Source: Aporrectodea caliginosa (taxonomy: Eukaryota > Annelida > Clitellata > Crassiclitellata > Lumbricidae). From it: a stretch of DNA of 64,000 bases. The stretch covers positions 1,655,001-1,719,000 of the forward strand of contig JACEVL010000078.1 of assembly GCA_020284085.1 (NCBI GenBank), read 5' to 3'. The translations under genes were made by a program, and so were the position numbers. This document shows, piece after piece, positions 1 to 64,000 of this stretch. The notes under the pieces were generated by a model, which saw nothing but the letters and a program-made list of their open reading frames with translations, did not search any database and had not been told where the DNA came from. Each line of letters begins with the position of its first letter. Positions within the stretch are counted from its first letter, which is position 1.

Positions 1-391
1 ATGAAATGGTTGATGACAGGACTGGCCATAGAGCAGTCCATACTCCTCTATATGCAGGAATTCATACCACTGCGGGCGGAATAAAACGGCTCATTACTAA
101 AAGTTATACGAATAAGCCTACATCAACAATTTTTACTTAATTAATAGTTAATTAATTAACTAAAAATAAAATAATTATTGGAGTAATGCATTACAATTTC
201 TAAATCACTTTCCAGACAATTTAAGAAGCCAAAATATTTAAATCACTTCTCAAAGCAAACTAAGAAGCTCATATTCTAATTCAACAAATACAAATGAACT
301 GCACCTTTTAAAATGAAGATTAACTGACAAATTGCTAAGTATGCAATATCAGACAGACATCCAAGCATTAGGAGAGAGTGGAGCTATTTAC
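1..391. other. Gene 1 intron downstream of GBD exon
   Basis: AT-rich sequence without a recognisable exon. Positions about 130-390 match 29730-30021, the stretch just downstream of the gene 2 unit C GBD relic, which shows that the duplicated block extends through this intron and predicts the next gene 1 exon to be a proline/WH2 exon outside the window. Confidence 0.6.
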
Positions 392-584
392 CTGGCATGC
401 GAGGAACTGGCGGAGGTGGACGCCTGGCAACTTTCCGCTGTCTTTCTTTTTTCATACCCTGAATTCCACCATGCTCCTCAATGAAGTTATAAATGAACGT
501 TGCAGTTTCACTGTCCCTCAGCTGCGACGGCGATATACCGATTTCACGAAAAAATGCCTTCATTTCTGAGTCCAACTTGTCCAC
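392..584 (-). CDS. Gene 1 exon 7: WASP GTPase-binding/autoinhibitory domain
   Basis: Acceptor aatctcag (phase 0) and donor G|GTAAAT (phase 1). It encodes VDKLDSEMKAFFREIGIS followed by SQLRDSETATFIYNFIEEHG and GI, very close to the WASP/N-WASP GBD (LDPxLxxLFxxxGISEAQLxDxETSKxIYDFIExxGG). It ends in a polyproline beginning (RRPPPPVPRMP). In WASP this segment folds onto the C helix of VCA to hold the protein inactive. The downstream exons lie beyond the left edge. Confidence 0.92.
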
Positions 585-3500
585 CTGAGATTAAAATATA
601 AAAAGTAACAACTGTCATAAGTATCAAAGCCATAGCTGATTCACCCACCAATGCCTTGTACATTATGATAAGAAAGCTACAAAAGTCATTGGGATTGATT
701 TGAATGATGAAAGTCATATAGGCCTACGCATCAGATCATAAACAGATTATAAACATACATACTCGGTGGTTTCATATCTAAGTTTTTATACGCGAATGCC
801 AATCGCATCAAAAGTTGTATACTGAACTTTCATCAAACGTAAACAAATGTAAAGTCTTTTTTAATAATGACTGTAAGGTAACTTAATAAAGATTTAGCTG
901 ATATGAAATGTTTGTACATCAAAGCTTGTCTTTTTTATTTATTTTATTCCAAAAGTTTAACGACATCCTATGGCTTCTATGGCCGTTGACGTCTTTAACA
1001 AGCAAAAAATTACGTATCAGTTCATTCTACATGTGAAATCGTTCGTTCCTCTTAACATTAGTTTCTTCCAATTTAGTAAGTATATACAAATTCTGTGATT
1101 TGACAGTTTACAGTTCCTTTTTTAATGGCCTTTAAGGCTCTTCTCATTCGCCATAAAGACTCCTTTTGTGGCAATTAAGCTCTTTTCCATTGGCCATTTC
1201 GGCTCTTTTCTATGGCCATTTAGTCTCTTTTAATGGCCATTTTGGCTCTTTTCAATGGCCGTACAGGCTCTTTTCATCGCTATTTTTTAACCTCTCATAA
1301 TAAGAAAATTATTTACAGAAATATTTAAAAACTGTTACATATGTAATATTATATACATTTGCATAAAACTCATTTATATACAACAATCATTTGTTATCTA
1401 ATACCTTTTTTAGACATTTAAGATCATATTTCATTCAGCTTAAGATTCACAGGTGTTTACATAACTAATCACTATATAATATTCAAATTAGTCTGAATAT
1501 GATAAGTCAACTTCACATAATTATACAGAAACCTGCATATTCCATATTAGAAAACTCGATTTATTTATACTCCAGTTAATTCAACTTATATATAAATTAT
1601 TGAATTATTATTGTAATTATTATTGAAACATCATCTATATCGTGCCAGTTAAGAGTCAATATATACATACACATACATATATACATACATGTATATATGC
1701 ACATGCACATATATATATATATACATATTTACTCATACATATATATATTCCTACATGCAATATCTACACAAAATATTGACAATGTTTATGTTTCAATATA
1801 TTATAGGGTGACTCGATAGGTCGTGAACGATTTTGAATGCATACAAATATATGTTATACACAATATAATATGGAAAGTTGTATACTGGAGGATAGGTTGT
1901 TCAAATGAGAATGTTATGCAAAAAAATTAGATTACTAACTCACTTAATAAAATTTTAGCGCCAATATCCGTGACGTCATCAAATTCGTGCCAAGCAAACG
2001 TCCATTTAGGCCGAAAACAATATTGTACGACCATCATTGTTAATCCACACATAATTAATTAATTTGACCTCTTTCTCCAGTATCTCATTAATGTAATAAC
2101 TCGAATTGACTGAAGTTTTATTTGGAATGATATGAAGTTTTGTTAATCCAAGAGATGTCATGCCTCCCACACCAGAACTGAGGGACTGAACTTCACCTGC
2201 AGTGCACATGGAGCGCACGGAACAGAACTTTCTTGTGATCCCCACACAACGTCGTTCTTACTGTTAGGTACGTGGTAGAGTTTGAAGGGCGATTCATCAC
2301 TGAACATAACACGCAACCAATCAATATCCTTAAACTTCTTCGCGAAGTTTACTCGGCGAACTTTGTAAGCATCAGCTAACTTTGGGACTTTTTGTCTCTT
2401 GAAACTCTTCCATTTCAGCGTCGTCCGCATATAGGCCTAACGCCTGATTGTCTCTGCTTCCAGCAAGGCGTTTGTCTTTTAACCGACGTTCAAACTTTCG
2501 CAAACTCTGTCCTCGTCTATATTTAGACTGTTTGATCAGTTTTTGAGCGGCAGCAGTCATCACGGACTTTCGACCACCGTGATATCGATTCCGCAGCCTC
2601 TCGTTTGGACTCTGCTTGTAGCGTTTGGCCCACTTGCTAATCCACGATTTAGAACGACCCAATTTCTTTCATATAACACTGTAACTGTACATTTCTTCCA
2701 ATAATGTAATAGCTTGAGCCCTAATTTGCGATTCATTTAAGGCCGCCATTGCCTAATCGGCGTATTCACTAGTCAATGATAATGCTGCTTGTTCACGCTT
2801 GCTTGGCACGAATTTGATGACGTCACGGATATTGGCGCTAAAATTTTAATAGGTGAGCTAATGGTCTAATTTTTTTTGCGTAACATTCTCATTTGAACAA
2901 CCTATCCTCCAGTATACAACTTTCCATATTATATTGTGTATAACATATATTTGTCTGCATTCAAAATCGTTCACGACCTATCGAGTCACCCTATATTTAT
3001 AAAATTTTCCCATCTCTTATTTTCATAACTAAGTTGTATGCTTCAAGATACAGACTTCTGATTGATAATACATTCTTGATGGTAAAGTCAACCCCCTTTT
3101 CCAAGCATTTCTCATGCAAAGTGCTCGAAATATTATGTTTCTTACATTTAACGAAGATGTGCTCTATAGTCTCTTCTTGTCTTCATCTCCTATTCTCGAC
3201 TATTTATACTCTGTAGCATCTCTAAGTTACGTACAGCATACAGAATCTCACCCGTTCCTGCTACATACACCTGAGACGTTTCAGAGCAATTCGACGTTCT
3301 GTCTCCTCCTCGGTCTTTACGTCAATAGTCCATGCCTTTATCTGCTCCAGAATTGATTACTGCAACTCTCCTTTGGTAGGCCTTCCTAAAGTGCGCCTCT
3401 CCCCTCTTCAATCTGTGCTTAATGCGGCTCCCAGGCTGATACCCCAATTGCCCTGCTTCTCCCACATCTCCTTCTATATGAAAGAACATCTTCATTGGCT

Positions 3501-6500
3501 CCCTCTCACTGCTCGTATCCAGCTTAAGGTTCTCGTTCTTATCGACCGATCTTATTCTGACCTAGCTCCCAAGTACCTCCGCTGACCTAACTTTGCCACC
3601 TCTCACCGTCCGCTTAGCTCACTTGATCGCCTTGACATTCTTGTCCCACGAGCGAGGACTGCTATGGCTAAATCTCGAGCTTTTGCCTTCATTGGGCCTT
3701 CACTATGGAACCAGCTCCTTAAATCAACTCGTTCGTTGATATTAATTAACCCGTGCTTCCATTCGCTGTCTTAAGACCACTGTTTTCGCTCGGAATCTCT
3801 CGCACTGCGAGCGCCTCTGACTGATGGTCACTGTGAGAGGCGCTTTATAAATCTATCAATACAATACAATACAATACAAGCTACTCTAGTTCACGCCTTC
3901 ATTGCCAGTCGCCTTGACTATTGTTCCTCTCTATATGTTGGCCTTCCTCAGAGTCGGATAGGGCGCTTGGAGCGAGTTTTGCGCGCGGCTGCCCGACTGA
4001 TTGGTGGCATTCCTAAGTCGGGTCATGTATCCGACTATATGCGGGATGTCCTGCACTGGCTGCCACTACCACAACGCATCTCATTTAGGGTCTCTGCCTT
4101 CGTTTGGCGTAGCCTCGTTGGCACCGCACCTGCTTATCTGCAGGAGCTATGTCGCTCTATCTCTGCCAATATTGGCCGCCGACCCCTTCGCTCTGCAGTC
4201 CGCGGTGACCTGAGTGTTCCATTTGCACGCACTTCTACAATGCAACATCGGGCCTTCTCGGTTGTGGGACCGAGTATCTGGAATGGGCTTCCTCTTGAGC
4301 TACGTCTCTTACCTAGGAACTCTTCACCTGCATTTTATACCTCTCTGAAAACTATTCTTTTCAGCCGTGGTTGAGCCGGGAGCGCTTCTGAGTAGATATC
4401 TTGAAGGGGCGCTATATTAAGTTTAATTGATTGATTGATTGATTAATCCTTTAACGACTAAAAGTATTGTTTTCACAGTAGCTTTTAATGCCTCTACTTC
4501 TGTAAAGGGTTACATAATAACGACTCTTACGTCATATGCTCCCTTTTCAGCATCCCATCCCACATGTTCTACATGCCTACAAAAGAAACCATGTCACATC
4601 ATCAGAACCAGACAACACGTTATCACAAAGACGAGTTTGCATGTACATGTATCTGGAAGAACGTCTATACAAATCTGTGATTGTAAACACACAAAAAACA
4701 CAAAAAGTTACTCATCGACCACTCCGCTCCTTGGTCAGGAGTTTTTGTTCAAGGAGTTAGGACCACTATGACCCAAAATTGATCTGTTGCCACCATTGGC
4801 CCCTCCATATATGGAAAGTCCTTCCCTCCTCTCAACGTGTTACAATAACCTTTCTTGGTCTCTACCTACAGCCTTTTCCCTCCTCAAAACCTTCTTCTCT
4901 AGGGATTCTCGCACTGGGAGCGTTACTGAATGGCCACAACTGTGAGTGGCGCTATATAAATTAATAAATACAATACAATTATTTTGAAGCTGACAGAGGC
5001 TGATGCACAGCCTGCTCATTGCTCACCTGAATTCTGTTTGAGTTCCAATATCATCCTTGGATATTTTCCCTTCCTTTTCTTTGTCCTCCTTGAGAGTTTC
5101 GATTGATGCAGGAATGTTAGACACTGGAATGGATGAAGCTAAAGAAACAGAAACAAAACAGTTTACAGAGGAAACTGACAATGAAACCACTTTTTGAAAA
5201 AATAAGAGGACCAATGCTGACTGTAATAGTTGCCACTTTCTTCCAAAGCTGCTCTAAAATCTAACAAACAGAACACTGTGGTGGTAAGTATTCAACAACA
5301 TCTTTTTAAAAATGATAGCGTAGGATAGTAACGGTTCATCCTTTCCAGTCAGAACTGTGTTAAGATATAAATTACTTTCTGTCCTGTAGGCCTCAAATTC
5401 CTGCCTCTGGGTTTGCAGTAGAGCGTGTTAACCTTAAGACTGCTGTGCCAACTTGTGATGCAGAAACTAGAATGTAGAGATATTTGCTGAAAGACACTAT
5501 CCGCAGAAAAGCTTTAGTACATTTTTCTATAGAAGAAATTTCAATAATATTTTAATTATTTACATGTTGACAAGACCTTCATAATAACATGTATGGGACA
5601 ATGTATGACATAGTGTCAAGTTACAGTACTGTGATTATTCAAGAACATTTTGATTATTTATTATCAACTGTCTTTCAATAGCGTAACCAAATACAAGCTT
5701 ACGTGTTTGGCTAACTACTGCAGGAGGAGGCGGATCTGGTCCAGTTCTCACTTTAGGTGGAGATGGAGGTCGATTATGATTCCCCATAGCACCAATATCA
5801 CCCTGTTTTGCTAATTAAACACAGATATTAATCACCTTTTATTAAAAATACATATCAACAGCCTAACACTTCTTCAGTGAATGTGTGCAGTTGGCAGGAG
5901 ATGATTTCAACATTTTTAATATGAGATATGAGTGAATGTTGAGAATAAACAAGAAACAAATTCTCTCAGGTGTCATATGTTACAGATTTTGAACAGCTTG
6001 TATAGCATCTATGTTACAAATTCACCACTTAAATAATGCAGAAATTGATGATTTAATATTTCCAACTAAATTTGCAAATCCAAAGGATAGACTGACTACT
6101 AACTCTGATTTAAGATTTAACCTTTGGAGGTTCCAGATGATGATTCGATCCTATTAGCAAACGCGGATATTGACCCAGACTCCAACTACTATAGACCTAA
6201 TACCAGAAAAATATGCTCAAGTGAATATATGACTGTAGGGGAAGTAAATGAAAGGCTCGGGACTTCTGGAGGAAGAGATCCTCACCCCACCCTGTCTATA
6301 ATGCATATAAACTGCCGAAGCTTGGCAAATAAGATAACTGACATACAGTCCCTTATAGCACAATGTAATGTAAATGTGTTAGCGGTAACTGAAACATGGT
6401 TGAGCAAGGCGGAGGCGGAGGGTGTGAGTATTCAGGGTTACCACTGTGTAAGCAAATGTAGAGACACTGGTAGAGGTGGAGGAGTAGGAATTTTTGTTAA

Positions 6501-9500
6501 AAACACACTAGAATATGAAATAATAAAAAATGACAGGATATTTTCAAAATTGAATTCCTTTGAGAGTATGATGGTAAAGATAAAACTGAACAAGGGTAGG
6601 ACAGCTTCCATTGGAGTAATACATCGTCCCTTGGGACAAGTCTTGAAACGCTGTGTTAAGAATTTTATGCATTTTTGTTGCATTGTAAGAATGAGAACTT
6701 GTTCTTGGCTGGAGACCATAACTTGGACCTGCCGAAAATGGATTCACATTTGCCCACCCGCATATTCTATAATATGTTATCATCATACCACCTTCTGCCG
6801 ACCATACTGAGACCAATTCGGATTACTCCTGACACTGCAACTTTTATTGACAATATAGGCTATAACAATGCCATTAATGTAGCAATGTTATGAAATTGCA
6901 CGACATCCACCTACCTCCATCATGAGATAGAATTTTTGAAGCAGGCTGCTGGTTAGTGAAACTAAGACAAGTAATCATCTTCCAGTAATCGCTCAAACTC
7001 GATCGGCACAAAATGTCCAGCAGAACCGTAGCTTTTTCGTAGTCACAAGACTGCTTGCAAATGAACTCTCTTTGTCTTCGGTTAAGAACTCTGAATGTGT
7101 ACAACATGCTGACGATTTCGTCACCAGTAAAATCCAGAAGGTCAACCAGTGCTTCCTGGTTAGCATCTAGAATGCTGGTCTCTAGCTCTGTCAAAGGCCA
7201 GGCTCCACCATACTCCTGACTGTATTCTACCATAACAAAAAAATTAGAATTTACTAAATAAAATATTAAAATATATAAAATTTACTAGCTTAAATAAATA
7301 TTTTGATTTTAATTTTGCAATATAGGCCTACCTTGCAGCTTATAGCTATCAGCATTGTGCTGTCACACCTCTTCAGGCAGTGAACCACGAGAGATTTATT
7401 TTATTCATTCATTAATTAGTGACCTAATAGTAATTGTTCAAGTACTATCTCAAATGCAATTATTTACAATAACACTTGATAATTAATTGATTGATTGATT
7501 GATTGATTCATTCATTCATTCATTCATTCATTCATTAAGAGCATTTATATAGCACCCCTTCAAGAAGCTACTCAGAAGCGCTCCCGGCCCAGCCACGACT
7601 AAAGAAAAAGACTTGAGGGACTTGTAGAACCCTGCCGGATGGCTCAAAAGTAAAGATCGGAGTTTAAACGGGAGGTCATTCCAGATGGAAGGTCCCACAA
7701 CCGAAAAAGCACGGCGCTGCTTAATAGCCAATCGAGCCCGTGGAAATAGGAGATCAACCCTCTTCGTAGATCGAAGCGCCCGATGCGCTGCAACGTCGGA
7801 CACTGGGCGGCAAAGATCACTCAAGTAAGATGGCCAAGAACGCAGCGAGAAACCACAGCAGCAGTGCGGTATGAGATCCGCTGAGACATAGGCATCCAGT
7901 GCAACACATCACGTATGTATGCAGAGACAGGAGAGAACTTAGGAAGTCGTCCAATAAGACGAGCAGCCGAGCGTAGAACTCGATCTAGTCGCCCCAGAAC
8001 CCCAAGGGGAAGGCCAGCAAGTATAGGAGCAACAGTTGTCAATTCGACTAGTAACAAAGGCGTGAACAAGGATCACGACCGCATCGTGAGAGAGAGCGAG
8101 AGACCACTCGAAGCTGACGAATGTGATAATAACAACTCCGTGCAACCAGGTTCACATGTTGAGACAAAGTATAAGCTCAGAGTCAAGAGTAAGTCCCAGA
8201 TCACGAACTGTGACGGAAAAAGTTATGTGAGGAAAGAGCAAGGTAAGTTGTGAAAAGTCGATACCCTGAAGTTGCCTACGGCCACCCAGCCAAATAAGTT
8301 GTGTTTTAGAGGGATCTAAGAGTAGCCGATTGGAGGCCATCCAAGAAGAGAGGACATCCATAGTCAGACACATCTGGCTTACAGTAGCCACCGCATCCGC
8401 CGAATGGATGTGGATGTAGGCTTGCACATCATCGGCAAATAGTTGGTGCAGAAGCCCCTGAGACGCCAGCAAGGGGCAGACATCAGCAATATAAAGAAGA
8501 TATAGCAGTGGGCCCAAGACAGAACCATGGGGCACCCCAAAAGGGTCGGGGACCCAAAGAGACCTGGACGAACCAAGGACTACACAGTTTGAGCAATCAG
8601 CTGGTTAGCAACAATGCGTTCCAGTACTTTAGATAGAAAAGTAACGTTAGCAATGGGGCGATAGTTTGCTGGATCACTTTGATCCAGACCATCGCGCTTC
8701 AAAACTGGTAGGAGAACGGAGCGTTTCTGTGAGACGGGTAAGCACGCCTCACGGATCGAACAGTTGCACAGAATAGTGAGGAAGGGAAGGAGATCGTCAA
8801 TAAGTTCCTGAACAAGAAATGTTGGTGCAGGATCCAGCTCGCACGTCTTGGCGGCAGAGGAGAGGATGAGTCGACGCAGCTCCTCGCTCGAAATCTCCTG
8901 GAGTGCAGAAAGCCGATGCTCCGTGGTAGAAAACGTAGGTGGTGAAGAGTCGGCGGTGGAACTCCGAATGGATGAAATCTTGGCAGAGAATCGCTCCATG
9001 AATACCTCTGCAGAGAACGGCGGAGGAGACTCCGACTGTCGACCACCCCTCTGACAGCCAAGAAGGCCATTGAAAGTGGCCCAGAGCCTCTTCGGCTCCT
9101 TCGACTGGCGAGTGATGATGTTCTCCCAGTATTCACGTTCTCCGGCGCGGCACGAGGCATGCATTTCTCTAACGAAGCGGACCCACGCGGCCCGATCAGC
9201 TGGAGAGCGCGTTCTTCTCCAGATTCTCTCAAGTTGTCTTACATGTCGTCGGAGCTTCCGGCACTCTGCATCAAACCACGGAGAAGACGGACGGTAGCGC
9301 GACTGAATGCTGCGCACCGGTAGAAAGGTGTCTATGAGACCAGACAACGCGGTCTCATAAGAGCTGAACAACTCTGTTGTAGAGCGCCCGGTGGACGACT
9401 GAAGATCGGCAAAGAGAGGATGAGCTCGGAGTGCTGAACGGAATACAGAATGGTCAAGACTTTTCCCTTGACGGATCTGACGAACGGCGATGAGAAGAGG

Positions 9501-11204
9501 CTCATAGATGAAGGGAATTGAGGCAGCGATGAGACCATGCATGGTCGGAGAGAACAGGAGGAAAGACAGTCACATCTGACACCCGACAGTCATCTCTGGT
9601 GACGATGACGTCGAGCCAGCCACCCAGCAAGTGAGTGGGTTCTGTGACACGTTGCTTAAGCCCGAACTGTTCCAGAACCGCAGCAAATTCCATGGATTCC
9701 GAGAGCGATGAGTCCTCTAGATGTAAGTTGAGGTCCCCGGTGAGAACCAGCTGCGTGTTGTGAAGCGCAAATTGTTCCAATAGAGCCAAGAGCTCTTCGA
9801 AGAACGCCGACGAGGGAGGGGACACTGGTCACTATAGATTACAATGACATTGGTCACTATAGATTATAGGATGACATTGGTCAGAATAGGTTGCAACATC
9901 ACATTGGTCACTGTACACTGTAGGTTGTAAGGTGACACTGGCCACTAGAAGTGCAATAAAACATTGGTCGCTAAAGGTATATACAATAACATTGATCACT
10001 GTATGTTGCAAGATGACATTGGTGTTGTGAGATGACATTGGTGTTGTGAGATGACATTGGTCATTATAGGTAACTAAAGGTAGGTTGCAAGATGACACTG
10101 GTCAGTGGTCACTATAGGTTGTAAGAAGACACTGTTAACTACAGGTTGTAAGATGACATTGGTAACTTTAGGTTGTAAGATGACATTGGTTATTGAAGAC
10201 TTAAATAGATTGCTGCGAAAATGCAGTATTTTATCGGTATCTCAAGCAGAGCTGGGTAACTAATCGATTAGCTTCTAATCGATTAGCTAATCGATGAGAC
10301 CAAGCAGCTATTTCTAATCGATTAGCTACAAGATTTTGTTAATTCTAATTCTAATCGTTTGGCAAATTTCAGTAGCGAATTCTAATTCTAATCGATTAGC
10401 AATTTAAACAAATTGTGCCCATCTCTGGTCTAGTGTTTAGATAACTCTGACATAAAATATTGTAAAGAAAACATGAGCTAACTTAAATTAAATTGAACTG
10501 ACTCGTTTTACTGGAAAACTGCCACTCTGTTGTAGTTCTAAAAATATTCTGAGTGTCATTAGTCAAAAAACAGTTGATAAAAAGAGTGAACTGCCCTTTA
10601 TCTTAATAAAAAAAGTTGCAGACATCCACAATTAAAATTTACGGAACCAACCTCCTTTGGCAGTCACGTAGTTGACTAAATGTTCCTGATGGGTGTCTTT
10701 AAGTGCATGAAAAAGTTCTGTAAGTTTCTCATTTTTAGTTACAAATTCCAACAACCGTGAATTCTTCTCGTGAGATGTGCTTAGCTTTCTAACTTCTTCA
10801 ATCACTTCTCTTGATAAAGCTTTCAAGGTCAACAGTTTGTCCAGAATACCAAAGTCTGGATTCATTCGCTCAACAAGCACTTTGTTAATTTCTGGTATCG
10901 CAACATTGTTCAACGTATTTTCGTTTATTTCAACTGAAACGAAACAAAAGAATTCATGACCATAAACCACGACAGCTGCCCTGAGGTAAGTCAGTCAGAG
11001 AAGCAAACGTGGACCACATCATCATCAGTTGCTCACAATATTATTTGTATTATTATTATTATTTTTTGCCCCGAGGTATACAGGATCCCTCAGGGACTTA
11101 GAAATTACTAGCTGATGTAATTTGTCTGGAGATGACCCTACTCGTCGTTGTTATTATTATTATTAATATTAATATTATTACTAGTAGTACTATTATTATT
11201 ATTA

Positions 11205-11280
<76 letters not shown>

Positions 11281-11633
11281 GCATTTATTAAGAACCACAA
11301 CCTAATGAACAAGCATCAATCGATGGTGCTGAGCACCAGACATTCACAATTCCACATGCAACATAAAATCGGTGCTGTAAATAGTCATTCCATTAGATTC
11401 GTTACAATTGGATAAAATGAACAAGCTCCTCATAATAAATGGTGAAAGTTGACTTTCCAATTGTCAGTGTAGGACTTCTTCGAGGTACCTATACATGAGC
11501 CAGCTTGCTGGAGGTTTGAATTCGTGCTTTCCTCATAACAAAGCAAGCGCTCCATCTAATCAGCTAACACACTCAAAATAATTATCAATCTTAAACTCTC
11601 TCTCACACACACACGCGCGCGCACACACATACA

Positions 11634-11726
<93 letters not shown>

Positions 11727-13382
11727 TTACCAGAAGAACCTACTCAACTTTTGCATATACTGGAGCCTCATTATAACACACTTTATTATAAGGTGAATTC
11801 TAATATAAGATGGTAAGGGATTTTGATATCAAAATCTGTTCAGCTATAGAAAATAAACTTGTTCTAAAACAACTTTATTATAAGGCAGTTTTTTATATGG
11901 CTCACAAAGACAGAGTTAGAGTGAGTTTCTGGTATATAATTATTTAATTTGTGCTTATCATTTCCCAACTTCAGTAAGAACAATCTGAAGTTTTACTCAA
12001 TGTTAAAGACCCTCACAACCGTGGAAACCATTTAAAACAGCATTTGAACAAACTAACTTAGACCATCAGGCAGTCTATATCAAGTGTCAAGATAACTAAT
12101 AATAATAATAATAATATCTTTTCTTTAATTTAGCGCCTGACAAACGCACTGCGCTGTACATTTACATGTTATGCAATTGAAACAATCTTAACTAGTTAAC
12201 TACTAACAGAACAGACAGCTTGTAATACACGGCGCTAATAGCAGCCTACAAAGCAAATCCGCCCTAACGGGGCTCGAACTCGGTACCTCTCGCACTCTTC
12301 GCCAGATGTTATCCAACGCGCCACCGGACCCCCCAGCGGATTGTCCGTTAAGGATACGAAGGAAGAATTCACTCAAATGCAGAGAACACGAAGGAAGGGT
12401 TTCGCCAAAATTAATGTAATGTTGGACTTTCAATTTGGCAAGTAATTTAAGTACAGCCTGTGTCTTAAACACCAACTTCAATCAGACAGTAGGCAGTCTG
12501 TTATGGAAGTTCTAGGACTGTTCATCAAAGTCCTTTTCATCAAGGGACTGTTTATCATGAGAACATTTATCGTTTTAGCGTTCTTTATTATGTACTCATT
12601 ATAGCATATCGCTTCACCGTTTCATATATGAGACATTTTAATACCAATGTCCATGACAAATTTGGCTCTTCATTATGTCTATTTGTGACTGCTTGCTTCT
12701 GAAACTTAAGCACCAGTCCTTTTTTATTTTTCATCAACCCTATTTTTGCCGCCCCTGCGCAAGTACCGCCCGGGGCGACTCGCCCCCTCTCTGCCACCCC
12801 TTCGGTACGCCACTGTCTAGCACTGATAAATCTAGACGTTAAATATCCTGCTGGGTCTTTAATATTTGGTAGAAAATTGATAGTATCCTTACCTCAGTTT
12901 AGCATGCAAGAAAATGACTCGATGTAAATCATATCGGCAGTTTGTATGCATTATTACTGTGAATAATTTGTTTTTACCGACATATTTCTCAGAAGGCATA
13001 ACCTCATCTAGTCATCTTGCTATACTATACCTTAGCTAACATTCGGCTACTTTATTCTTACCTTATCGAAGCTTACCTTACCCTACTTAACATTATCTTA
13101 TTTTAACTTATATAATATTACGTTATAGAACATTTCCTTACTTTACCTAACATTAACGCCTTATGCCTAGGGTTTGTTCATATGCGTTTTATTGCAGCCT
13201 TTGGACTGTCCTTTTCAGCCGGGGTTGGGCCGAGAGCGCTCCTGAGTAGTAACCTTGATGGGGCGCTATATAAATCTCCGTAATGAATGAATGAGTGAAC
13301 ATAATTATTCCTCCTGACCTGCTGCTGGCTTATTTGCAGAGACACTTTCTGCCTGGCTGGGAGTTGGTGGCTCAGCCATCAT
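392..13382 (-). CDS. CARD-CARD-WASP-like gene (gene 1), 5' part, seven exons, runs off left edge
   Basis: Exons in transcript order are 13319-13382, 10652-10933, 6915-7226, 5703-5810, 5027-5138, 4531-4576 and 392-584. They join in one open frame of 372 codons plus one base (phases 1,1,1,1,2,0,1), every junction being AG/GT. Predicted order: N-terminal leader (about residues 1-21), CARD-like domain 1 (22-115), CARD-like domain 2 (116-219), proline-rich linker (220-255), CRIB (about 278-308), GBD (308-350), polyproline start. WASP proteins normally begin with a WH1/EVH1 domain; here two CARDs take its place. By family knowledge, GTP-Cdc42/Rac binds CRIB and releases the C-terminal VCA module to activate Arp2/3, while CARDs make homotypic contacts in apoptosis and innate immune complexes. 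The VCA exons should lie left of position 1 because gene 2 has them just after the homologous GBD exon. The domain reading is strong; the coupling of CARD signalling to actin is inference. Confidence 0.8.
1120..1285. repeat. Minisatellite, units near 22-28 bp
   Basis: Six or seven imperfect copies of a unit like GGCCATTTNGGCTCTTTT lie in tandem within the gene 1 intron between GBD exon and micro-exon. The rest of 585-1120 is AT-rich intron with no gene seen. Confidence 0.75.
1650..1765. repeat. AT/ACAT-rich microsatellite
   Basis: Alternating atatac, acatac and atatat runs in the gene 1 intron. The preceding 1286-1649 is AT-rich with nothing recognisable. Confidence 0.7.
1804..2993 (-). mobile_element. 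Tc1/mariner-type DNA transposon, defective
   Basis: Inverted repeats of nearly 200 bp begin gggtgactcgataggtcgtg and end in the complementary sequence, flanked by TA on both sides as expected for Tc1/mariner. The interior codes on the minus strand, across frameshifts (2662 down to about 2006), for a helix-turn-helix region (GRSKSWISKWAKRY) and a DDE segment with LRVMFSDESPFKL and VKFSPSVLVWEA followed by LGLTKLHIIP. The C-terminal catalytic part is missing, so it is dead but perhaps mobilisable in trans. Confidence 0.85.
3330..3880 (+). mobile_element. LINE 3' fragment (CR1/L2-like)
   Basis: The sequence encodes remnants of the post-RT region (LNAAPRLIPQL, HLHWLPLTARIQLKVL) and ends with gagaggcgctttataaat plus an atacaatacaat tail. 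It is 5' truncated and frameshifted. It sits in a gene 1 intron in antisense orientation. The stretch 2994-3330 is intron with nothing clear. Confidence 0.7.
3884..4440 (+). mobile_element. LINE 3' fragment (CR1/L2-like), second copy
   Basis: An open 135-codon stretch (3967-4374) encodes the C-terminal part of a non-LTR retrotransposon polyprotein: VLRAAARLIGG, DVLHWLPLPQRISF, APAYLQEL, HRAFSVVGPSIWNGLPL, LKTILFSRG. It ends with gggagcgcttctgagtag, a ggggcgctatatt tail and (TTGA)n. It is inserted directly behind the previous fragment and about 90 bp from micro-exon 6. Confidence 0.8.
4531..4576 (-). CDS. Gene 1 exon 6: 46-base micro-exon, second half of CRIB
   Basis: Acceptor cttttgtag and donor GTAAGA. 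After completing an Arg codon it encodes HVEHVGWDAEKGAYD. This is the CRIB core H-x-x-H-V-G-W-D, split from the preceding I-S-x-x-D-I-G at the same place as in vertebrate WASP genes. It starts in phase 2 and ends in phase 0, exactly what the flanking exons need. It is too short for an ORF scan and was found by looking for the HVGW codons between the flanking exons. Confidence 0.88.
4765..4975 (+). mobile_element. LINE 3' tail fragment
   Basis: Ends with gagtggcgctatataaatta and an aatacaatacaat tail, the same family signature as at 3880. Short and non-coding, in the intron between CRIB exons of gene 1. Confidence 0.6.
5027..5138 (-). CDS. Gene 1 exon 5: basic region and first half of CRIB
   Basis: Acceptor tttctttag (phase 1) and donor AG|GTGAGC (phase 2). 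It encodes a lysine-rich stretch then KISKDDIGTQTEF. This matches the WASP pattern KKISKADIGxPxxF: basic residues for PIP2 contact and the start of the CRIB motif (I-S-x-x-D-I-G). All core residues are intact. Confidence 0.85.
5139..5702. other. Gene 1 intron, duplicated in gene 2
   Basis: No exon seen. The stretch about 5316-5700 matches 31670-31800 and 33240-33620, including the run up to the proline-rich exon, so introns were copied together with exons. Confidence 0.65.
5703..5810 (-). CDS. Gene 1 exon 4: proline-rich linker
   Basis: Phase 1-1 exon with acceptor taattag and donor C|GTAAGC. It encodes NRPPSPPKVRTGPDPPPP followed by AVVSQT. Such polyproline tracts in WASP proteins bind profilin and SH3 domains. 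Here the tract precedes the CRIB, whereas in vertebrate WASP the main proline-rich region follows the GBD. It is clearly homologous to the gene 2 exon at 33629-33778 (RTGP.PPPP.VVSQ). Confidence 0.7.
6124..6892 (+). mobile_element. LINE endonuclease-domain relic
   Basis: An open frame gives an apurinic-type endonuclease N-terminus: LSIMHINCRSLANKITDIQS, VLAVTETWLSKAE, GRGGGVGIFV. After a frameshift near 6630 it continues in another frame with LFLAGDHNLDLPK and ITPDTATFIDNIGYNNAI. No RT follows. Likely a 3'-truncated or recombined non-LTR element in the gene 1 intron between CARD 2 and the proline exon. Confidence 0.75.
6915..7226 (-). CDS. Gene 1 exon 3: CARD-like domain 2
   Basis: The acceptor is ttatggtag and the donor is G|GTAGGT, phase 1-1, with 103 codons. 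Key stretches are ILDANQEALVDLLDF, DEIVSMLYTFRVLNRRQREF, ATVLLDILCRSSLSDYWKMI and CLSFTNQQPASKIL. The LLDIL-R-x5-Y-x-x-[FM]I-x-CL-x-x-T-x-Q run is characteristic of CARD helices 4-6. The domain is only about as similar to CARD 1 as distant CARDs are, so the pair looks old rather than freshly duplicated. A LINE endonuclease relic ends about 20 bp downstream of the donor. Confidence 0.8.
7540..9832 (-). mobile_element. CR1/L2-like LINE, 5' truncated, internally deleted
   Basis: Read from 9825 downward: end of the endonuclease (LVLTGDLNLHLED, LGGWLDVIVTRDD), a linker and RT start (9542-8580: PSSPWFDAECRKLRRH, PVLKRDGLDQSDPANYRPIA), then RT with GSVLGPLLYLLYIADV and the FADD catalytic box (8535-8152), then a C-terminal region (VLRSAARLIGRLP, AFSVVGPSIWNDLP) and 3' tail. 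RT blocks between 8580 and 8535 are missing and frames shift, so it is inactive. It lies in the intron between the two CARD exons, ends in (TTGA/TTCA)n at about 7480-7540, and is in sense with gene 1. Confidence 0.85.
9832..10195. repeat. Minisatellite of about 24-33 bp units
   Basis: About a dozen imperfect copies of a unit like GATGACATTGGTCACTATAG plus GTTGTAA are arrayed in tandem, directly at the truncated 5' end of the LINE. In one frame it gives SDQCHxxxY repeats, which I take as chance. Confidence 0.85.
10255..10405. repeat. Short direct/inverted repeats of CTAATCGATTAG
   Basis: Several overlapping copies of the palindrome ctaatcgattag and derivatives within 150 bp, AT-rich, in the intron between CARD exons. 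Confidence 0.6.
10652..10933 (-). CDS. Gene 1 exon 2: CARD-like death-fold domain 1
   Basis: The acceptor is tttcag and the donor is G|GTTGGT, both phase 1; the exon has 93 codons plus split codons. The protein is alpha-helical with a death-fold pattern: LVERMNPDFGILDKLL, then ALSREVIEEVRKL, then a C-terminal block NSRLLEFVTKNEKLTELF followed by HALKDTHQEHLVNYV. The last block matches the CARD helix 5-6 signature (FxxALxxTxQEHL). One exon per CARD with phase 1-1 borders is the classic shuffling-compatible layout. It could be another death-fold subfamily, but CARD fits best. Confidence 0.75.
11150..11282. repeat. (ATT)n microsatellite
   Basis: Long uninterrupted att runs; any polyisoleucine frame through it is an artefact. 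The stretch 11283-11595 holds nothing recognisable. Confidence 0.95.
11600..11725. repeat. (AC)n-(AT)n microsatellite
   Basis: Compound acacac followed by atatat. Sequence 11726-12090 is AT-rich intron with no gene seen. Confidence 0.95.
12095..12336 (-). mobile_element. tRNA-derived SINE
   Basis: Read on the minus strand, it starts with a tRNA-like head: A-box GGCGCGTTGGATAAC and B-box GGTACCGAGTTCGAGCCCCG. A body with GCTGCTATTAGCGCCGTGTA follows, and the tail ends in an aat simple repeat at the low-coordinate side. The same family occurs at 40957 (+) and as a tail fragment at 16540. Confidence 0.8.
13195..13290 (+). mobile_element. LINE 3' tail
   Basis: Contains gagagcgctcctgagtag, ggggcgctatataaat and an aatgaatga tail. 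It ends about 30 bp downstream of the gene 1 exon 1 donor, in antisense. The region 12340-13194 contains only a possible hAT-type end (gtacgccactg near 12810) and otherwise nothing clear. Confidence 0.7.
13319..13382 (-). CDS. Gene 1 first coding exon, start Met
   Basis: Two adjacent in-frame ATGs (13382 and 13379) are preceded two codons upstream by an in-frame TGA, so translation should begin here. The exon encodes a short Pro/Ser/Ala-rich leader (MMAEPPTPSQAESVS...) and ends in phase 1 at a GTCAGG donor. The split codon becomes Val at the next exon. The leader has no signal peptide or membrane segment, which fits a cytosolic protein. An 88 bp stretch covering the ATGs and upstream leader is repeated at about 16648-16735. 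Confidence 0.65.
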
Positions 13383-14984
13383 TCTTCACAATTTAATTCC
13401 AGTCTGTCAAAATGTGAAACTCCAATAATTCAAAGCAGCCAAAACATTCAGAAAGACATCAACGGAAAATTTGTAAAAGCTTAAAAATCGGATTAATATA
13501 TACCAGTGACTTATGTATAACACGCTGCATTCAAATCAAAAATCTGATATAACACTGCTGTGCAGGGCTTATTCTAAGGAATTTTATTAACTGCACATGA
13601 GGGCCGAATTGGGAGGTCTGGGCAGTGGCGTAACTAGGGGTTCGTGTGCGCAGTGTTTAATCTACTCCCCTTGCTTGCTGTCGGGGGGGGGTAATCCCAC
13701 ATATTTGAAAAGTTGACAACTGGGCAATTTTCTCGAGGGGGGTAGTCACAAGAGTTTTCCAAGACTTTTCGAGGGGGTAGTAACGATACTTTAACAAGCA
13801 AGAATTTTTCGAAGGGGGTAGTAACGACAGTTTCCAGCAAAATATTTGTTTCTTAGTTCCACCAACATTTTTCATGACATTTTTCATGACTTTTGTTTAT
13901 TTCCCGTCTTTTTTCTTTTTTTACAGAAGAAAATTCTCGGAAACCTCTCATTTAATTTAAGTAACTATTCGTGCCTCATTTCTTTCACACAAATTGTCAC
14001 TGGATATGGGGACTGTTGGTTTATACAATTAGGTCTACAAAAAATAACTGCACAAAATCTGATTTTTAACTGCACAAATTTCTTTCCCAACTGCACACTT
14101 TGTGTCTGGCTGCACATTAGAATAAGCCCTAGCTGCTGCTGTGCATAGATCCCAAATTCAATAAACGCATAGAAAATAAACTCGTCAAAATGCAACCTCG
14201 TTATAAGGTGGTTCAAACGACAACTCTAACAATTTCCTGGTGTATGCATTTACATAATATACAGTATATGAATATTTATATAGCACATTCAGAACAGTTC
14301 AAATCAGTGCTTTTTTCTAGAAAAAAAGGTTCCGGAACTCAACAAATTCAGAACAGTTATTAGTGGCATATTTGATGGTAATATTTCTATTTCATCATAA
14401 TATCAATATCAATAAATACTGAAAGCACTTAGATTAAATAAAGATATCTAAATAATTTACAAAAATTTTAATGAAAAATTTAAATTAGCTAAATTATTTT
14501 TTAATAGCTGAAAAAAGGTCCCGGAACGGCGTTCCGGACAGTTCCGGCTGAAAAGAAGCACTGGTTCAAATTATAATGACAAAGGAAGATAGGCCTACTG
14601 CCCAATTGCTGTGCGTGCAGATGCATCACACAATGTCATAGTTCAAGAATTACACATAATCATATAATAATGAATATGTCTTAAATACCATCACGTAGAG
14701 CTGCTTCCGCAACTGCTTCTTTTGGTGGCCTTTAGAGAAAGTCACTGCTAAGAATGAAACCACAATAAAACATACAGTAAACATAGGAACGTTTATTAAT
14801 TTTGCTTGAACTTCAATCGTTTATCATATACACAATTAATTCCTCAAATACATGACATGAATGGACATGATATTGTTGCCTTTTAATTGTTTTCCTGTGG
14901 TGGATTCATCTAGATGAAATAATCGTAATTGTAGTCGTAAATTCAAACTTTCTAAAGCATCACTTGAAAGCTAAACCCAGGGTG
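13383..14984. other. Region upstream of gene 1
   Basis: Contains the gene 1 leader, a hAT-like end (cagtggcgtaactagggg at 13624) and a triplicated GGGGGTAGT-A-CGA motif at 13735-13830. A possible extra exon lies near 14693-14736 on the minus strand (acceptor tctctaaag, donor G|GTATTT) encoding PPKEAVAEAALRD in phase 1. Whether that belongs to an upstream promoter form of gene 1 cannot be told. Confidence 0.3.
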
Positions 14985-15464
14985 GGGGTCATCCATTTAG
15001 TACGTACCCATCGAGGGAGAGGGGTGGTAACCCAAATGCGTCTGATTGCGTATGCTTGCGTACGCATAGGAGGGGGGTAAACTTCGTAAACTTCGATAAT
15101 ACTGTTTATATTGGCCTTCCTTCAAATTAATGAGTGTCTATATTGGCCTTCCTTCAAATGAGTCACAGTTCAGCGATCAGGCAATTAATAGAGCTAAGTA
15201 GGGCTGTGGGAAAGGACCACACACTTGTATGACCGTTACCTCTGACTGCTATTAACTGTCTTGCAGCTGTGCACTGAGTCCAGACAGTTTGGCCGCCTGC
15301 CCTATTCAGTTAGGATACAGTCGGGATATAGACCGTTCTATAGGATTGGGGGGGGTGCGTGTCAAGCGTACGTCCGCAGATGGGGGGGGGGGGTGCTAAA
15401 AGTACGCTTGCGTATGGGGAGGAGGGAGGGGTCAATTTTGCGTACGTACTAAATGGAGGGCCCC
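14985..15464. mobile_element. Non-autonomous DNA transposon (MITE) with GGGG termini
   Basis: The left end ggggtcatccatttagtacg and the right end, whose complement is ggggccctccatttagtacg, form an inverted repeat of about 25 bp. Internal sequence is rich in gcgtacgc and poly-G tracts and has no transposase. Clear target duplications were not found. Confidence 0.6.
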
Positions 15465-15559
15465 GTACCAGCTGTTAAGAATGAAACTTATAATTATTAT
15501 GCTTATTCGTGTGCGCTGTGTCGAGCTAAAAGGCTTAGACCGTTAGATTGTATCCAAAG

Positions 15560-15775
15560 ACAGATAGATGTACAGAGAGACAGACATTTCAGACAGACAG
15601 ACGGACAGACATAGAGACAGCCATACAAACGGACAGATAGAGAGACGGGTAGAGAAAAGCAGAGAGAGACCGTCGGACGAACAGATTGAGAGAACAGAGA
15701 GAGAGAGAGAGATAGACAGACAGACAGAGACAGACAGACAGACAGACAGACAGAGAGAGTGAGAGAGAGAGACAA
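15560..15775. repeat. (GACA)n/(GAGA)n microsatellite
   Basis: Imperfect gaca and gaga runs that give Ser/Leu/Cys or Asp/Arg/Glu-rich spurious frames on both strands. The following 15790-16380 shows no gene, but 16130-16380 resembles 34100-34360. Confidence 0.9.
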
Positions 15776-16381
15776 AGAGACATAGATAACTGGTCACCCT
15801 AATATGCCTAGTCTATATAACGCACGGAAACGGAAATGTTTACGGAAAAGGAATTATGTTCGTGCAGCCAGGTTTACCCCGTCAACAACACACAATTGCG
15901 CCACCAGAACACTGTCTTGTGTCAAAGCACATGCAAAGTGGCCTATTGCCAGAGTACTGTAACAGTTCAATTTTAAAATCAAATTTGTCAGTTTGTTTCG
16001 GTGTTCAAGTGGGTTTATTTTCCTGCAAAGTTGAATAAGGAAGCGACATCAACAAGTTTTCTTACACTGCATCGATTTCCAAATCAGTTGGAATAGAGTG
16101 TTATTTTCGTCGTTGTTCAGTAGTTGCAAATGTTGATTTTCTGCTCTCGACTTTCGCGAATTACCTGCCACTTTCTGATCAAATAAGTTCCCAATAGGAC
16201 ACGATAGAAGCAAATATTGCAACGAGAAATTTCATCAACGAACAATAATCCACCAACGACAAGATCTTTCGTCGCCACGGTCCACTGCCTCCAAGGATAC
16301 GCTCCACGACACTTGCACTTTCTCTTTCAACCATTAAGGTTCCGTTTTTGCGCCTCTTCCAATGACAAAATTGTCCATCTG

Positions 16382-16640
<259 letters not shown>

Positions 16641-16647
16641 ATACAGC

Positions 16648-16735
16648 CATCATTCTTCACAGTTTAATTCCAGCCTGTCAAAATGTGAAACTACAATAAT
16701 TCAAAGCAGCCAAAACATTCAGAAGGACATCAAGA
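16648..16735 (-). repeat. Duplicate of the gene 1 start-codon region
   Basis: This 88 bp stretch matches 13373-13463 with few mismatches and includes the two ATGs and leader of gene 1, but the coding sequence is replaced by SINE after the first codons. It is probably a duplication relic, or an alternative leader. Confidence 0.6.
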
Positions 16736-16739
16736 CTAT

Positions 16740-17000
16740 ACTGGGTATGCGATAATTTTCGCGGGTATCAGGCGGGAACTAAATGGGCCCTATTATATAG
16801 GTCCCATGTGGGAATATGAGTCAAGTAGGGGCTCCATATAGGCCCATCCTTAAATGGCCAACATATCAATTTTCCAAAGCTTGTCGCATAACCGCATTTG
16901 TTGGGCTCACGTATTGGAGCATAGTGGCACCATGCCCACTCGATATGGGTCTGTATGAGAAGTAAATCTGAAATGGAGCAAACAATATTTTCCTGGGGCG
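16740..17000. repeat. Dispersed repeat rich in gggccctatatagg
   Basis: Homologous to 34380-34600, with a weaker copy near 52690-52760. Together with 16070-16380 versus 34090-34360 this is either a segmental duplication between the flanks of genes 1 and 2 or an unclassified repeat. No coding sequence seen. Confidence 0.5.
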
Positions 17001-17851
17001 TAGCCAGGAGGGGATTTCGGATTTGAAGTTCTCGTGGGGATTTTCCATTGGAAATGGTCGTATTCTTCTACATTTTTAGTTTTTAATAACAGTAATGCAT
17101 TTATTTCCGGAGGGTGTTTGCTCGATCGTTGGTTATTCGTAAGACAAGATTCAAGGAAGGTTCATTTACATCACTTACTGACACTCTCTGACAACTGTTT
17201 CTGCTTCACTGGGTACAAGTGATGGACAGCTGGTTAAAGCAGCTAAATGCAAATTAATGCATAAGGTGGAGCGTATTGTTAAAGAAGTTGACTTGAAAAA
17301 TGCTCTTCAAAATTCAATTTAAATTTGTTGATCGATGGAAGGCGTTCATTCAAATGATGGGTACGATGTCTAGCTGAGCCAAGTACATTTTGTGCTCTAG
17401 CTCAGCAATTGTTGGGAACTCTTATTTCTCTTGGAAAATATTTAAAATGAGAGAATAGACTTCGTTTTTGACAGGTTTCCACAGGTTAGCATAAAAAATT
17501 GTGAGGGATCACGACTTGCAGCAATAGGGTTACAAATTGTGCAGATAACTCGTCCAGAACAAACAACACAGTTTAAAAAATTTCTATTAAGCGAAAGGAA
17601 TTCATTGAATTTGTCTCCTGTGAATGGAAAATGTGATAAAGAAATTATCGGATACATGGAATTACTTGTTTGTCACAGGAATTTGTGTGATAATTTCATT
17701 CTGTGAATGATGCTTCAGGTGTGGAAGAAGTCAAACAACTAACAAGTTATCACGATGAAGCTGATAGGCTACGAGACTCATTCTTCATACGAAACACGCT
17801 TCCCAGACAAGAAGCTGACTTTCGCGGGTACCTGCGGGCATGGGCGTCCAT

Positions 17852-18171
17852 CAGTGGCGTAACGAGGGAGGGCAGGGGGCGGCCGCCCCCGGGCGCAGAA
17901 CGAGGGGCGCAAAATTAGGTCTGAAAATGTGTTTTTGTTAAAGAAATCAGGTAAAAATAGAAAAATAGTTTAAAAAGGAAATTTTTTACGTGAGTCTTGG
18001 GGCGCGCGGGCAAAGGGGGCGCAAAATGAGATTTGACAAGTTTGTTGTTGAAAAAGCAGAGAAACAGACGGAAAAGAAAAAAAAAGGTCATCAGAAATTT
18101 TGGCCGAACTGAGAAAAAAATTTTCTGAAAATTCTTGCCCCCGGGCGCACGAACCCCTAGTTACGCCACTG
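17852..18171. mobile_element. hAT-type MITE with 8-bp target duplication
   Basis: The ends cagtggcgtaac and gttacgccactg are inverted repeats, flanked on both sides by gcgtccat (17844-17851 and 18172-18179), an 8-bp target duplication typical of hAT. The 320 bp interior repeats gggcgcaaaat-type motifs and has no transposase. Confidence 0.9.
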
Positions 18172-18579
18172 GCGTCCATCCTATGGGGGGAATGAAGCAG
18201 AGATCTTCATTGGCTTTTCAGGGGGAAGAAATTTTTTACATTAAACGTCTGCTCAGTTTTTTGTTTAAGAAATTAATCGATGTGTTTTCTCATTTGAAAA
18301 AGTGCTTTTCTTTGTTTAAAAATAATAAAATCATTGAGCTGTTCTCGGACCGAGCTCACGATTAGTCTTCAATTTCATAATTTTGGCGTATCGTACATGC
18401 ACCTACTCAAGCGATTAGACTTCGAGGTGATTGTAGGCTTGCATAGGCCTACCTTACAGAAAATGTTTTAGTTTACTGGTCCCTTTCAAGAATCTTGCTA
18501 TCAACCTCTGCTGACATGGCAGTTGCTGCTCAGCTGATGCGTCAGTGCAGTCAGAACCTGAAACTGCTCAGTCGACAAA

Positions 18580-19320
18580 GTAAATGAACATTCATGGCAG
18601 ACTAGTTACAGAAGCACAACGATTTGCAATGGTCTACGATGTTGATGTAAACTTTCCGGTTCATCGAGCAAGACGACCACCCAGGCATTATGACGAGAAA
18701 ACTGAGAAAAGGACAGTAAATGTGGTCCTCAGTAGCACAGACATCTTATTGGTGTTTACTATACAACACTGGATACGGTTGCTTGTCAACTAGAGGCAGT
18801 GACGGATCCAGAAAGTTTATGAGGGGCAAATGGGCGTCCGAAGGAAGATCGTCGAGGCGCGCAGCACCTCGACAATCTTACCAACAATTATAGTGGCCCG
18901 CAAGCCAAAAAAGGTTGGCCACCCCTGACCTAGATGATCCAGGCACAGGCACTGACGATGATGATGAACAAAACACAAAGCTGTCGACAGGACAATGGAT
19001 TGAAAGCAGTTATGTTAAGCCAGTACGTTTGATATGACAACTTTCAGACTATCCCAAGCTGATCACCAGCTTAAACAAAATCCTGGTCTACCTTGTGGTG
19101 ACCAGCTGCTCAGCTGAGTGAGGTATGAGTCGCATCCGCATTCCGCATTGTGAAAAATCGACTGAGATCAACCATGGTTGGTGACTGGTTTGCACCTCTG
19201 ACAGTATTAGCCTGTGCAGGAGACGCTACTCTAATAGTACTCTATCATTACTACTGGACGAAATTGTTGATCGCTTGGCTACGCACTCTGCTGCTCTGAA
19301 GAAGCACCTATTGTAATTTT
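18580..19320 (+). pseudogene. Possible hAT transposase relic
   Basis: Low-quality reading: ARRPPRHYDEKTEKR followed by a shifted frame resembling an L-D-T-V-x-x-Q-L block, then IRIPHCEKSTEINH and LDEIVDRLATHSAALKKHLL, reminiscent of the hAT C-terminal region. Stops and frameshifts are frequent. A hAT-like end (cagtgacggatccag) lies at 18800. Confidence 0.35.
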
Positions 19321-20154
19321 AGTACTTATGTTAGTACTGTCTGGCCGCTCTGGCAGTATGCCTCTGTCTGTGTACATGCCTTCATATTTTATAATGCATA
19401 ATGTTGCTTGATTAGTGAACTAAAAGTTAAAGAATGCAATAAGGAATTCAACAGTAAAATCGTGATTCAAATTTTGATAATCGAAATTTTCTCTTTCAAT
19501 CGCCTGGGGCGGTCGTCGTGGGGGGGCAATCTGATGACATGAGGGGGGAATGCTTCATAGGCGTAAGGGGGATGGACGCAATGTTACCAGCTTATCTCAA
19601 AGTTATGGGAATATAAAAAGCAAGAGCATCTTGGAAAATTTCGTTTGTAGTTTGTATGGACAGAAAAACTGTTACAGTGTAAACGAATCCAGATATATCA
19701 TTTTCATCCTGAAATGCAGAATTGATGCTGGATTGCCACCGAACCGAGACTGTTTGAAAAACATGTCCTTCGTGCTAACTTTCAGTGTGCAATTTATCGA
19801 CGCTCACTTCAACACACTAAGTCAACACCAAGTCCAGATGGAAATGGCTGGAAACTAGAAGCTGAAAACGAACTCTTTGTTAACTGGATGTATGATGTAC
19901 CAACTTCTGAGAACATTCTAAAGACTGCCTGTTGTTTCTGCAGAAAGACAGAATACGGTAAAACGTGTTCATGCAGGAACGCAGAGCTGGGATTTTCCCC
20001 AAGATCGTGGGGTTTTGTTGGTCGACTTCGGATCTGGGGATTTTACATAGCAATCTCGGGATTTTTCAAAGGTCTAAAGACTAGTTTTTACAGGACTTTC
20101 CAACCGTAGCAGCGAATCAGATGAGAAAAGACTCGGTCAGTGGCTCTGTCTGAA

Positions 20155-20310
20155 AGACGTTTATTATTATTAAGTAAGTAAGTATATTCTTTATTGAAAC
20201 CAATTGCATATCCCTCTCTGGTGTACATACATCTTAACAACAATCAACAGTTAATGTCAATACGAGTACAATATTATTACATTATTGTAACTTGTAAACA
20301 ATGCAATTTG
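20155..20310. repeat. Short simple repeat and retroposon tail
   Basis: ttattattaagtaagtaagt followed by ttctttattgaaacc, resembling a minus-strand retroposon 3' end. Confidence 0.45.
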
Positions 20311-20689
20311 TCAATTCAATGTTATGCTCCTTGTTTTCTTTGCCAGTTCTTAGCTTGGCATTTTTGTGAATAATTGTAATTGCTTAAACGCATTTCATAT
20401 TTCATCACAACTTTTACCTTTTCAGTAACTTCGGATTTTTGGGTACACTATTGGCCAGTATTGGGAGTTTTTTGGTAAAGATCTTGGGATTTGAGCAAAT
20501 CGAGAGTACCAGCACTTACAGCTGCAATGCACTGATCTCTGTGGATGCATAGACTGTGGCAATAATGTTGTCATTTGTACAGAAGAGAGCGTTGGAAATG
20601 ATGATTCTGAAAATGATCCAGAAGAGGAAAATTAAATATAAAGTTCAGTAGTAGTTATCAACACAAAGTGTTCTTCTTGTGGTTCTCTG

Positions 20690-21480
20690 CCTCTTAGACA
20701 GGTTCAAATGTCCGACGTCGCCACCCCTCTCGTTGTTAGGCCTCTTCTTTCAGCTTCCTGTAGCCGTTTGTCATTATATAATCCAGCATCATCTGTCTTG
20801 GTCTTCCTCTTGTCTTCCTCCCTCCATTTTCCCTTCAATTACCGTTCTTAGTAGTGAGTCTCCTCTCAGCGTGTGCCCGATCCATTTCCTTTGTCTCTCT
20901 CTTATTGTGCGTATCAGGACTCTTTCTTCTCCAATTCTTCCCATCACTTCTTCGTTTGCTATACGTTCTGTCCAGCTTATTTTTCCATTCTTCTCCATGT
21001 CTATATTTCGACAGCTTCCAGTCTTTTTATATCCGCTTTTCTCATTGTCCATGTCTCTTATCCAAAAGGACCACACTCCATACCAGTGTCTTTATCATTC
21101 TTGTCTTCAGATTCCTGTTTAGTTTTCCTCTAAGTAGTTCTCTCCTGTTTGAGAATGCCTCCTCTCCTATTGCTATCCTTCTTTTAATTTCTCTGTGGCA
21201 TTTGGCATCTGTCGCGATCATACTCCCTAGGTAGCAGAATTCTTTGACTTGCTCTATCTGTTTTCCTCCAATGTGTATCTCTGTGTGTATTCTGACTACA
21301 GTTTCCTTTCTCTTTACTTATCTTCAATACCTTTGTTTTTTTAAGTTAATCTTCATTCCATATTCGGTTGATGTTGTGTTCAGCATATCCATCATTGCTT
21401 GTAGACCATCTTCCACCGATTGTTATCCCCTCCTCCATATCCTCTACTGTTTCTCTGACAAGCTCTTCTATATATATATA
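20690..21480 (-). mobile_element. Non-LTR retrotransposon 3' fragment (RT C-terminal region)
   Basis: Read on the minus strand in shifting frames it gives a CYLGSMI-like block, CHREIKRRI and NRRELLRGKLN, then WTERIANEEVMGRIGEERVL and RERQRKWIGHTLRGDSLLRT. This is the typical C-terminal region of endonuclease/RT elements of the kind also seen at 45620-46320. 5' truncated and inactive. Confidence 0.7.
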
Positions 21481-21514
21481 GATCTTGAATAGTAATGGTG
21501 ACGGGATACGGACA

Positions 21515-21606
21515 ATTCGCCCCGGAAGATACGCCCCCGGAAGATTCGCTCCCCACAATTTCGCCCCCGGGAAGATTCGCCCCCGGAAGATTCGCCCCCG
21601 GAACTA
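21515..21606. repeat. Tandem 15-bp repeat TTCGCCCCCGGAAGA
   Basis: Five to six copies of ttcgcccccggaaga with small variations. One frame mimics a pentapeptide repeat (ANLPG), but the nucleotide repeat explains it. The stretch 21607-22561 has no gene, only a possible degenerate hAT-type pair near 21825 and 21975. Confidence 0.8.
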
Positions 21607-22569
21607 TAGAAATGAAAGATATCATAGTCTTTGTTGAATTGCAACAGAAGTTTTGTGTGCAGTTTATTTTCATCAATAAGAACAATCTTGAGCTGTGATT
21701 TAAATGACTCTACAGATGGCGCATCCTTTGAGTGCATCGAAGACATTGAACGCATTCAATGACGAATTATTTCACTAATTTCTCGGTTTACCTCATTTTC
21801 ATAGCCTATATAATTAATATACAGGCACGTAGCGAGACTTAAATTCAAGAGGCGGGCAACTTCACAGACCATTGGCAAAATCCTGGTCATTGTGGTCAAT
21901 AGAAGTTCCAGTATAATTATTAAAAAAACAAGAGCATGCAACTGCCTCCTTGTGCCTCAATGTGGCTACGCCTATGGTTATATATTATGTCATAATCAGT
22001 GCGGCAGAGAATTGGCCTGTCAAAAGAAGCAGTTAAATGTCCAATAGCGATTACGAATGAGTTCTTGAAACATCACACGTCTGAAACAATATATATACTA
22101 CATTCTGAGATAGTACGTACATAAATTCAGTGCGCATTCTAGACGCATACTGTATTTGTATTGTATTGTTTTTTCAAATTTGTAAAAAAAATATACTCTT
22201 ATCGGGAAATAGAGTTGACGCTGATTTCATTAAGGACACTTACAATGTCAGGTGGATCATTAAATCAGTTGCTCAGTATAAGCTATGTTCATGTTTAGTA
22301 CATTTTATTTCAAGCACCATTACAGGGGCTTCACAATTTCAGATGCAATGTTGCATACAGCCATGACCTAGAATATGATTCAAATTTTCTGTAAAACTAA
22401 GAGTTGTACGTGTTAGCCTAGTAAGAAGATGTGCCCCACCCCATCAGTGCTTCGTTAATATTTTCAGTGACAGTACGGAGCAGAGGAGCAACATTTTGTT
22501 TCATGATGATGCAAATCATTAACTCTCAGACTAACTGAAATGACTGGGCCAAATACGAGAGTAGCCTAC

Positions 22570-23715
22570 CAGAGGCGCGTTTACCAGTAGGCGGACTAGG
22601 CGCGCGCCTAGGGCCCCCAAATCTTGAAGGGGCCCCCAAACGAATTAAAATATTTTTTCAATAATAAAAAATAACATTTTAAAATTTAGAATTATTTTAA
22701 TTTTTTCAATATTCTTTGCAGCTTGGCATTCACATAAAAGAATAATATACTTTTATTATTATTGTAATTGTAAAAGAATATTTTTTATAATTTATAATTG
22801 CGTTGTTCATTTGGGCAGCAATTGGGCAAATAATTCATTTTTGTGTAAAATAATATCAAACTTGTTAGCAACAAGCAGCAATGGGCGTCTGCTGCAGTTT
22901 AGGCCTACGTGTCCAGAGATTTCGAAACTGCATGGGGTGCAAACAGCCAAACATTGGTGAAACAATTCCAAGGGGTGCGGGGAAAGCAGAAAAGATTGGG
23001 AACCCCTGCTTTAATCTGATTATTCCTTCATTTTATAGTGTTCAAAACTTTTATTAGTATTGATAACCAGTAAGTAAAAGTAATTGAAATTTTAATAGTA
23101 TTAAAATAATATTGATTACAATCTGATGCAACGAAACGTTGCTAATATTCTGGAGCTGCAAAACGAAACAAGATAGCTCTAATGACAATATTGTGGAATT
23201 CGCTGAAATCAATCAATAAATCAATTTTCCTTTATCAAAATAAGTTGACAACAACGCAACTTATAGGCCTACGAAGAATAAATGCTGAAAAGAGTAAATG
23301 CCACTAGCAAAGCTCTGCAGGATCAAAGACTATGTTTGTCGAATTATTTAATTCTTGAATTCTTTAACAATTTTGCTCAAAACGTCAGAAAAATTTCCTC
23401 AAAATAGAGACAGAGGTTAAACTTAAACTTGGTATTGAAAGCGATTTTGACATTGCATATGAAGACGAACAGCCTCAGAAAATGTAAAAGAAAAAGTACT
23501 TTTTTTTAACTGCCAAGAATGAGGTCATATTAAGGACTAGAAAAATTCATTCTTGGCACCTTAAACATCGTGTGTGACAAAAACGGCTTCAAGTTCAACT
23601 TTGTAGGTTTTTTGCACATGATAGGCTAAACACCACCAGAGTTCAGACTTCGAAGTTCAGAAGGGTCCCCAAAATCTTTGCGCCTAGGGCCCCGTTTTCT
23701 GTAAACGCGCCTCTG
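22570..23715. mobile_element. hAT-type element with 8-bp target duplication
   Basis: The ends cagaggcgcgtttac and gtaaacgcgcctctg are inverted repeats flanked by identical tagcctac (22562-22569 and 23716-23723). The 1146 bp interior is AT-rich with no readable transposase. It lies just past the gene 2 3' end. Confidence 0.9.
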
Positions 23716-23775
23716 TAGCCTACTGGGGAGTTTCATCAGTACCCTGCAACAGATGCTCATACAGAACAACAAAAT

Positions 23776-23960
23776 AATGAGATCAAACAAACCTAGCATT
23801 CAAAGTGCTGTAACTAGTCAAAATGAAATGAACTATTCAAGATTCCTTCTAACTAATGTTCAAACAGAAAAAACATAATGAGATCAAACAAACCCAGCAT
23901 TCAACGTGCTGGATACTAATCAAAATGAACTGAACTATGCAAGATTCCTTCTAACTTCGT
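23776..23960. repeat. Tandem duplication of about 110 bp in gene 2 3' flank
   Basis: Two adjacent copies of a segment beginning gagatcaaacaaacc and ending aagattccttctaact, with a few mismatches. Confidence 0.75.
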
Positions 23961-24081
23961 GTGAATCAACATAGAGAAGTGCAAAAAGACCCAAAGTAAA
24001 CAATTTTCCGCAAACTTCTTTCAGAAATGATGTACCATTGAAACTCAACAGACAGCGAAAAGTCAAAGGCAAAGCATTCCC

Positions 24082-24087
24082 TTTAAT
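24082..24087 (-). terminator. Candidate poly(A) signal of gene 2
   Basis: ATTAAA on the minus strand about 80 bases after the stop codon at 24168; no AATAAA is closer. Confidence 0.35.
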
Positions 24088-24167
24088 GCACTTCCCATAG
24101 AGAACAAGCTGCTTGATGATTACAGAAAATGTCTACGGATTATGATGACAGTTGATGATTGTGTTGA

Positions 24168-24229
24168 TCAACTTCCGATTTCGTCAACCCAGCTGTCGTT
24201 TTTGTCCACTTCATCGTCGTCATCATACT
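24168..24229 (-). CDS. Gene 2 last exon: acidic (A) motif and stop
   Basis: Acceptor gtgacttttag, phase 1 entry. It encodes EYDDDDEVDKNDSWVDEIGS then TGA. The acidic run with a single Trp (DSW) is the Arp2/3-binding A motif. Unlike vertebrate WASP, the Trp is not within the last four residues but has six residues after it. Confidence 0.88.
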
Positions 24230-24636
24230 CTAAAAGTCACAGTCCAGTCAACAAAAACGAAACATCAGTGCAGAACATACAACAATCACAAATGCATCTA
24301 ATACCATCAAGAAAGCATTGGTCCGGCGCTGCAAGGGCCTGGCTCCTCCATATCTGCGGGAACTCTGCAGCCCTACTGTGACTGTTCCGCGTCGTGGCTC
24401 GTTACGCTCAGCGGCAGAGTTCCTTGTCCCCGTGCTCGGACTGCTAACCGACAGCGCCGCGCCTTATCTGTGGCTGGCCCAGTGACCTGGAATGGGCTTC
24501 CGGTGGCACTGCGTCTGACGTCAATAGGACACTCTGCTCAGTTCTTCTCTGGCCTTAAGACTGTCCTGTTTGACCGAGGTTGGGCTGGGAGCGCTCCTGA
24601 GTAGACTGTCTTGAAGGGGCGCTATATAAAACTACT

Positions 24637-24727
<91 letters not shown>

Positions 24728-27700
24728 GAGACCCTTCGATTGCCCCTTCAATGGGGTCTGCTTGACACTGAACATCTTACGATTATACAATTATCACGTA
24801 ACAAAAGCGCTTTGGTTCTGAGTTTTTTTTTCACAGATGCCTACAAATAGCATGGATGAAACGACTGTGGAACCTGTCGTCCAAAATGTCTCTAGTCATC
24901 CATGCATTTTTATTGTTCACTTTTATTACGTGCAGTTTGTCTCTGTTCTAATAAGTAAAATAGCAAGGATGGTGAAATCAACCAACGAGAAAACAGATTA
25001 AAGTTTATGGTTGACTGTCTTGTTTCTACAAAGATGAAAAGTTCCTCAGTCTTTCAATCTATAAAATCAGCTGTTCACGACTTTTATAAGCGAATGCTGA
25101 TGCTTATCTGACAGTAGGATTGTCAGTCATCCATTTATTCTTCATGGGAATTAGGCATAAGTGCATACAACAACTCAGTGAACTCACATGCGGTCCATTG
25201 ATTTATTATCCAAAGACGACATGCCAGTTAGTCAGGTACCCACTCAAAATGAACCTGGGTACCTGGACAGCATTTAATTAAAACTTTTGGACCTCTACTT
25301 GAGATATGCTGTGGCACCTCTTAATCTGATTTCTAAGTGACTGGCAGACTTGGAATGACTTGTCCTTCACTAGGTTTCCACATTCGTCACTTATGCCCAG
25401 ATATTTGTGCACCCTTCTGCCTCGACTACGCAAACCATGGCTTGTCAAGGAAGCACATTGCTACATGCAGACTTTAATACTGCAACCTTCAAGAAAATGG
25501 TGGCAAAAAGTCTAAATCGGAACTGTCATATTACCACAAGAGATAAGTCGAATGAATTAAATTCACTACCTGGTCTCAGTGCTTTTCCACGTGCTTTCAT
25601 GGCTTTCCACAGAGCGTCTGCAAGGCTATGTTTTTCAGGTTCAGGTTTTGGACGATCAGCTGGAGCTGGCGTCACCTGAAACATACACCCAACTGACAGT
25701 GAGAAGTAAGTGGTCAGAATTAGCCATATGCAAGGTAGGTAGCACTGAGATAGCACCGTAGTGAGCAACACAGTTTTGTGCTAGTCTCTCACCAATGTAC
25801 CTGATGTTCACAATTCAGTACTCTGAGTGAAGATATGACACCAATGTTTAGAAACACTAAGAAATGTTGTCTCACTTTTGCAATTCAGACAAAACCTTCC
25901 TCAAACCAATGTCAAAGTCAAGTTCAACTTTATAAATACATATGTATAAATATAAATACATATATATATACACACAGGCATATACACAGATACAAACATA
26001 TATATAAGCATATATATACATATAATGTACATGTATACATATTCATTCATTCATTCATTCTTCGTTTATTGAATCCCAAAAATCAGCAAAAGAAAATACA
26101 GACATGAAACATTGACATGAGTATTGAGAAACAACCGATAGACCCAGAAGGAACAGAGTTCCGCTTGAATAGGGTCACCAAATTAAAGGCAGTACAGATG
26201 GCGACGAAGAACAGTCGTCTTTCTAATTAAACATGCATCGAAGTCTTAACTATGACAACAAAAATTGGATCATATACGAGTCATTTTCCGGTAACATGGT
26301 AAATTCAGAATTCAGCTGTCCCCGGTCATTTCTCGAAAAACTATACCTAGTCTGATTATGCTAAGTGTTGATATTAAAATGTATTTGATCAGTCAACAAT
26401 TTCAGATATTTGAAAGTAATTTAAAGCACTAACCTAATTTATTAAAAATTTATTTTCAATTTAAAATGTTCCACTCCGTTACTGTCCCTAGGCTCTAGTA
26501 CTTATTGCTTTAGTCTACAATTTCGAAATGATTTGTATTGAGCCAAAAAATTCACGTGTTTCTTATGTATTATATATTTGTGTATGTTTTAAAATACAAC
26601 TTGGTGAACCGGATCTTCAGCATAATTAAAGGAAAATTTTTAAAACTTGTCCCCAGGAATTATGTATACTCCGTTACCATGTAAAAAATTAATCTTCTAT
26701 CTCAGAACCATTCAGTTTTGTGGTCGCGCAACTAGACTCATCTCGTAATCTATGTAAGCTATTTATATCTTCACCAACGATATAAATGGTTCGACAATTT
26801 TCATACGAATTTTCATTTATTTCGTACCAGATGTGTTTTTATTATACGGCCACTCCGTTACTGCATTTTTGCCATGATTATAAATGAATCTAATTCCAAT
26901 AATATTTGTAATATAACGCTTATAAGCAAAATAATGATTTCACCAACGATCGATGTGGACGCGTGAGCGATAATATGGTATTTACCGTGCTTCAACCCAA
27001 ATTGTCTACTCCGTTACCTGTCCACTCCGTTAACATTTATTTGGTAACGCATGGGACAGTTATGTAACGGAGTGGAAAAATTGTGTTCGACACTCGAAAG
27101 ATAGTAACGGAGTGGAATTATTATAGGCTAAATGGTGTGGTATTTTGATGCTGTGAGCAAATTTTTAAGACAATACCATAAATATTTTAGTGTTTTCTGT
27201 CTATTCGATCACTGGGAATGATTGCTCAAGTGATTTCTTTTCAGTTGTTTGGGCAAAAATATTTATTCAACTTAACATTAAATGCTTTTATTTCCATAAC
27301 GGAGTGGACCTTTTTCTAAATAAATGAAACTGTGATGGAATCAAATCATTATAAGTTTAATAATTTCTTTTATTTCTATTTTATAAATATTAATACTAGA
27401 AACATATTGGAATGTCAAAATACACAACAGAAGCTGTACAATGTATAAAACAGATCTCATATGTATACAGTAACGGAGTGGACAAATATTTTAGTAGGGC
27501 TATTCTTTTCTACCAAAAACTTTTTACATTTACATATTAGTGCAAAACCAAATATATATTTGTGAAATAGAAACATTCAAGATTTGTTCCAAAGAAAAAA
27601 AACTGTATTTAAAAAAAATTTTTTTTTTGCTTGTTGAATTTGTGAATTTGCCATGTTACCGGAAAATGACTCATACATGACCTACTGAACAGAGAGTTAA

Positions 27701-30700
27701 ACTTAACTAAGCTATAAAATAAGTTATAAATTACAGTCGTGTGTCAATTTTAAGAAACTGCGCAGTTGTCGTTTATATATGTTTTTCCATGAAACCTTTG
27801 GACTATCGAACCTTCGGACTATCGAACCTTCGGACTATCGACCTGTTACCCTTCGACCAGAGTCTCGTAATTATACAGTTCATAGATACATTGCTTACAT
27901 TGTTCGTAACATTACTCAGATTCATTCATTCATTCATTCATTCCAAAGATTTATATAGCGCCCCTTCAAGGTTAGTACTTAGGAGCGCTCCCGACCCAAC
28001 CCCGGCTGAAAAGGATGGTTTTGTATAAGTAAGTAGATTGGACTGTTACCCTGAACTTAGGGAATACATGCGCGTAAAGTCGATCATGGTCATGGACTAG
28101 GAACATGTGGCAGAAATAGAGCTACAATAAAAAATATATATATAAGTAAGTAGATTGGACTGTTAGCCATTTAGCCTGGTAGGGCCCGAAGGGAACTTAG
28201 AGACAACATGCGCGTAAAGTCGTTAAAACTGCCATGAAATAATAGTCCCTTACAACAAACATACAAAAAGCCAGACATTTTCCATATGTTTAGCTTTGCC
28301 TGCCGGACAGAGGACATGAGGCCACAAAGGACGTTTGGCAACCCTAGCCATTCATAGCCATGGCATCATCCTAAATGATTACAGAAATGAGCAAATAAAA
28401 AATACAGCGATGCCGACAGGCCCAAACCAGAAAGTCCTTTATCAGTGAAAATGGCATAGGGGTCGTCCAAAAAGGACATTTGCAGAAAATGATTCACTTT
28501 GTACGCATTTTTCCGCATTTAGCCTTCCTCTGCCTATCCCCCTATGCCTTTTCCGACGTCCGCGCGCCAAAATCAATAAACAAAATAAAACACCAACATC
28601 GTGAATAACGTCATTAATAATTAAACTGATACTTCTATGTTATTAAAATGCATCTTATTTAAAATTTCAAACAGTACACTAGCGACAGAACATCTCAAAT
28701 GACGACAAAATGCAATACAGAACAGACTACCATAGTACCATCTGTCTGAAATAGGTAGTTGGTGCTATACGGCACAAGCTTTAATACGGCACAGGTTGTA
28801 CTGAAACAACTATGTACCAAATATTGGTGCGGACGTCCGCACTGGTCATATCCCCCTCTTCTTGTCCTCATTTGTCCGCATTTCGATGACCCCTCCTCCT
28901 CAATGCGGACGTCCCTTGTGGATGCTCCCAAATAGCACCAAATAAACCAATCTGCTTGACTAATTATCGTTATCATCATGCAATTCCAAATACTAATTGC
29001 CATACAATTAATCAACTTTTAGTTCTTCAAAGTGCTTTGTGATTCAGTTAAAAAATAAGTAATCCACTGTAATACTATTGGAGCAGAGATAAACTCACAG
29101 GTTTCAGACGGATGCCTTTACGAATTGCCGCCAAATGATCGTCATGTCCTCCTTCCGGGTCTTCACTCCCACCTGAGGATGATTGTTCCACACAACGCAA
29201 GCTTTCATCTTCTCCGCTCTGGATCTCATTCAGAAAGTTGCTACTTCTAGGTGGTCCTGGAGTAGGTGGAGGTCCAGATGGTAGTGGCCGGCCACCCATT
29301 GGTGGAGAAGGGGGAGCCGATGCATTCAATGAGGGAGGCGGACAAGGAACAACACGTGATGGAGTGCCGTCACACGTTGGAGGGCCAGGTAGTGGAGCCA
29401 TATCAACCTCAGGTCTAGACATTGAAGATGTCTGTGGAGGAGCTCCACCCGGTGGTAGGGCTCGTGATGGAGGAAGTGGAGCACTTCTGGGTGGGAGCAC
29501 TGGTGGTAAACCAGGATTATGAGAAGGTGTAGAAGCTTCAAACATACATAAATTCTGTGTTTAGTATATTTAGTATACTGTATAGTGAGTGTATATCACA
29601 AAAAGTAAGTGATAAAACAGAGAAAGTAAACTAACAGGCTGGCATTAGGGTACCTGTCCAATATTCCAAAACTTAACAAGTTTTTCTCTAAACGATCAGT
29701 CTCAACTATACATAACAGAAAACTTATCGTTTGCAGTAATTAATTAATCAAGTTATTAATCAATTAACCAAACAATGAATAATTAATGGAGTAAGAACTG
29801 TAAGATTAACGAAGTAATGGATTAACACTTTTAATAACTTTCCGGACAATCTAAGAAGCCAATATGTTTAAATCACTTCTTAAGGCTAAATAAGAAATCA
29901 TATTCTAATCCTAGAAATAGAGATGATCTGCACCATTTTAGAATGAACATCAACCGACAACTTGATGACTACGGAGTATCAGTCAGACATACAGGTAGTA
30001 GGAGACACTGGAGCAGTTTACCAGACATGGAAGGAACTGGCGGAAGTGGACGCCCGGCATGTCTCTGCTTCCTCTCCTCTTTTATGGCCTGAATTTCACC
30101 AAGCTCCTCAGTGAAGTTATCAGTGAACTTTGAAGTTTCACTGTCCTTCAGCTGCGACAGCGATAAATACTTATTTATTTGTGTAAAATACTTGTATATT
30201 CACAGAGATCAGTCATATCATATATGATGCAAACCATACACAAAAGCTGAGTCCATCTTGTCCGCCGAGATTAAAGGACAAACACTAACACTTGTCACAG
30301 GTATCAAAGACATAGCAGATACCACAGAACTGTATGGCACTGAAGTAATCACCAACCGATGCCTTATGCATGCATTACGATCTTCGACCCGTGACCTTAT
30401 GGTTGTCCCTCGCATGCGCTCCGCTACGTCCCACTCTAGGCGCTTTGCCCGTGTTGGCCCATCAGCTTGGAACTCTCTTCCCCAGTCTCTTCGCCTTGAG
30501 CTACTAGCCCTCTCACCTTCCCAGTTCCGGAGACGCCTTAAGACTTTCCTATTCGCTGGTGCAGGCACTGATGCAGGTCGAGAGCGCTGCTGATTTCTGA
30601 GCGGCGCTATATAAATGTTCGGTTACAATTACAATTACAATTACATTATGATAACAAAGTCACAAAAGTCATTGGGATTGATTTTAATGGAGAAGGTCAT

Positions 30701-33700
30701 TTACGAACCAGATCATAAACATGACAGACATTCTCGGTGGTTTCACATCTATATGTGAATAACAAAGGCATCAAATGCATCACATACTGAACTTTCATCA
30801 AACGAAAAATAATTGTAAATTCTGTTTTCAATACTAACTGAATAAGTAAAGCAACGAAAGTGTAACTGCTATGAAATCTTTATGCACCAAAGCTTGTCTT
30901 CTTTGCCTCTTCTCAACTGTTATACTCGGTGGCATCTCTAACTTACATACAACACATTTCATTGCAGTTAAATTCTACATGACGAAAAAAATTGCTTTTA
31001 CAGTAGCTTTTAATGCCTCCTCGTCTGTAAAGGGTTAAATAATAATAATTCTTACATCAAAAGCTCGTTTTTCCGAATCCCATCCAATATGTTCTATATG
31101 CCTACAAGAGAACCAGACAACACGTTATCACACACAAATAGTTTAGTATTACGTTAGCAAGAAAGACAAGAATGATTTGACACATAGGAAGCAGCACTAA
31201 ATGAACCGATTGTCATCAACATGGCAATTGCAGCCATAACTAACGCAACCGATCGAAGACACTGAATATCATCCACTGGAAAGTGCAGTAGCTCCAGCAT
31301 TAGGCCTACTCTACTACGGAGTCAAATCTGTGATCGCAAAATGACAGAAGCTGATGCACACCTGAAGTCTGTTGGCATTCCAATATCATCCTTGGATATA
31401 TTCCCTTCCTTTCCTTTGTTGTTTTTTCTGTCTGCCTTGGGAGTTCCGGTTGATGCGGGACTATTAGACACTTGAGAGGATGACGCTAAAGAAACAGAAG
31501 CAAAACAGTTGACAGATGAAACAGTGTCCCAAACCACTTTTGAAAAGACAAGAAGACAGCAGCTGCTGCCGACTGTAACAGTTGCCACTTTCTTCCAAAG
31601 CTGCTTAAAATCTAACAAATAGAACAGTGTGGTGGAAAGTATTAAGGAAAACTTGAAAAAAAGAACGAGGATAGTTTTGGATAGTAACTGTTCAGACGTT
31701 CCAGTCAGAATTGTGCTAAGGTATAAATTACTTTATGTCCTGTAGGCTACAAACTCCAGCCTCTGGTTTTTGAAGTCTAGCATGTTAACCCTTAAGACTG
31801 CTAATCCTTGAAATAGAGTTGATCTGCACCGTTTTAAAAAGAACTGACCAAATGCTCACTAGGCGGTTTCAATCAGCCATCCACGAAGTAGGAAACAGTG
31901 GAGCTATTTACCTGCTATGGATGGAACTGGCGCAGGTGGATACCCGGCAGCTATTTGCTGCTGCTCCTCTTTTATGGCCTGAATTCCACCATGCTCCTCA
32001 ATGAAGTTATAAATGAACATTGCAGTTTCACTGTCCCTCAGCTGCGACGGCGATATACGGCTATTACGGAAAAATGCCTTCATATCTGAGTCCAACTTGT
32101 CCACCTGACATTCAAATACAAAAACTAACACTTGTTGCAGATACCAAAGTCATAACAGATGCTACAGAAGTGTGGCACAGAAGTAATCAATAACCGATGC
32201 CTTGCTCATTATAACAAAGCCACAACAGTCATTAGGATTGATTTGAATGGTGAAGGTCATTCTCGGTGGTTTCACATCTATATGTGAATAACAAAAGCAT
32301 CAAATGCATCATATACTGAACTTTCATCAAACGAAAACAAATGTAAAATCTGTTCTCAATAATGACTGAACAAGTAAAGCAATGCCAGTCTAGCTGCTAT
32401 AAAATGTTCTGCTTGTCTTCTTCTCCTCTTCTCAGCTATTTAGGCCTATACTCTTTAGGCTGTCTAACTTACATACAACACATTTGATTGCAGATAAATT
32501 CTACATAACTAATAGCTCTACGTAATCCTTCAACGACGAAAAGTATTGTTTTACAGTAGCTTTTAATGCCTCCTCATCTGTAAGTGGTTAAATAATAATG
32601 ATTCTTACATTATATGCTCTCTTTTCAGGATTCCATCCACCATGTTCTACATGCCTACAAGACAACCATTTCACATCATCAGAACCAGACAACACGCTAT
32701 CACACACATATGGTTTAGTATTACGTTAGCAAGAAAGAAAAGAATGATTTGACATATAGGAAACACTACTAAATGAACCGATATCATCGATATGGCGATT
32801 ACAGCCATAACTAACGCAACCCATCGAAGACACTGAATATCATCCACTGGAAAGTGCAGTTGCTCCAGCATTACTCTACTATATGGTTAGTTAAGCTTCT
32901 GAGCTTCTTAAAGAACGTCTATACAAATCTGTGATTGCAAATATAATTATTCTCATACTGACAAAAGCTGATGCACACCTGAAGTCCGTTGGTGTTCCAA
33001 TATCGTTCTTGAATATTTTCCCTTCCTTCCCTTTGTTGTTTTTCCTGTCCACCTTGGGAGTTCCGGTTGATGCAAGCAACACAGCTGACAGAGGAAACTG
33101 CCAATGAAACCACTATTTGAAAGACAAGAAGACCGATGCTGACTGTAATAGTTGCCACATTCTTGCAAAAGCTGCTTAAAAATCTACGAAACAGAACACT
33201 CTGGTGGTAAGTATAAAAATTCTTTAAGAGAGTGAGTATAGCTTTGGATAGTAATGGTTGATGCTTTCCCGTCAGAACTCTGTTAAGATAGCCTATAAAC
33301 TACTTTCTGTCCGATAGGTTTCAATCTCCAGCCTCTGGTTTTGAAGTCTAACATGTTAACCCTTTAGACTGTTGTGAAAACTTCTGAAGCAGAAATTAGA
33401 ATGCAGAGATATTAAGCTGAAAGACACTATCCGCAGAAAAGCTTTAAAACATTTTCTCTATACAAGAGATTTAACTTAATCAAATATTTACATTTTGACA
33501 ACACCTTCACAATAGCATCTAAGAGATACTGCATAACATAGTGTCAAGACATAGTACTGTGATTATTCATGAACATTTTGCTTATGTTATCAACTGTCTT
33601 TCAATAGCGTAACTCAATACATACTTACGTGATTGGCTAACCACTGTAGGAGGAGGAGGAGCTGGTCCAGTTCTCACTCCAGGAGGAGGCGGAAGTGGAG

Positions 33701-36700
33701 GTCGATTCTGAACATCCATAGTACCACTATCAACTCTTGTACTTGAACTGGTTGTATATTTCTTGCTCCCAGATACATCTGTGTGCCTACAACATAAATT
33801 CAACCTATGAAGAGGAAGAAGCATAAAACACCAGCAGAACAAATCAGAAGACCACAGAATGCAACAGTTGTATAAACAAAAAGTATAAACCTATATTCTA
33901 AAATTATAATCTATTGCAGGGTTACTCAAACTTGTGGGTGGAGTTCCAGAAATTCAGACTGGCTGAAGTCCAAGGTCTGGACTACATAGCCAAGTTTTAA
34001 GAAGACTTTTATTTATCTTAATATAAAGCAGTCATTCATGTATTTCAAGTAATTTAAGGTACCGGATAATAAATAACACCTAGCCTAAAATTAAAGGTTG
34101 ATTTTCTGCTCTCGACTTTAGCGAATTACCTGCCACGTTGTGATCAAAAAGGTTCTAGACGAGAGGTGATAGAAGCAAATAGTGCAACGATTTTTCGCCA
34201 ACGAGCAAATAACCCACCGACGAACGAGCAAATAACCCACCGACAAACGAGCAAATAACCCACCCACGACAGGATCTTGCGTAGTCACTTCGTCCAAGGC
34301 AACGACCTTGTCCTTGTTGTACTTCTTCTCTTTCAATCACTAAAGTTCCGTTTTTGTGCTTTTCAAAATCAAATATGTTGTCCAACTGTGGAAGACTATA
34401 GGCTACTGGCTATGCGATTATTTCTACGGGCATTAGGCGGGACCAAAATGGGCCCTATATAGGTCCTATGTGGTAATAATTATGAGTCTTATATGGGCTC
34501 CATATATCCCTAAATGGCCATCAGATCAAATTTGCAAAGCATGGCGCATAACTGCATATTTTGGGTTCTGACTTACTGCAGCAGCCTCATATAAATTGTT
34601 TGGCTGTAAGCCACGTCAATAGCACAAGATGTCTGCTCAGTTCAAAGAGTGTACTATGCACTTAAGTAGCTGATCACCTACAACATGTTAGACAATGTTT
34701 AACAAGATCTTTGCTTAATATTATTACTCTCAAATATTACTATGTCTGTATTTATTTATCTAACAACTAAGAAACAATCAATGCGTTGAGCAATTGTTCT
34801 TGAAAGATTTGCTCAAGGTCACTAGGTCACTACACAGTAACCATTTTAGAGGAGGTTCGAACCCTAACACTCCGTATTACAAGACACACTGACAGTCAGC
34901 TAGCGAGTCACAGTGTGTCACCTAAACTGAATTAACTGTAATGCAGTAATGTAAATGCTAATTTATATAGCGTCATCCACATCGTTCTCAGTACACTATA
35001 ACGAACTGGGTCAATGATAAGCGGGAATTTGTAGACACATCAGCCGACCAATGCTAATTTATATAGTCGGGCAGATATGAAAGAGTCATCCACATCGTTC
35101 TCAGTACACTATAACGAACTGGGTCAATGATAAGCGGGAATTTGTCGAGACACATCAGCCGACCATATGGTAGGCGAGAGTAAGGCGATGAACAGTAGTC
35201 AAGTCGGGCAGATATGAAAGAGTGCACAAGAGTAGGTGGAACACATAATATTACAACAGCTCTTGTAAGGTCAAGCATTCACAGAATACCGTGCAACCTG
35301 GTACACACTCACGCCTCCATCCATTCAGGAATTTACAGGAACACACTGAATCTAAAAGGCATAGAAAGAAAGTGGCTTCACCTTGAACAGCTTTTGATGA
35401 GAAAAAGTTGATGGGAAATAAATTCGACATTACGTGATGTATGGAAATCTGTACCCAAAAGCCCGAATCTACAACAGAAAACAGAATTGTAATATTGTTG
35501 CCACAAAATTATTTAATGTCCCCAGTCTCTCTCAAACACTCCTAAATTACAAACCCTTCCCAGCTTAGACATGAACTTAATTTAATACAAAATTTGGTAT
35601 ATAATTTTCACGATGGCTTTACAGCATTAATTTCATCTAGACAAAAGACACAAAGTTACTGTGAATAAAGGAAGAACAGGATTTAAATGCATAGGGCTAG
35701 TACACTTCAACAATTTCCATATTTTTATGTAATTATGGAATATGGAAGCAGTGAAATCATTATAATTATAATGAAATCAACAGCCAGAAGCCAACAGAAG
35801 CCTCTCTTAAAAAGATTGAGCTAACAATTTCTGCTCCGAGGAATTTTTCTTCGTTTGAAACAAAATTAAGACACTATCTGAATTCAAAACAGTATATAAT
35901 TATATACGGACCAGCCAACAAAACTGACAATGTTTCTAGCATGCAACAGTTCTGAATTAAGCTGTTTATAAAATCTAGTGTGAATCGTAATGTATTTACC
36001 TTTACATTTTCACTCTTTTAGAATGGCTTCCTGGGTTACTAAAAGAGATTTAAAAAACAAGCATTTACTAAATTAGTAGCATTAACTTCTAATCAGTTGA
36101 TTGACAATTCATCCCTGGTAAATAATTTAACATCGTAATAAATACTATCTTTTATCTAATTACTATTATTATTACAATTATTATGCGCCATTGTGACTTT
36201 ATGTTATACTCAATTATCAGGTGGCCATACTAGCGGGATTCATCATCCCTGTTGGGTCTCACCCTTGGCAAACAATATTAATGCAAATTACTAGATTAAC
36301 TGTCATAATTGCATTGTGTTGGTTCAGCAAAAAAAAATTGAATTTAATTGAATTAAATTGAATTATCATATTACTATTACTACTATTGTCATTAGAAATT
36401 TTTTTAAACTCACGAGGTCACGCAGAAATACAATCCAGTGCACGTTGAGTCAGTTTCCAGAAGAAGAATTCTCAGCTTCATATCCAGATTCACGAAAGTC
36501 AATTGGCAGGATGACTAGAGAAGCTGCGTCAGCTTCCTCTCTTTGTGAATCATCTATTGCATCAGTAACAAACAAATTTGCGAGTTCATGTATGCTGTTG
36601 TACAGTGTTGTTTGATTAAGTTTCTTGTTATTTATTCTTTGCTAGTGTTTGCATTCCAGTCTATGACATTTTAAAACTAATAATTGGTCATGCATTAGAT

Positions 36701-38687
36701 TCAAACTCAATAAACTGAAACGCAATTACTTTCGGTGCTTCAGTTAACTTAGGACTTCTGCATTTCGGTCTCCTCGGGTCGAGGCACCATTTAGTTGGAT
36801 GCCCATGAGCTCCCGACTGTTGCTCATTTATTGGCATGATGTTATATTCTTTTCAACAGTGTTTATTAGATGTCGGTACACCAAAGTGCGATTAGCAGTT
36901 GGTTAATAAAGAATATGCTTACTTACTTACTACTACAGCTCAGCCCAACAGCTTTGCCTATGTTGGACACACCAGCTGGAATCAACTGTCTTGAGAGCTG
37001 TGGTTTGAGATACTCAGTTTGTTCCTTCCACAGTTTCACAAGAACCTGAAGTCTGTATTATTTGACAGCAATTTCACTGGTTTGGGTCGGAAGCACCACT
37101 GACGAGTTTTCTTTAAGTAGTGCTTAATAAATGTCAGATTACAATTACAAACATTGTAAAGTTGTAACATGATTAAAGTTAAAATTACCTGACAACAAAT
37201 CAACTTCAGAGGCTTCAGAAAATGGGATTATACAAGATTCTGTAATAGAAAATAGAAAGCTTTTTAATCTGTTGAATGCCAATTTTGTATGTAGCTTATT
37301 TTATATAGCATCATCATATATAGCAACATTTTACATAGCATCGTCATATATAGCTACTTCTAGAGTTCTTTACCCTGTGCCTGATAATGCTTGATGTGCA
37401 CAGGGTAAAGCACCCTAGAAGAAGCTTCCTACCGACAATGCTAAATAAATTGTCAGAATCACAATAGCAAATACAATTTACAATTTACTTAAAAATTAAT
37501 TAAAATGACAATTACCAAATTCCAAAGGTTCTGGAGCGTCCTCAGGAAATTGAACTGTTGGGGTTTCGATTTCTGAAGCAGCTGTAAGCCTGTAACAGAA
37601 AATAAAGAGCTTTTAAATTTATTGGTAATAAACTAGCAAGTCCGGTTAAGCCACAGTTTAGGTTGGTAAATGAATACAATCTTTTCAATGCCATTTATGT
37701 TGGTAACAATGACGTTTAATGTTAACAATGACGTTTAATGTTGATAACTGTCATCAATCCAACTTTTATTTAAGCAAAGGATTAGTTATGTCAATCCATT
37801 TTTACAACAAAAATTATTTTCATCAATCCATCTTCTATTTACGCCAAGAAACATTTTCAGCAACCCAACTTCTATTTAGGCTAAGAATTATTTTCATCGA
37901 TCAATACAATACCATGCATTTATAACGCGCCTTAATACAATAAAGTCTTACTCAAAGGATGCGTTACAATGTTACCTAGTCATAGCACTTAGAGAAGAGT
38001 TATAAGTATAGATTATAAAATATTAATCAAAGAGGATCTTCAGACTGTTTTTCCATTCAGCTGGGCCAGCTACTATTTAAGCAAAGAACTGTGGTAATCC
38101 TACTGGCGGTCCCAAATTATTCAATGAAAGAAGTCGACAAAGTTATTTGATATTGAGAGCTGGATTGAGTTATAAGTATAGACTTTTCCCTAAAAAGTGG
38201 GATTACATTCAAAGAGGATCTTACAAGCTGGACTGTTTCTGGTATTCAAGAAGTTCCATTCAGCTGTGGATTTCTTTCCAACCGCCACTATTTAAGCAAA
38301 GAACTGTCATAATCAACCCAACTTCTATTTAACCAAAGAATTAGTTTCATCACTCCAATTTCTATTTAAGCAAAGAATTATTTTCATCAATGCAACTTCT
38401 ATTTAATCAAAGAATTATTTTCATCAATCCAAATTCCATTTTAAATTGAGATATTAAACTAATTTACCAACCTAAACTACTGTCTACCCGTAAGTCCTAC
38501 CATTTTGCAATTCCACGGGCTTTTACTGTAAAATAAATATGGCTTATAATTTTAACTTTCATGTGAAGTGAAAACACAGTCCGCCACCTAGCACATTTTC
38601 AGCACCTATCGCCTCTGCAAAATTGTTGAAAACGGTCAGATTTGCTTGTTAACATCTGCATCATACCTCGTGTTTTTCACCATCCAT
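24168..38687 (-). CDS. WASP-like gene lacking WH1 (gene 2), with duplicated GBD unit
   Basis: A coherent splice path is 38681-38687, 37516-37581, 37189-37239, 33629-33778, 32979-33084, 32609-32654, 31912-32104, 29099-29535, 25570-25675 and 24168-24229, giving 407 residues and a stop. Domain order: short acidic N-terminus, proline-rich piece, degenerate CRIB, GBD, long polyproline, WH2 (HLAAIRKGIRLKPV), connector (LADALWKAMKARGKAL), acidic tail with Trp. In the family WH2 binds G-actin and the connector plus acidic region binds Arp2/3. A second CRIB/GBD unit (31362-30022) is skipped in this path because its last exon is broken and its phase does not fit the WH2 exon. The C-terminal half is solid; the 5' end (first three exons) is tentative. 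Confidence 0.78.
24320..24735 (+). mobile_element. LINE 3' fragment and (TAA)n
   Basis: Encodes in broken frames the LINE C-terminal region (APPYLREL-like, WNGLPVALRL-like, TVLFDRGW) and ends gggagcgctcctgagtagac, ggggcgctatataaa and a long taa repeat. It is inserted in the last intron of gene 2, 90 bp from the last exon. Confidence 0.75.
24740..25569. other. Gene 2 last intron
   Basis: No gene, repeat family or structured element recognised apart from the LINE fragment at its end. Confidence 0.4.
25570..25675 (-). CDS. Gene 2 exon: WASP connector (C) motif
   Basis: Acceptor gtatgtttcag (phase 0) and donor G|GTAGTG (phase 1). It encodes VTPAPADRPKPEPEKHS then LADALWKAMKARGKALRP. The amphipathic pattern LxxALxxxMxxRxxAL is the connector that binds actin and Arp2/3 and, in the inactive state, the GBD. 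Confidence 0.88.
25930..26230. repeat. AT/ACAT microsatellite, (ATTC)n and retroposon tail
   Basis: Tata/cata runs and attcattc repeats, then a tail resembling 46360-46480 (gacccagaagg ... gggtcaccaaa). Non-coding. Confidence 0.55.
26277..27673. mobile_element. DNA transposon with internal mirrored 12-bp repeats
   Basis: The ends gagtcattttccggtaacat and its complement form an inverted repeat of about 30 bp, flanked by TA. Inside, nine copies of CCACTCCGTTAC or close variants occur: forward at 26471, 26668, 26850, 27006 and 27021; reverse at 27064, 27104, 27297 and 27470. All forward copies are left of centre and all reverse copies right of it. No transposase is readable. It lies in the gene 2 intron between WH2 and connector exons. 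Confidence 0.8.
27945..28020 (-). mobile_element. LINE 3' tail
   Basis: The complement of gggagcgctcctaagtac ... ggggcgctatataaatc with an attcattc simple repeat at its end. Confidence 0.65.
28027..28235. repeat. Short duplicated segment
   Basis: Two copies of ataagtaagtagattggact ... aacttag...acatgcgcgtaaagtcg about 115 bp apart. Confidence 0.6.
28459..28929. mobile_element. Probable MITE with GGG-type inverted ends
   Basis: The left end ggggtcgtccaaaaaggaca and the complement of the right end (gggagcatccacaagggacg) are related inverted repeats of about 25 bp, similar in style to 14985-15464. The interior has no gene. Confidence 0.5.
29099..29535 (-). CDS. Gene 2 exon: polyproline region and WH2
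   Basis: Acceptor gtttgaag (phase 1) and donor CCT|GTGAGT (phase 0), 145 codons. It begins STPSHNPGLPPVLPPRSAPL and has repeated Pro blocks that would bind profilin or SH3 partners. FLNEIQSGEDES and an acidic linker follow, ending in the WH2 signature HLAAIRKGIRLKP, with the V supplied by the next exon. The order polyproline-WH2 is as in WASP/N-WASP. FLNEIQSG may be a decayed first WH2, as N-WASP has two. Confidence 0.9.
30022..30264 (-). pseudogene. Gene 2 unit C: broken GBD exon
   Basis: Homologous to 31912-32104, but the acceptor AG is changed (tctcggcggac), about 80 bases are inserted after the first eight codons (about 30167-30246), and the core reads LSQLKDSETSKFTDNFTEELG with hydrophobic-to-polar changes. 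The donor (G|GTAAAC) remains. A LINE tail is inserted 80 bp upstream at 30340-30630. Confidence 0.8.
30340..30650 (+). mobile_element. LINE 3' fragment
   Basis: An open stretch encodes ALRSSTRDLMVVPRMRSA, ARVGPSAWNSLPQSLRLELL and RRRLKTFLF and ends gagcggcgctatataaatgt plus an attaca repeat. It is inserted antisense into the upstream flank of the broken unit C GBD exon, splitting a sequence otherwise continuous in units A and B. Confidence 0.8.
31056..31101 (-). CDS. Gene 2 unit C micro-exon (CRIB second half), intact but orphaned
   Basis: Acceptor ttctcttgtag and donor GTAAGA. It encodes HIEHIGWDSEKRAFD, a good H-x-x-H-[VI]-G-W-D core. It ends in phase 0 while the WH2 exon needs phase 1, so it needs the missing GBD exon. 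Confidence 0.65.
31362..31485 (-). CDS. Gene 2 unit C: CRIB first half, intact but orphaned
   Basis: Acceptor tttctttag and donor AG|GTGTGC. It encodes SSSQVSNSPASTGTPKADRK and NISKDDIGMPTDF, with the CRIB start fully conserved. Because the unit C GBD exon is broken, inclusion of this exon would give no in-frame path to the WH2 exon. Confidence 0.65.
31912..32104 (-). CDS. Gene 2 unit B: GBD exon
   Basis: Acceptor tgaatgtcag and donor G|GTAAAT. It encodes VDKLDSDMKAFFRNSRIS, then SQLRDSETAMFIYNFIEEHG and GIQ, then a Pro-rich end. Intact and nearly identical to gene 1 exon 7, except NSR for EIG before IS, which alters a usually conserved Gly. It splices in phase 1 to 29535. Confidence 0.85.
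32609..32654 (-). CDS. Gene 2 unit B micro-exon (CRIB second half), degenerate
   Basis: Acceptor tgtcttgtag and donor GTAAGA. It encodes HVEHGGWNPEKRAYN: the H-V-G-W-D core has become H-G-G-W-N, so Val and Asp are changed. The reading frame and splice sites are intact. Confidence 0.75.
32979..33084 (-). CDS. Gene 2 unit B: degenerate CRIB first half
   Basis: Compared with unit C (31362-31485), about 40 bases including the normal acceptor and the exon start are deleted. A new acceptor (cctctgtcag) restores an open phase 1-2 exon. The CRIB start reads KIFKNDIGTPTDF: the Ser of I-S is Phe and the first Asp is Asn, changes at conserved positions. GTPase binding is probably weakened or lost. Confidence 0.6.
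33629..33778 (-). CDS. Gene 2 exon: Ser/Thr-rich and proline-rich linker
   Basis: Acceptor gcacacag and donor C|GTAAGT, phase 1-1. It encodes VSGSKKYTTSSSTRVDS, then NRPPLPPPPGVRTGPAPPPP and TVVSQS. Homologous to the gene 1 exon at 5703-5810 but longer at its start. An internal Met (GTM) could also serve as a start. Confidence 0.75.
34960..35280 (-). mobile_element. LINE fragment with internal tandem duplication
   Basis: Reads PPTLVHSFISARLDYCSS on the minus strand, the post-RT region of a CR1/L2-like element. A segment of about 110 bp (catccacatcgttctcagta ... cacatcagccgacca) is present twice. Confidence 0.6.
35281..36449. other. Gene 2 intron, nothing recognised
   Basis: AT-rich sequence without exons, tails or repeats that I can name; 33779-34090 and 34600-34960 are likewise unexplained. 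Confidence 0.4.
36450..36553 (-). CDS. Candidate alternative terminal exon of gene 2
   Basis: Acceptor gatgcaatag, phase 1 entry. It encodes DDSQREEADAASLVILPIDF then RESGYEAENSSSGN and a stop. Joined to the two preceding small exons it would make a small acidic protein of about 75 residues with three related blocks (VQFPED, IIPFSE, VILPIDF). Either it is an alternative short isoform, a separate small gene, or not transcribed. An internal GTGAAT donor after IDF would also be in phase to continue to 33778. Confidence 0.4.
36935..37150 (+). mobile_element. LINE 3' tail fragment
   Basis: Decayed FAYVGHTSWNQL-type block followed by aagtctgtattatttgacag and an attacaattaca tail. It lies about 40 bp downstream of the exon at 37189, in antisense. 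Confidence 0.55.
37189..37239 (-). CDS. Gene 2 exon: short acidic segment 2
   Basis: Acceptor ctattacag and donor G|GTAATT, phase 1-1, encoding ESCIIPFSEASEVDLLS. Unknown function. Its end can join in frame either to the proline exon at 33778 or to the terminal exon at 36553. Confidence 0.5.
37516..37581 (-). CDS. Gene 2 exon: short acidic segment 1
   Basis: Acceptor gcttacag and donor G|GTAATT, phase 1-1. It encodes ASEIETPTVQFPEDAPEPLE and F, acidic and Pro-rich. No known domain recognised. The block TVQFPED resembles similar hydrophobic-Pro blocks in the next two small exons. Confidence 0.5.
37730..37905. repeat. Minisatellite, about 37-bp unit, array 1
   Basis: Four imperfect copies of a unit like CATCAATCCAACTTCTATTT followed by AAGCAAAGAATTATTTT. 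Confidence 0.75.
38285..38455. repeat. Minisatellite, about 37-bp unit, array 2
   Basis: Four to five further copies of the same unit as at 37730-37905, in the same gene 2 intron and orientation, about 0.4 kb away. Confidence 0.75.
38681..38687 (-). CDS. Gene 2 candidate first coding exon (start Met), tentative
   Basis: An ATG at 38687 followed by GAT G and a GTGAAA donor gives phase 1, matching the next exon. A stronger donor (GAG|GTATGA at 38667) exists 14 bases further but would put the next exons out of frame. The site is about 125 bp downstream of a ZNF143-like promoter element. Confidence 0.35.
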
Positions 38688-38811
38688 AACACCGGATTTG
38701 TTTTCTGATGTTCCTTCGCTGTTAAACTTTAATGGCTTTAATTTTGCAAAACAATCGTCGCACTGTACTGCCAGCGTTTAACACGTCTTCTTCCCCGCCA
38801 TACGAATACGA

Positions 38812-38822
38812 GCATTCTGGGA
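38812..38822 (-). promoter_or_regulatory. ZNF143/Staf-like promoter element
   Basis: The minus strand reads TCCCAGAATGC, the core of the vertebrate ZNF143 (Staf) site that sits close to many transcription starts. It is about 125 bp upstream of the candidate gene 2 ATG at 38687. The inference rests on one motif match. Confidence 0.4.
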
Positions 38823-39445
38823 TCATTGGAAAGTTCCTATGTAAACAATGAAACACATCACGCGGTGTAAACAATGAGACATCACACCTGAAGTGGCTGA
38901 GAAATTTTCAAAGAGTTACATTATATTACATTACATAAATATTATAAGTCTAAGCACCATATAGTTTACATTTTTATTCATACGGTCAGCTAGGTCCTCC
39001 ATCCATCCCACAATTCATACTGCCATTGGAGACTGCAGTTTATGATTTTAATGTACAAATTAGCCGGCGATTGGTTCCGTAAATCTCACAAATCTCTGCA
39101 CGTAATGCACTTTGTTTTACACTTAATTTACATTTGATAATAAATATGCTGCCTGTGCCTCCATAAAGCTTACAATTTTATGCAGCCAATAAAAATACAA
39201 TTTGATTTCTAAATAGCTGCTCGGCAGCACAATTTTATTTCAAAATCCGAAACTTTCAACGGCATTCAAATGATTCAAGTGTTGATGTCTGGCACATAAA
39301 TGTCATGTTATTCATTCATTATTATGCAAACGGGACAACGATGCTGAAAGTATATATAAGTTATTCACCTAATTTCCATGATAATCGTTCCGTGTTTTAA
39401 TCGTTCACTCCATGATTCCCAGAAGACATGCGGATGAGACTGAAC

Positions 39446-39577
39446 GCAACTCCCATAATGCCTTTCTCGGGCGATTTGGTCTCATGCGGCGTCCAATCGA
39501 ATCGCCGTGTCGAGAACAAGCTGCCACATGATTGGCTGCGGCACGTCACGTGTTCAGGAAAGGCATTATGGGAGTGC
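39446..39577. promoter_or_regulatory. Inverted pair of ZNF143-like sites with CCAAT and E-box/CRE motifs
   Basis: gcaactcccataatgcctttc on the left and its complement gaaaggcattatgggag on the right form a 17-bp perfect inverted repeat, each containing CCCATAATGC, one mismatch from the ZNF143 core. Between them are two CCAAT boxes (gtccaatcg, gattggctg) and cacgtcacgtg. This may be a bidirectional promoter or a small foldback element. No gene is seen on the plus side. Confidence 0.4.
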
Positions 39578-39599
39578 AACATTCAACTAATTCATCTTA

Positions 39600-40950
39600 C
39601 TTTTCACTTTAAAATCAAATTCTTTTGCAAGAAATTTTACATCTACCATATGCAACGGTTTCAACTAGAATCAAGAGCATCGTCAAATAATTCAGAATTT
39701 TTTGTGAACTTACGAATTTCCGCAACAGGCGTCCAGTTTGTTGCTTGCCCTCCGAAAAAACTTGGCAGTTGAAGACATCATGTGAAGACAAAACTGTTAA
39801 CGCCGATGAATAGTCAGTCGTTTTGTAAAGCAAGCGATTTGCTGATGACGCTCCTTACAGCTTAGCAACAGCGTGCGAAACGAACTAACTCCGAGAAAGA
39901 GTAATCGTCTTCTGAGGCAAACTATTGATTGAGAATACAATAGTTTTGCGAAAACGGACGAAATTAAAACCGTATCGAAGGAGGCGATCCCCGTAACTAA
40001 GAGAACTCCGAATGACGTCATTTCAGCCTATGAAGAATTTGAAAAATTTCTACCTCGGGTACACATCTAGGAAATTAAGCAGCAGAATGAGTCTGAATGA
40101 CTTATATATATATTCGTTTAATGAGAAAACAATGACAAAAACGCAGAAATGTTTACATAAGAGATTGAATAGAAAATAAAACACAGAAGTAATAATAAGG
40201 TATAGTAATAATAATGTAATTAATAAAGTAGCGGCAGCCATAAACAGGCGCCCAGTTAGCAAGCAACCTGGAAGGCGCCATCCGTCTGGTTGATGATGGT
40301 AAGTGTTCGAGGTAATGGTGTGTTCATGGGTCACCGGTTTATGCTGCAAAGGTGTCGTATTCGAGGTATAACGGTAGATATTAGACTCCTGTCATGATAC
40401 TTAAATAATAATAATATTCGTTATTGAATAATAAATAATAAGGGCTAGACGAAAATCACGAATTCACATAATTACTTTTGGCGTTATTTGCCGTGATTTT
40501 TCACGTTATTTGCCGTGATTTTTCACATATGATGCACTTTTGTGTTAAAATCCATAAATTTCTTATGTTAAAAATAACAAATTGGATCACAAATTTGGGA
40601 CACGTTGCACCGCCTTGGACATGACCAATTTGAAACCGCGACATTGTTTATATTGGTATACTCACTGACTTTTTAAAAATGATTTAGAGGAAATTTTTGC
40701 GCGCATCTTTAAAAAGGTTCGATTTCCTTCTTATAAGCTTAGCCTACCATGAGTCCATGACACCTATTATGAGGTGAAGGCCTGTTATAGTAAGACAGAT
40801 GAACAGACTAAAATTAATCGCCCTGGATATTTCCCTTCTGCGAAAGTTCTTGCTAAAGTAGCAGACACTTCTCTATTCAAAACTGTTCTATTAAATGAGA
40901 ATCATGCACTCAGATGCCTTTTCCCCAACCAACATTTCACCCCTTATTTT
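39600..40950. other. Intergenic, nothing recognised
   Basis: Only a short duplicate of cgttatttgccgtgattttt near 40490 stands out. Confidence 0.35.
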
Positions 40951-40956
40951 CTCAGG

Positions 40957-41193
40957 GGGGCCCGATAGCGCATTGGATAACATCTGGCATAGAAAGCGAG
41001 AGGTACCGAGTTCGAGTCCCGTTGGCGGATATGCTTTGTAGGCTGCTATTAGCGCCGTGTATTGCAGGCTGTCTGTTCTGTTAGTAGTTAAGATTTATGT
41101 CTTCTGTCATTTTCGTTCTTGTTAATTGTTTCAATTGCATAATTGTAAACTGTACCGGTTGCGATGTGTCAACCGGATTGTTTCAATAAAGGA

Positions 41194-41264
<71 letters not shown>

Positions 41265-41265
41265 A
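40957..41265 (+). mobile_element. tRNA-derived SINE, full length
   Basis: The head has A-box TAGCGCATTGGATAACATCT and B-box GGTACCGAGTTCGAGTCCCG. A body with ggctgctattagcgccgtgt follows, then a 3' part with gttgcgatgtgtcaaccgga and tttcaataaaggaatt, ending in a 70-bp (ATT)n tail. It is the most complete copy in the window of the family at 12095 and 16540. Confidence 0.88.
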
Positions 41266-41299
41266 TAACTTTAACCTTCCTAACAATGACTCACGAAAC

Positions 41300-42930
41300 T
41301 TTAGGCCCTATAGTTAGGCCTATTATCTCGAATGTTATTCCTTATCTTTTACTAAGCTATAACTTTATATTATACTATATTATCTAGCTTTTCCATGTAC
41401 ACCTACAGCGTTATGTCTGTTGTTAACACAATAAGCGAATATATGATGAAGACCCCTATCGTTTTTTAATTGTTCAATCCAAAGTAGGCCTGGACCTATT
41501 GTTATTTCAGAATGCGCATCGTGACCATCGTTTGATGCTGGGTGCATAAAAGCATATAGCCTAGATAGTATACTATAGACTAGTTTTAACCCGTCAAGAA
41601 TAATTATTATTCACGTCCTTATAAAACACAAATGAGAGGAATAGGGGTGTCCAGAAAAAGGATACATTGCAGAAACCAACCATTCCCTATTTTCCCCAAT
41701 TATTCTATTCATATATTGTCTAGAAATATTTTTTACAGAATTTTAAAGTGTTATCCTGAGGTCCCTCAAAGCCCTCGAACATACCCTACTTAAACTCCCA
41801 GGACTGAAGGCGCCCATGCTTTTGTCTTGGAACTTGGGTCCATTGTCGATTTACTCTTTTTATCAAAACAAAATTAACAGAGAGTCCAATTTGGATTAAC
41901 TTTTTACTGTTTGTTTGCGTCGATGAGAGCTATATTCTGATAAGATATAGATACTAAATTCAGGGTAAGTCAAGGTCATTTCAAGGTCATAAGAAACAAA
42001 ATCTAAAAACAATCGAAGAAAAATTATCAGACCTCAGTCAATAATTGTTGAAATTGGTTAATTCTTGCTTGTATTTCTCGTCTTGATAAGGGCTACCTGT
42101 GATAAGAAACAAGGATACCAAATGTAAGACGATCAAAAGTTATTTTAAGGACAAAAAGGTCAATTTTGGAGACAAATCCAGACCATGATTTGTCTCTGAA
42201 TGGACGCATCAAAGAGTTATTATCAAGTAAATTGATGCATTGCCTTGTTCTAACAAGAACATAGGAATGGGGCATCATATCCAGCGAATCCAACCTTGCA
42301 CATTCCAGAGCCGTTGTCGATAACCAATTTGGCAACATCATCTTCAAGCATTGTAGGTAATACTTTAGGAGATTTCTAATTAGCAATGGAATGTAGAGGT
42401 AACCTCTATTGGTCCTCTGAGGAATTTAAAGTACTTAAGATTTGCAAAGCATTGTCAATAAAATAGACTCTTCAGGCGAGTAGCCTAACTATCAAACTAA
42501 CAGTTTCGTATTTGCATAAGACCCACTTTGACACAGTGATAATAATTATTACAACCTTTTGGATGTACATTTAGTGCCATGTGAAATCCAGAGTACGATT
42601 TGTTTCACCAACCAGCCAACTCTATGAAACTCTATTATATATATTTCGTTAAGTTAATTAAACACCGTATTAATATACATGTAGGCTACATGTATCCGTG
42701 AATCTATTTGTAATAGCAAGACTTCAATTCCTCAAATGAATCTATTTGTAATAGCATGACATCAATTCCTCAAATAACAACCTGCATATCCACAACTTCA
42801 AAGAAGTAGCCTAGTTCTTTATTTCTTATATTTACTCTGTTGGATAGTATAAGACACAAGTCCAAACTTGTCTTGTGTAAACTATATTATTTTTTAACGA
42901 AACCGTTTGTTCAATTACAGACATCAGAAA
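41300..42930. other. Intergenic, nothing recognised
   Basis: AT-rich, no credible exon; one short direct repeat (gaatctatttgtaatagca) at about 42702 and 42738. Confidence 0.35.
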
Positions 42931-42942
42931 ACTACTAAATAT

Positions 42943-43751
42943 CATAGTTGTAAAAAACGTTTTTTTCGTTTTTTATTTTCCCCCGAAAAACGTCGTTGTT
43001 TCGTTTTTTATTTCTCGTCCCGTTTTTTTTCGTTTTTTATTTTTTTATGTAACTTATTTATTTATTAACTGTCTGTTACTATTTGTTTAATTTTATTTTT
43101 GTCTGATATCCCTTACGTTGTCTACGTCCTTTCAAGGATTCGTCTAATTTATGTCATTATTTTAGTGTCATCAGTTGAAATAAACAGCACTGTAGGCCCT
43201 TCAGGAAATAAAATTCATAAAAGTTATTTGAATTTCTATGTTATCCAAAATGCGAAATGTTGTCTTGCTACTCATCTCTGATTGACTGATAAACTGACAG
43301 ATATTACTGCTTATGAAGGTCTTATATAAGTCAGAATTGTAACTTATGTAAGTAGACCTACAATTTTTAATTAAGTACACTCTTTACTTGCAAAGTTTAG
43401 TTTTTAATTGCTTATGTCAGCATGGATTTATGTGGACTTATGTATACAATTTAAATTTGAAAAGAGTTCAATATTTTTAATTTCTCAATTTCTTTTTAAA
43501 CCAAACTTATGAAAAACAAAATAATTGTTGTAGATTATTGTTACTTGGTGTGTACTAACAAAGTTGTTATTTGCTGATTAAAATAAAATTGTGTAAACAG
43601 GGTTTTTAATTTAAAATGCAGTAAAAGATGTAGAAAAGTCAAATTAATTTCTGTTCCGTTTTTTTCTCGTTTTTTCCGTTTTTTATTTTTTTCAATAAAA
43701 CGACGTTTTTTCCCGTTTTTTATTTTGATTTTATCGTTTTTAACAACTATG
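42943..43751. mobile_element. hAT-type MITE with 8-bp target duplication
   Basis: The ends catagttgtaaaaaacg and cgtttttaacaactatg are inverted repeats, flanked by ctaaatat on both sides (42935-42942 and 43752-43759). Both ends carry clusters of cgttttttattttt, probably subterminal repeats. The 809 bp interior is AT-rich with no transposase. Confidence 0.9.
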
Positions 43752-43894
43752 CTAAATATGCATCTATTCCAAAATGTCCAAAGTAAGAGATTTAACCTTG
43801 CAATGAATGACCAAACAGGTTCCTTTCGCTCTCCACGCTAAATAGAAGTGGGATTGATGAAAGTAATTTAAGGTTAAATAGAAGCTACCGAGGC

Positions 43895-44453
43895 TAACCT
43901 GGGGTGAATTTTTCACCCCACTGTCAGTATTTGCGCTGAATTTTTTTACAGCTTTGGAGTCTATGCTATTGCGCCTTTGTGTATCTGTTCATAGATGACT
44001 TTTGCTTAATTCCATATATTTTGTCTTACTTATTTTGGATGAATGGTCACGTGACTGACGTCATACCGTGGCCATTTCAGCCATATGTGAAAAGAGCACT
44101 GGAATATGTAAAGGGAAAGCCGGTCAAGAAAGCAAAACGCGACACACAGCAGATGAGCTTTGAGCAGTTGCAAAGGTCGTTGCCATAAATGCAGCCGAGA
44201 GAAGGACAATAAAACCAGTATTTGCTGTCATATGTGTAGCAACTTTGTCTGTGGAATGCATGCAACAAAGCGTTACTTGAGTTGTGTGTAGATGACTGTA
44301 GACTCGATGATTGTGCTGATAGTTGACTTTAGTTAGGTTTCCTAGTTTTGCAGTTTTATGTTGAACTTGGTACAATCCATTGTTGAACGAACATGGTTTA
44401 ATTTTATATCACATGCCTCAAATAGTGAGGGGTGAAAAATTCACCCCAGGTTA
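43895..44453. mobile_element. MITE with self-complementary 25-bp inverted ends
   Basis: TAACCTGGGGTGAATTTTTC plus ACCCC on the left and its exact complement on the right; each end is itself nearly palindromic (ggggtgaatttttcacccc). TA on both sides may be the target duplication. An interior 69-codon plus-strand frame (43979-44188) is not recognised. Confidence 0.8.
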
Positions 44454-44459
44454 TCCAAT

Positions 44460-45300
44460 GTGTGATTTGTTTATAGGTTACCCTCTGAGGGTTAACTTTC
44501 ATAACCATGTTAACCTTGAGGTATCTTTTTGCGTGGAAGCGTTGTTACACACGTCATGTAGTTCTGTGTGGGTCTTGAAACTGAAAATAGCCTGTTTTCG
44601 ACGTCGGCTGTTAATACAGAGCTACGGTTATACAGGTCGTAGTAATATCTGACTAAACTTCGTTGTATATAATTATGTAGAAGAAGTGATAGTAGAGAAC
44701 TATATACTTATTGAAAGAAGAAGACGACGAATACCTGAATTAAGGAGCCAGGGACGAATAATAGCGCAAGGAGATCCATAAGAATACTCGCGTGATAACG
44801 TGATTTTTCTACTCTCGCTAAAGATATCTCTGACGCGTTAGAATAACAGAAGATCGATATCGGTGGATTTCAGGTGGTTGTTTCTTTGCTTTCTGTTTCT
44901 CTGGATCTGTTTGTTTACTTCTTGAAGTTCTTTCTGTAGTAGGGTTTCTGCTGTATGTCCGCGTTTATTACTTCACTGTTTGGAAATTATTTGATCATTT
45001 TCACTATTTTTATTTATTTATGTCTCAATCTTTGTATGCATGCACGTAGACTTACTTGCCGAAGCATAGACGTATGCATGTATGATGTACGCACGCACGA
45101 GCGTACATCATAGGCCTACTGTACTGCCTTTGTGCCTACATTAGGCCTATATATATATGTGTATCAGGTCCACGATGTAGACACACACGGTGTTTTATTT
45201 TGTGTATTAGTTGACTAATTAAGATCTATTAGTCTTTATAACTTATCGCGCAACGTACTGCTGTGAATTTTATGTTATGGCTTTTCCACAGTTTCATCAG
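44460..45300. other. Intergenic, nothing recognised
   Basis: No exon or repeat family identified; a short run of tagacgtatgc-type words near 45060. Confidence 0.35.
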
Positions 45301-45305
45301 ATCTA

Positions 45306-45625
45306 CTCAGAGCCGGATTAACCTATAAGCGAAATAAGTCATGGCTTAGGGCCCCGCAACGTTTTGAGGGCCCCCAATTGTCAGGAAATATAAAATCAGA
45401 TGGTACAAAGGTCCTATTTGACATGGCTTAGGGCCCCACAACGTTTTGAGGGGCCCCAACTGTCAGGAAATAATAAATCAGATTGTACAAAGGTCCTATT
45501 TGACAATTTTCTTCTGGAAAAAGACGGGGAAAAAAAGGTCATGAGAAATTTTTTAGGGCCCCCGGATGTCTTAGCCCGGCCCTTGGCTTAGGGCCGCCGA
45601 AAGTCTTAATCCGGCCCTGGATCTA
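45306..45625. mobile_element. hAT-like repeat with gggccccc blocks
   Basis: Ends like gagccggattaacc on the left and ggttaatccggccctg-type on the right; inside, the segment gcttagggccc...tcaggaaat is present twice. A related copy in the opposite orientation is at 63198-63390. Confidence 0.65.
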
Positions 45626-46320
45626 CTCCTATTCCAAGTCCTCTTGCAGTTCTTATTCTTATCTCCCTGCTGCAATCCACGTCTTCTGTTATGAGTGATC
45701 CTAAGTACACGAACGTTTCCACTTGTTCTATCATACTGTCTTGTACTTTGATGTTGCATTGATTCCCATTTAGTGCCATACACTTTGTTTTACCTATGTT
45801 GATCTCTATGCCCTTTTTCGCCCTTCCCTGTCCAATCGAGTCACCAAATCCTGTAGTTCCATTTCTGTGCTTGCCAATAACACCAAGCCTATGTCAACAC
45901 TATGTCATCTGCATATCGTAGATTTGTTATCCTTCTTCCTCCAACTTGAGTGCCTCCTTTGTATCCTCTCAGTGCCTCTCTCATGACCATCTCTGAAAGT
46001 ATGTTGAACAATGTTGGCGAGATCACACATCCCTGTCTGACTCCCCTTTAATTCTAAACTCTCTTGACAGTATCCCGGCAATTTTTACCCTTGCCGTCTG
46101 TTTTCTATACAGTTCTGTTATCAGGTTGATAATGTGTGCTGGGTACCCCATTTCAACCATCGACAGCCATAGTTGCTCATGTGATACACAACCAAAAGCC
46201 TTTTTAAAATCGACAAAGCACATGTACACTGTACAGCGGTAGTTGGTGCTCTCTCATCTTTTCCATTATGATTCTAAGATTCGTCACCTTGTTCCTTTGC
46301 CACGCCTAAACCCTGCCTGC
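45625..46320 (-). mobile_element. Non-LTR retrotransposon RT fragment
   Basis: Read downward from 46260: LYMCFVDFKKAFGCVSHEQL, GYPAHIINLITELYRKQTAR, a QGC-type block, MREALRGYKGGTQVGG and NLRYADD-type block (about 45910), then GKTKCMALNGNQCNIKVQ and VETFVYLGSLITEDVDC (about 45700). Several frameshifts; inactive. Same lineage as 20690-21480. Confidence 0.8.
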
Positions 46321-46820
46321 ACATCTGTAAATTTACGAATTTAATTCGTTTAATTCGTTAATTCGTTTTTATTTTGTAACCCAAGATAACACATAACAAT
46401 TTACACTGAGGTGGCTCAACTTAAATAAGGTCACACAGGAGACCCAGAAGGGGCCGGAGGTCCTGCTAACCAGGGCCACCTGAACAGTATGCAACAAATG
46501 ACATAATGTGGCCAGCAGTAAATAAATAACGAACTTAAGAATAGCTTAACTATTAATTAACTAATAACTTGACTAATAACTTAACTAATGACACAGATAG
46601 AACAAATGCACATCTACTGTACTTTTTACGCTGGAGTAACTAAAGTAATGATGTTTCGAGTAATTCGGGTTGTTAATGTGAAGTTTCTTTGTTACTGGAA
46701 GTCAGGGCCGTATTAAGGCTAGTGCGGGCCCGGTGCTGTGGTAAAAGTGTGGGCCCCCTCTGACGAAGGTCCCCTCTGACAACAACCGGTCCACCACGCA
46801 CATATTTATAGCATGCTTAC
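46190..46820. repeat. Block duplicated at 63395-64000
   Basis: In the same orientation and nearly identical from ttaaaatcgacaaagcacat through the LINE fragment, an AT-rich ttcgtttaattcg stretch, a retroposon tail and a hAT-like start (cagggccgtattaagg) to gacaacaaccggt. The copy continues to the right edge of the window. Confidence 0.85.
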
Positions 46821-47354
46821 TAATGAGTAGGCCATATTAACTGCCTAAAGACACATTATATACAATTAACGTTACATTACTATCTGCACATCTCGCGCTG
46901 TACCATGATCATCAACTCACTTCTGCTAATGTACGGTATACATAGTATTTGTAAGATGTAACAAACATCTTATCTGAATGATGTGATTACCTGCTTTTGG
47001 CACCTCAATTCCATTTTATAGCAGCCTCTGGAATATTTGTGATTCAAAACTTTATATTGCTGTAGGCCTAAATTAAGAATTATGGTATTATAGCATAGTA
47101 TCGTGGTATTGTTAATGGTATAACATTTCATCTAGGAGACTCGGACTTGGTCTTGAGGCATTGGTCTTGTCTTGAAACATGTGGTCTTGGACATTAAATT
47201 TTGGTCTTGCTTATTATTAATTCTTGCTTACTTATTACTTATTTATTAGTATTACTTAGGCCTACTTACTTATTTACTTACAACACTGCCTCAGAAACCG
47301 CGTTTCTGTGTGACCTTTCGCGCGCTACAAATGTCAATTAGGCCTATAGGCTAA
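46821..47354. other. Intergenic, nothing recognised
   Basis: Contains ggtcttg repeats near 47150-47220 and tac/tta-rich simple sequence; no gene. Confidence 0.35.
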
Positions 47355-48632
47355 TTGGCTTTGTAGACGTGCCTGAGCACGAGAGTAGTCTCCGACGAAT
47401 GTCCATTCGTGAAACAATTTAAGATAGTAGATTCAGCATATGAATCCTTGCATCTGCATAGCGTACAACCTACTGAGCGACTATTTTCTCGACAGGTTTC
47501 GATAGAAGTTTTAAGGTTCTAGTTAGGCCGGAAGTTGTTGATGCTCTCCAGGTCTAACTCTAATCCCGACATCTTCCGCGAAGATAAAACAACAGAAAGT
47601 AGAACAATTGCGTGCATCTGACTTTGTAACAGATAGGCTATCCTACAGGCAACGACGAATTGCATTTTAAAATATGTATCACATTATAAGACTTAGCCTA
47701 TGTATCACATTATATGTCATAGACTATAGGCCTACGGACGTAGGCCCTACTTTTGAGATTGGAGTCAACAAACTGTAGGCTATATATCCTACACAATCTA
47801 TTGCATGATAGCCTATATACAATTTGTTTGAAAATATTGCATTGAAGTTAACACCATTCATCTTATCACAAAGAATGACAAACTTTTGAACAGTTGAATC
47901 AATTCTGAATAGGCCTAATTACAATATGGAACATTATTATTTCAGTCAGTTGAGCGTATTATTTTCAACTCTAACATATCATTAAAATTTAAAACGAATA
48001 AAAAGTAGTAGCCTATATAATTATATACCACATCGAAACCGTATTGAGAAAATAAGAAACCTATAGGTTCTATCAATTTTGATGAATTGTACAGCCTCTC
48101 AAACTAGAAACTGTGTAAGCAGGATCAGCAGCTCGTATTCGTCACATCAAGGTCGACGCAGCCTTTCATTCGCAAGATGGCGTTGGTAAAATTAGCAGTA
48201 GGACAGATGAGCGCCTTGCGTGGCTGCCATACAGTTAAATTCGATTCCTGTAATAACTTGTGACCATACATTCATATTAAGTCTTGCAATCATACTGCGT
48301 TCAAGTCAGTTTGAATCAACAAACGAAGATCATTATTATAAGATAGGCTACATAGATACATAACGTCCAACTACTCAAAAACAAGGAACCTTGATGAAGT
48401 TCAAACAGACGTGCATAAGTATACGTTAAGGGCTAAAGCTATATAGAGCCTCTAAAACTAAAAAATGCTAGGTACTAAGTCTTAGTTGTCACACGATTAC
48501 TGCTGGATGTCAACAGTGCTTACTGTTATTAGGCCTACTGTCAATTTGCTGTAGCCTAAACATAACTTTAAATCGAATGAATGGGCATTCTTCGGAGACT
48601 ACTCTCGTGCTCAGGCTCGTCTACAAAGCCAA
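47355..48632. mobile_element. Foldback-like element with about 60-bp inverted ends
   Basis: Left ttggctttgtagacgtgcct ... gagtagtctccgacgaatg and right complement are inverted repeats with about four mismatches in 60. The 1278 bp interior has no readable transposase. No clear target duplication. Confidence 0.7.
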
Positions 48633-48639
48633 GCGTAAA

Positions 48640-49778
48640 TCTAAACCTATTATATTCTCATTTATTCTGAAACAATCAACGTAGACCTACTACTCATGCA
48701 AACATAAACAGAGAACTTGAAGCATAAGCATCTTAAAAATTATTGTTTTGAACGTTTCTGTTTTTGTAAAAAAAAATGCTCGTTGAGCTTTGACTATATT
48801 TATAGTCGGAGTTAAATGTTAGATCTAAAAGAACTAAATGTTATAACATCTGTTTCAAAACAATAAACTTATACTTGAAGTCAGAATTTTAATGAGTAAC
48901 TCTCTGCGGCGGAAGTTTCCGCCTCAGAATATTTGCGACACAATTCCCCGGCGGAAGACCTTTGCGCATGTGATCCTTCGGCGCATGCGCATTGTTCAAA
49001 ATGCGTTACTTCCTATCATTTGGCGTCGTGATGTTAGGTAATGTAAAGTAATGTATGAAGACATTTATAAAGCACCATTTAAGAGTCTCTCAGAAGAGCT
49101 CAACACGTGGCCATCAAACAGCTGAAAAAGTGCGTCTTTAACAGTCTAGAGAAAACCATAGGCCTATAATAGCCTCGTGCAGCACGCACCAAGGGCGGAA
49201 GAGCATTCCAGATCCGTGGCGCCGCAATCGAGAAGTCCCTACGAGCACGGGTGGTGGTTCGAAACCAAGGTACAATCAAGTCATTTCGCTTAGGGCTTAA
49301 TTGATCTTGCCCTCGTCACTTAGAATCAATCTCATTTATACAACATGTAGCCTAGAGATACATGTAGGTTATGCAAACTTCAGACATTTCACGAGTTCAG
49401 TTCGTTTGATTTCTAAATGATTTAATCTAAGATAAATGCATTATGCATTCAATTAATATCGCCCTCATAGCATAAATCATAATTATATAGAATGAAGTTA
49501 GATTTAAGCTAGATTTAAGATAGTATGGCCCACTCTACATGTACCTTCCACACTTTGCTTTCTTCTTTTGTTGCACAATCGGAATGTTTTCGATTTCTTG
49601 ATGTGCCGTCACTCCATTGAGCCCACATCTCTCGAAGTTATTGTTCTGTTTTCGCCGACATATTTCATTCATGTTCACAGTTCTCTTGCAAACACGCACA
49701 CGACGTGAGGAATCAACCTTCTCCTCAAGCTGAAACGTTCGATTAATGTCCAATAGTGTAACCTGTATGTTTCATGTC
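48640..49778. other. Intergenic with a CpG-bearing motif and LINE tail
   Basis: 48905-49010 is locally GC-rich and contains gcgcatgcgca (NRF1-like palindrome). 49050-49265 resembles a minus-strand LINE 3' region (complement of tttataaatgtcttc; block with gcattccagatccgtggcgc). No exon is convincing. Confidence 0.35.
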
Positions 49779-49951
49779 CAGGCCCGTATTAAGGAAGGCG
49801 GTGCTAAGGGTGCCGCAGCACCAGGGCCTGCAGTTTTGAGGGCCCCGCATTTTAAACATATGTACGTGGTGGACCGGTGGTTGTCAGAGGGGGGGCATTG
49901 GAAGGTAATCACAGCACCCGGGCCCGCACTAGCCTTTATAATGCGGCCCTG
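49779..49951. mobile_element. Short hAT-type MITE
   Basis: Ends caggcccgtattaagg and ccttataatgcggccctg-like are inverted; the flanks ttcatgtc and cttatgtc are a probable 8-bp target duplication with two differences. 173 bp, no coding. Confidence 0.6.
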
Positions 49952-51690
49952 CTTATGTCACCACTACTGATCCCGAATCGGTCGATAAAGTTTGGCAAGA
50001 CACGGAGTCCTTATAGTTAGACTGCAACACACCGTAAACGTCACTGTTTCGAAGTTAGTCACGACGATTCACACGATCGCCCTACATCGACGGATAGCGG
50101 TAATTTATTTATCCCAGATCCTCGACACCACTGATCATAGGCTACTCTAGTTAAAAATCGAGGCCTACAGGAAATAAGAATTGCCCTTGATTAACTAGAA
50201 TAGAGTCAATAAATAACTGGAAAGCATTAAAAAGTTCAATGCCACCGATAGGCCTAAGTGCAAAACAGCTGACTAAACATGTTGAAGTTGAATTGAAGTT
50301 ACATGTAAATAGTTAAATTAACAGGCCTACCACACAATTTCATAAATAAACAGATAATTAGATAAAGGATAACTAGTTAGCTCAGATGACTAGATGACAC
50401 CACGGACAGGACCCCCCCCACACACACAACCAATAATTTTCATAGAGTTCACAGTGGACAGAATGTCCAGATTCCTTGGTCCATGTTGCATTAAGGATGA
50501 GGAATGATAAAAGCAGCTAACAGCATTAACAGTTGGAAGGTTAAGTGAAGAGGAAATGCTATTATATAGAATGATGCCTTGTCAAGTGCATAAAGAATAG
50601 CGTCCCGTTTTCTGACTGTGGTGTCCGTAGGCCTACGTTGAGAAGAATTGTAATCTCCAAACTTCTATAGAGCGCCACTCGAAAGCCAAGCGTAGGACAC
50701 TAGTTTATTCACAAGCGCTGCGTCTAGTCAGAGGGTTGTCCAGAAGAGTAGTCCGAAGGAGGTCCGAGTCCGGTTTTCAGAGAATCAATAGGGGCAGATC
50801 AGATATCAAGGTGGGTGTTGTTTAGGTCGAGAAGTTCTTCGTAAGAGTATAGGTATACAAGTTCTTGAAAACGAGACTTAGGCTACGAGTGTAAAGCCTT
50901 GGGGAGATGGATACAGAAGCCTGAGGCAGATGATGGTGGGTGATTGCGATGATGGCGGAGGAACCGAACATTTGCGGAATTCAGGAGGCAGTTCGTTCCA
51001 GAGACGTGGTGCAGTGTTGTATATTGCTCGGTGCAAGGGAGGACTTGAGATGAGTAGCGAGTCTCAGGCTTAAACCTGTACACAAATTTCCGAGTCGAAG
51101 ATCTCTCAGGCGGAGAGACTTTCACACCTCGGTGTCTGCGCATCGTTTTCAGTGTATACCTGTGTAGGCCTATGCCATATTATACGACAGCCGTTTCAGA
51201 CGCAGTTCCAGAATGAACTACTAAATCGCAAAAGCAGCACTAAGAAAACCAGTACGTAGGCCAAACATAATTACAGTACCTCTGTCCTGTCTGTTATTCC
51301 TTTTTCAGTTCGCATCATCTGTAGAAAACTGTAGAATAATGTAGCCTGTATACTGTAAACACCGCTACCTGACAATAGGCATCGATTTTAATGTAATGAC
51401 TTCCGTGCCAACTCCACCACAATAGCCAAGGCATCAGTCGATGGCCCTATCCCATTAGGCCTAATCGCAATCAAACACCGAACACGCAGCTAAAAACTGT
51501 GTGATATTGGAAGATGTTTAGCATAAGTTTGTCTCTGAATGAGGGACAGAACACCCCTAAATTGGTTTTTGCCACGCTTGATGCTACGCTGCGTCACTGC
51601 CTATATCACACACCAATGTAGTATAAAAGAGGAGAGGCAGAGTCGTGTGTGGGCGTTTGCCTTGAAGGTTGCAACTTGCCCTACTCTACC
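49952..51690. other. Intergenic with LINE-like remnant on minus strand
   Basis: 50645-51150 read on the minus strand gives IYNTAPRLWNELPP-like text (about 51000) and a cgctctatagaag-type tail, suggesting a decayed LINE 3' end. The rest shows nothing. Confidence 0.35.
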
Positions 51691-51699
51691 ATGCATATA

Positions 51700-51825
<126 letters not shown>

Positions 51826-51899
51826 ACAAGAGAGATAAGAGAGAGAATTTTATATTAGAAGACTTACTTTATCTTCAGGGTTAGAGATGACGAGGATAT

Positions 51900-53660
51900 C
51901 TAAGCTAATTAATGACTTTTATTGCACCGTCTTCATAATGCAGCCTAGGCTACAAGGCGTCAATCATGGTCACCTCATGTGAAATCGTAAAGATTCATAG
52001 TCCGTTGGATAAGCACGGTCGACATCCAATAGGTAAGGGGAAAGTGACATCACCATTATCTTGGGCACAGTGACAACACAAGCCATGGTGGCCTTAGATG
52101 AAACACCTGTCACGTGCGCAAATAGGCCTACGATCAAAAATTCTGTGCGCGAGTTTCATGCGTGAGCCGGACAAGACCATAGCCGCGCAAGTTCTTTGTA
52201 GACTGTATACGCGTAAATTATAGGCTATAGGCCTACGTGTAGCTGTACGTGTAAGCACGACACAATTTGAAAATAAACGTGGAAACACTCTACGCAGTGC
52301 CAGTCCCAAGCCTGGATAAAGGAGGAGGGCGATGCTGATCATCTTTGTTATGACACAGCGTCGTTGTTCGTTTCAAAATCTCGTGCACAGGTTAGTTTTA
52401 ACTTCCGCTCTCGCATTCAAGGATGATTGAGCCTGGAGGCCTGGTAGGCCTTATAGTTCCATGGCGGCAAAGTTCGTCTTCGAGTGGTTCCATCCTCAAA
52501 ACGAGCAGCGTGTGATCTGTGAGGAAGAACTTCTGATGCTTCGGCCTGGGCGATCGTCATACATGTATTACATTTCGACCGTTTGGCTAAAGCTCGTTTC
52601 GCGTATAGACGCTTCACGTAGGCTAGTTGTCGATCCCCGCGCGACGTTTGAAGACGCAGCATCAAGTTGCCTGTTCAAAATGGGTAGGCTAACCCTGCCA
52701 ACAAGCCCATAAGAAAATATGAGTCCCATGTCACCAAGTGGGCCCCATATGGGCATGCTGACACGGAAGCTGCTTTCGATTCGTCGCCCAAAATTTACCT
52801 CAGCGAGAGAAAGACCAAGTCGATCGGATGCTTCCAATTAAATATCGCTACGAGTGATCCCAGTTCAACCACCTCAGCCTTTACCAAAATCTCGTGCACA
52901 AGTTAGTTTTAACTCCACTCTGGTAACCCTTAATCAGTCACTGAAACACAGAATATTCTATAAGGTTTCAAGCTCTTTGTAGCCCAAGTCATAGAATACA
53001 ATGCTAACAACTATTTTCATTAGCCAAACTCATCAAAAATTTGAAAAGCACAAAGTTTAAAAATCGCTGGCATGATACAGGGCTTAGGCTACGTACGATA
53101 CTTTCCTTAGTCGCAAAACTATGGGCCTTGAACCCGTTACACTTGCACATCCAAACTTTCAAACGCTCAGCCAAATTTTCCCAAATCCACCTTTTGGCCT
53201 ACTCTTTCAGTAGACAATGTATACGACTCGAGATAAAAGCGTGAAAGGAATCTTAACGCAATAATGGTATACACGCTTTCAAAGGCGTATACTCTCTAAC
53301 CGTTAAAGTGGAGGGTCATTTCTACTCCTCGCATGATCCACTTACTCAACCAGTCGGTGAAGGTAGCAGGACACTCCGCTCCAGCACGCAAGCAACAGCA
53401 AACCTCAAATCCGCTCAAGGACAGCCTACTGACGTTTTTATACGGAACTCGAAAATGTTCAATATTTTCCCATACAGATTGGTAGGCCTATAGGTTAACA
53501 AAATGATACATTCTGCTACTTAAGCCTGCCTACTCCATTGTTCAACAGCTCAGTTCTAGGCTATAGGCTTACCTCGGTTTCACTAACTTGGATTTCGATC
53601 TGGAACTGAAATTGACCAAAGTGAATAGGCCTACATAAAATATTATGTAGGCCTAACTTG
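51900..53660. other. Intergenic, nothing firmly recognised
   Basis: A plus-strand 83-codon frame at 52461-52712 (MAAKFVFEWFHPQNEQRV) has no family I know. 52690-52760 shares gggccccatatgggc words with the dispersed repeat at 16740 and 34380. Confidence 0.3.
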
Positions 53661-53665
53661 GTCTC

Positions 53666-53725
53666 AATTGCCAGAATTTCTCAGCACCTGACTGACAGGT
53701 CAGCAGCTGAGAAATTCTGGCAATT
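53666..53725. other. 60-bp hairpin with perfect 20-bp arms
   Basis: Arms AATTGCCAGAATTTCTCAGC (53666-53685) and its exact complement (53706-53725) enclose a 20-base loop that contains a further acctg/caggt stem. It has the size and shape of a small pre-microRNA or a mini foldback repeat. Both strands would fold. Confidence 0.75.
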
Positions 53726-53964
53726 CACATTTAGGCTGAGCTTATGTTGCATGTCAGCGCATTTCCAAGACCTGAAATTCATTATTGGTATAGGCCTACA
53801 GGCCCACTGTTAGGGAATTGGCCTTAAATTCCCTTAATATAGCCTAGTATATCGCGAAAGCAGACGTGAATTAGCCTACTCCATGTATATTATCAGACTC
53901 CCTAGACCTACTACACTAGGCTATACTATACGGCTTAATAACTACCGATAAACTGATAATTTGA

Positions 53965-54140
53965 GCTTTTCATTCCACTTGGAATGACCTTCCCCTCTTT
54001 ATACTTTAAGATTTCGGCTGGGTCTCTGCCTCACCTGCCCACTGCTTGAAGACTTTTTTATCCCTTGGGGCTGTCACGCTTATTTCGCCTCTGGACAGCT
54101 TATATTGTAAGAGGCGTTTTACACATTTTCAAATACAATA
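53965..54140 (+). mobile_element. LINE 3' tail fragment
   Basis: Decayed LINE end with gtaagaggcgttttacacat and aaatacaata tail. The flanking 53730-53965 and 54140-54485 show only TAGGCCTA-rich sequence. Confidence 0.5.
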
Positions 54141-54488
54141 GGGCCTACATTCAATGATAGGCCTATGGATACATTGGGGCGTGCCGGTGTGGCCTATATT
54201 TAGTGTCAGGCAATTTCCGGACAAACCCCTCACTTCTGCCTTTCAACTTTGTAAAATAACAAGCTTAAGGGACCACTAAATCTATATAGAAAGTCTCAAT
54301 TCTTTGAGTAGGCTCTACGTTAAGTTAAAGTTATTCCCAGTTCCGGGCTAGGCTTTTTGCAATGTGTCATTACTGGCGCTGGTGCACATAGTCGAATCCA
54401 TTCTAGCGGTTTAATACCACCAATTTACTGCGGGTGGCTCGGTCGCATTATAAACGTGGAGTACAATACAACACACAATACAACACAT

Positions 54489-54740
54489 CACAATACAACT
54501 GGGGCGCGGTGGTATAGGGGTATGTTCGGTGCCTTGCAGCTGGAGGGTTGCGGGTTCGGATCCACCTCAAAGTCGCCGCGTAGGGACCCTGGGCAAGTCC
54601 TTCACTCGCAATTGCTCATGCGCTTCGGCGTGAAACTCCGATTCAGCGTTCGCGCAGTAGTCGGGAGCGCCTCTGAATGGGAAATCTGGTTGGGGCGCTA
54701 TAACAAGTGTTCAAATACAATACAATACAATACCAATTAT
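54489..54740 (+). mobile_element. tRNA-derived SINE with LINE-like tail
   Basis: Head: A-box-like GCGGTGGTATAGGGGTATG and B-box GGTTGCGGGTTCGGATCC. The 3' end cgggagcgcctctgaatggg and ggggcgctataac with (ATACA)n matches the tail of the window's LINEs, suggesting it uses their reverse transcriptase. Different family from the SINE at 40957. Confidence 0.8.
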
Positions 54741-54939
54741 TAAACTGTGGACGCTAGAATGATCGCACAGGTTTCTCAATCATATCATTAGCCTGGTAGG
54801 AATCTACATGTATGATCGTTGTTTTTCCGCATTAATAAACCGCGTTAAGATGTCTGCTGCAGCTGTCATCAGCAGCTCGATCACTTTTTCTTATTCGCGC
54901 CCCGTAATCAGTGTTGTGCACAAGACCAAAACTCCAAGA

Positions 54940-55090
54940 CCGAGACCAATTAAGACCGCGTTGTCCAAGCCCAAGACCGCGTTGTCCAAGACCAAGACCG
55001 CGTGGTCCAAGACCAAGACCACGTGGTCCAAGACCAAGACCGTGAAGTCCAAGATCAAGATCAAGACCGCGTTGTCCAAGACAACAGTCT
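54940..55090. repeat. Minisatellite, 21-bp unit
   Basis: About seven copies of AAGACCGCGTTGTCCAAGACC with variants; both strands give spurious Lys/Thr/Ser or Gly/Leu repeats. Confidence 0.85.
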
Positions 55091-55403
55091 CTAGACCATA
55101 AACGCAAATGTTACATAATCCCATCATTGAAGTCAGATGTTTATTACATGTACATGTTAGAAGTACTAAATTACACAAGGTTTTGTCCCCAAGTCTTGCC
55201 CTGTGAAGTCTCATGAAAAGTCCACTGCAGCTAAACACTCTCAACAGGTCCAGATGTTGCTGGGATATAGAAAAACTTTTCCAGTAGGTCTAGGGGGAAA
55301 AGTCCACCAATCCGTGACCCGCAACGCTTGCCCAGCTATTGATTTTGCCTCAAGAAGCTGCATCGATGTAACTATAGTCACTAAACAACGGCAGTCATAG
55401 TTA

Positions 55404-56315
55404 GTCGCGGAAAACCCCTCTCTCTCTCTCAGTCGTCTGGTTAGACGATTCGAACCCTTCTTCTTGAGGCGAGGGTAGAGGTTTCTGCGCAGGAGGCAAA
55501 TAGTCTCGCGTGTCGCTCGAAAGAGCGCAGGTCCGGCGTCTGGAGTATAGCAGACGGCTTAAGGCGCTCGCCGTTGACGACGTTCTCAAACCAACCAAGA
55601 CAAGTCAAAGTCACTAGGTTTTGAACCCGTATATTGCTGCCAAATCGTCCACCAACTCTATCACGGTCACACAGACCAGCAACGGCAGACAATATCTCAA
55701 TCGTATCAAACACCAGGTCACCAAGTCAGAGCACACAGCAATCACCACAGCAAGACCGTCAGCAAGTTCTCAGCAAGTTAAAATACTACACACAAGCGCC
55801 CTCTATATATACTACTAAAGAGGGGGGGATACCTCGTGCAAGGGCCGGTCGTGCAAGGCCCGGGGTTCGTGCAGAAGCCGGACGGGGAAGGGGATACCTC
55901 GTGCAGAAGCCGGACGGGGAAGGGGATACCTCGTGCAAGGGCCGACCGTGCAGAAGCCGGAGTTCGTGCAGAAGCCGGACGGGGAAGGAGATACCTCGTG
56001 CAGAAGCCGAGCCGCGGGGGAGATATCTCGTGCAAGGGCCGGACGGGGAAGGAGATACCTCGTGCAGAAGCCGGACGGGGAAGGAGATACCTCGTGCAAG
56101 GGCCGAGCCGCGGGGGAGATAGTTCGTGCAGAAGCCGGACGGGGAAGGGGATACCTCGTGCAGAAGCCAAGCAGGACACACACGGACAAGCAAAGGGACA
56201 GAACACAGGACATGCACACATAGGCACAGTGTCACGGCAGAGACACGACACATAGGCACAGTGACAATTATGCACTCAAAAACCCAAGCATGCCAGACCA
56301 GCTCCCGGGGAGGGC
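55404..56315 (-). repeat. 3' LTR of the Gypsy element
   Basis: Matches the 5' LTR, with a slightly longer ct run at its low-coordinate end and a gc insertion near 55634. The internal repeat spans about 55840-56170. Confidence 0.9.
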
Positions 56316-56949
56316 AACCCCTAAATTCCTCTACATCCTCCCCCCACTACTAATGGGAATGTCCCCATTCCCGGGGAGACAATCATCGGCAAAACCCCTA
56401 AAACAAAGCATGGCTAACGGCTAAATCCCCAGAGTCCACAGCACGGCTAAAATCCCAAAGTCCGAAGCACGAAAATACAGCACGGCTAAAACCCCAAAGT
56501 CTGATAACGAGGGCTGATTAGCAGCCAAATACTCTAAATTAAAAGTCGCAGAGTCTCTGCCTAAAATGTTCGAATCAAGTGGCCAACGGCCCGAGAAGTC
56601 TCTAATTAAAATCAAACAGTTCGAGTGGCCCATGGCCCGAAGAGTCTCTGAAAACAATTATGCGTGGCTAATGGCTAAAGAACTCGCACAAAATTAAACA
56701 ATGCGGCGGCCAACGGCCCAGACAGACAATCAAAAACTCTCGCCGTTTCTCGGGCAAACAAAACAATGGCAACAAAGGTGCCCACAGTCTCAATTACAAT
56801 TACGCGGCCAACGGCCCAGACAAATAATTAAAACTCTCGCCGTTTCTCGGCAAACAATTAAAGGCAAAACATCACACAGAAAAGAATCTCTTAAAAAGTC
56901 AGAGTCCATTCAGAGTCTGTTCAAGGCTGGCATCGTTCTGGATCAGAGT
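56316..56949. other. Untranslated region between pol remnant and 3' LTR
   Basis: Contains two or more imperfect copies of a segment with gcggccaacggcccagaca and ctcgccgtttctcgg (56702-56760, 56807-56860) and related cggctaa-type words from 56410 on. No ORF. Confidence 0.6.
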
Positions 56950-59900
56950 CTAGCGATAACGGGCGGGTAACCGCACCGTTCGCTTCGGTCGCTCAGCGTT
57001 CGCGGCAATAGCCGGCACCGTGTCCATAGAATCATCTTCAGCAGCCAGGTCGTTGCTCGCGTCATCCAGGCCCTCGTCGTAGCAGAGACGAAGTTTATCA
57101 ACATGTGCGATAAACGGGCGGGCATGCGCGGACTTACGCAGCCGGTAGTTGACGAGTCCACAGCGTTCCATCAAATCGTCGTCGTGATGCGCGTCAGCCG
57201 TTGGCACCACGTCTCTCGTCATCGAGGCAGCAGGAACACGGGGAAGAACTTCAACCGAACCACCTTTAATGGCTGCTATTACTTCCCCCAACAAGGCACC
57301 CAGGGCCTGGGGAAAGCGCCCCATCAAGCCATTCCCACTAAGGCGGTAGCTAGATGTTATTAGCTGGTCAATTCCCAAGAGCCTACAAAATTCCCGAAAC
57401 GGTTTCCCGACTAACATCATAACCCGATCGGCCAGAACTTGTGGCGGTGCCCCATGCCCCATAACTATCTTTTCCATAAGGACCCTCGACATCAAGGGAG
57501 CATCACATTTGCCCCTTGGAATGGCTAACACAACATCAGTGACTCTACCCATACTTATCAAAAAGAACAGGAACAGTAGTCCTACTGCAACCAAACTAAT
57601 TAATTGCTTGCCCACAGCAATCCTATGCGAAAGTGGTCGCCGCCGTAAAGACTGTGGAGCTAGGCGCTCATCTACCATCTCACTCTGGTGAGCCAACACC
57701 ACATTCGCAGCCCACTCACTCACAGCTGGCTCTATGATTCCATCGGCCAACATGCCGTCCAACTGAGTGTCAACAACAATTCTATGCGGCAGCGGCTGGC
57801 GTCTCAAAGGCTGGCGCACTGGACGCGCATCTCCCGTCTCTATCTTATGCGTACAAACTGAAGTCCTTCCTAAGTCTCGGTCAGTGACAGAGAAAACATC
57901 ACTGTACTCAACCAGCAATCCGCTAAGTCTTTCTCTAATTTCTGGCGACACATCGTCGGGCAGATCGGCTAACAACATTTCACTAGGCGAAACAGCATCT
58001 TTCGGCCCTGTACTCTCATCATTCTGCTTACAAGATTCAACTTCTACCGGGTGTAAACCTCCTAACATCTGGTCCTTAGACAAGCGAACTTCATTCTCAC
58101 TCAAATTCACAATCCTAACGCGGTTGTCCGCGTGATCATCGACCACTACACGGGCAAGATGCACACCAGGCTGAATTTCTTGAGCCTCAGTCATCCAAGC
58201 AGGCGCTATAGTAGTCAAATCCCCATACAAAGTTTTCACCGGGACATCGCTCTGGCACCTAGGGGACACTATTACCTCCTCGGCAACGATCACGCGCCGG
58301 CACCACATCGACCCATTACCTCTCACCAGGGAGATACGTTTACGGTCAATATACAAGGCCCCAGTCCCAAAACTTAAGCGACAGCGATGCTCCCTTAACC
58401 AGTCCATCCCAAGCATGGGCTCAGCAATTTGGTCAGACACCAGAAATTTAGTATGAATCTGCAAACCACCCGCTATCTTAATAGGCACCTGGACCTCCCC
58501 AAGGACACGTATAGAAGTCCCATTAGCAGCCATCAAAAAGCGATTGCAAGAACGAAGCTCTAACCCGTCGACGGTAGATGAAGGCACCAGGCTGACCTCC
58601 GATCCAGTGTCGACCAGGCACAGCTGCGATCGTCCGTGAATCGTCCCTCGAATGTAGATTGCGTTCTTGCTCGCTCGGTCCGGCAGGCTCGGACGGGTCG
58701 TGTTGTTGCGGGCCACCGGGTCCGGTGGCATCGGAGCTTGTTCATCATCGGCCGGTGCGTCGTCGTTCGGTCGGTTGCGGAAGCGGCGTCGTTGACGGCA
58801 GTTACGCGAGATGTGACCTGCTCGTCCGCAGTTGTAGCAAGTCACCGATCGTCGCGTGTTCTCCAGTGGCGTCGTAGGTTGTTCATCGGGGCGAGCGTCT
58901 CGACCCGGTCCATCGTTCATCGAAGTTCCTCGGCGGATCTCGCGGAGTTGACGGTCGATTCGTTGCTCAATCTCTCGCTGGAATCGTCGCTGCTCCTCCA
59001 TCTGCGTAGCCAGAAACCGGTCCAGCTGCGATTGCAACTGGGGGTTCACGTCGGTTTCCTGGGCTCCACGAACTCTGTTCGGCTGTCTTCTCCGGTCGTC
59101 GGGGTCGGTCGCTCGCTGGTAGGCTTCCAAGCGAAGCGCCGTCCGGTAGGCTTCATCAAGAGTCTTCGGCTCTCGCTCGCGTACTTTGAGCGAAAGTTCT
59201 CGGTCTCTCATCGCTTCCAAGAAGGAGTCCTTCGCGATGATCTGCGTCGTCTCGTTGGAAGGCACCGGGTAGGCAAGGACAACCAGCCGTCGAATTTCAT
59301 GCAGCAGGTCGCTCAGGTTTTCTTCGGGTCGTTGGCGGCGATAGTACAGCTGAGCACGGAAAGTTTCTGCTTGGCCCTCCGTCCCGTATCTTTGGCGAAG
59401 GCGTTCGACCAATTCTTCATAGCTCACGCTCGGTTGAGCGCCGAAGTCCCAAAGGAGCTGCGTCGCGGCCTTCTCCAGCGAACATCGTAGGTAGTCGACC
59501 CGGTCTGCGGCGGTCCACTTGTTATGCCTCGCGCAGACCTCGAATTGCACTAGGAACGACTCCAACGAGCCCGTCCCATCGAACTTGCCTGGTTTCATCG
59601 GCGTCGGCCGATTACGCAGCAAACCACCGACACTTTCCAGTAGATTTGTCGTAGAATTCATCGGCTCGCCCGTCTTTTCAGTCTCTTCGATCTTTACGCG
59701 GCCATCCGATTTCAATTTCGTCTTTTCTGTCGTCGATTCGCCCGTCTTTCCTCGGAAGCTCGTCCTCTCCGGTTTCACGGTCATCCCTTCTTCCCTGTCT
59801 TCGCGGAAGCTCGGTCTCAAATTCATCTTTTCATCTCTCGGTTCGCCCATCTTTTCTCGGAAGCTCGATCTCACCGGCTCTGGGTCGTCGAAGTTGATTT

Positions 59901-60162
59901 CGGACAGCACACGGATTCGGTCCGACGGCATCTCCATCGTTGCTCTCCTCGCGGCTGGCGTCGACGTCTCGGCAGGCGTTCGGACTTGACTCGGCGTCGG
60001 GAAGGAGAGATCTTCCAGGAAACGGCTGCTGTCCGGTTTCGTCCCGATCGCGGCCATTCGTCTCGCAGCTGGCGTAGAAATATCGGCAGGCGTTCGGACT
60101 TGACTTGGCATCCGGAAGGCAATCTCATCGTCATCGTCGTCGTCTTCTTCCCGGAGCATCAT
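56950..60162 (-). CDS. Gag-protease polyprotein fused to RT and integrase remnants
   Basis: One open frame of 1070 codons. Residues 1-185 are charged and Pro-poor, with repeated SQVRTPA[DE]-STPAARR and SFR-EK units. About 190-400 resembles a Gypsy Gag (KPGKFDGTGSLESFLVQFEV, ATQLLWDF). A zinc knuckle CYNCGRAGHISRNC begins at residue 442. Retropepsin has LVDTGSEVSLVPSS with Asp at 518. The start of RT is present (DLGRTSVCTHKIETGDARPV, ML-DGIIEPAVSEWAANVVL), but the catalytic palm, RNase H and the integrase N-terminus are missing. An integrase tail remains (LADRVMMLV, NGLMGRF where ER is expected). Non-autonomous: Gag and protease may work, polymerase cannot. That the frame stays open through the deletion junctions is notable. 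Confidence 0.88.
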   Translation of the reverse strand: MMLREEDDDDDDEIAFRMPSQVRTPADISTPAARRMAAIGTKPDSSRFLEDLSFPTPSQVRTPAETSTPAARRATMEMPSDRIRVLSEINFDDPEPVRSSFREKMGEPRDEKMNLRPSFREDREEGMTVKPERTSFRGKTGESTTEKTKLKSDGRVKIEETEKTGEPMNSTTNLLESVGGLLRNRPTPMKPGKFDGTGSLESFLVQFEVCARHNKWTAADRVDYLRCSLEKAATQLLWDFGAQPSVSYEELVERLRQRYGTEGQAETFRAQLYYRRQRPEENLSDLLHEIRRLVVLAYPVPSNETTQIIAKDSFLEAMRDRELSLKVREREPKTLDEAYRTALRLEAYQRATDPDDRRRQPNRVRGAQETDVNPQLQSQLDRFLATQMEEQRRFQREIEQRIDRQLREIRRGTSMNDGPGRDARPDEQPTTPLENTRRSVTCYNCGRAGHISRNCRQRRRFRNRPNDDAPADDEQAPMPPDPVARNNTTRPSLPDRASKNAIYIRGTIHGRSQLCLVDTGSEVSLVPSSTVDGLELRSCNRFLMAANGTSIRVLGEVQVPIKIAGGLQIHTKFLVSDQIAEPMLGMDWLREHRCRLSFGTGALYIDRKRISLVRGNGSMWCRRVIVAEEVIVSPRCQSDVPVKTLYGDLTTIAPAWMTEAQEIQPGVHLARVVVDDHADNRVRIVNLSENEVRLSKDQMLGGLHPVEVESCKQNDESTGPKDAVSPSEMLLADLPDDVSPEIRERLSGLLVEYSDVFSVTDRDLGRTSVCTHKIETGDARPVRQPLRRQPLPHRIVVDTQLDGMLADGIIEPAVSEWAANVVLAHQSEMVDERLAPQSLRRRPLSHRIAVGKQLISLVAVGLLFLFFLISMGRVTDVVLAIPRGKCDAPLMSRVLMEKIVMGHGAPPQVLADRVMMLVGKPFREFCRLLGIDQLITSSYRLSGNGLMGRFPQALGALLGEVIAAIKGGSVEVLPRVPAASMTRDVVPTADAHHDDDLMERCGLVNYRLRKSAHARPFIAHVDKLRLCYDEGLDDASNDLAAEDDSMDTVPAIAANAERPKRTVRLPARYR

Positions 60163-60223
60163 CGGTTGATTCTATCGTCGTCGGCTGGCGGAAGACTCGA
60201 ACTCCACTTCTTCTGGTACCAGT

Positions 60224-61132
60224 GTCGCGGAAAACCCCTCTCTCTCTCAGTCGTCTGGTTAGACGATTCGAACCCTTCTTCTTGAGGCGAGGGTAGAGGT
60301 TTCTGCGCAGGAGGCAAATAGTCTCGCGTGTCGCTCGAAAGAGCGCAGGTCCGGCGTCTGGAGTATAGCAGACGGCTTAAGGCGCTCGCCGTTGACGACG
60401 TTCTCAAACCAACCAAGACAAGTCAAAGTCACTAGGTTTTGAACCCGTATATTCTGCCAAATCGTCCACCAACTCTATCACGGTCACACAGACCAGCAAC
60501 GGCAGACAATATCTCAATCGTATCAAACACCAGGTCACCAAGTCAGAGCACACAGCAATCACCACAGCAAGACCGTCAGCAAGTTCTCAGCAAGTTAAAA
60601 TACTACACACAAGCGCCCTCTATATATACTACTAAAGAGGGGGGGATACCTCGTGCAAGGGCCGGTCGTGCAAGGCCCGGGGTTCGTGCAGAAGCCGGAC
60701 GGGGAAGGGGATACCTCGTGCAGAAGCCGGACGGGGAAGGAGATACCTCGTGCAAGGGCCGACCGTGCAGAAGCCGGAGTTCGTGCAGAAGCCGGACGGG
60801 GAAGGAGATACCTCGTGCAGAAGCCGAGCCGCGGGGGAGATATCTCGTGCAAGGGCCGGACGGGGAAGGAGATACCTCGTGCAGAAGCCGGACGGGGAAG
60901 GAGATACCTCGTGCAAGGGCCGAGCCGCGGGGGAGATAGTTCGTGCAGAAGCCGGACGGGGAAGGGGATACCTCGTGCAGAAGCCAAGCAGGACACACAC
61001 GGACAAGCAAAGGGACAGAACACAGGACATGCACACATAGGCACAGTGTCACGGCAGAGACACGACACATAGGCACAGTGACAATTATGCACTCAAAAAC
61101 CCAAGCATGCCAGACCAGCTCCCGGGGAGGGC
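60224..61132 (-). repeat. 5' LTR of the Gypsy element
   Basis: Near-identical to 55404-56315. It contains an internal tandem repeat (about 60655-60985) of a unit of roughly 30 bp like CGGACGGGGAAGGAGATACC followed by TCGTGCAGAAGC, and the TATA-like ctatatatac stretch at 60619 (minus: gtatatatag). Confidence 0.9.
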
Positions 61133-62200
61133 TCCTATTTTCCGACACGCAGCGTTGTGATTGGCCAGCGTTGCCATTGGCTGCAACAGAAACGGGTGCG
61201 GTGCTTGATTAAGCGGACGCTATGTTGTAAAATGCTATATATTTGTAGAGGTAACTGCTTAATATGACGGATTATAGGATACTAGATGGATATAGTAAAA
61301 ACTTTGTTTTACTATTGGTTCTTTTATCCATCTAGTTTAACTTGCGGGAATCTTGATTGCTTGCTTGCTTGATTGATTGAGCCACAGGCTAAAAAGTCAA
61401 ATCTTGCGACGACTAGTTCGATCACTTACAATCATTCAATCGTCGTGAAACTTGGCAGACAGACTCGCCCTCGCACACACTTCATTCTATCAAAATTTCA
61501 GCTCCCCCAAAAAGGCTAGCTTATAGAATCGGGGACTAAACTTTTCGAATCGGGGAATCCCCTTTTCCGACACGGAGCGTTGTGATTGGCCAGCGTTGCC
61601 ATTGGCTGCAACAGAAACGGGTGCGGTGCTTGATTAAACGGACGCTATGTTGTAAAATGCTATATATTTGTAGAGGTAACTGCTTAATATGACGGATTAT
61701 AGGATACTAGATGGATATAGTAAAAAACTTTGTTTTTACTATTGGTTCTTTTATCCATCTAGTTTAACTTGCAGGAATCTTGATTGCTTGCATCTTGCTT
61801 GATTGAATGTTTGAGCCACAGGCTAAAAAGTCAAATCTTGCGACGACTAGTTCGATCACTTACAATCATTCAATCGTCGTGAAACTTGGCAGACAGACTC
61901 GCCCTCGCACACACTTGATTCTATCAAAATTTCAGCTCCCCCAAAAAAGGCTAGCTTATAGAATCGGGGACTCAACTTTTCGAATCGGGGAATCCCCTTT
62001 TCCGACACGCAGCGTTGTGATTGGCCGGCGTTGCCATTGGCTGCAACAGAAACAGGTGCGGTGCTTGATTAAACGGACGCTATGTTGTAAAATGAACGCG
62101 GACTATATATTTGTAGAGGTAACTGCTTCATAAGGCGCATTATAGGATACTAGATGGATATAGTAAAAAACTTTGTTTTTACTATTGGTTCTTTTATTCG
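61133..62200. repeat. Tandem array of roughly 430-bp units with nested hairpin
   Basis: Units begin at 61133, 61558 and 61993 (the third is partial). Each has a CCAAT pair (gtgattggccagcgttgcca), a gctatatatttgtag stretch, and a nested inverted repeat ACTAGATGGATA ... TATCCATCTAGT with inner tagtaaaa/ttttacta arms (first copy 61281-61336). The third copy lacks the right arm. The array starts directly at the LTR edge. Confidence 0.85.
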
Positions 62201-62581
62201 ATAATTTATACTTTCAGACGTTTTTTTAAAAGTCGTTTTTACTTTTCTGAAATTAAAATAAACTCATGGAACGAAAACAACTCCGTAGGCCTACATTGAA
62301 TTCAACTCGAGAGTCTCCAAGAGCAAGGAATTATAGGCAAGGAATTGAAATAAAGATTTTGTTTGCATAGGCTAATATTATTCTATAGCCTAACACTTTA
62401 AATTAATTTAAGAGAAGACAGCATAGTCGTGAATTCATAAGTAGGCCCTATATAATTATAAAAACAGTGCCTTTGTTCTTAGAAAAACTACAATATTAAT
62501 TATTATTCAAGTTAAAATTATAGTTTATAGACTATTGTGGTTGAATTATGGGGTTTAACTAACAGTCGGGGACTAATAATC
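62200..62581. other. Spacer, nothing recognised
   Basis: AT-rich sequence downstream of the actin copy; no repeat or gene identified. Confidence 0.35.
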
Positions 62582-63197
62582 CTAACAGCATTTTCTGTGA
62601 ACGATGGATGGTCCAAATTGGTCGTATTCTTGTTTGGTGATCCAGTTCTTCTGGAAAGTGGAAAGAGACGCAGGATTAAAACCTCCGATCCAGACAGAGT
62701 ACTTGCGCTCCGGAGGTGCAATGGATTTGATCTTCATCGTGGATAGAGCCAGAACCGTCATTTCTTTCTGCATACGATCGGCGTTGCCTGGGAACATCGT
62801 TGAACCACCGGAGAGAACGTGTTGGCGTACAGATCTTTACGAATATCCATATAACTCTTCCCGATGCTGTTGTAAACCGTTTGGTGGATTCCATTTGATT
62901 CCTTTCCAAAGAAGCTTGGTTGAAACAGAGTCTCTGGACATTTGAATCTTTCGTTACCAATCGTAACCACTTGACCATCGGGAAGTTCGTACGACTTTTC
63001 TAAGGCAGAGGTGCGCGAGGCTGTATCCATTTCTTTTTCGAAGTCCAAGGCAACGTAGCACAGCTTCTCCTTCATGTCTCGGACGATCTCAAACTCTGCT
63101 GATGTCTGGAATGTGTAGCCCCTTTCCGTCAGGATTCTAGCCAGGTATTGCGTCAGGTCCCTGCCCGCCAAATCAAGGCGGTCGATTGCATGCGGCA
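62582..63197 (-). pseudogene. Truncated, frameshifted actin copy
   Basis: Covers roughly the C-terminal half of actin. Frame 1 (63197 to about 62820) reads [44 protein letters not shown] and [20 protein letters not shown], then [11 protein letters not shown] one-base deletion near 62820 shifts to frame 2 ([48 protein letters not shown], stop at 62582). Actin is normally near-invariant, but here many residues differ (for example a Cys-Cys end and FNPAS for SILAS). The 5' half is cut off exactly where a hAT-like end (cagggccggattaag, 63198) begins. No intron interrupts the segment. Confidence 0.88.
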
Positions 63198-63395
63198 GGG
63201 CCGGATTAAGACTTTCGGGGGCCCTAAGCCAAGGGCCGGGCTAAGACATCCGGGGGCCCTAAAAAATTTCTCATGACCTTTTTTTCCGTCTTTTTCCAGA
63301 AGAAAATTGTCAAATATGACCTTTGTACCATCTGATTTATTATTTCCTGACAGTTGGGGCCCCTCAAAACCAGAGCCAGAGCCTACACAAACAAA
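63198..63395. mobile_element. hAT-like repeat, partner of 45306-45625
   Basis: Begins cagggccggattaagacttt and carries gggggccctaag blocks and tttctggaaaaag-type core in the opposite orientation to the copy at 45.4-45.6 kb. Its inner end joins a LINE fragment rather than a matching inverted end, so it is probably truncated. Confidence 0.6.
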
Positions 63396-64000
63396 AGCTT
63401 TTTTAAAATCGACAAAGCACATGTACAGCGGTAGTTGGTGCTCTCTCATCTTTTCCATTATGATTCTAAGATTCGTCACTTGATCCCTTGTTCCTTTGCC
63501 ACGCCTAAACCCTGCCTGTACATCTGTAAATTTACGAATTTAATTCGTTTAATTCGTTAATTCGTTTTTATTTTGTAACCCAAGATAACACATAACAATT
63601 TACACTGAGGTCGCTCAACTTAAATAAGGTCACACAGGAGACCCAGAAGGGGCCGGAGGTCCTGCTAACCAGGGCCACCTGAGAACAGTATGCAACAAAT
63701 GACATAATGTGGCCAGCAGTAAATAAAATAACGAACTTAAGAATAGCTTAACTATTAATTAACTAATAACTTGACTAATAACTTAACTAATGACACAGAT
63801 AGAACAAATGCACATCTACTGTACTTTTTACGCTGGAGTAACTAAAGTAAATGATGTTTCGAGTAATTCGGGTTGTTAATGTGAAGTTTCTTTGTTACTG
63901 GAAGTCAGGGCCGTATTAAGGCTAGTGCGGGCCCGGTGCTGTGGTAAAAGTGTGGGCCCCCTCTGACGAAGGTCCCCTCTGACAACAACCGGTCTACCAC
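63396..64000. repeat. Second copy of the 46.2-46.8 kb block
   Basis: Contains the RT fragment MREHQLPLYMCFVDFKKAF on the minus strand, cut after KKAF, then the same tail, AT-rich stretch and hAT-like start as at 46190-46820, running to the window edge. Confidence 0.85.

Follow-up and report, generated by a model that had tools for sequence, protein, structure and literature searches.

A candidate earthworm gene joining two CARD domains to the Cdc42/Rac-binding part of WASP

Alignments with both parent families show that the window, i.e. the whole 64,000-nucleotide stretch of the Aporrectodea caliginosa genome analysed here (C77:1655001-1719000), holds a chimeric locus, in which a copy of the 5' half of a leader-CARD-CARD-X gene came to lie beside a WASP copy without start codon and WH1 exons. 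We propose that this locus encodes a CARD adaptor that would sense active Cdc42 or Rac, a tail-less protein that would not itself activate Arp2/3, and we give this reading a probability of roughly 0.45. In mammals, the link between CARD signalling and the surveillance of Rho GTPases runs through separate proteins, and here a single gene would unite both. As both parent families are still in the genome, the steps of its origin can be retraced. If the proposal is true, the locus would be a simple test case for the gain of a sensor by exon capture in immune families. It would also bear on whether animals, like plants, make decoys from proteins that microbes attack.

The initial annotation had described seven exons in one frame with consistent splice phases, and our own reading of splice sites and frame in the window re-derived them: seven minus-strand exons join to 372 amino acids. 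All six internal acceptors are AG, all seven donors are GT, and exons 1 to 7 are entered in phases 0, 1, 1, 1, 1, 2 and 0. The product starts with the leader MMAEPPTPSQAESVSANKPAA, encoded together with the start codon by exon 1 (13319-13382), followed by CARD1 in exon 2 (10652-10933) and CARD2 in exon 3 (6915-7226). The next four exons derive from exons e5 to e8 of WASP. They encode, in order, a Pro-rich stretch (exon 4, 5703-5810), a basic stretch with the start of the CRIB (exon 5, 5027-5138), the CRIB core HVEHVGWDAEKGAYD (exon 6, only 46 bases, 4531-4576) and the GBD (exon 7, 392-584). In this CRIB the CRIB Pro is Gln, which counts against the proposed adaptor. Exon 7 closes with a donor at position 392, and the gene thus runs past the window start.

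The CARD and PBD profiles proposed as a check in the initial annotation both score above their curated Pfam cut-offs in the joined protein, CARD at 4.1e-12 over two stretches and PBD at 2e-7, and residues 235-367 match N-WASP structures at 5.4e-21. Pfam gave no match to NACHT or LRR in the joined protein, and Rfam (gathering threshold) and tRNA scans gave no matches. Other models of the locus were discarded. A chance joining of ORFs is contradicted by the paralogous exons that occur in the same order elsewhere in the genome, and a wrong leader exon by the conservation of the leader at C364. The CRIB, at first sight missing, is provided by the 46-base exon at 4576-4531. As for a WASP gene with the CARDs as alternative first exons, it is contradicted by a WASP exon 1 with GTG for ATG and a one-base insertion, and by e2-e4, which were not found.

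Taken alone, CARD1 passes the Pfam CARD cut-off (4.2e-8). CARD2 alone stays below it (6.9e-4, 20.0 bits for a cut-off of 23.9); among its relatives P0003 passes with 24.5 bits, and those of C364 (23.3) and C925 (23.8) fall just under. With a profile made from CARD1 and two paralogues, the nearest solved relatives are BCL10 (0.0024) and CARD8 (0.0067), and the best match of CARD2 is NLRC4, weak at 0.053. AlphaFold2 models of both domains are of low confidence, with three long helices for CARD1 (pTM 0.39) and six helices for CARD2 (mean pLDDT 41.8, pTM 0.29). As these models are poor, the assignment of the CARD fold rests on sequence. P0003 is the one contig retrieved by a protein-database search with the CARD part; it is probably genomic, since its flanks resemble intron read-through.

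The first parent is a large family of the same genome. A search of its 1.1 Gb with CARD1 and CARD2 returned at least 151 matches, with same-order pairs at C364, C592 (twice), C925 and C918, and many more CARD1-CARD2-like matches at about 35-50% identity, all of these being lower bounds. Among the matches listed, the five closest paralogues share 79-83% identity with CARD1 and 67-81% with CARD2. At C364 and C925, CARD1 and CARD2 are followed by X, a terminal exon that encodes about 140 amino acids and a stop codon. X gave no Pfam match over the cut-off and no PDB match, and Pfam did not identify it as TRADD-N; it could represent an immune adaptor domain not described before. Leader-CARD-CARD-X genes are found on many contigs (e.g. 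L038 6719-9424 and L039 5386-9569), and X displays a motif around GHSVNLYVLCETVEELIHLRNLLTSGELQ. We checked 98 CARD2-type exons taken from those of the 151 matches that were listed, leaving aside CARD1-type and weaker matches and those of the window itself, and 78 of them have an X match on the same strand no more than 15 kb further downstream, a count made with many, not all, of 150 X matches. X was not found near the other 20, which may carry other back halves.

The window gene has the leader, CARD1 and CARD2 exons in family order, with phase-1 introns. Its leader has the same length and donor phase as that at C364:453176 (MMAEPPILNQAESVSANMPAA), and upstream of the ATG the homology with C364 runs on for about 180 bases, which indicates that the leader and the start codon of the window gene come from the CARD family. 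Perhaps its promoter does as well. This family membership bears on a reading in which the WASP exons would form a separate transcript and the CARD exons would have their own, unseen terminal exon. Such an arrangement would agree with the X exon in which both paralogues read, at C364 and C925, finish, and with its frequency behind the 98 CARD2-like exons checked. However, none of the 150 X matches scored, out of 191 candidates, is on C77, and the relic of the 3' end of an X exon that we aligned in the window (11353-11457, minus strand) is upstream of CARD1 rather than after CARD2. A separate WASP transcript would also have to do with a local exon-1 relic that has no ATG. We regard two genes as highly improbable; phase, spacing and the absence of the family's X exon support the assignment of the whole exon set to one predicted gene.

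The second parent is represented by the ordinary WASP gene of the genome, on C501, which has 11 exons and encodes 515 amino acids: WH1 in e1-e4, a Pro-rich part in e5, the basic stretch and CRIB in e6-e7, the GBD in e8, Pro/WH2 in e9, the central part in e10 and the acidic end in e11, the names of the tail parts (e9-e11) having been assigned by eye. Exons 4-7 of the window gene match e5-e8 exon for exon and in order, surrounding intron sequence included, and the WASP homology begins at 5993 and ends at 139, before e9. As e4 and CARD exon 3 both exit in phase 1, the exon swap preserves the frame. Searches of the locus with WASP (tblastn and blastn) did not find e2-e4 and detected upstream of the gene, outside it, only a relic of the exon-1 region (15965-16271, minus strand), with GTG for ATG and a one-base insertion. 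We do not class the gene as a member of the WASP family because WH1 was tested and is absent, while the basic-CRIB-GBD part is present by the PBD and N-WASP matches above. The initial annotation had seen in it a WASP gene whose WH1 domain was replaced by two CARDs. The WH1 exons are indeed gone, with the CARDs in their place, but leader, start codon and upstream sequence of CARD-family origin make it look rather like a member of the CARD family that acquired the switch of WASP.

The neighbourhood holds further WASP copies. The ATG-to-GTG change is shared by each of the four exon-1 relics that we found on C77, and the WASP cluster of this contig thus seems to stem from a single copy without start codon. 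Copy U, a second, partly decayed copy aligned to WASP in the window (22307-34223, minus strand), comprises an e1 relic, e3, e5-e8, a second partial e6-e8, e9, e10 and e11, with no CARD exon among the matches listed there. It retains e9-e11 (within 29.5-24.1 kb), yet several of its exons are damaged. More partial WASP copies, some of them inverted, form a second cluster with several CRIB-GBD modules at C77:1390-1431 kb (L027-L031).

Homology to the CARD family stops at 6905 and that to WASP sets in at 5993; the interval contains a LINE-type endonuclease fragment on the plus strand (6124-6807, Pfam Exo_endo_phos 4.8e-7). As the introns match in phase 1, a splice from CARD2 to the Pro exon of WASP is possible. 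By eye, the intron that separates exon 6 from exon 7 contains, at about 1801-3000 on the minus strand, a transposase remnant between inverted repeats, which we take to be Tc1/mariner-like.

The gene very probably extends beyond the window start, to judge from the exons found there. Directly to the left are 5,000 N (C77:1650001-1655000), either a gap in the assembly or sequence that was withheld, and past them, at C77:1648634-1642165, two more e6-e7-e8 sets, W2 and W3, have GT/AG sites, open frames and Pfam PBD matches (2.6e-11 and 1.6e-9, respectively). The e6-e8 unit is a module that runs from phase 1 to phase 1. The full gene would probably have 13 exons and encode 614 amino acids, arranged as leader-CARD-CARD-Pro followed by three basic-CRIB-GBD modules with no WH2-acidic tail; if the last donor is unused, this predicted product terminates with PSTSGK just past the third GBD. 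The exon join across the N stretch is inferred, and the real length of that stretch may differ from 5 kb. Sulfatase-like frames, noted by eye, lie downstream of the array on the minus strand (C77:1596716-1599230).

No e9-e11 set was found in C77:1585001-1650000 or elsewhere after the gene in readable sequence. Genome-wide, WASP tail exons were found only at C501, in copy U and at C77:1.43 Mb, and remnants of the Pro-rich e9 at C77:1.42 and 1.41 Mb. The triggering of Arp2/3 that the initial annotation had foreseen is thus left unsupported, as no WH2, central or acidic exons follow the gene in readable sequence. Only the 5-kb N stretch could hide such a set. In that case the protein would be a CARD-driven actin nucleator, with WH2-central-acidic exons inside the N stretch and Arp2/3 activated by CARD oligomers or by Cdc42. 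The resemblance of the GBD to that of N-WASP is in keeping with this possibility. Furthermore, the N stretch starts about where e9 would be expected, and the 4.4 kb that separate e8 from the stop codon in the C501 gene could fit into it. Nevertheless, the tail exons are absent at the gene in the readable assembly, the WASP homology is already over at position 139, ahead of e9, and the intact W2 and W3 modules past the N stretch require an upstream start. A nucleator of this kind therefore seems to us very unlikely.

Whether the chimera is maintained by selection was addressed by comparisons with both parents. Relative to C501 WASP, all seven exon indels in the window copy (W), W2 and W3 are in frame, and only 9 of 80 intron indels are multiples of three (Fisher test, 2e-6; 4e-4 when four independent exon indels are assumed). 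Over e7-e8, dN/dS between the canonical WASP and W, W2 and W3 is 0.44, 0.33 and 0.21, respectively, and among the modules it is 0.38 for W-W2 (p 0.038), 0.25 for W-W3 (p 0.0001) and 0.27 for W2-W3 (p 0.0048). For the copies U1 and A3 the corresponding values relative to canonical WASP are 0.85 and 0.74, neither of them significant. In the CARD half, the CARD and leader exons have no indel relative to C364 in 658 bases, for 23 in 907 bases of non-coding flanks. Over both CARDs dN/dS is 0.51 for W-C364 (p 0.026) and 0.43 for W-C925 (p 0.001); for CARD2 alone, W-C364 gives 0.67, which is not significant. In a neutral simulation of the 372-amino-acid part, which assumes that all divergence postdates the fusion, 3.7 stops and about 10 frameshifts were expected; none is observed (joint probability 9e-7). 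Constraint on the gene is thus likely, though softly shown, and part of it may be older than the fusion.

These data also have to be weighed against a dead or recent chimera, that is, a frame fused by accident in a setting of decaying duplicates of WASP and CARD genes, which yields no useful protein. Broken WASP copies and transposon pieces surround the gene, and its WASP-derived exons change at a rate close to that of the introns: base changes in exons and introns amount to 0.139 and 0.159 for W, 0.130 and 0.145 for W2, and 0.146 and 0.129 for W3. Codon changes unique to the window copy of CARD2 are in excess on the nonsynonymous side, nine to two. Low dN/dS relative to canonical WASP is also found in copies without CARDs (A1 0.22, A2 0.37, A5 0.55), and the U1-A3 pair of decayed copies gives 0.18 with few changes, which makes dN/dS a soft measure here. 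Copy A1, from the 1390-1431 kb cluster, may be functional still, or recent. Similarly, three of the four aligned exon indels of copy U are in frame. Moreover, database searches with the whole 372 amino acids, the CARD part and the CRIB-GBD array returned no such protein. Decay without function is nevertheless difficult to reconcile with a 372-amino-acid frame free of the stops and frameshifts predicted for it under neutrality, with modules 2-3 that have neither, with splice sites that have been kept and with exon indels in W, W2 and W3 exclusively in frame. Copy U, with the same loss of the start codon, is damaged. We consider a dead chimera unlikely, if a serious contender.

In known WASP proteins, the CRIB binds GTP-loaded Cdc42 or Rac and the GBD binds the VCA. 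The initial annotation's idea of a CARD hub under Cdc42 control is consistent with the CRIB motifs of the window gene. On the most economical view, GTP-loaded Cdc42 or Rac, e.g. over-activated by a bacterial effector, would be bound by the CRIB array, which would concentrate many copies of the protein on a single membrane patch. The tandem CARDs would then nucleate a CARD assembly and thereby recruit caspases or BCL10/RIP2-type partners. The GBDs might offer additional bait or sequester VCA tails. With three CRIB-GBD modules in a row, the protein would bind with higher avidity and might act as bait for bacterial proteins that bind N-WASP. As the predicted protein has no WH2-acidic tail of its own, it should not switch on Arp2/3.

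A GBD array might alternatively work in trans: scaffolded by the CARDs, it would bind the VCA of ordinary WASP and restrain actin assembly at immune complexes. Three GBDs with no VCA found in readable sequence, and an ordinary WASP with a VCA encoded in the same genome, would suit such an inhibitor. However, the action of GBDs in trans is an extrapolation from other WASP proteins, and the CRIBs have been retained along with the GBDs, which suggests that GTPase binding matters. We hold inhibition in trans to be quite improbable.

The proposed Cdc42/Rac-sensing adaptor has a counterpart in mammals. In the part of PMC8268748 that deals with NOD1 and NOD2, the Salmonella effector SopE promotes the interaction of NOD1 with RAC1 and CDC42, leading to NF-kB activation, and bacterial proteins that bind N-WASP are named. 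As in NOD1/NOD2 sensing of Rac1/Cdc42 described there, an active Rho GTPase would be coupled to CARD signalling. Unlike these receptors, the window protein has no NACHT or LRR match and has its own built-in GTPase-binding motif. It would represent a one-protein version of the NOD1-Rac1/Cdc42 activation link.

Guards and integrated decoys of mammals are laid out in the sections of PMC11781737 considered here, and the window protein resembles their integrated-decoy receptors NLRP1B and CARD8 in that a domain targeted by pathogens is fused to a death-fold output. It differs from them in that it has no nucleotide-binding receptor. The protein might thus be an integrated decoy of an animal, in which a CARD-CARD family captured the CRIB-GBD part of WASP, a piece of the actin machinery which bacteria exploit or over-activate by way of Rho GTPases, and tripled it as bait, and in which an effector that activates GTPases or binds the GBD would trigger the CARD alarm. 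The form is that of a decoy, as the WASP CRIB-GBD adjoins the CARDs in frame according to predicted splicing. We put this extension of the adaptor reading forward as doubtful.

As for novelty, the whole 372 amino acids retrieved two WASP-like matches from the protein database. The CRIB-GBD array retrieved 69 proteins among the best 7992 candidates scored, with WH1 listed in 66 of the 69 and a CARD in none, in agreement with the initial annotation, which knew of no WASP protein with CARDs; the best match with a named organism is from the snail Batillaria. No CARD-WASP or CARD-CRIB fusion was found in the literature searched, most subscription journals being outside its reach. In the earthworm genome itself, the CARD pair and WASP exons occur together only at the window locus, among the matches listed. 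The window gene shares the Pro-rich, basic, CRIB and GBD parts with WASP and N-WASP (WAS, WASL), and does so exon for exon with the WASP gene of its own genome. In contrast to these, it has CARDs instead of WH1, no tail was found for it and its CRIB-GBD unit is probably present three times. With the leader-CARD-CARD-X family it has the leader, CARD1, CARD2 and intron and upstream sequence in common, and it differs from that family by WASP modules in the place of X.

Large families of marine invertebrates, as presented in the portion of PMC8195603 used here, combine a constant part made of a death fold and TRADD-N with variable C-terminal regions. The likeness to the window gene lies in the constant death-fold front, the changeable back and the lineage-specific expansion, and the difference in the back half, as one derived from WASP is not named in that portion. 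By this analogy, the window gene fits the constant-front/variable-back way of building genes, with the WASP switch as the putative variable part.

Elsewhere in the window, positions 55625-61092 carry a likely LTR retrotransposon with near-identical flanking repeats, and its 1073-amino-acid frame (56950-60171, minus strand) contains zinc-knuckle-like and protease-like stretches, all recognised by eye. In the genome, COX1 is found twice at equal score, at C70:3435453-3436790 and, on the last contig, at C4544:4612-5949. Translated with table 5 and judged by eye, COX1 makes sense with AGA as Ser, ATA as Met, AAA as Lys and TGA as Trp, a code that points to a protostome or similar animal. Perhaps C4544 is the mitochondrial genome and the C70 copy a nuclear insert.
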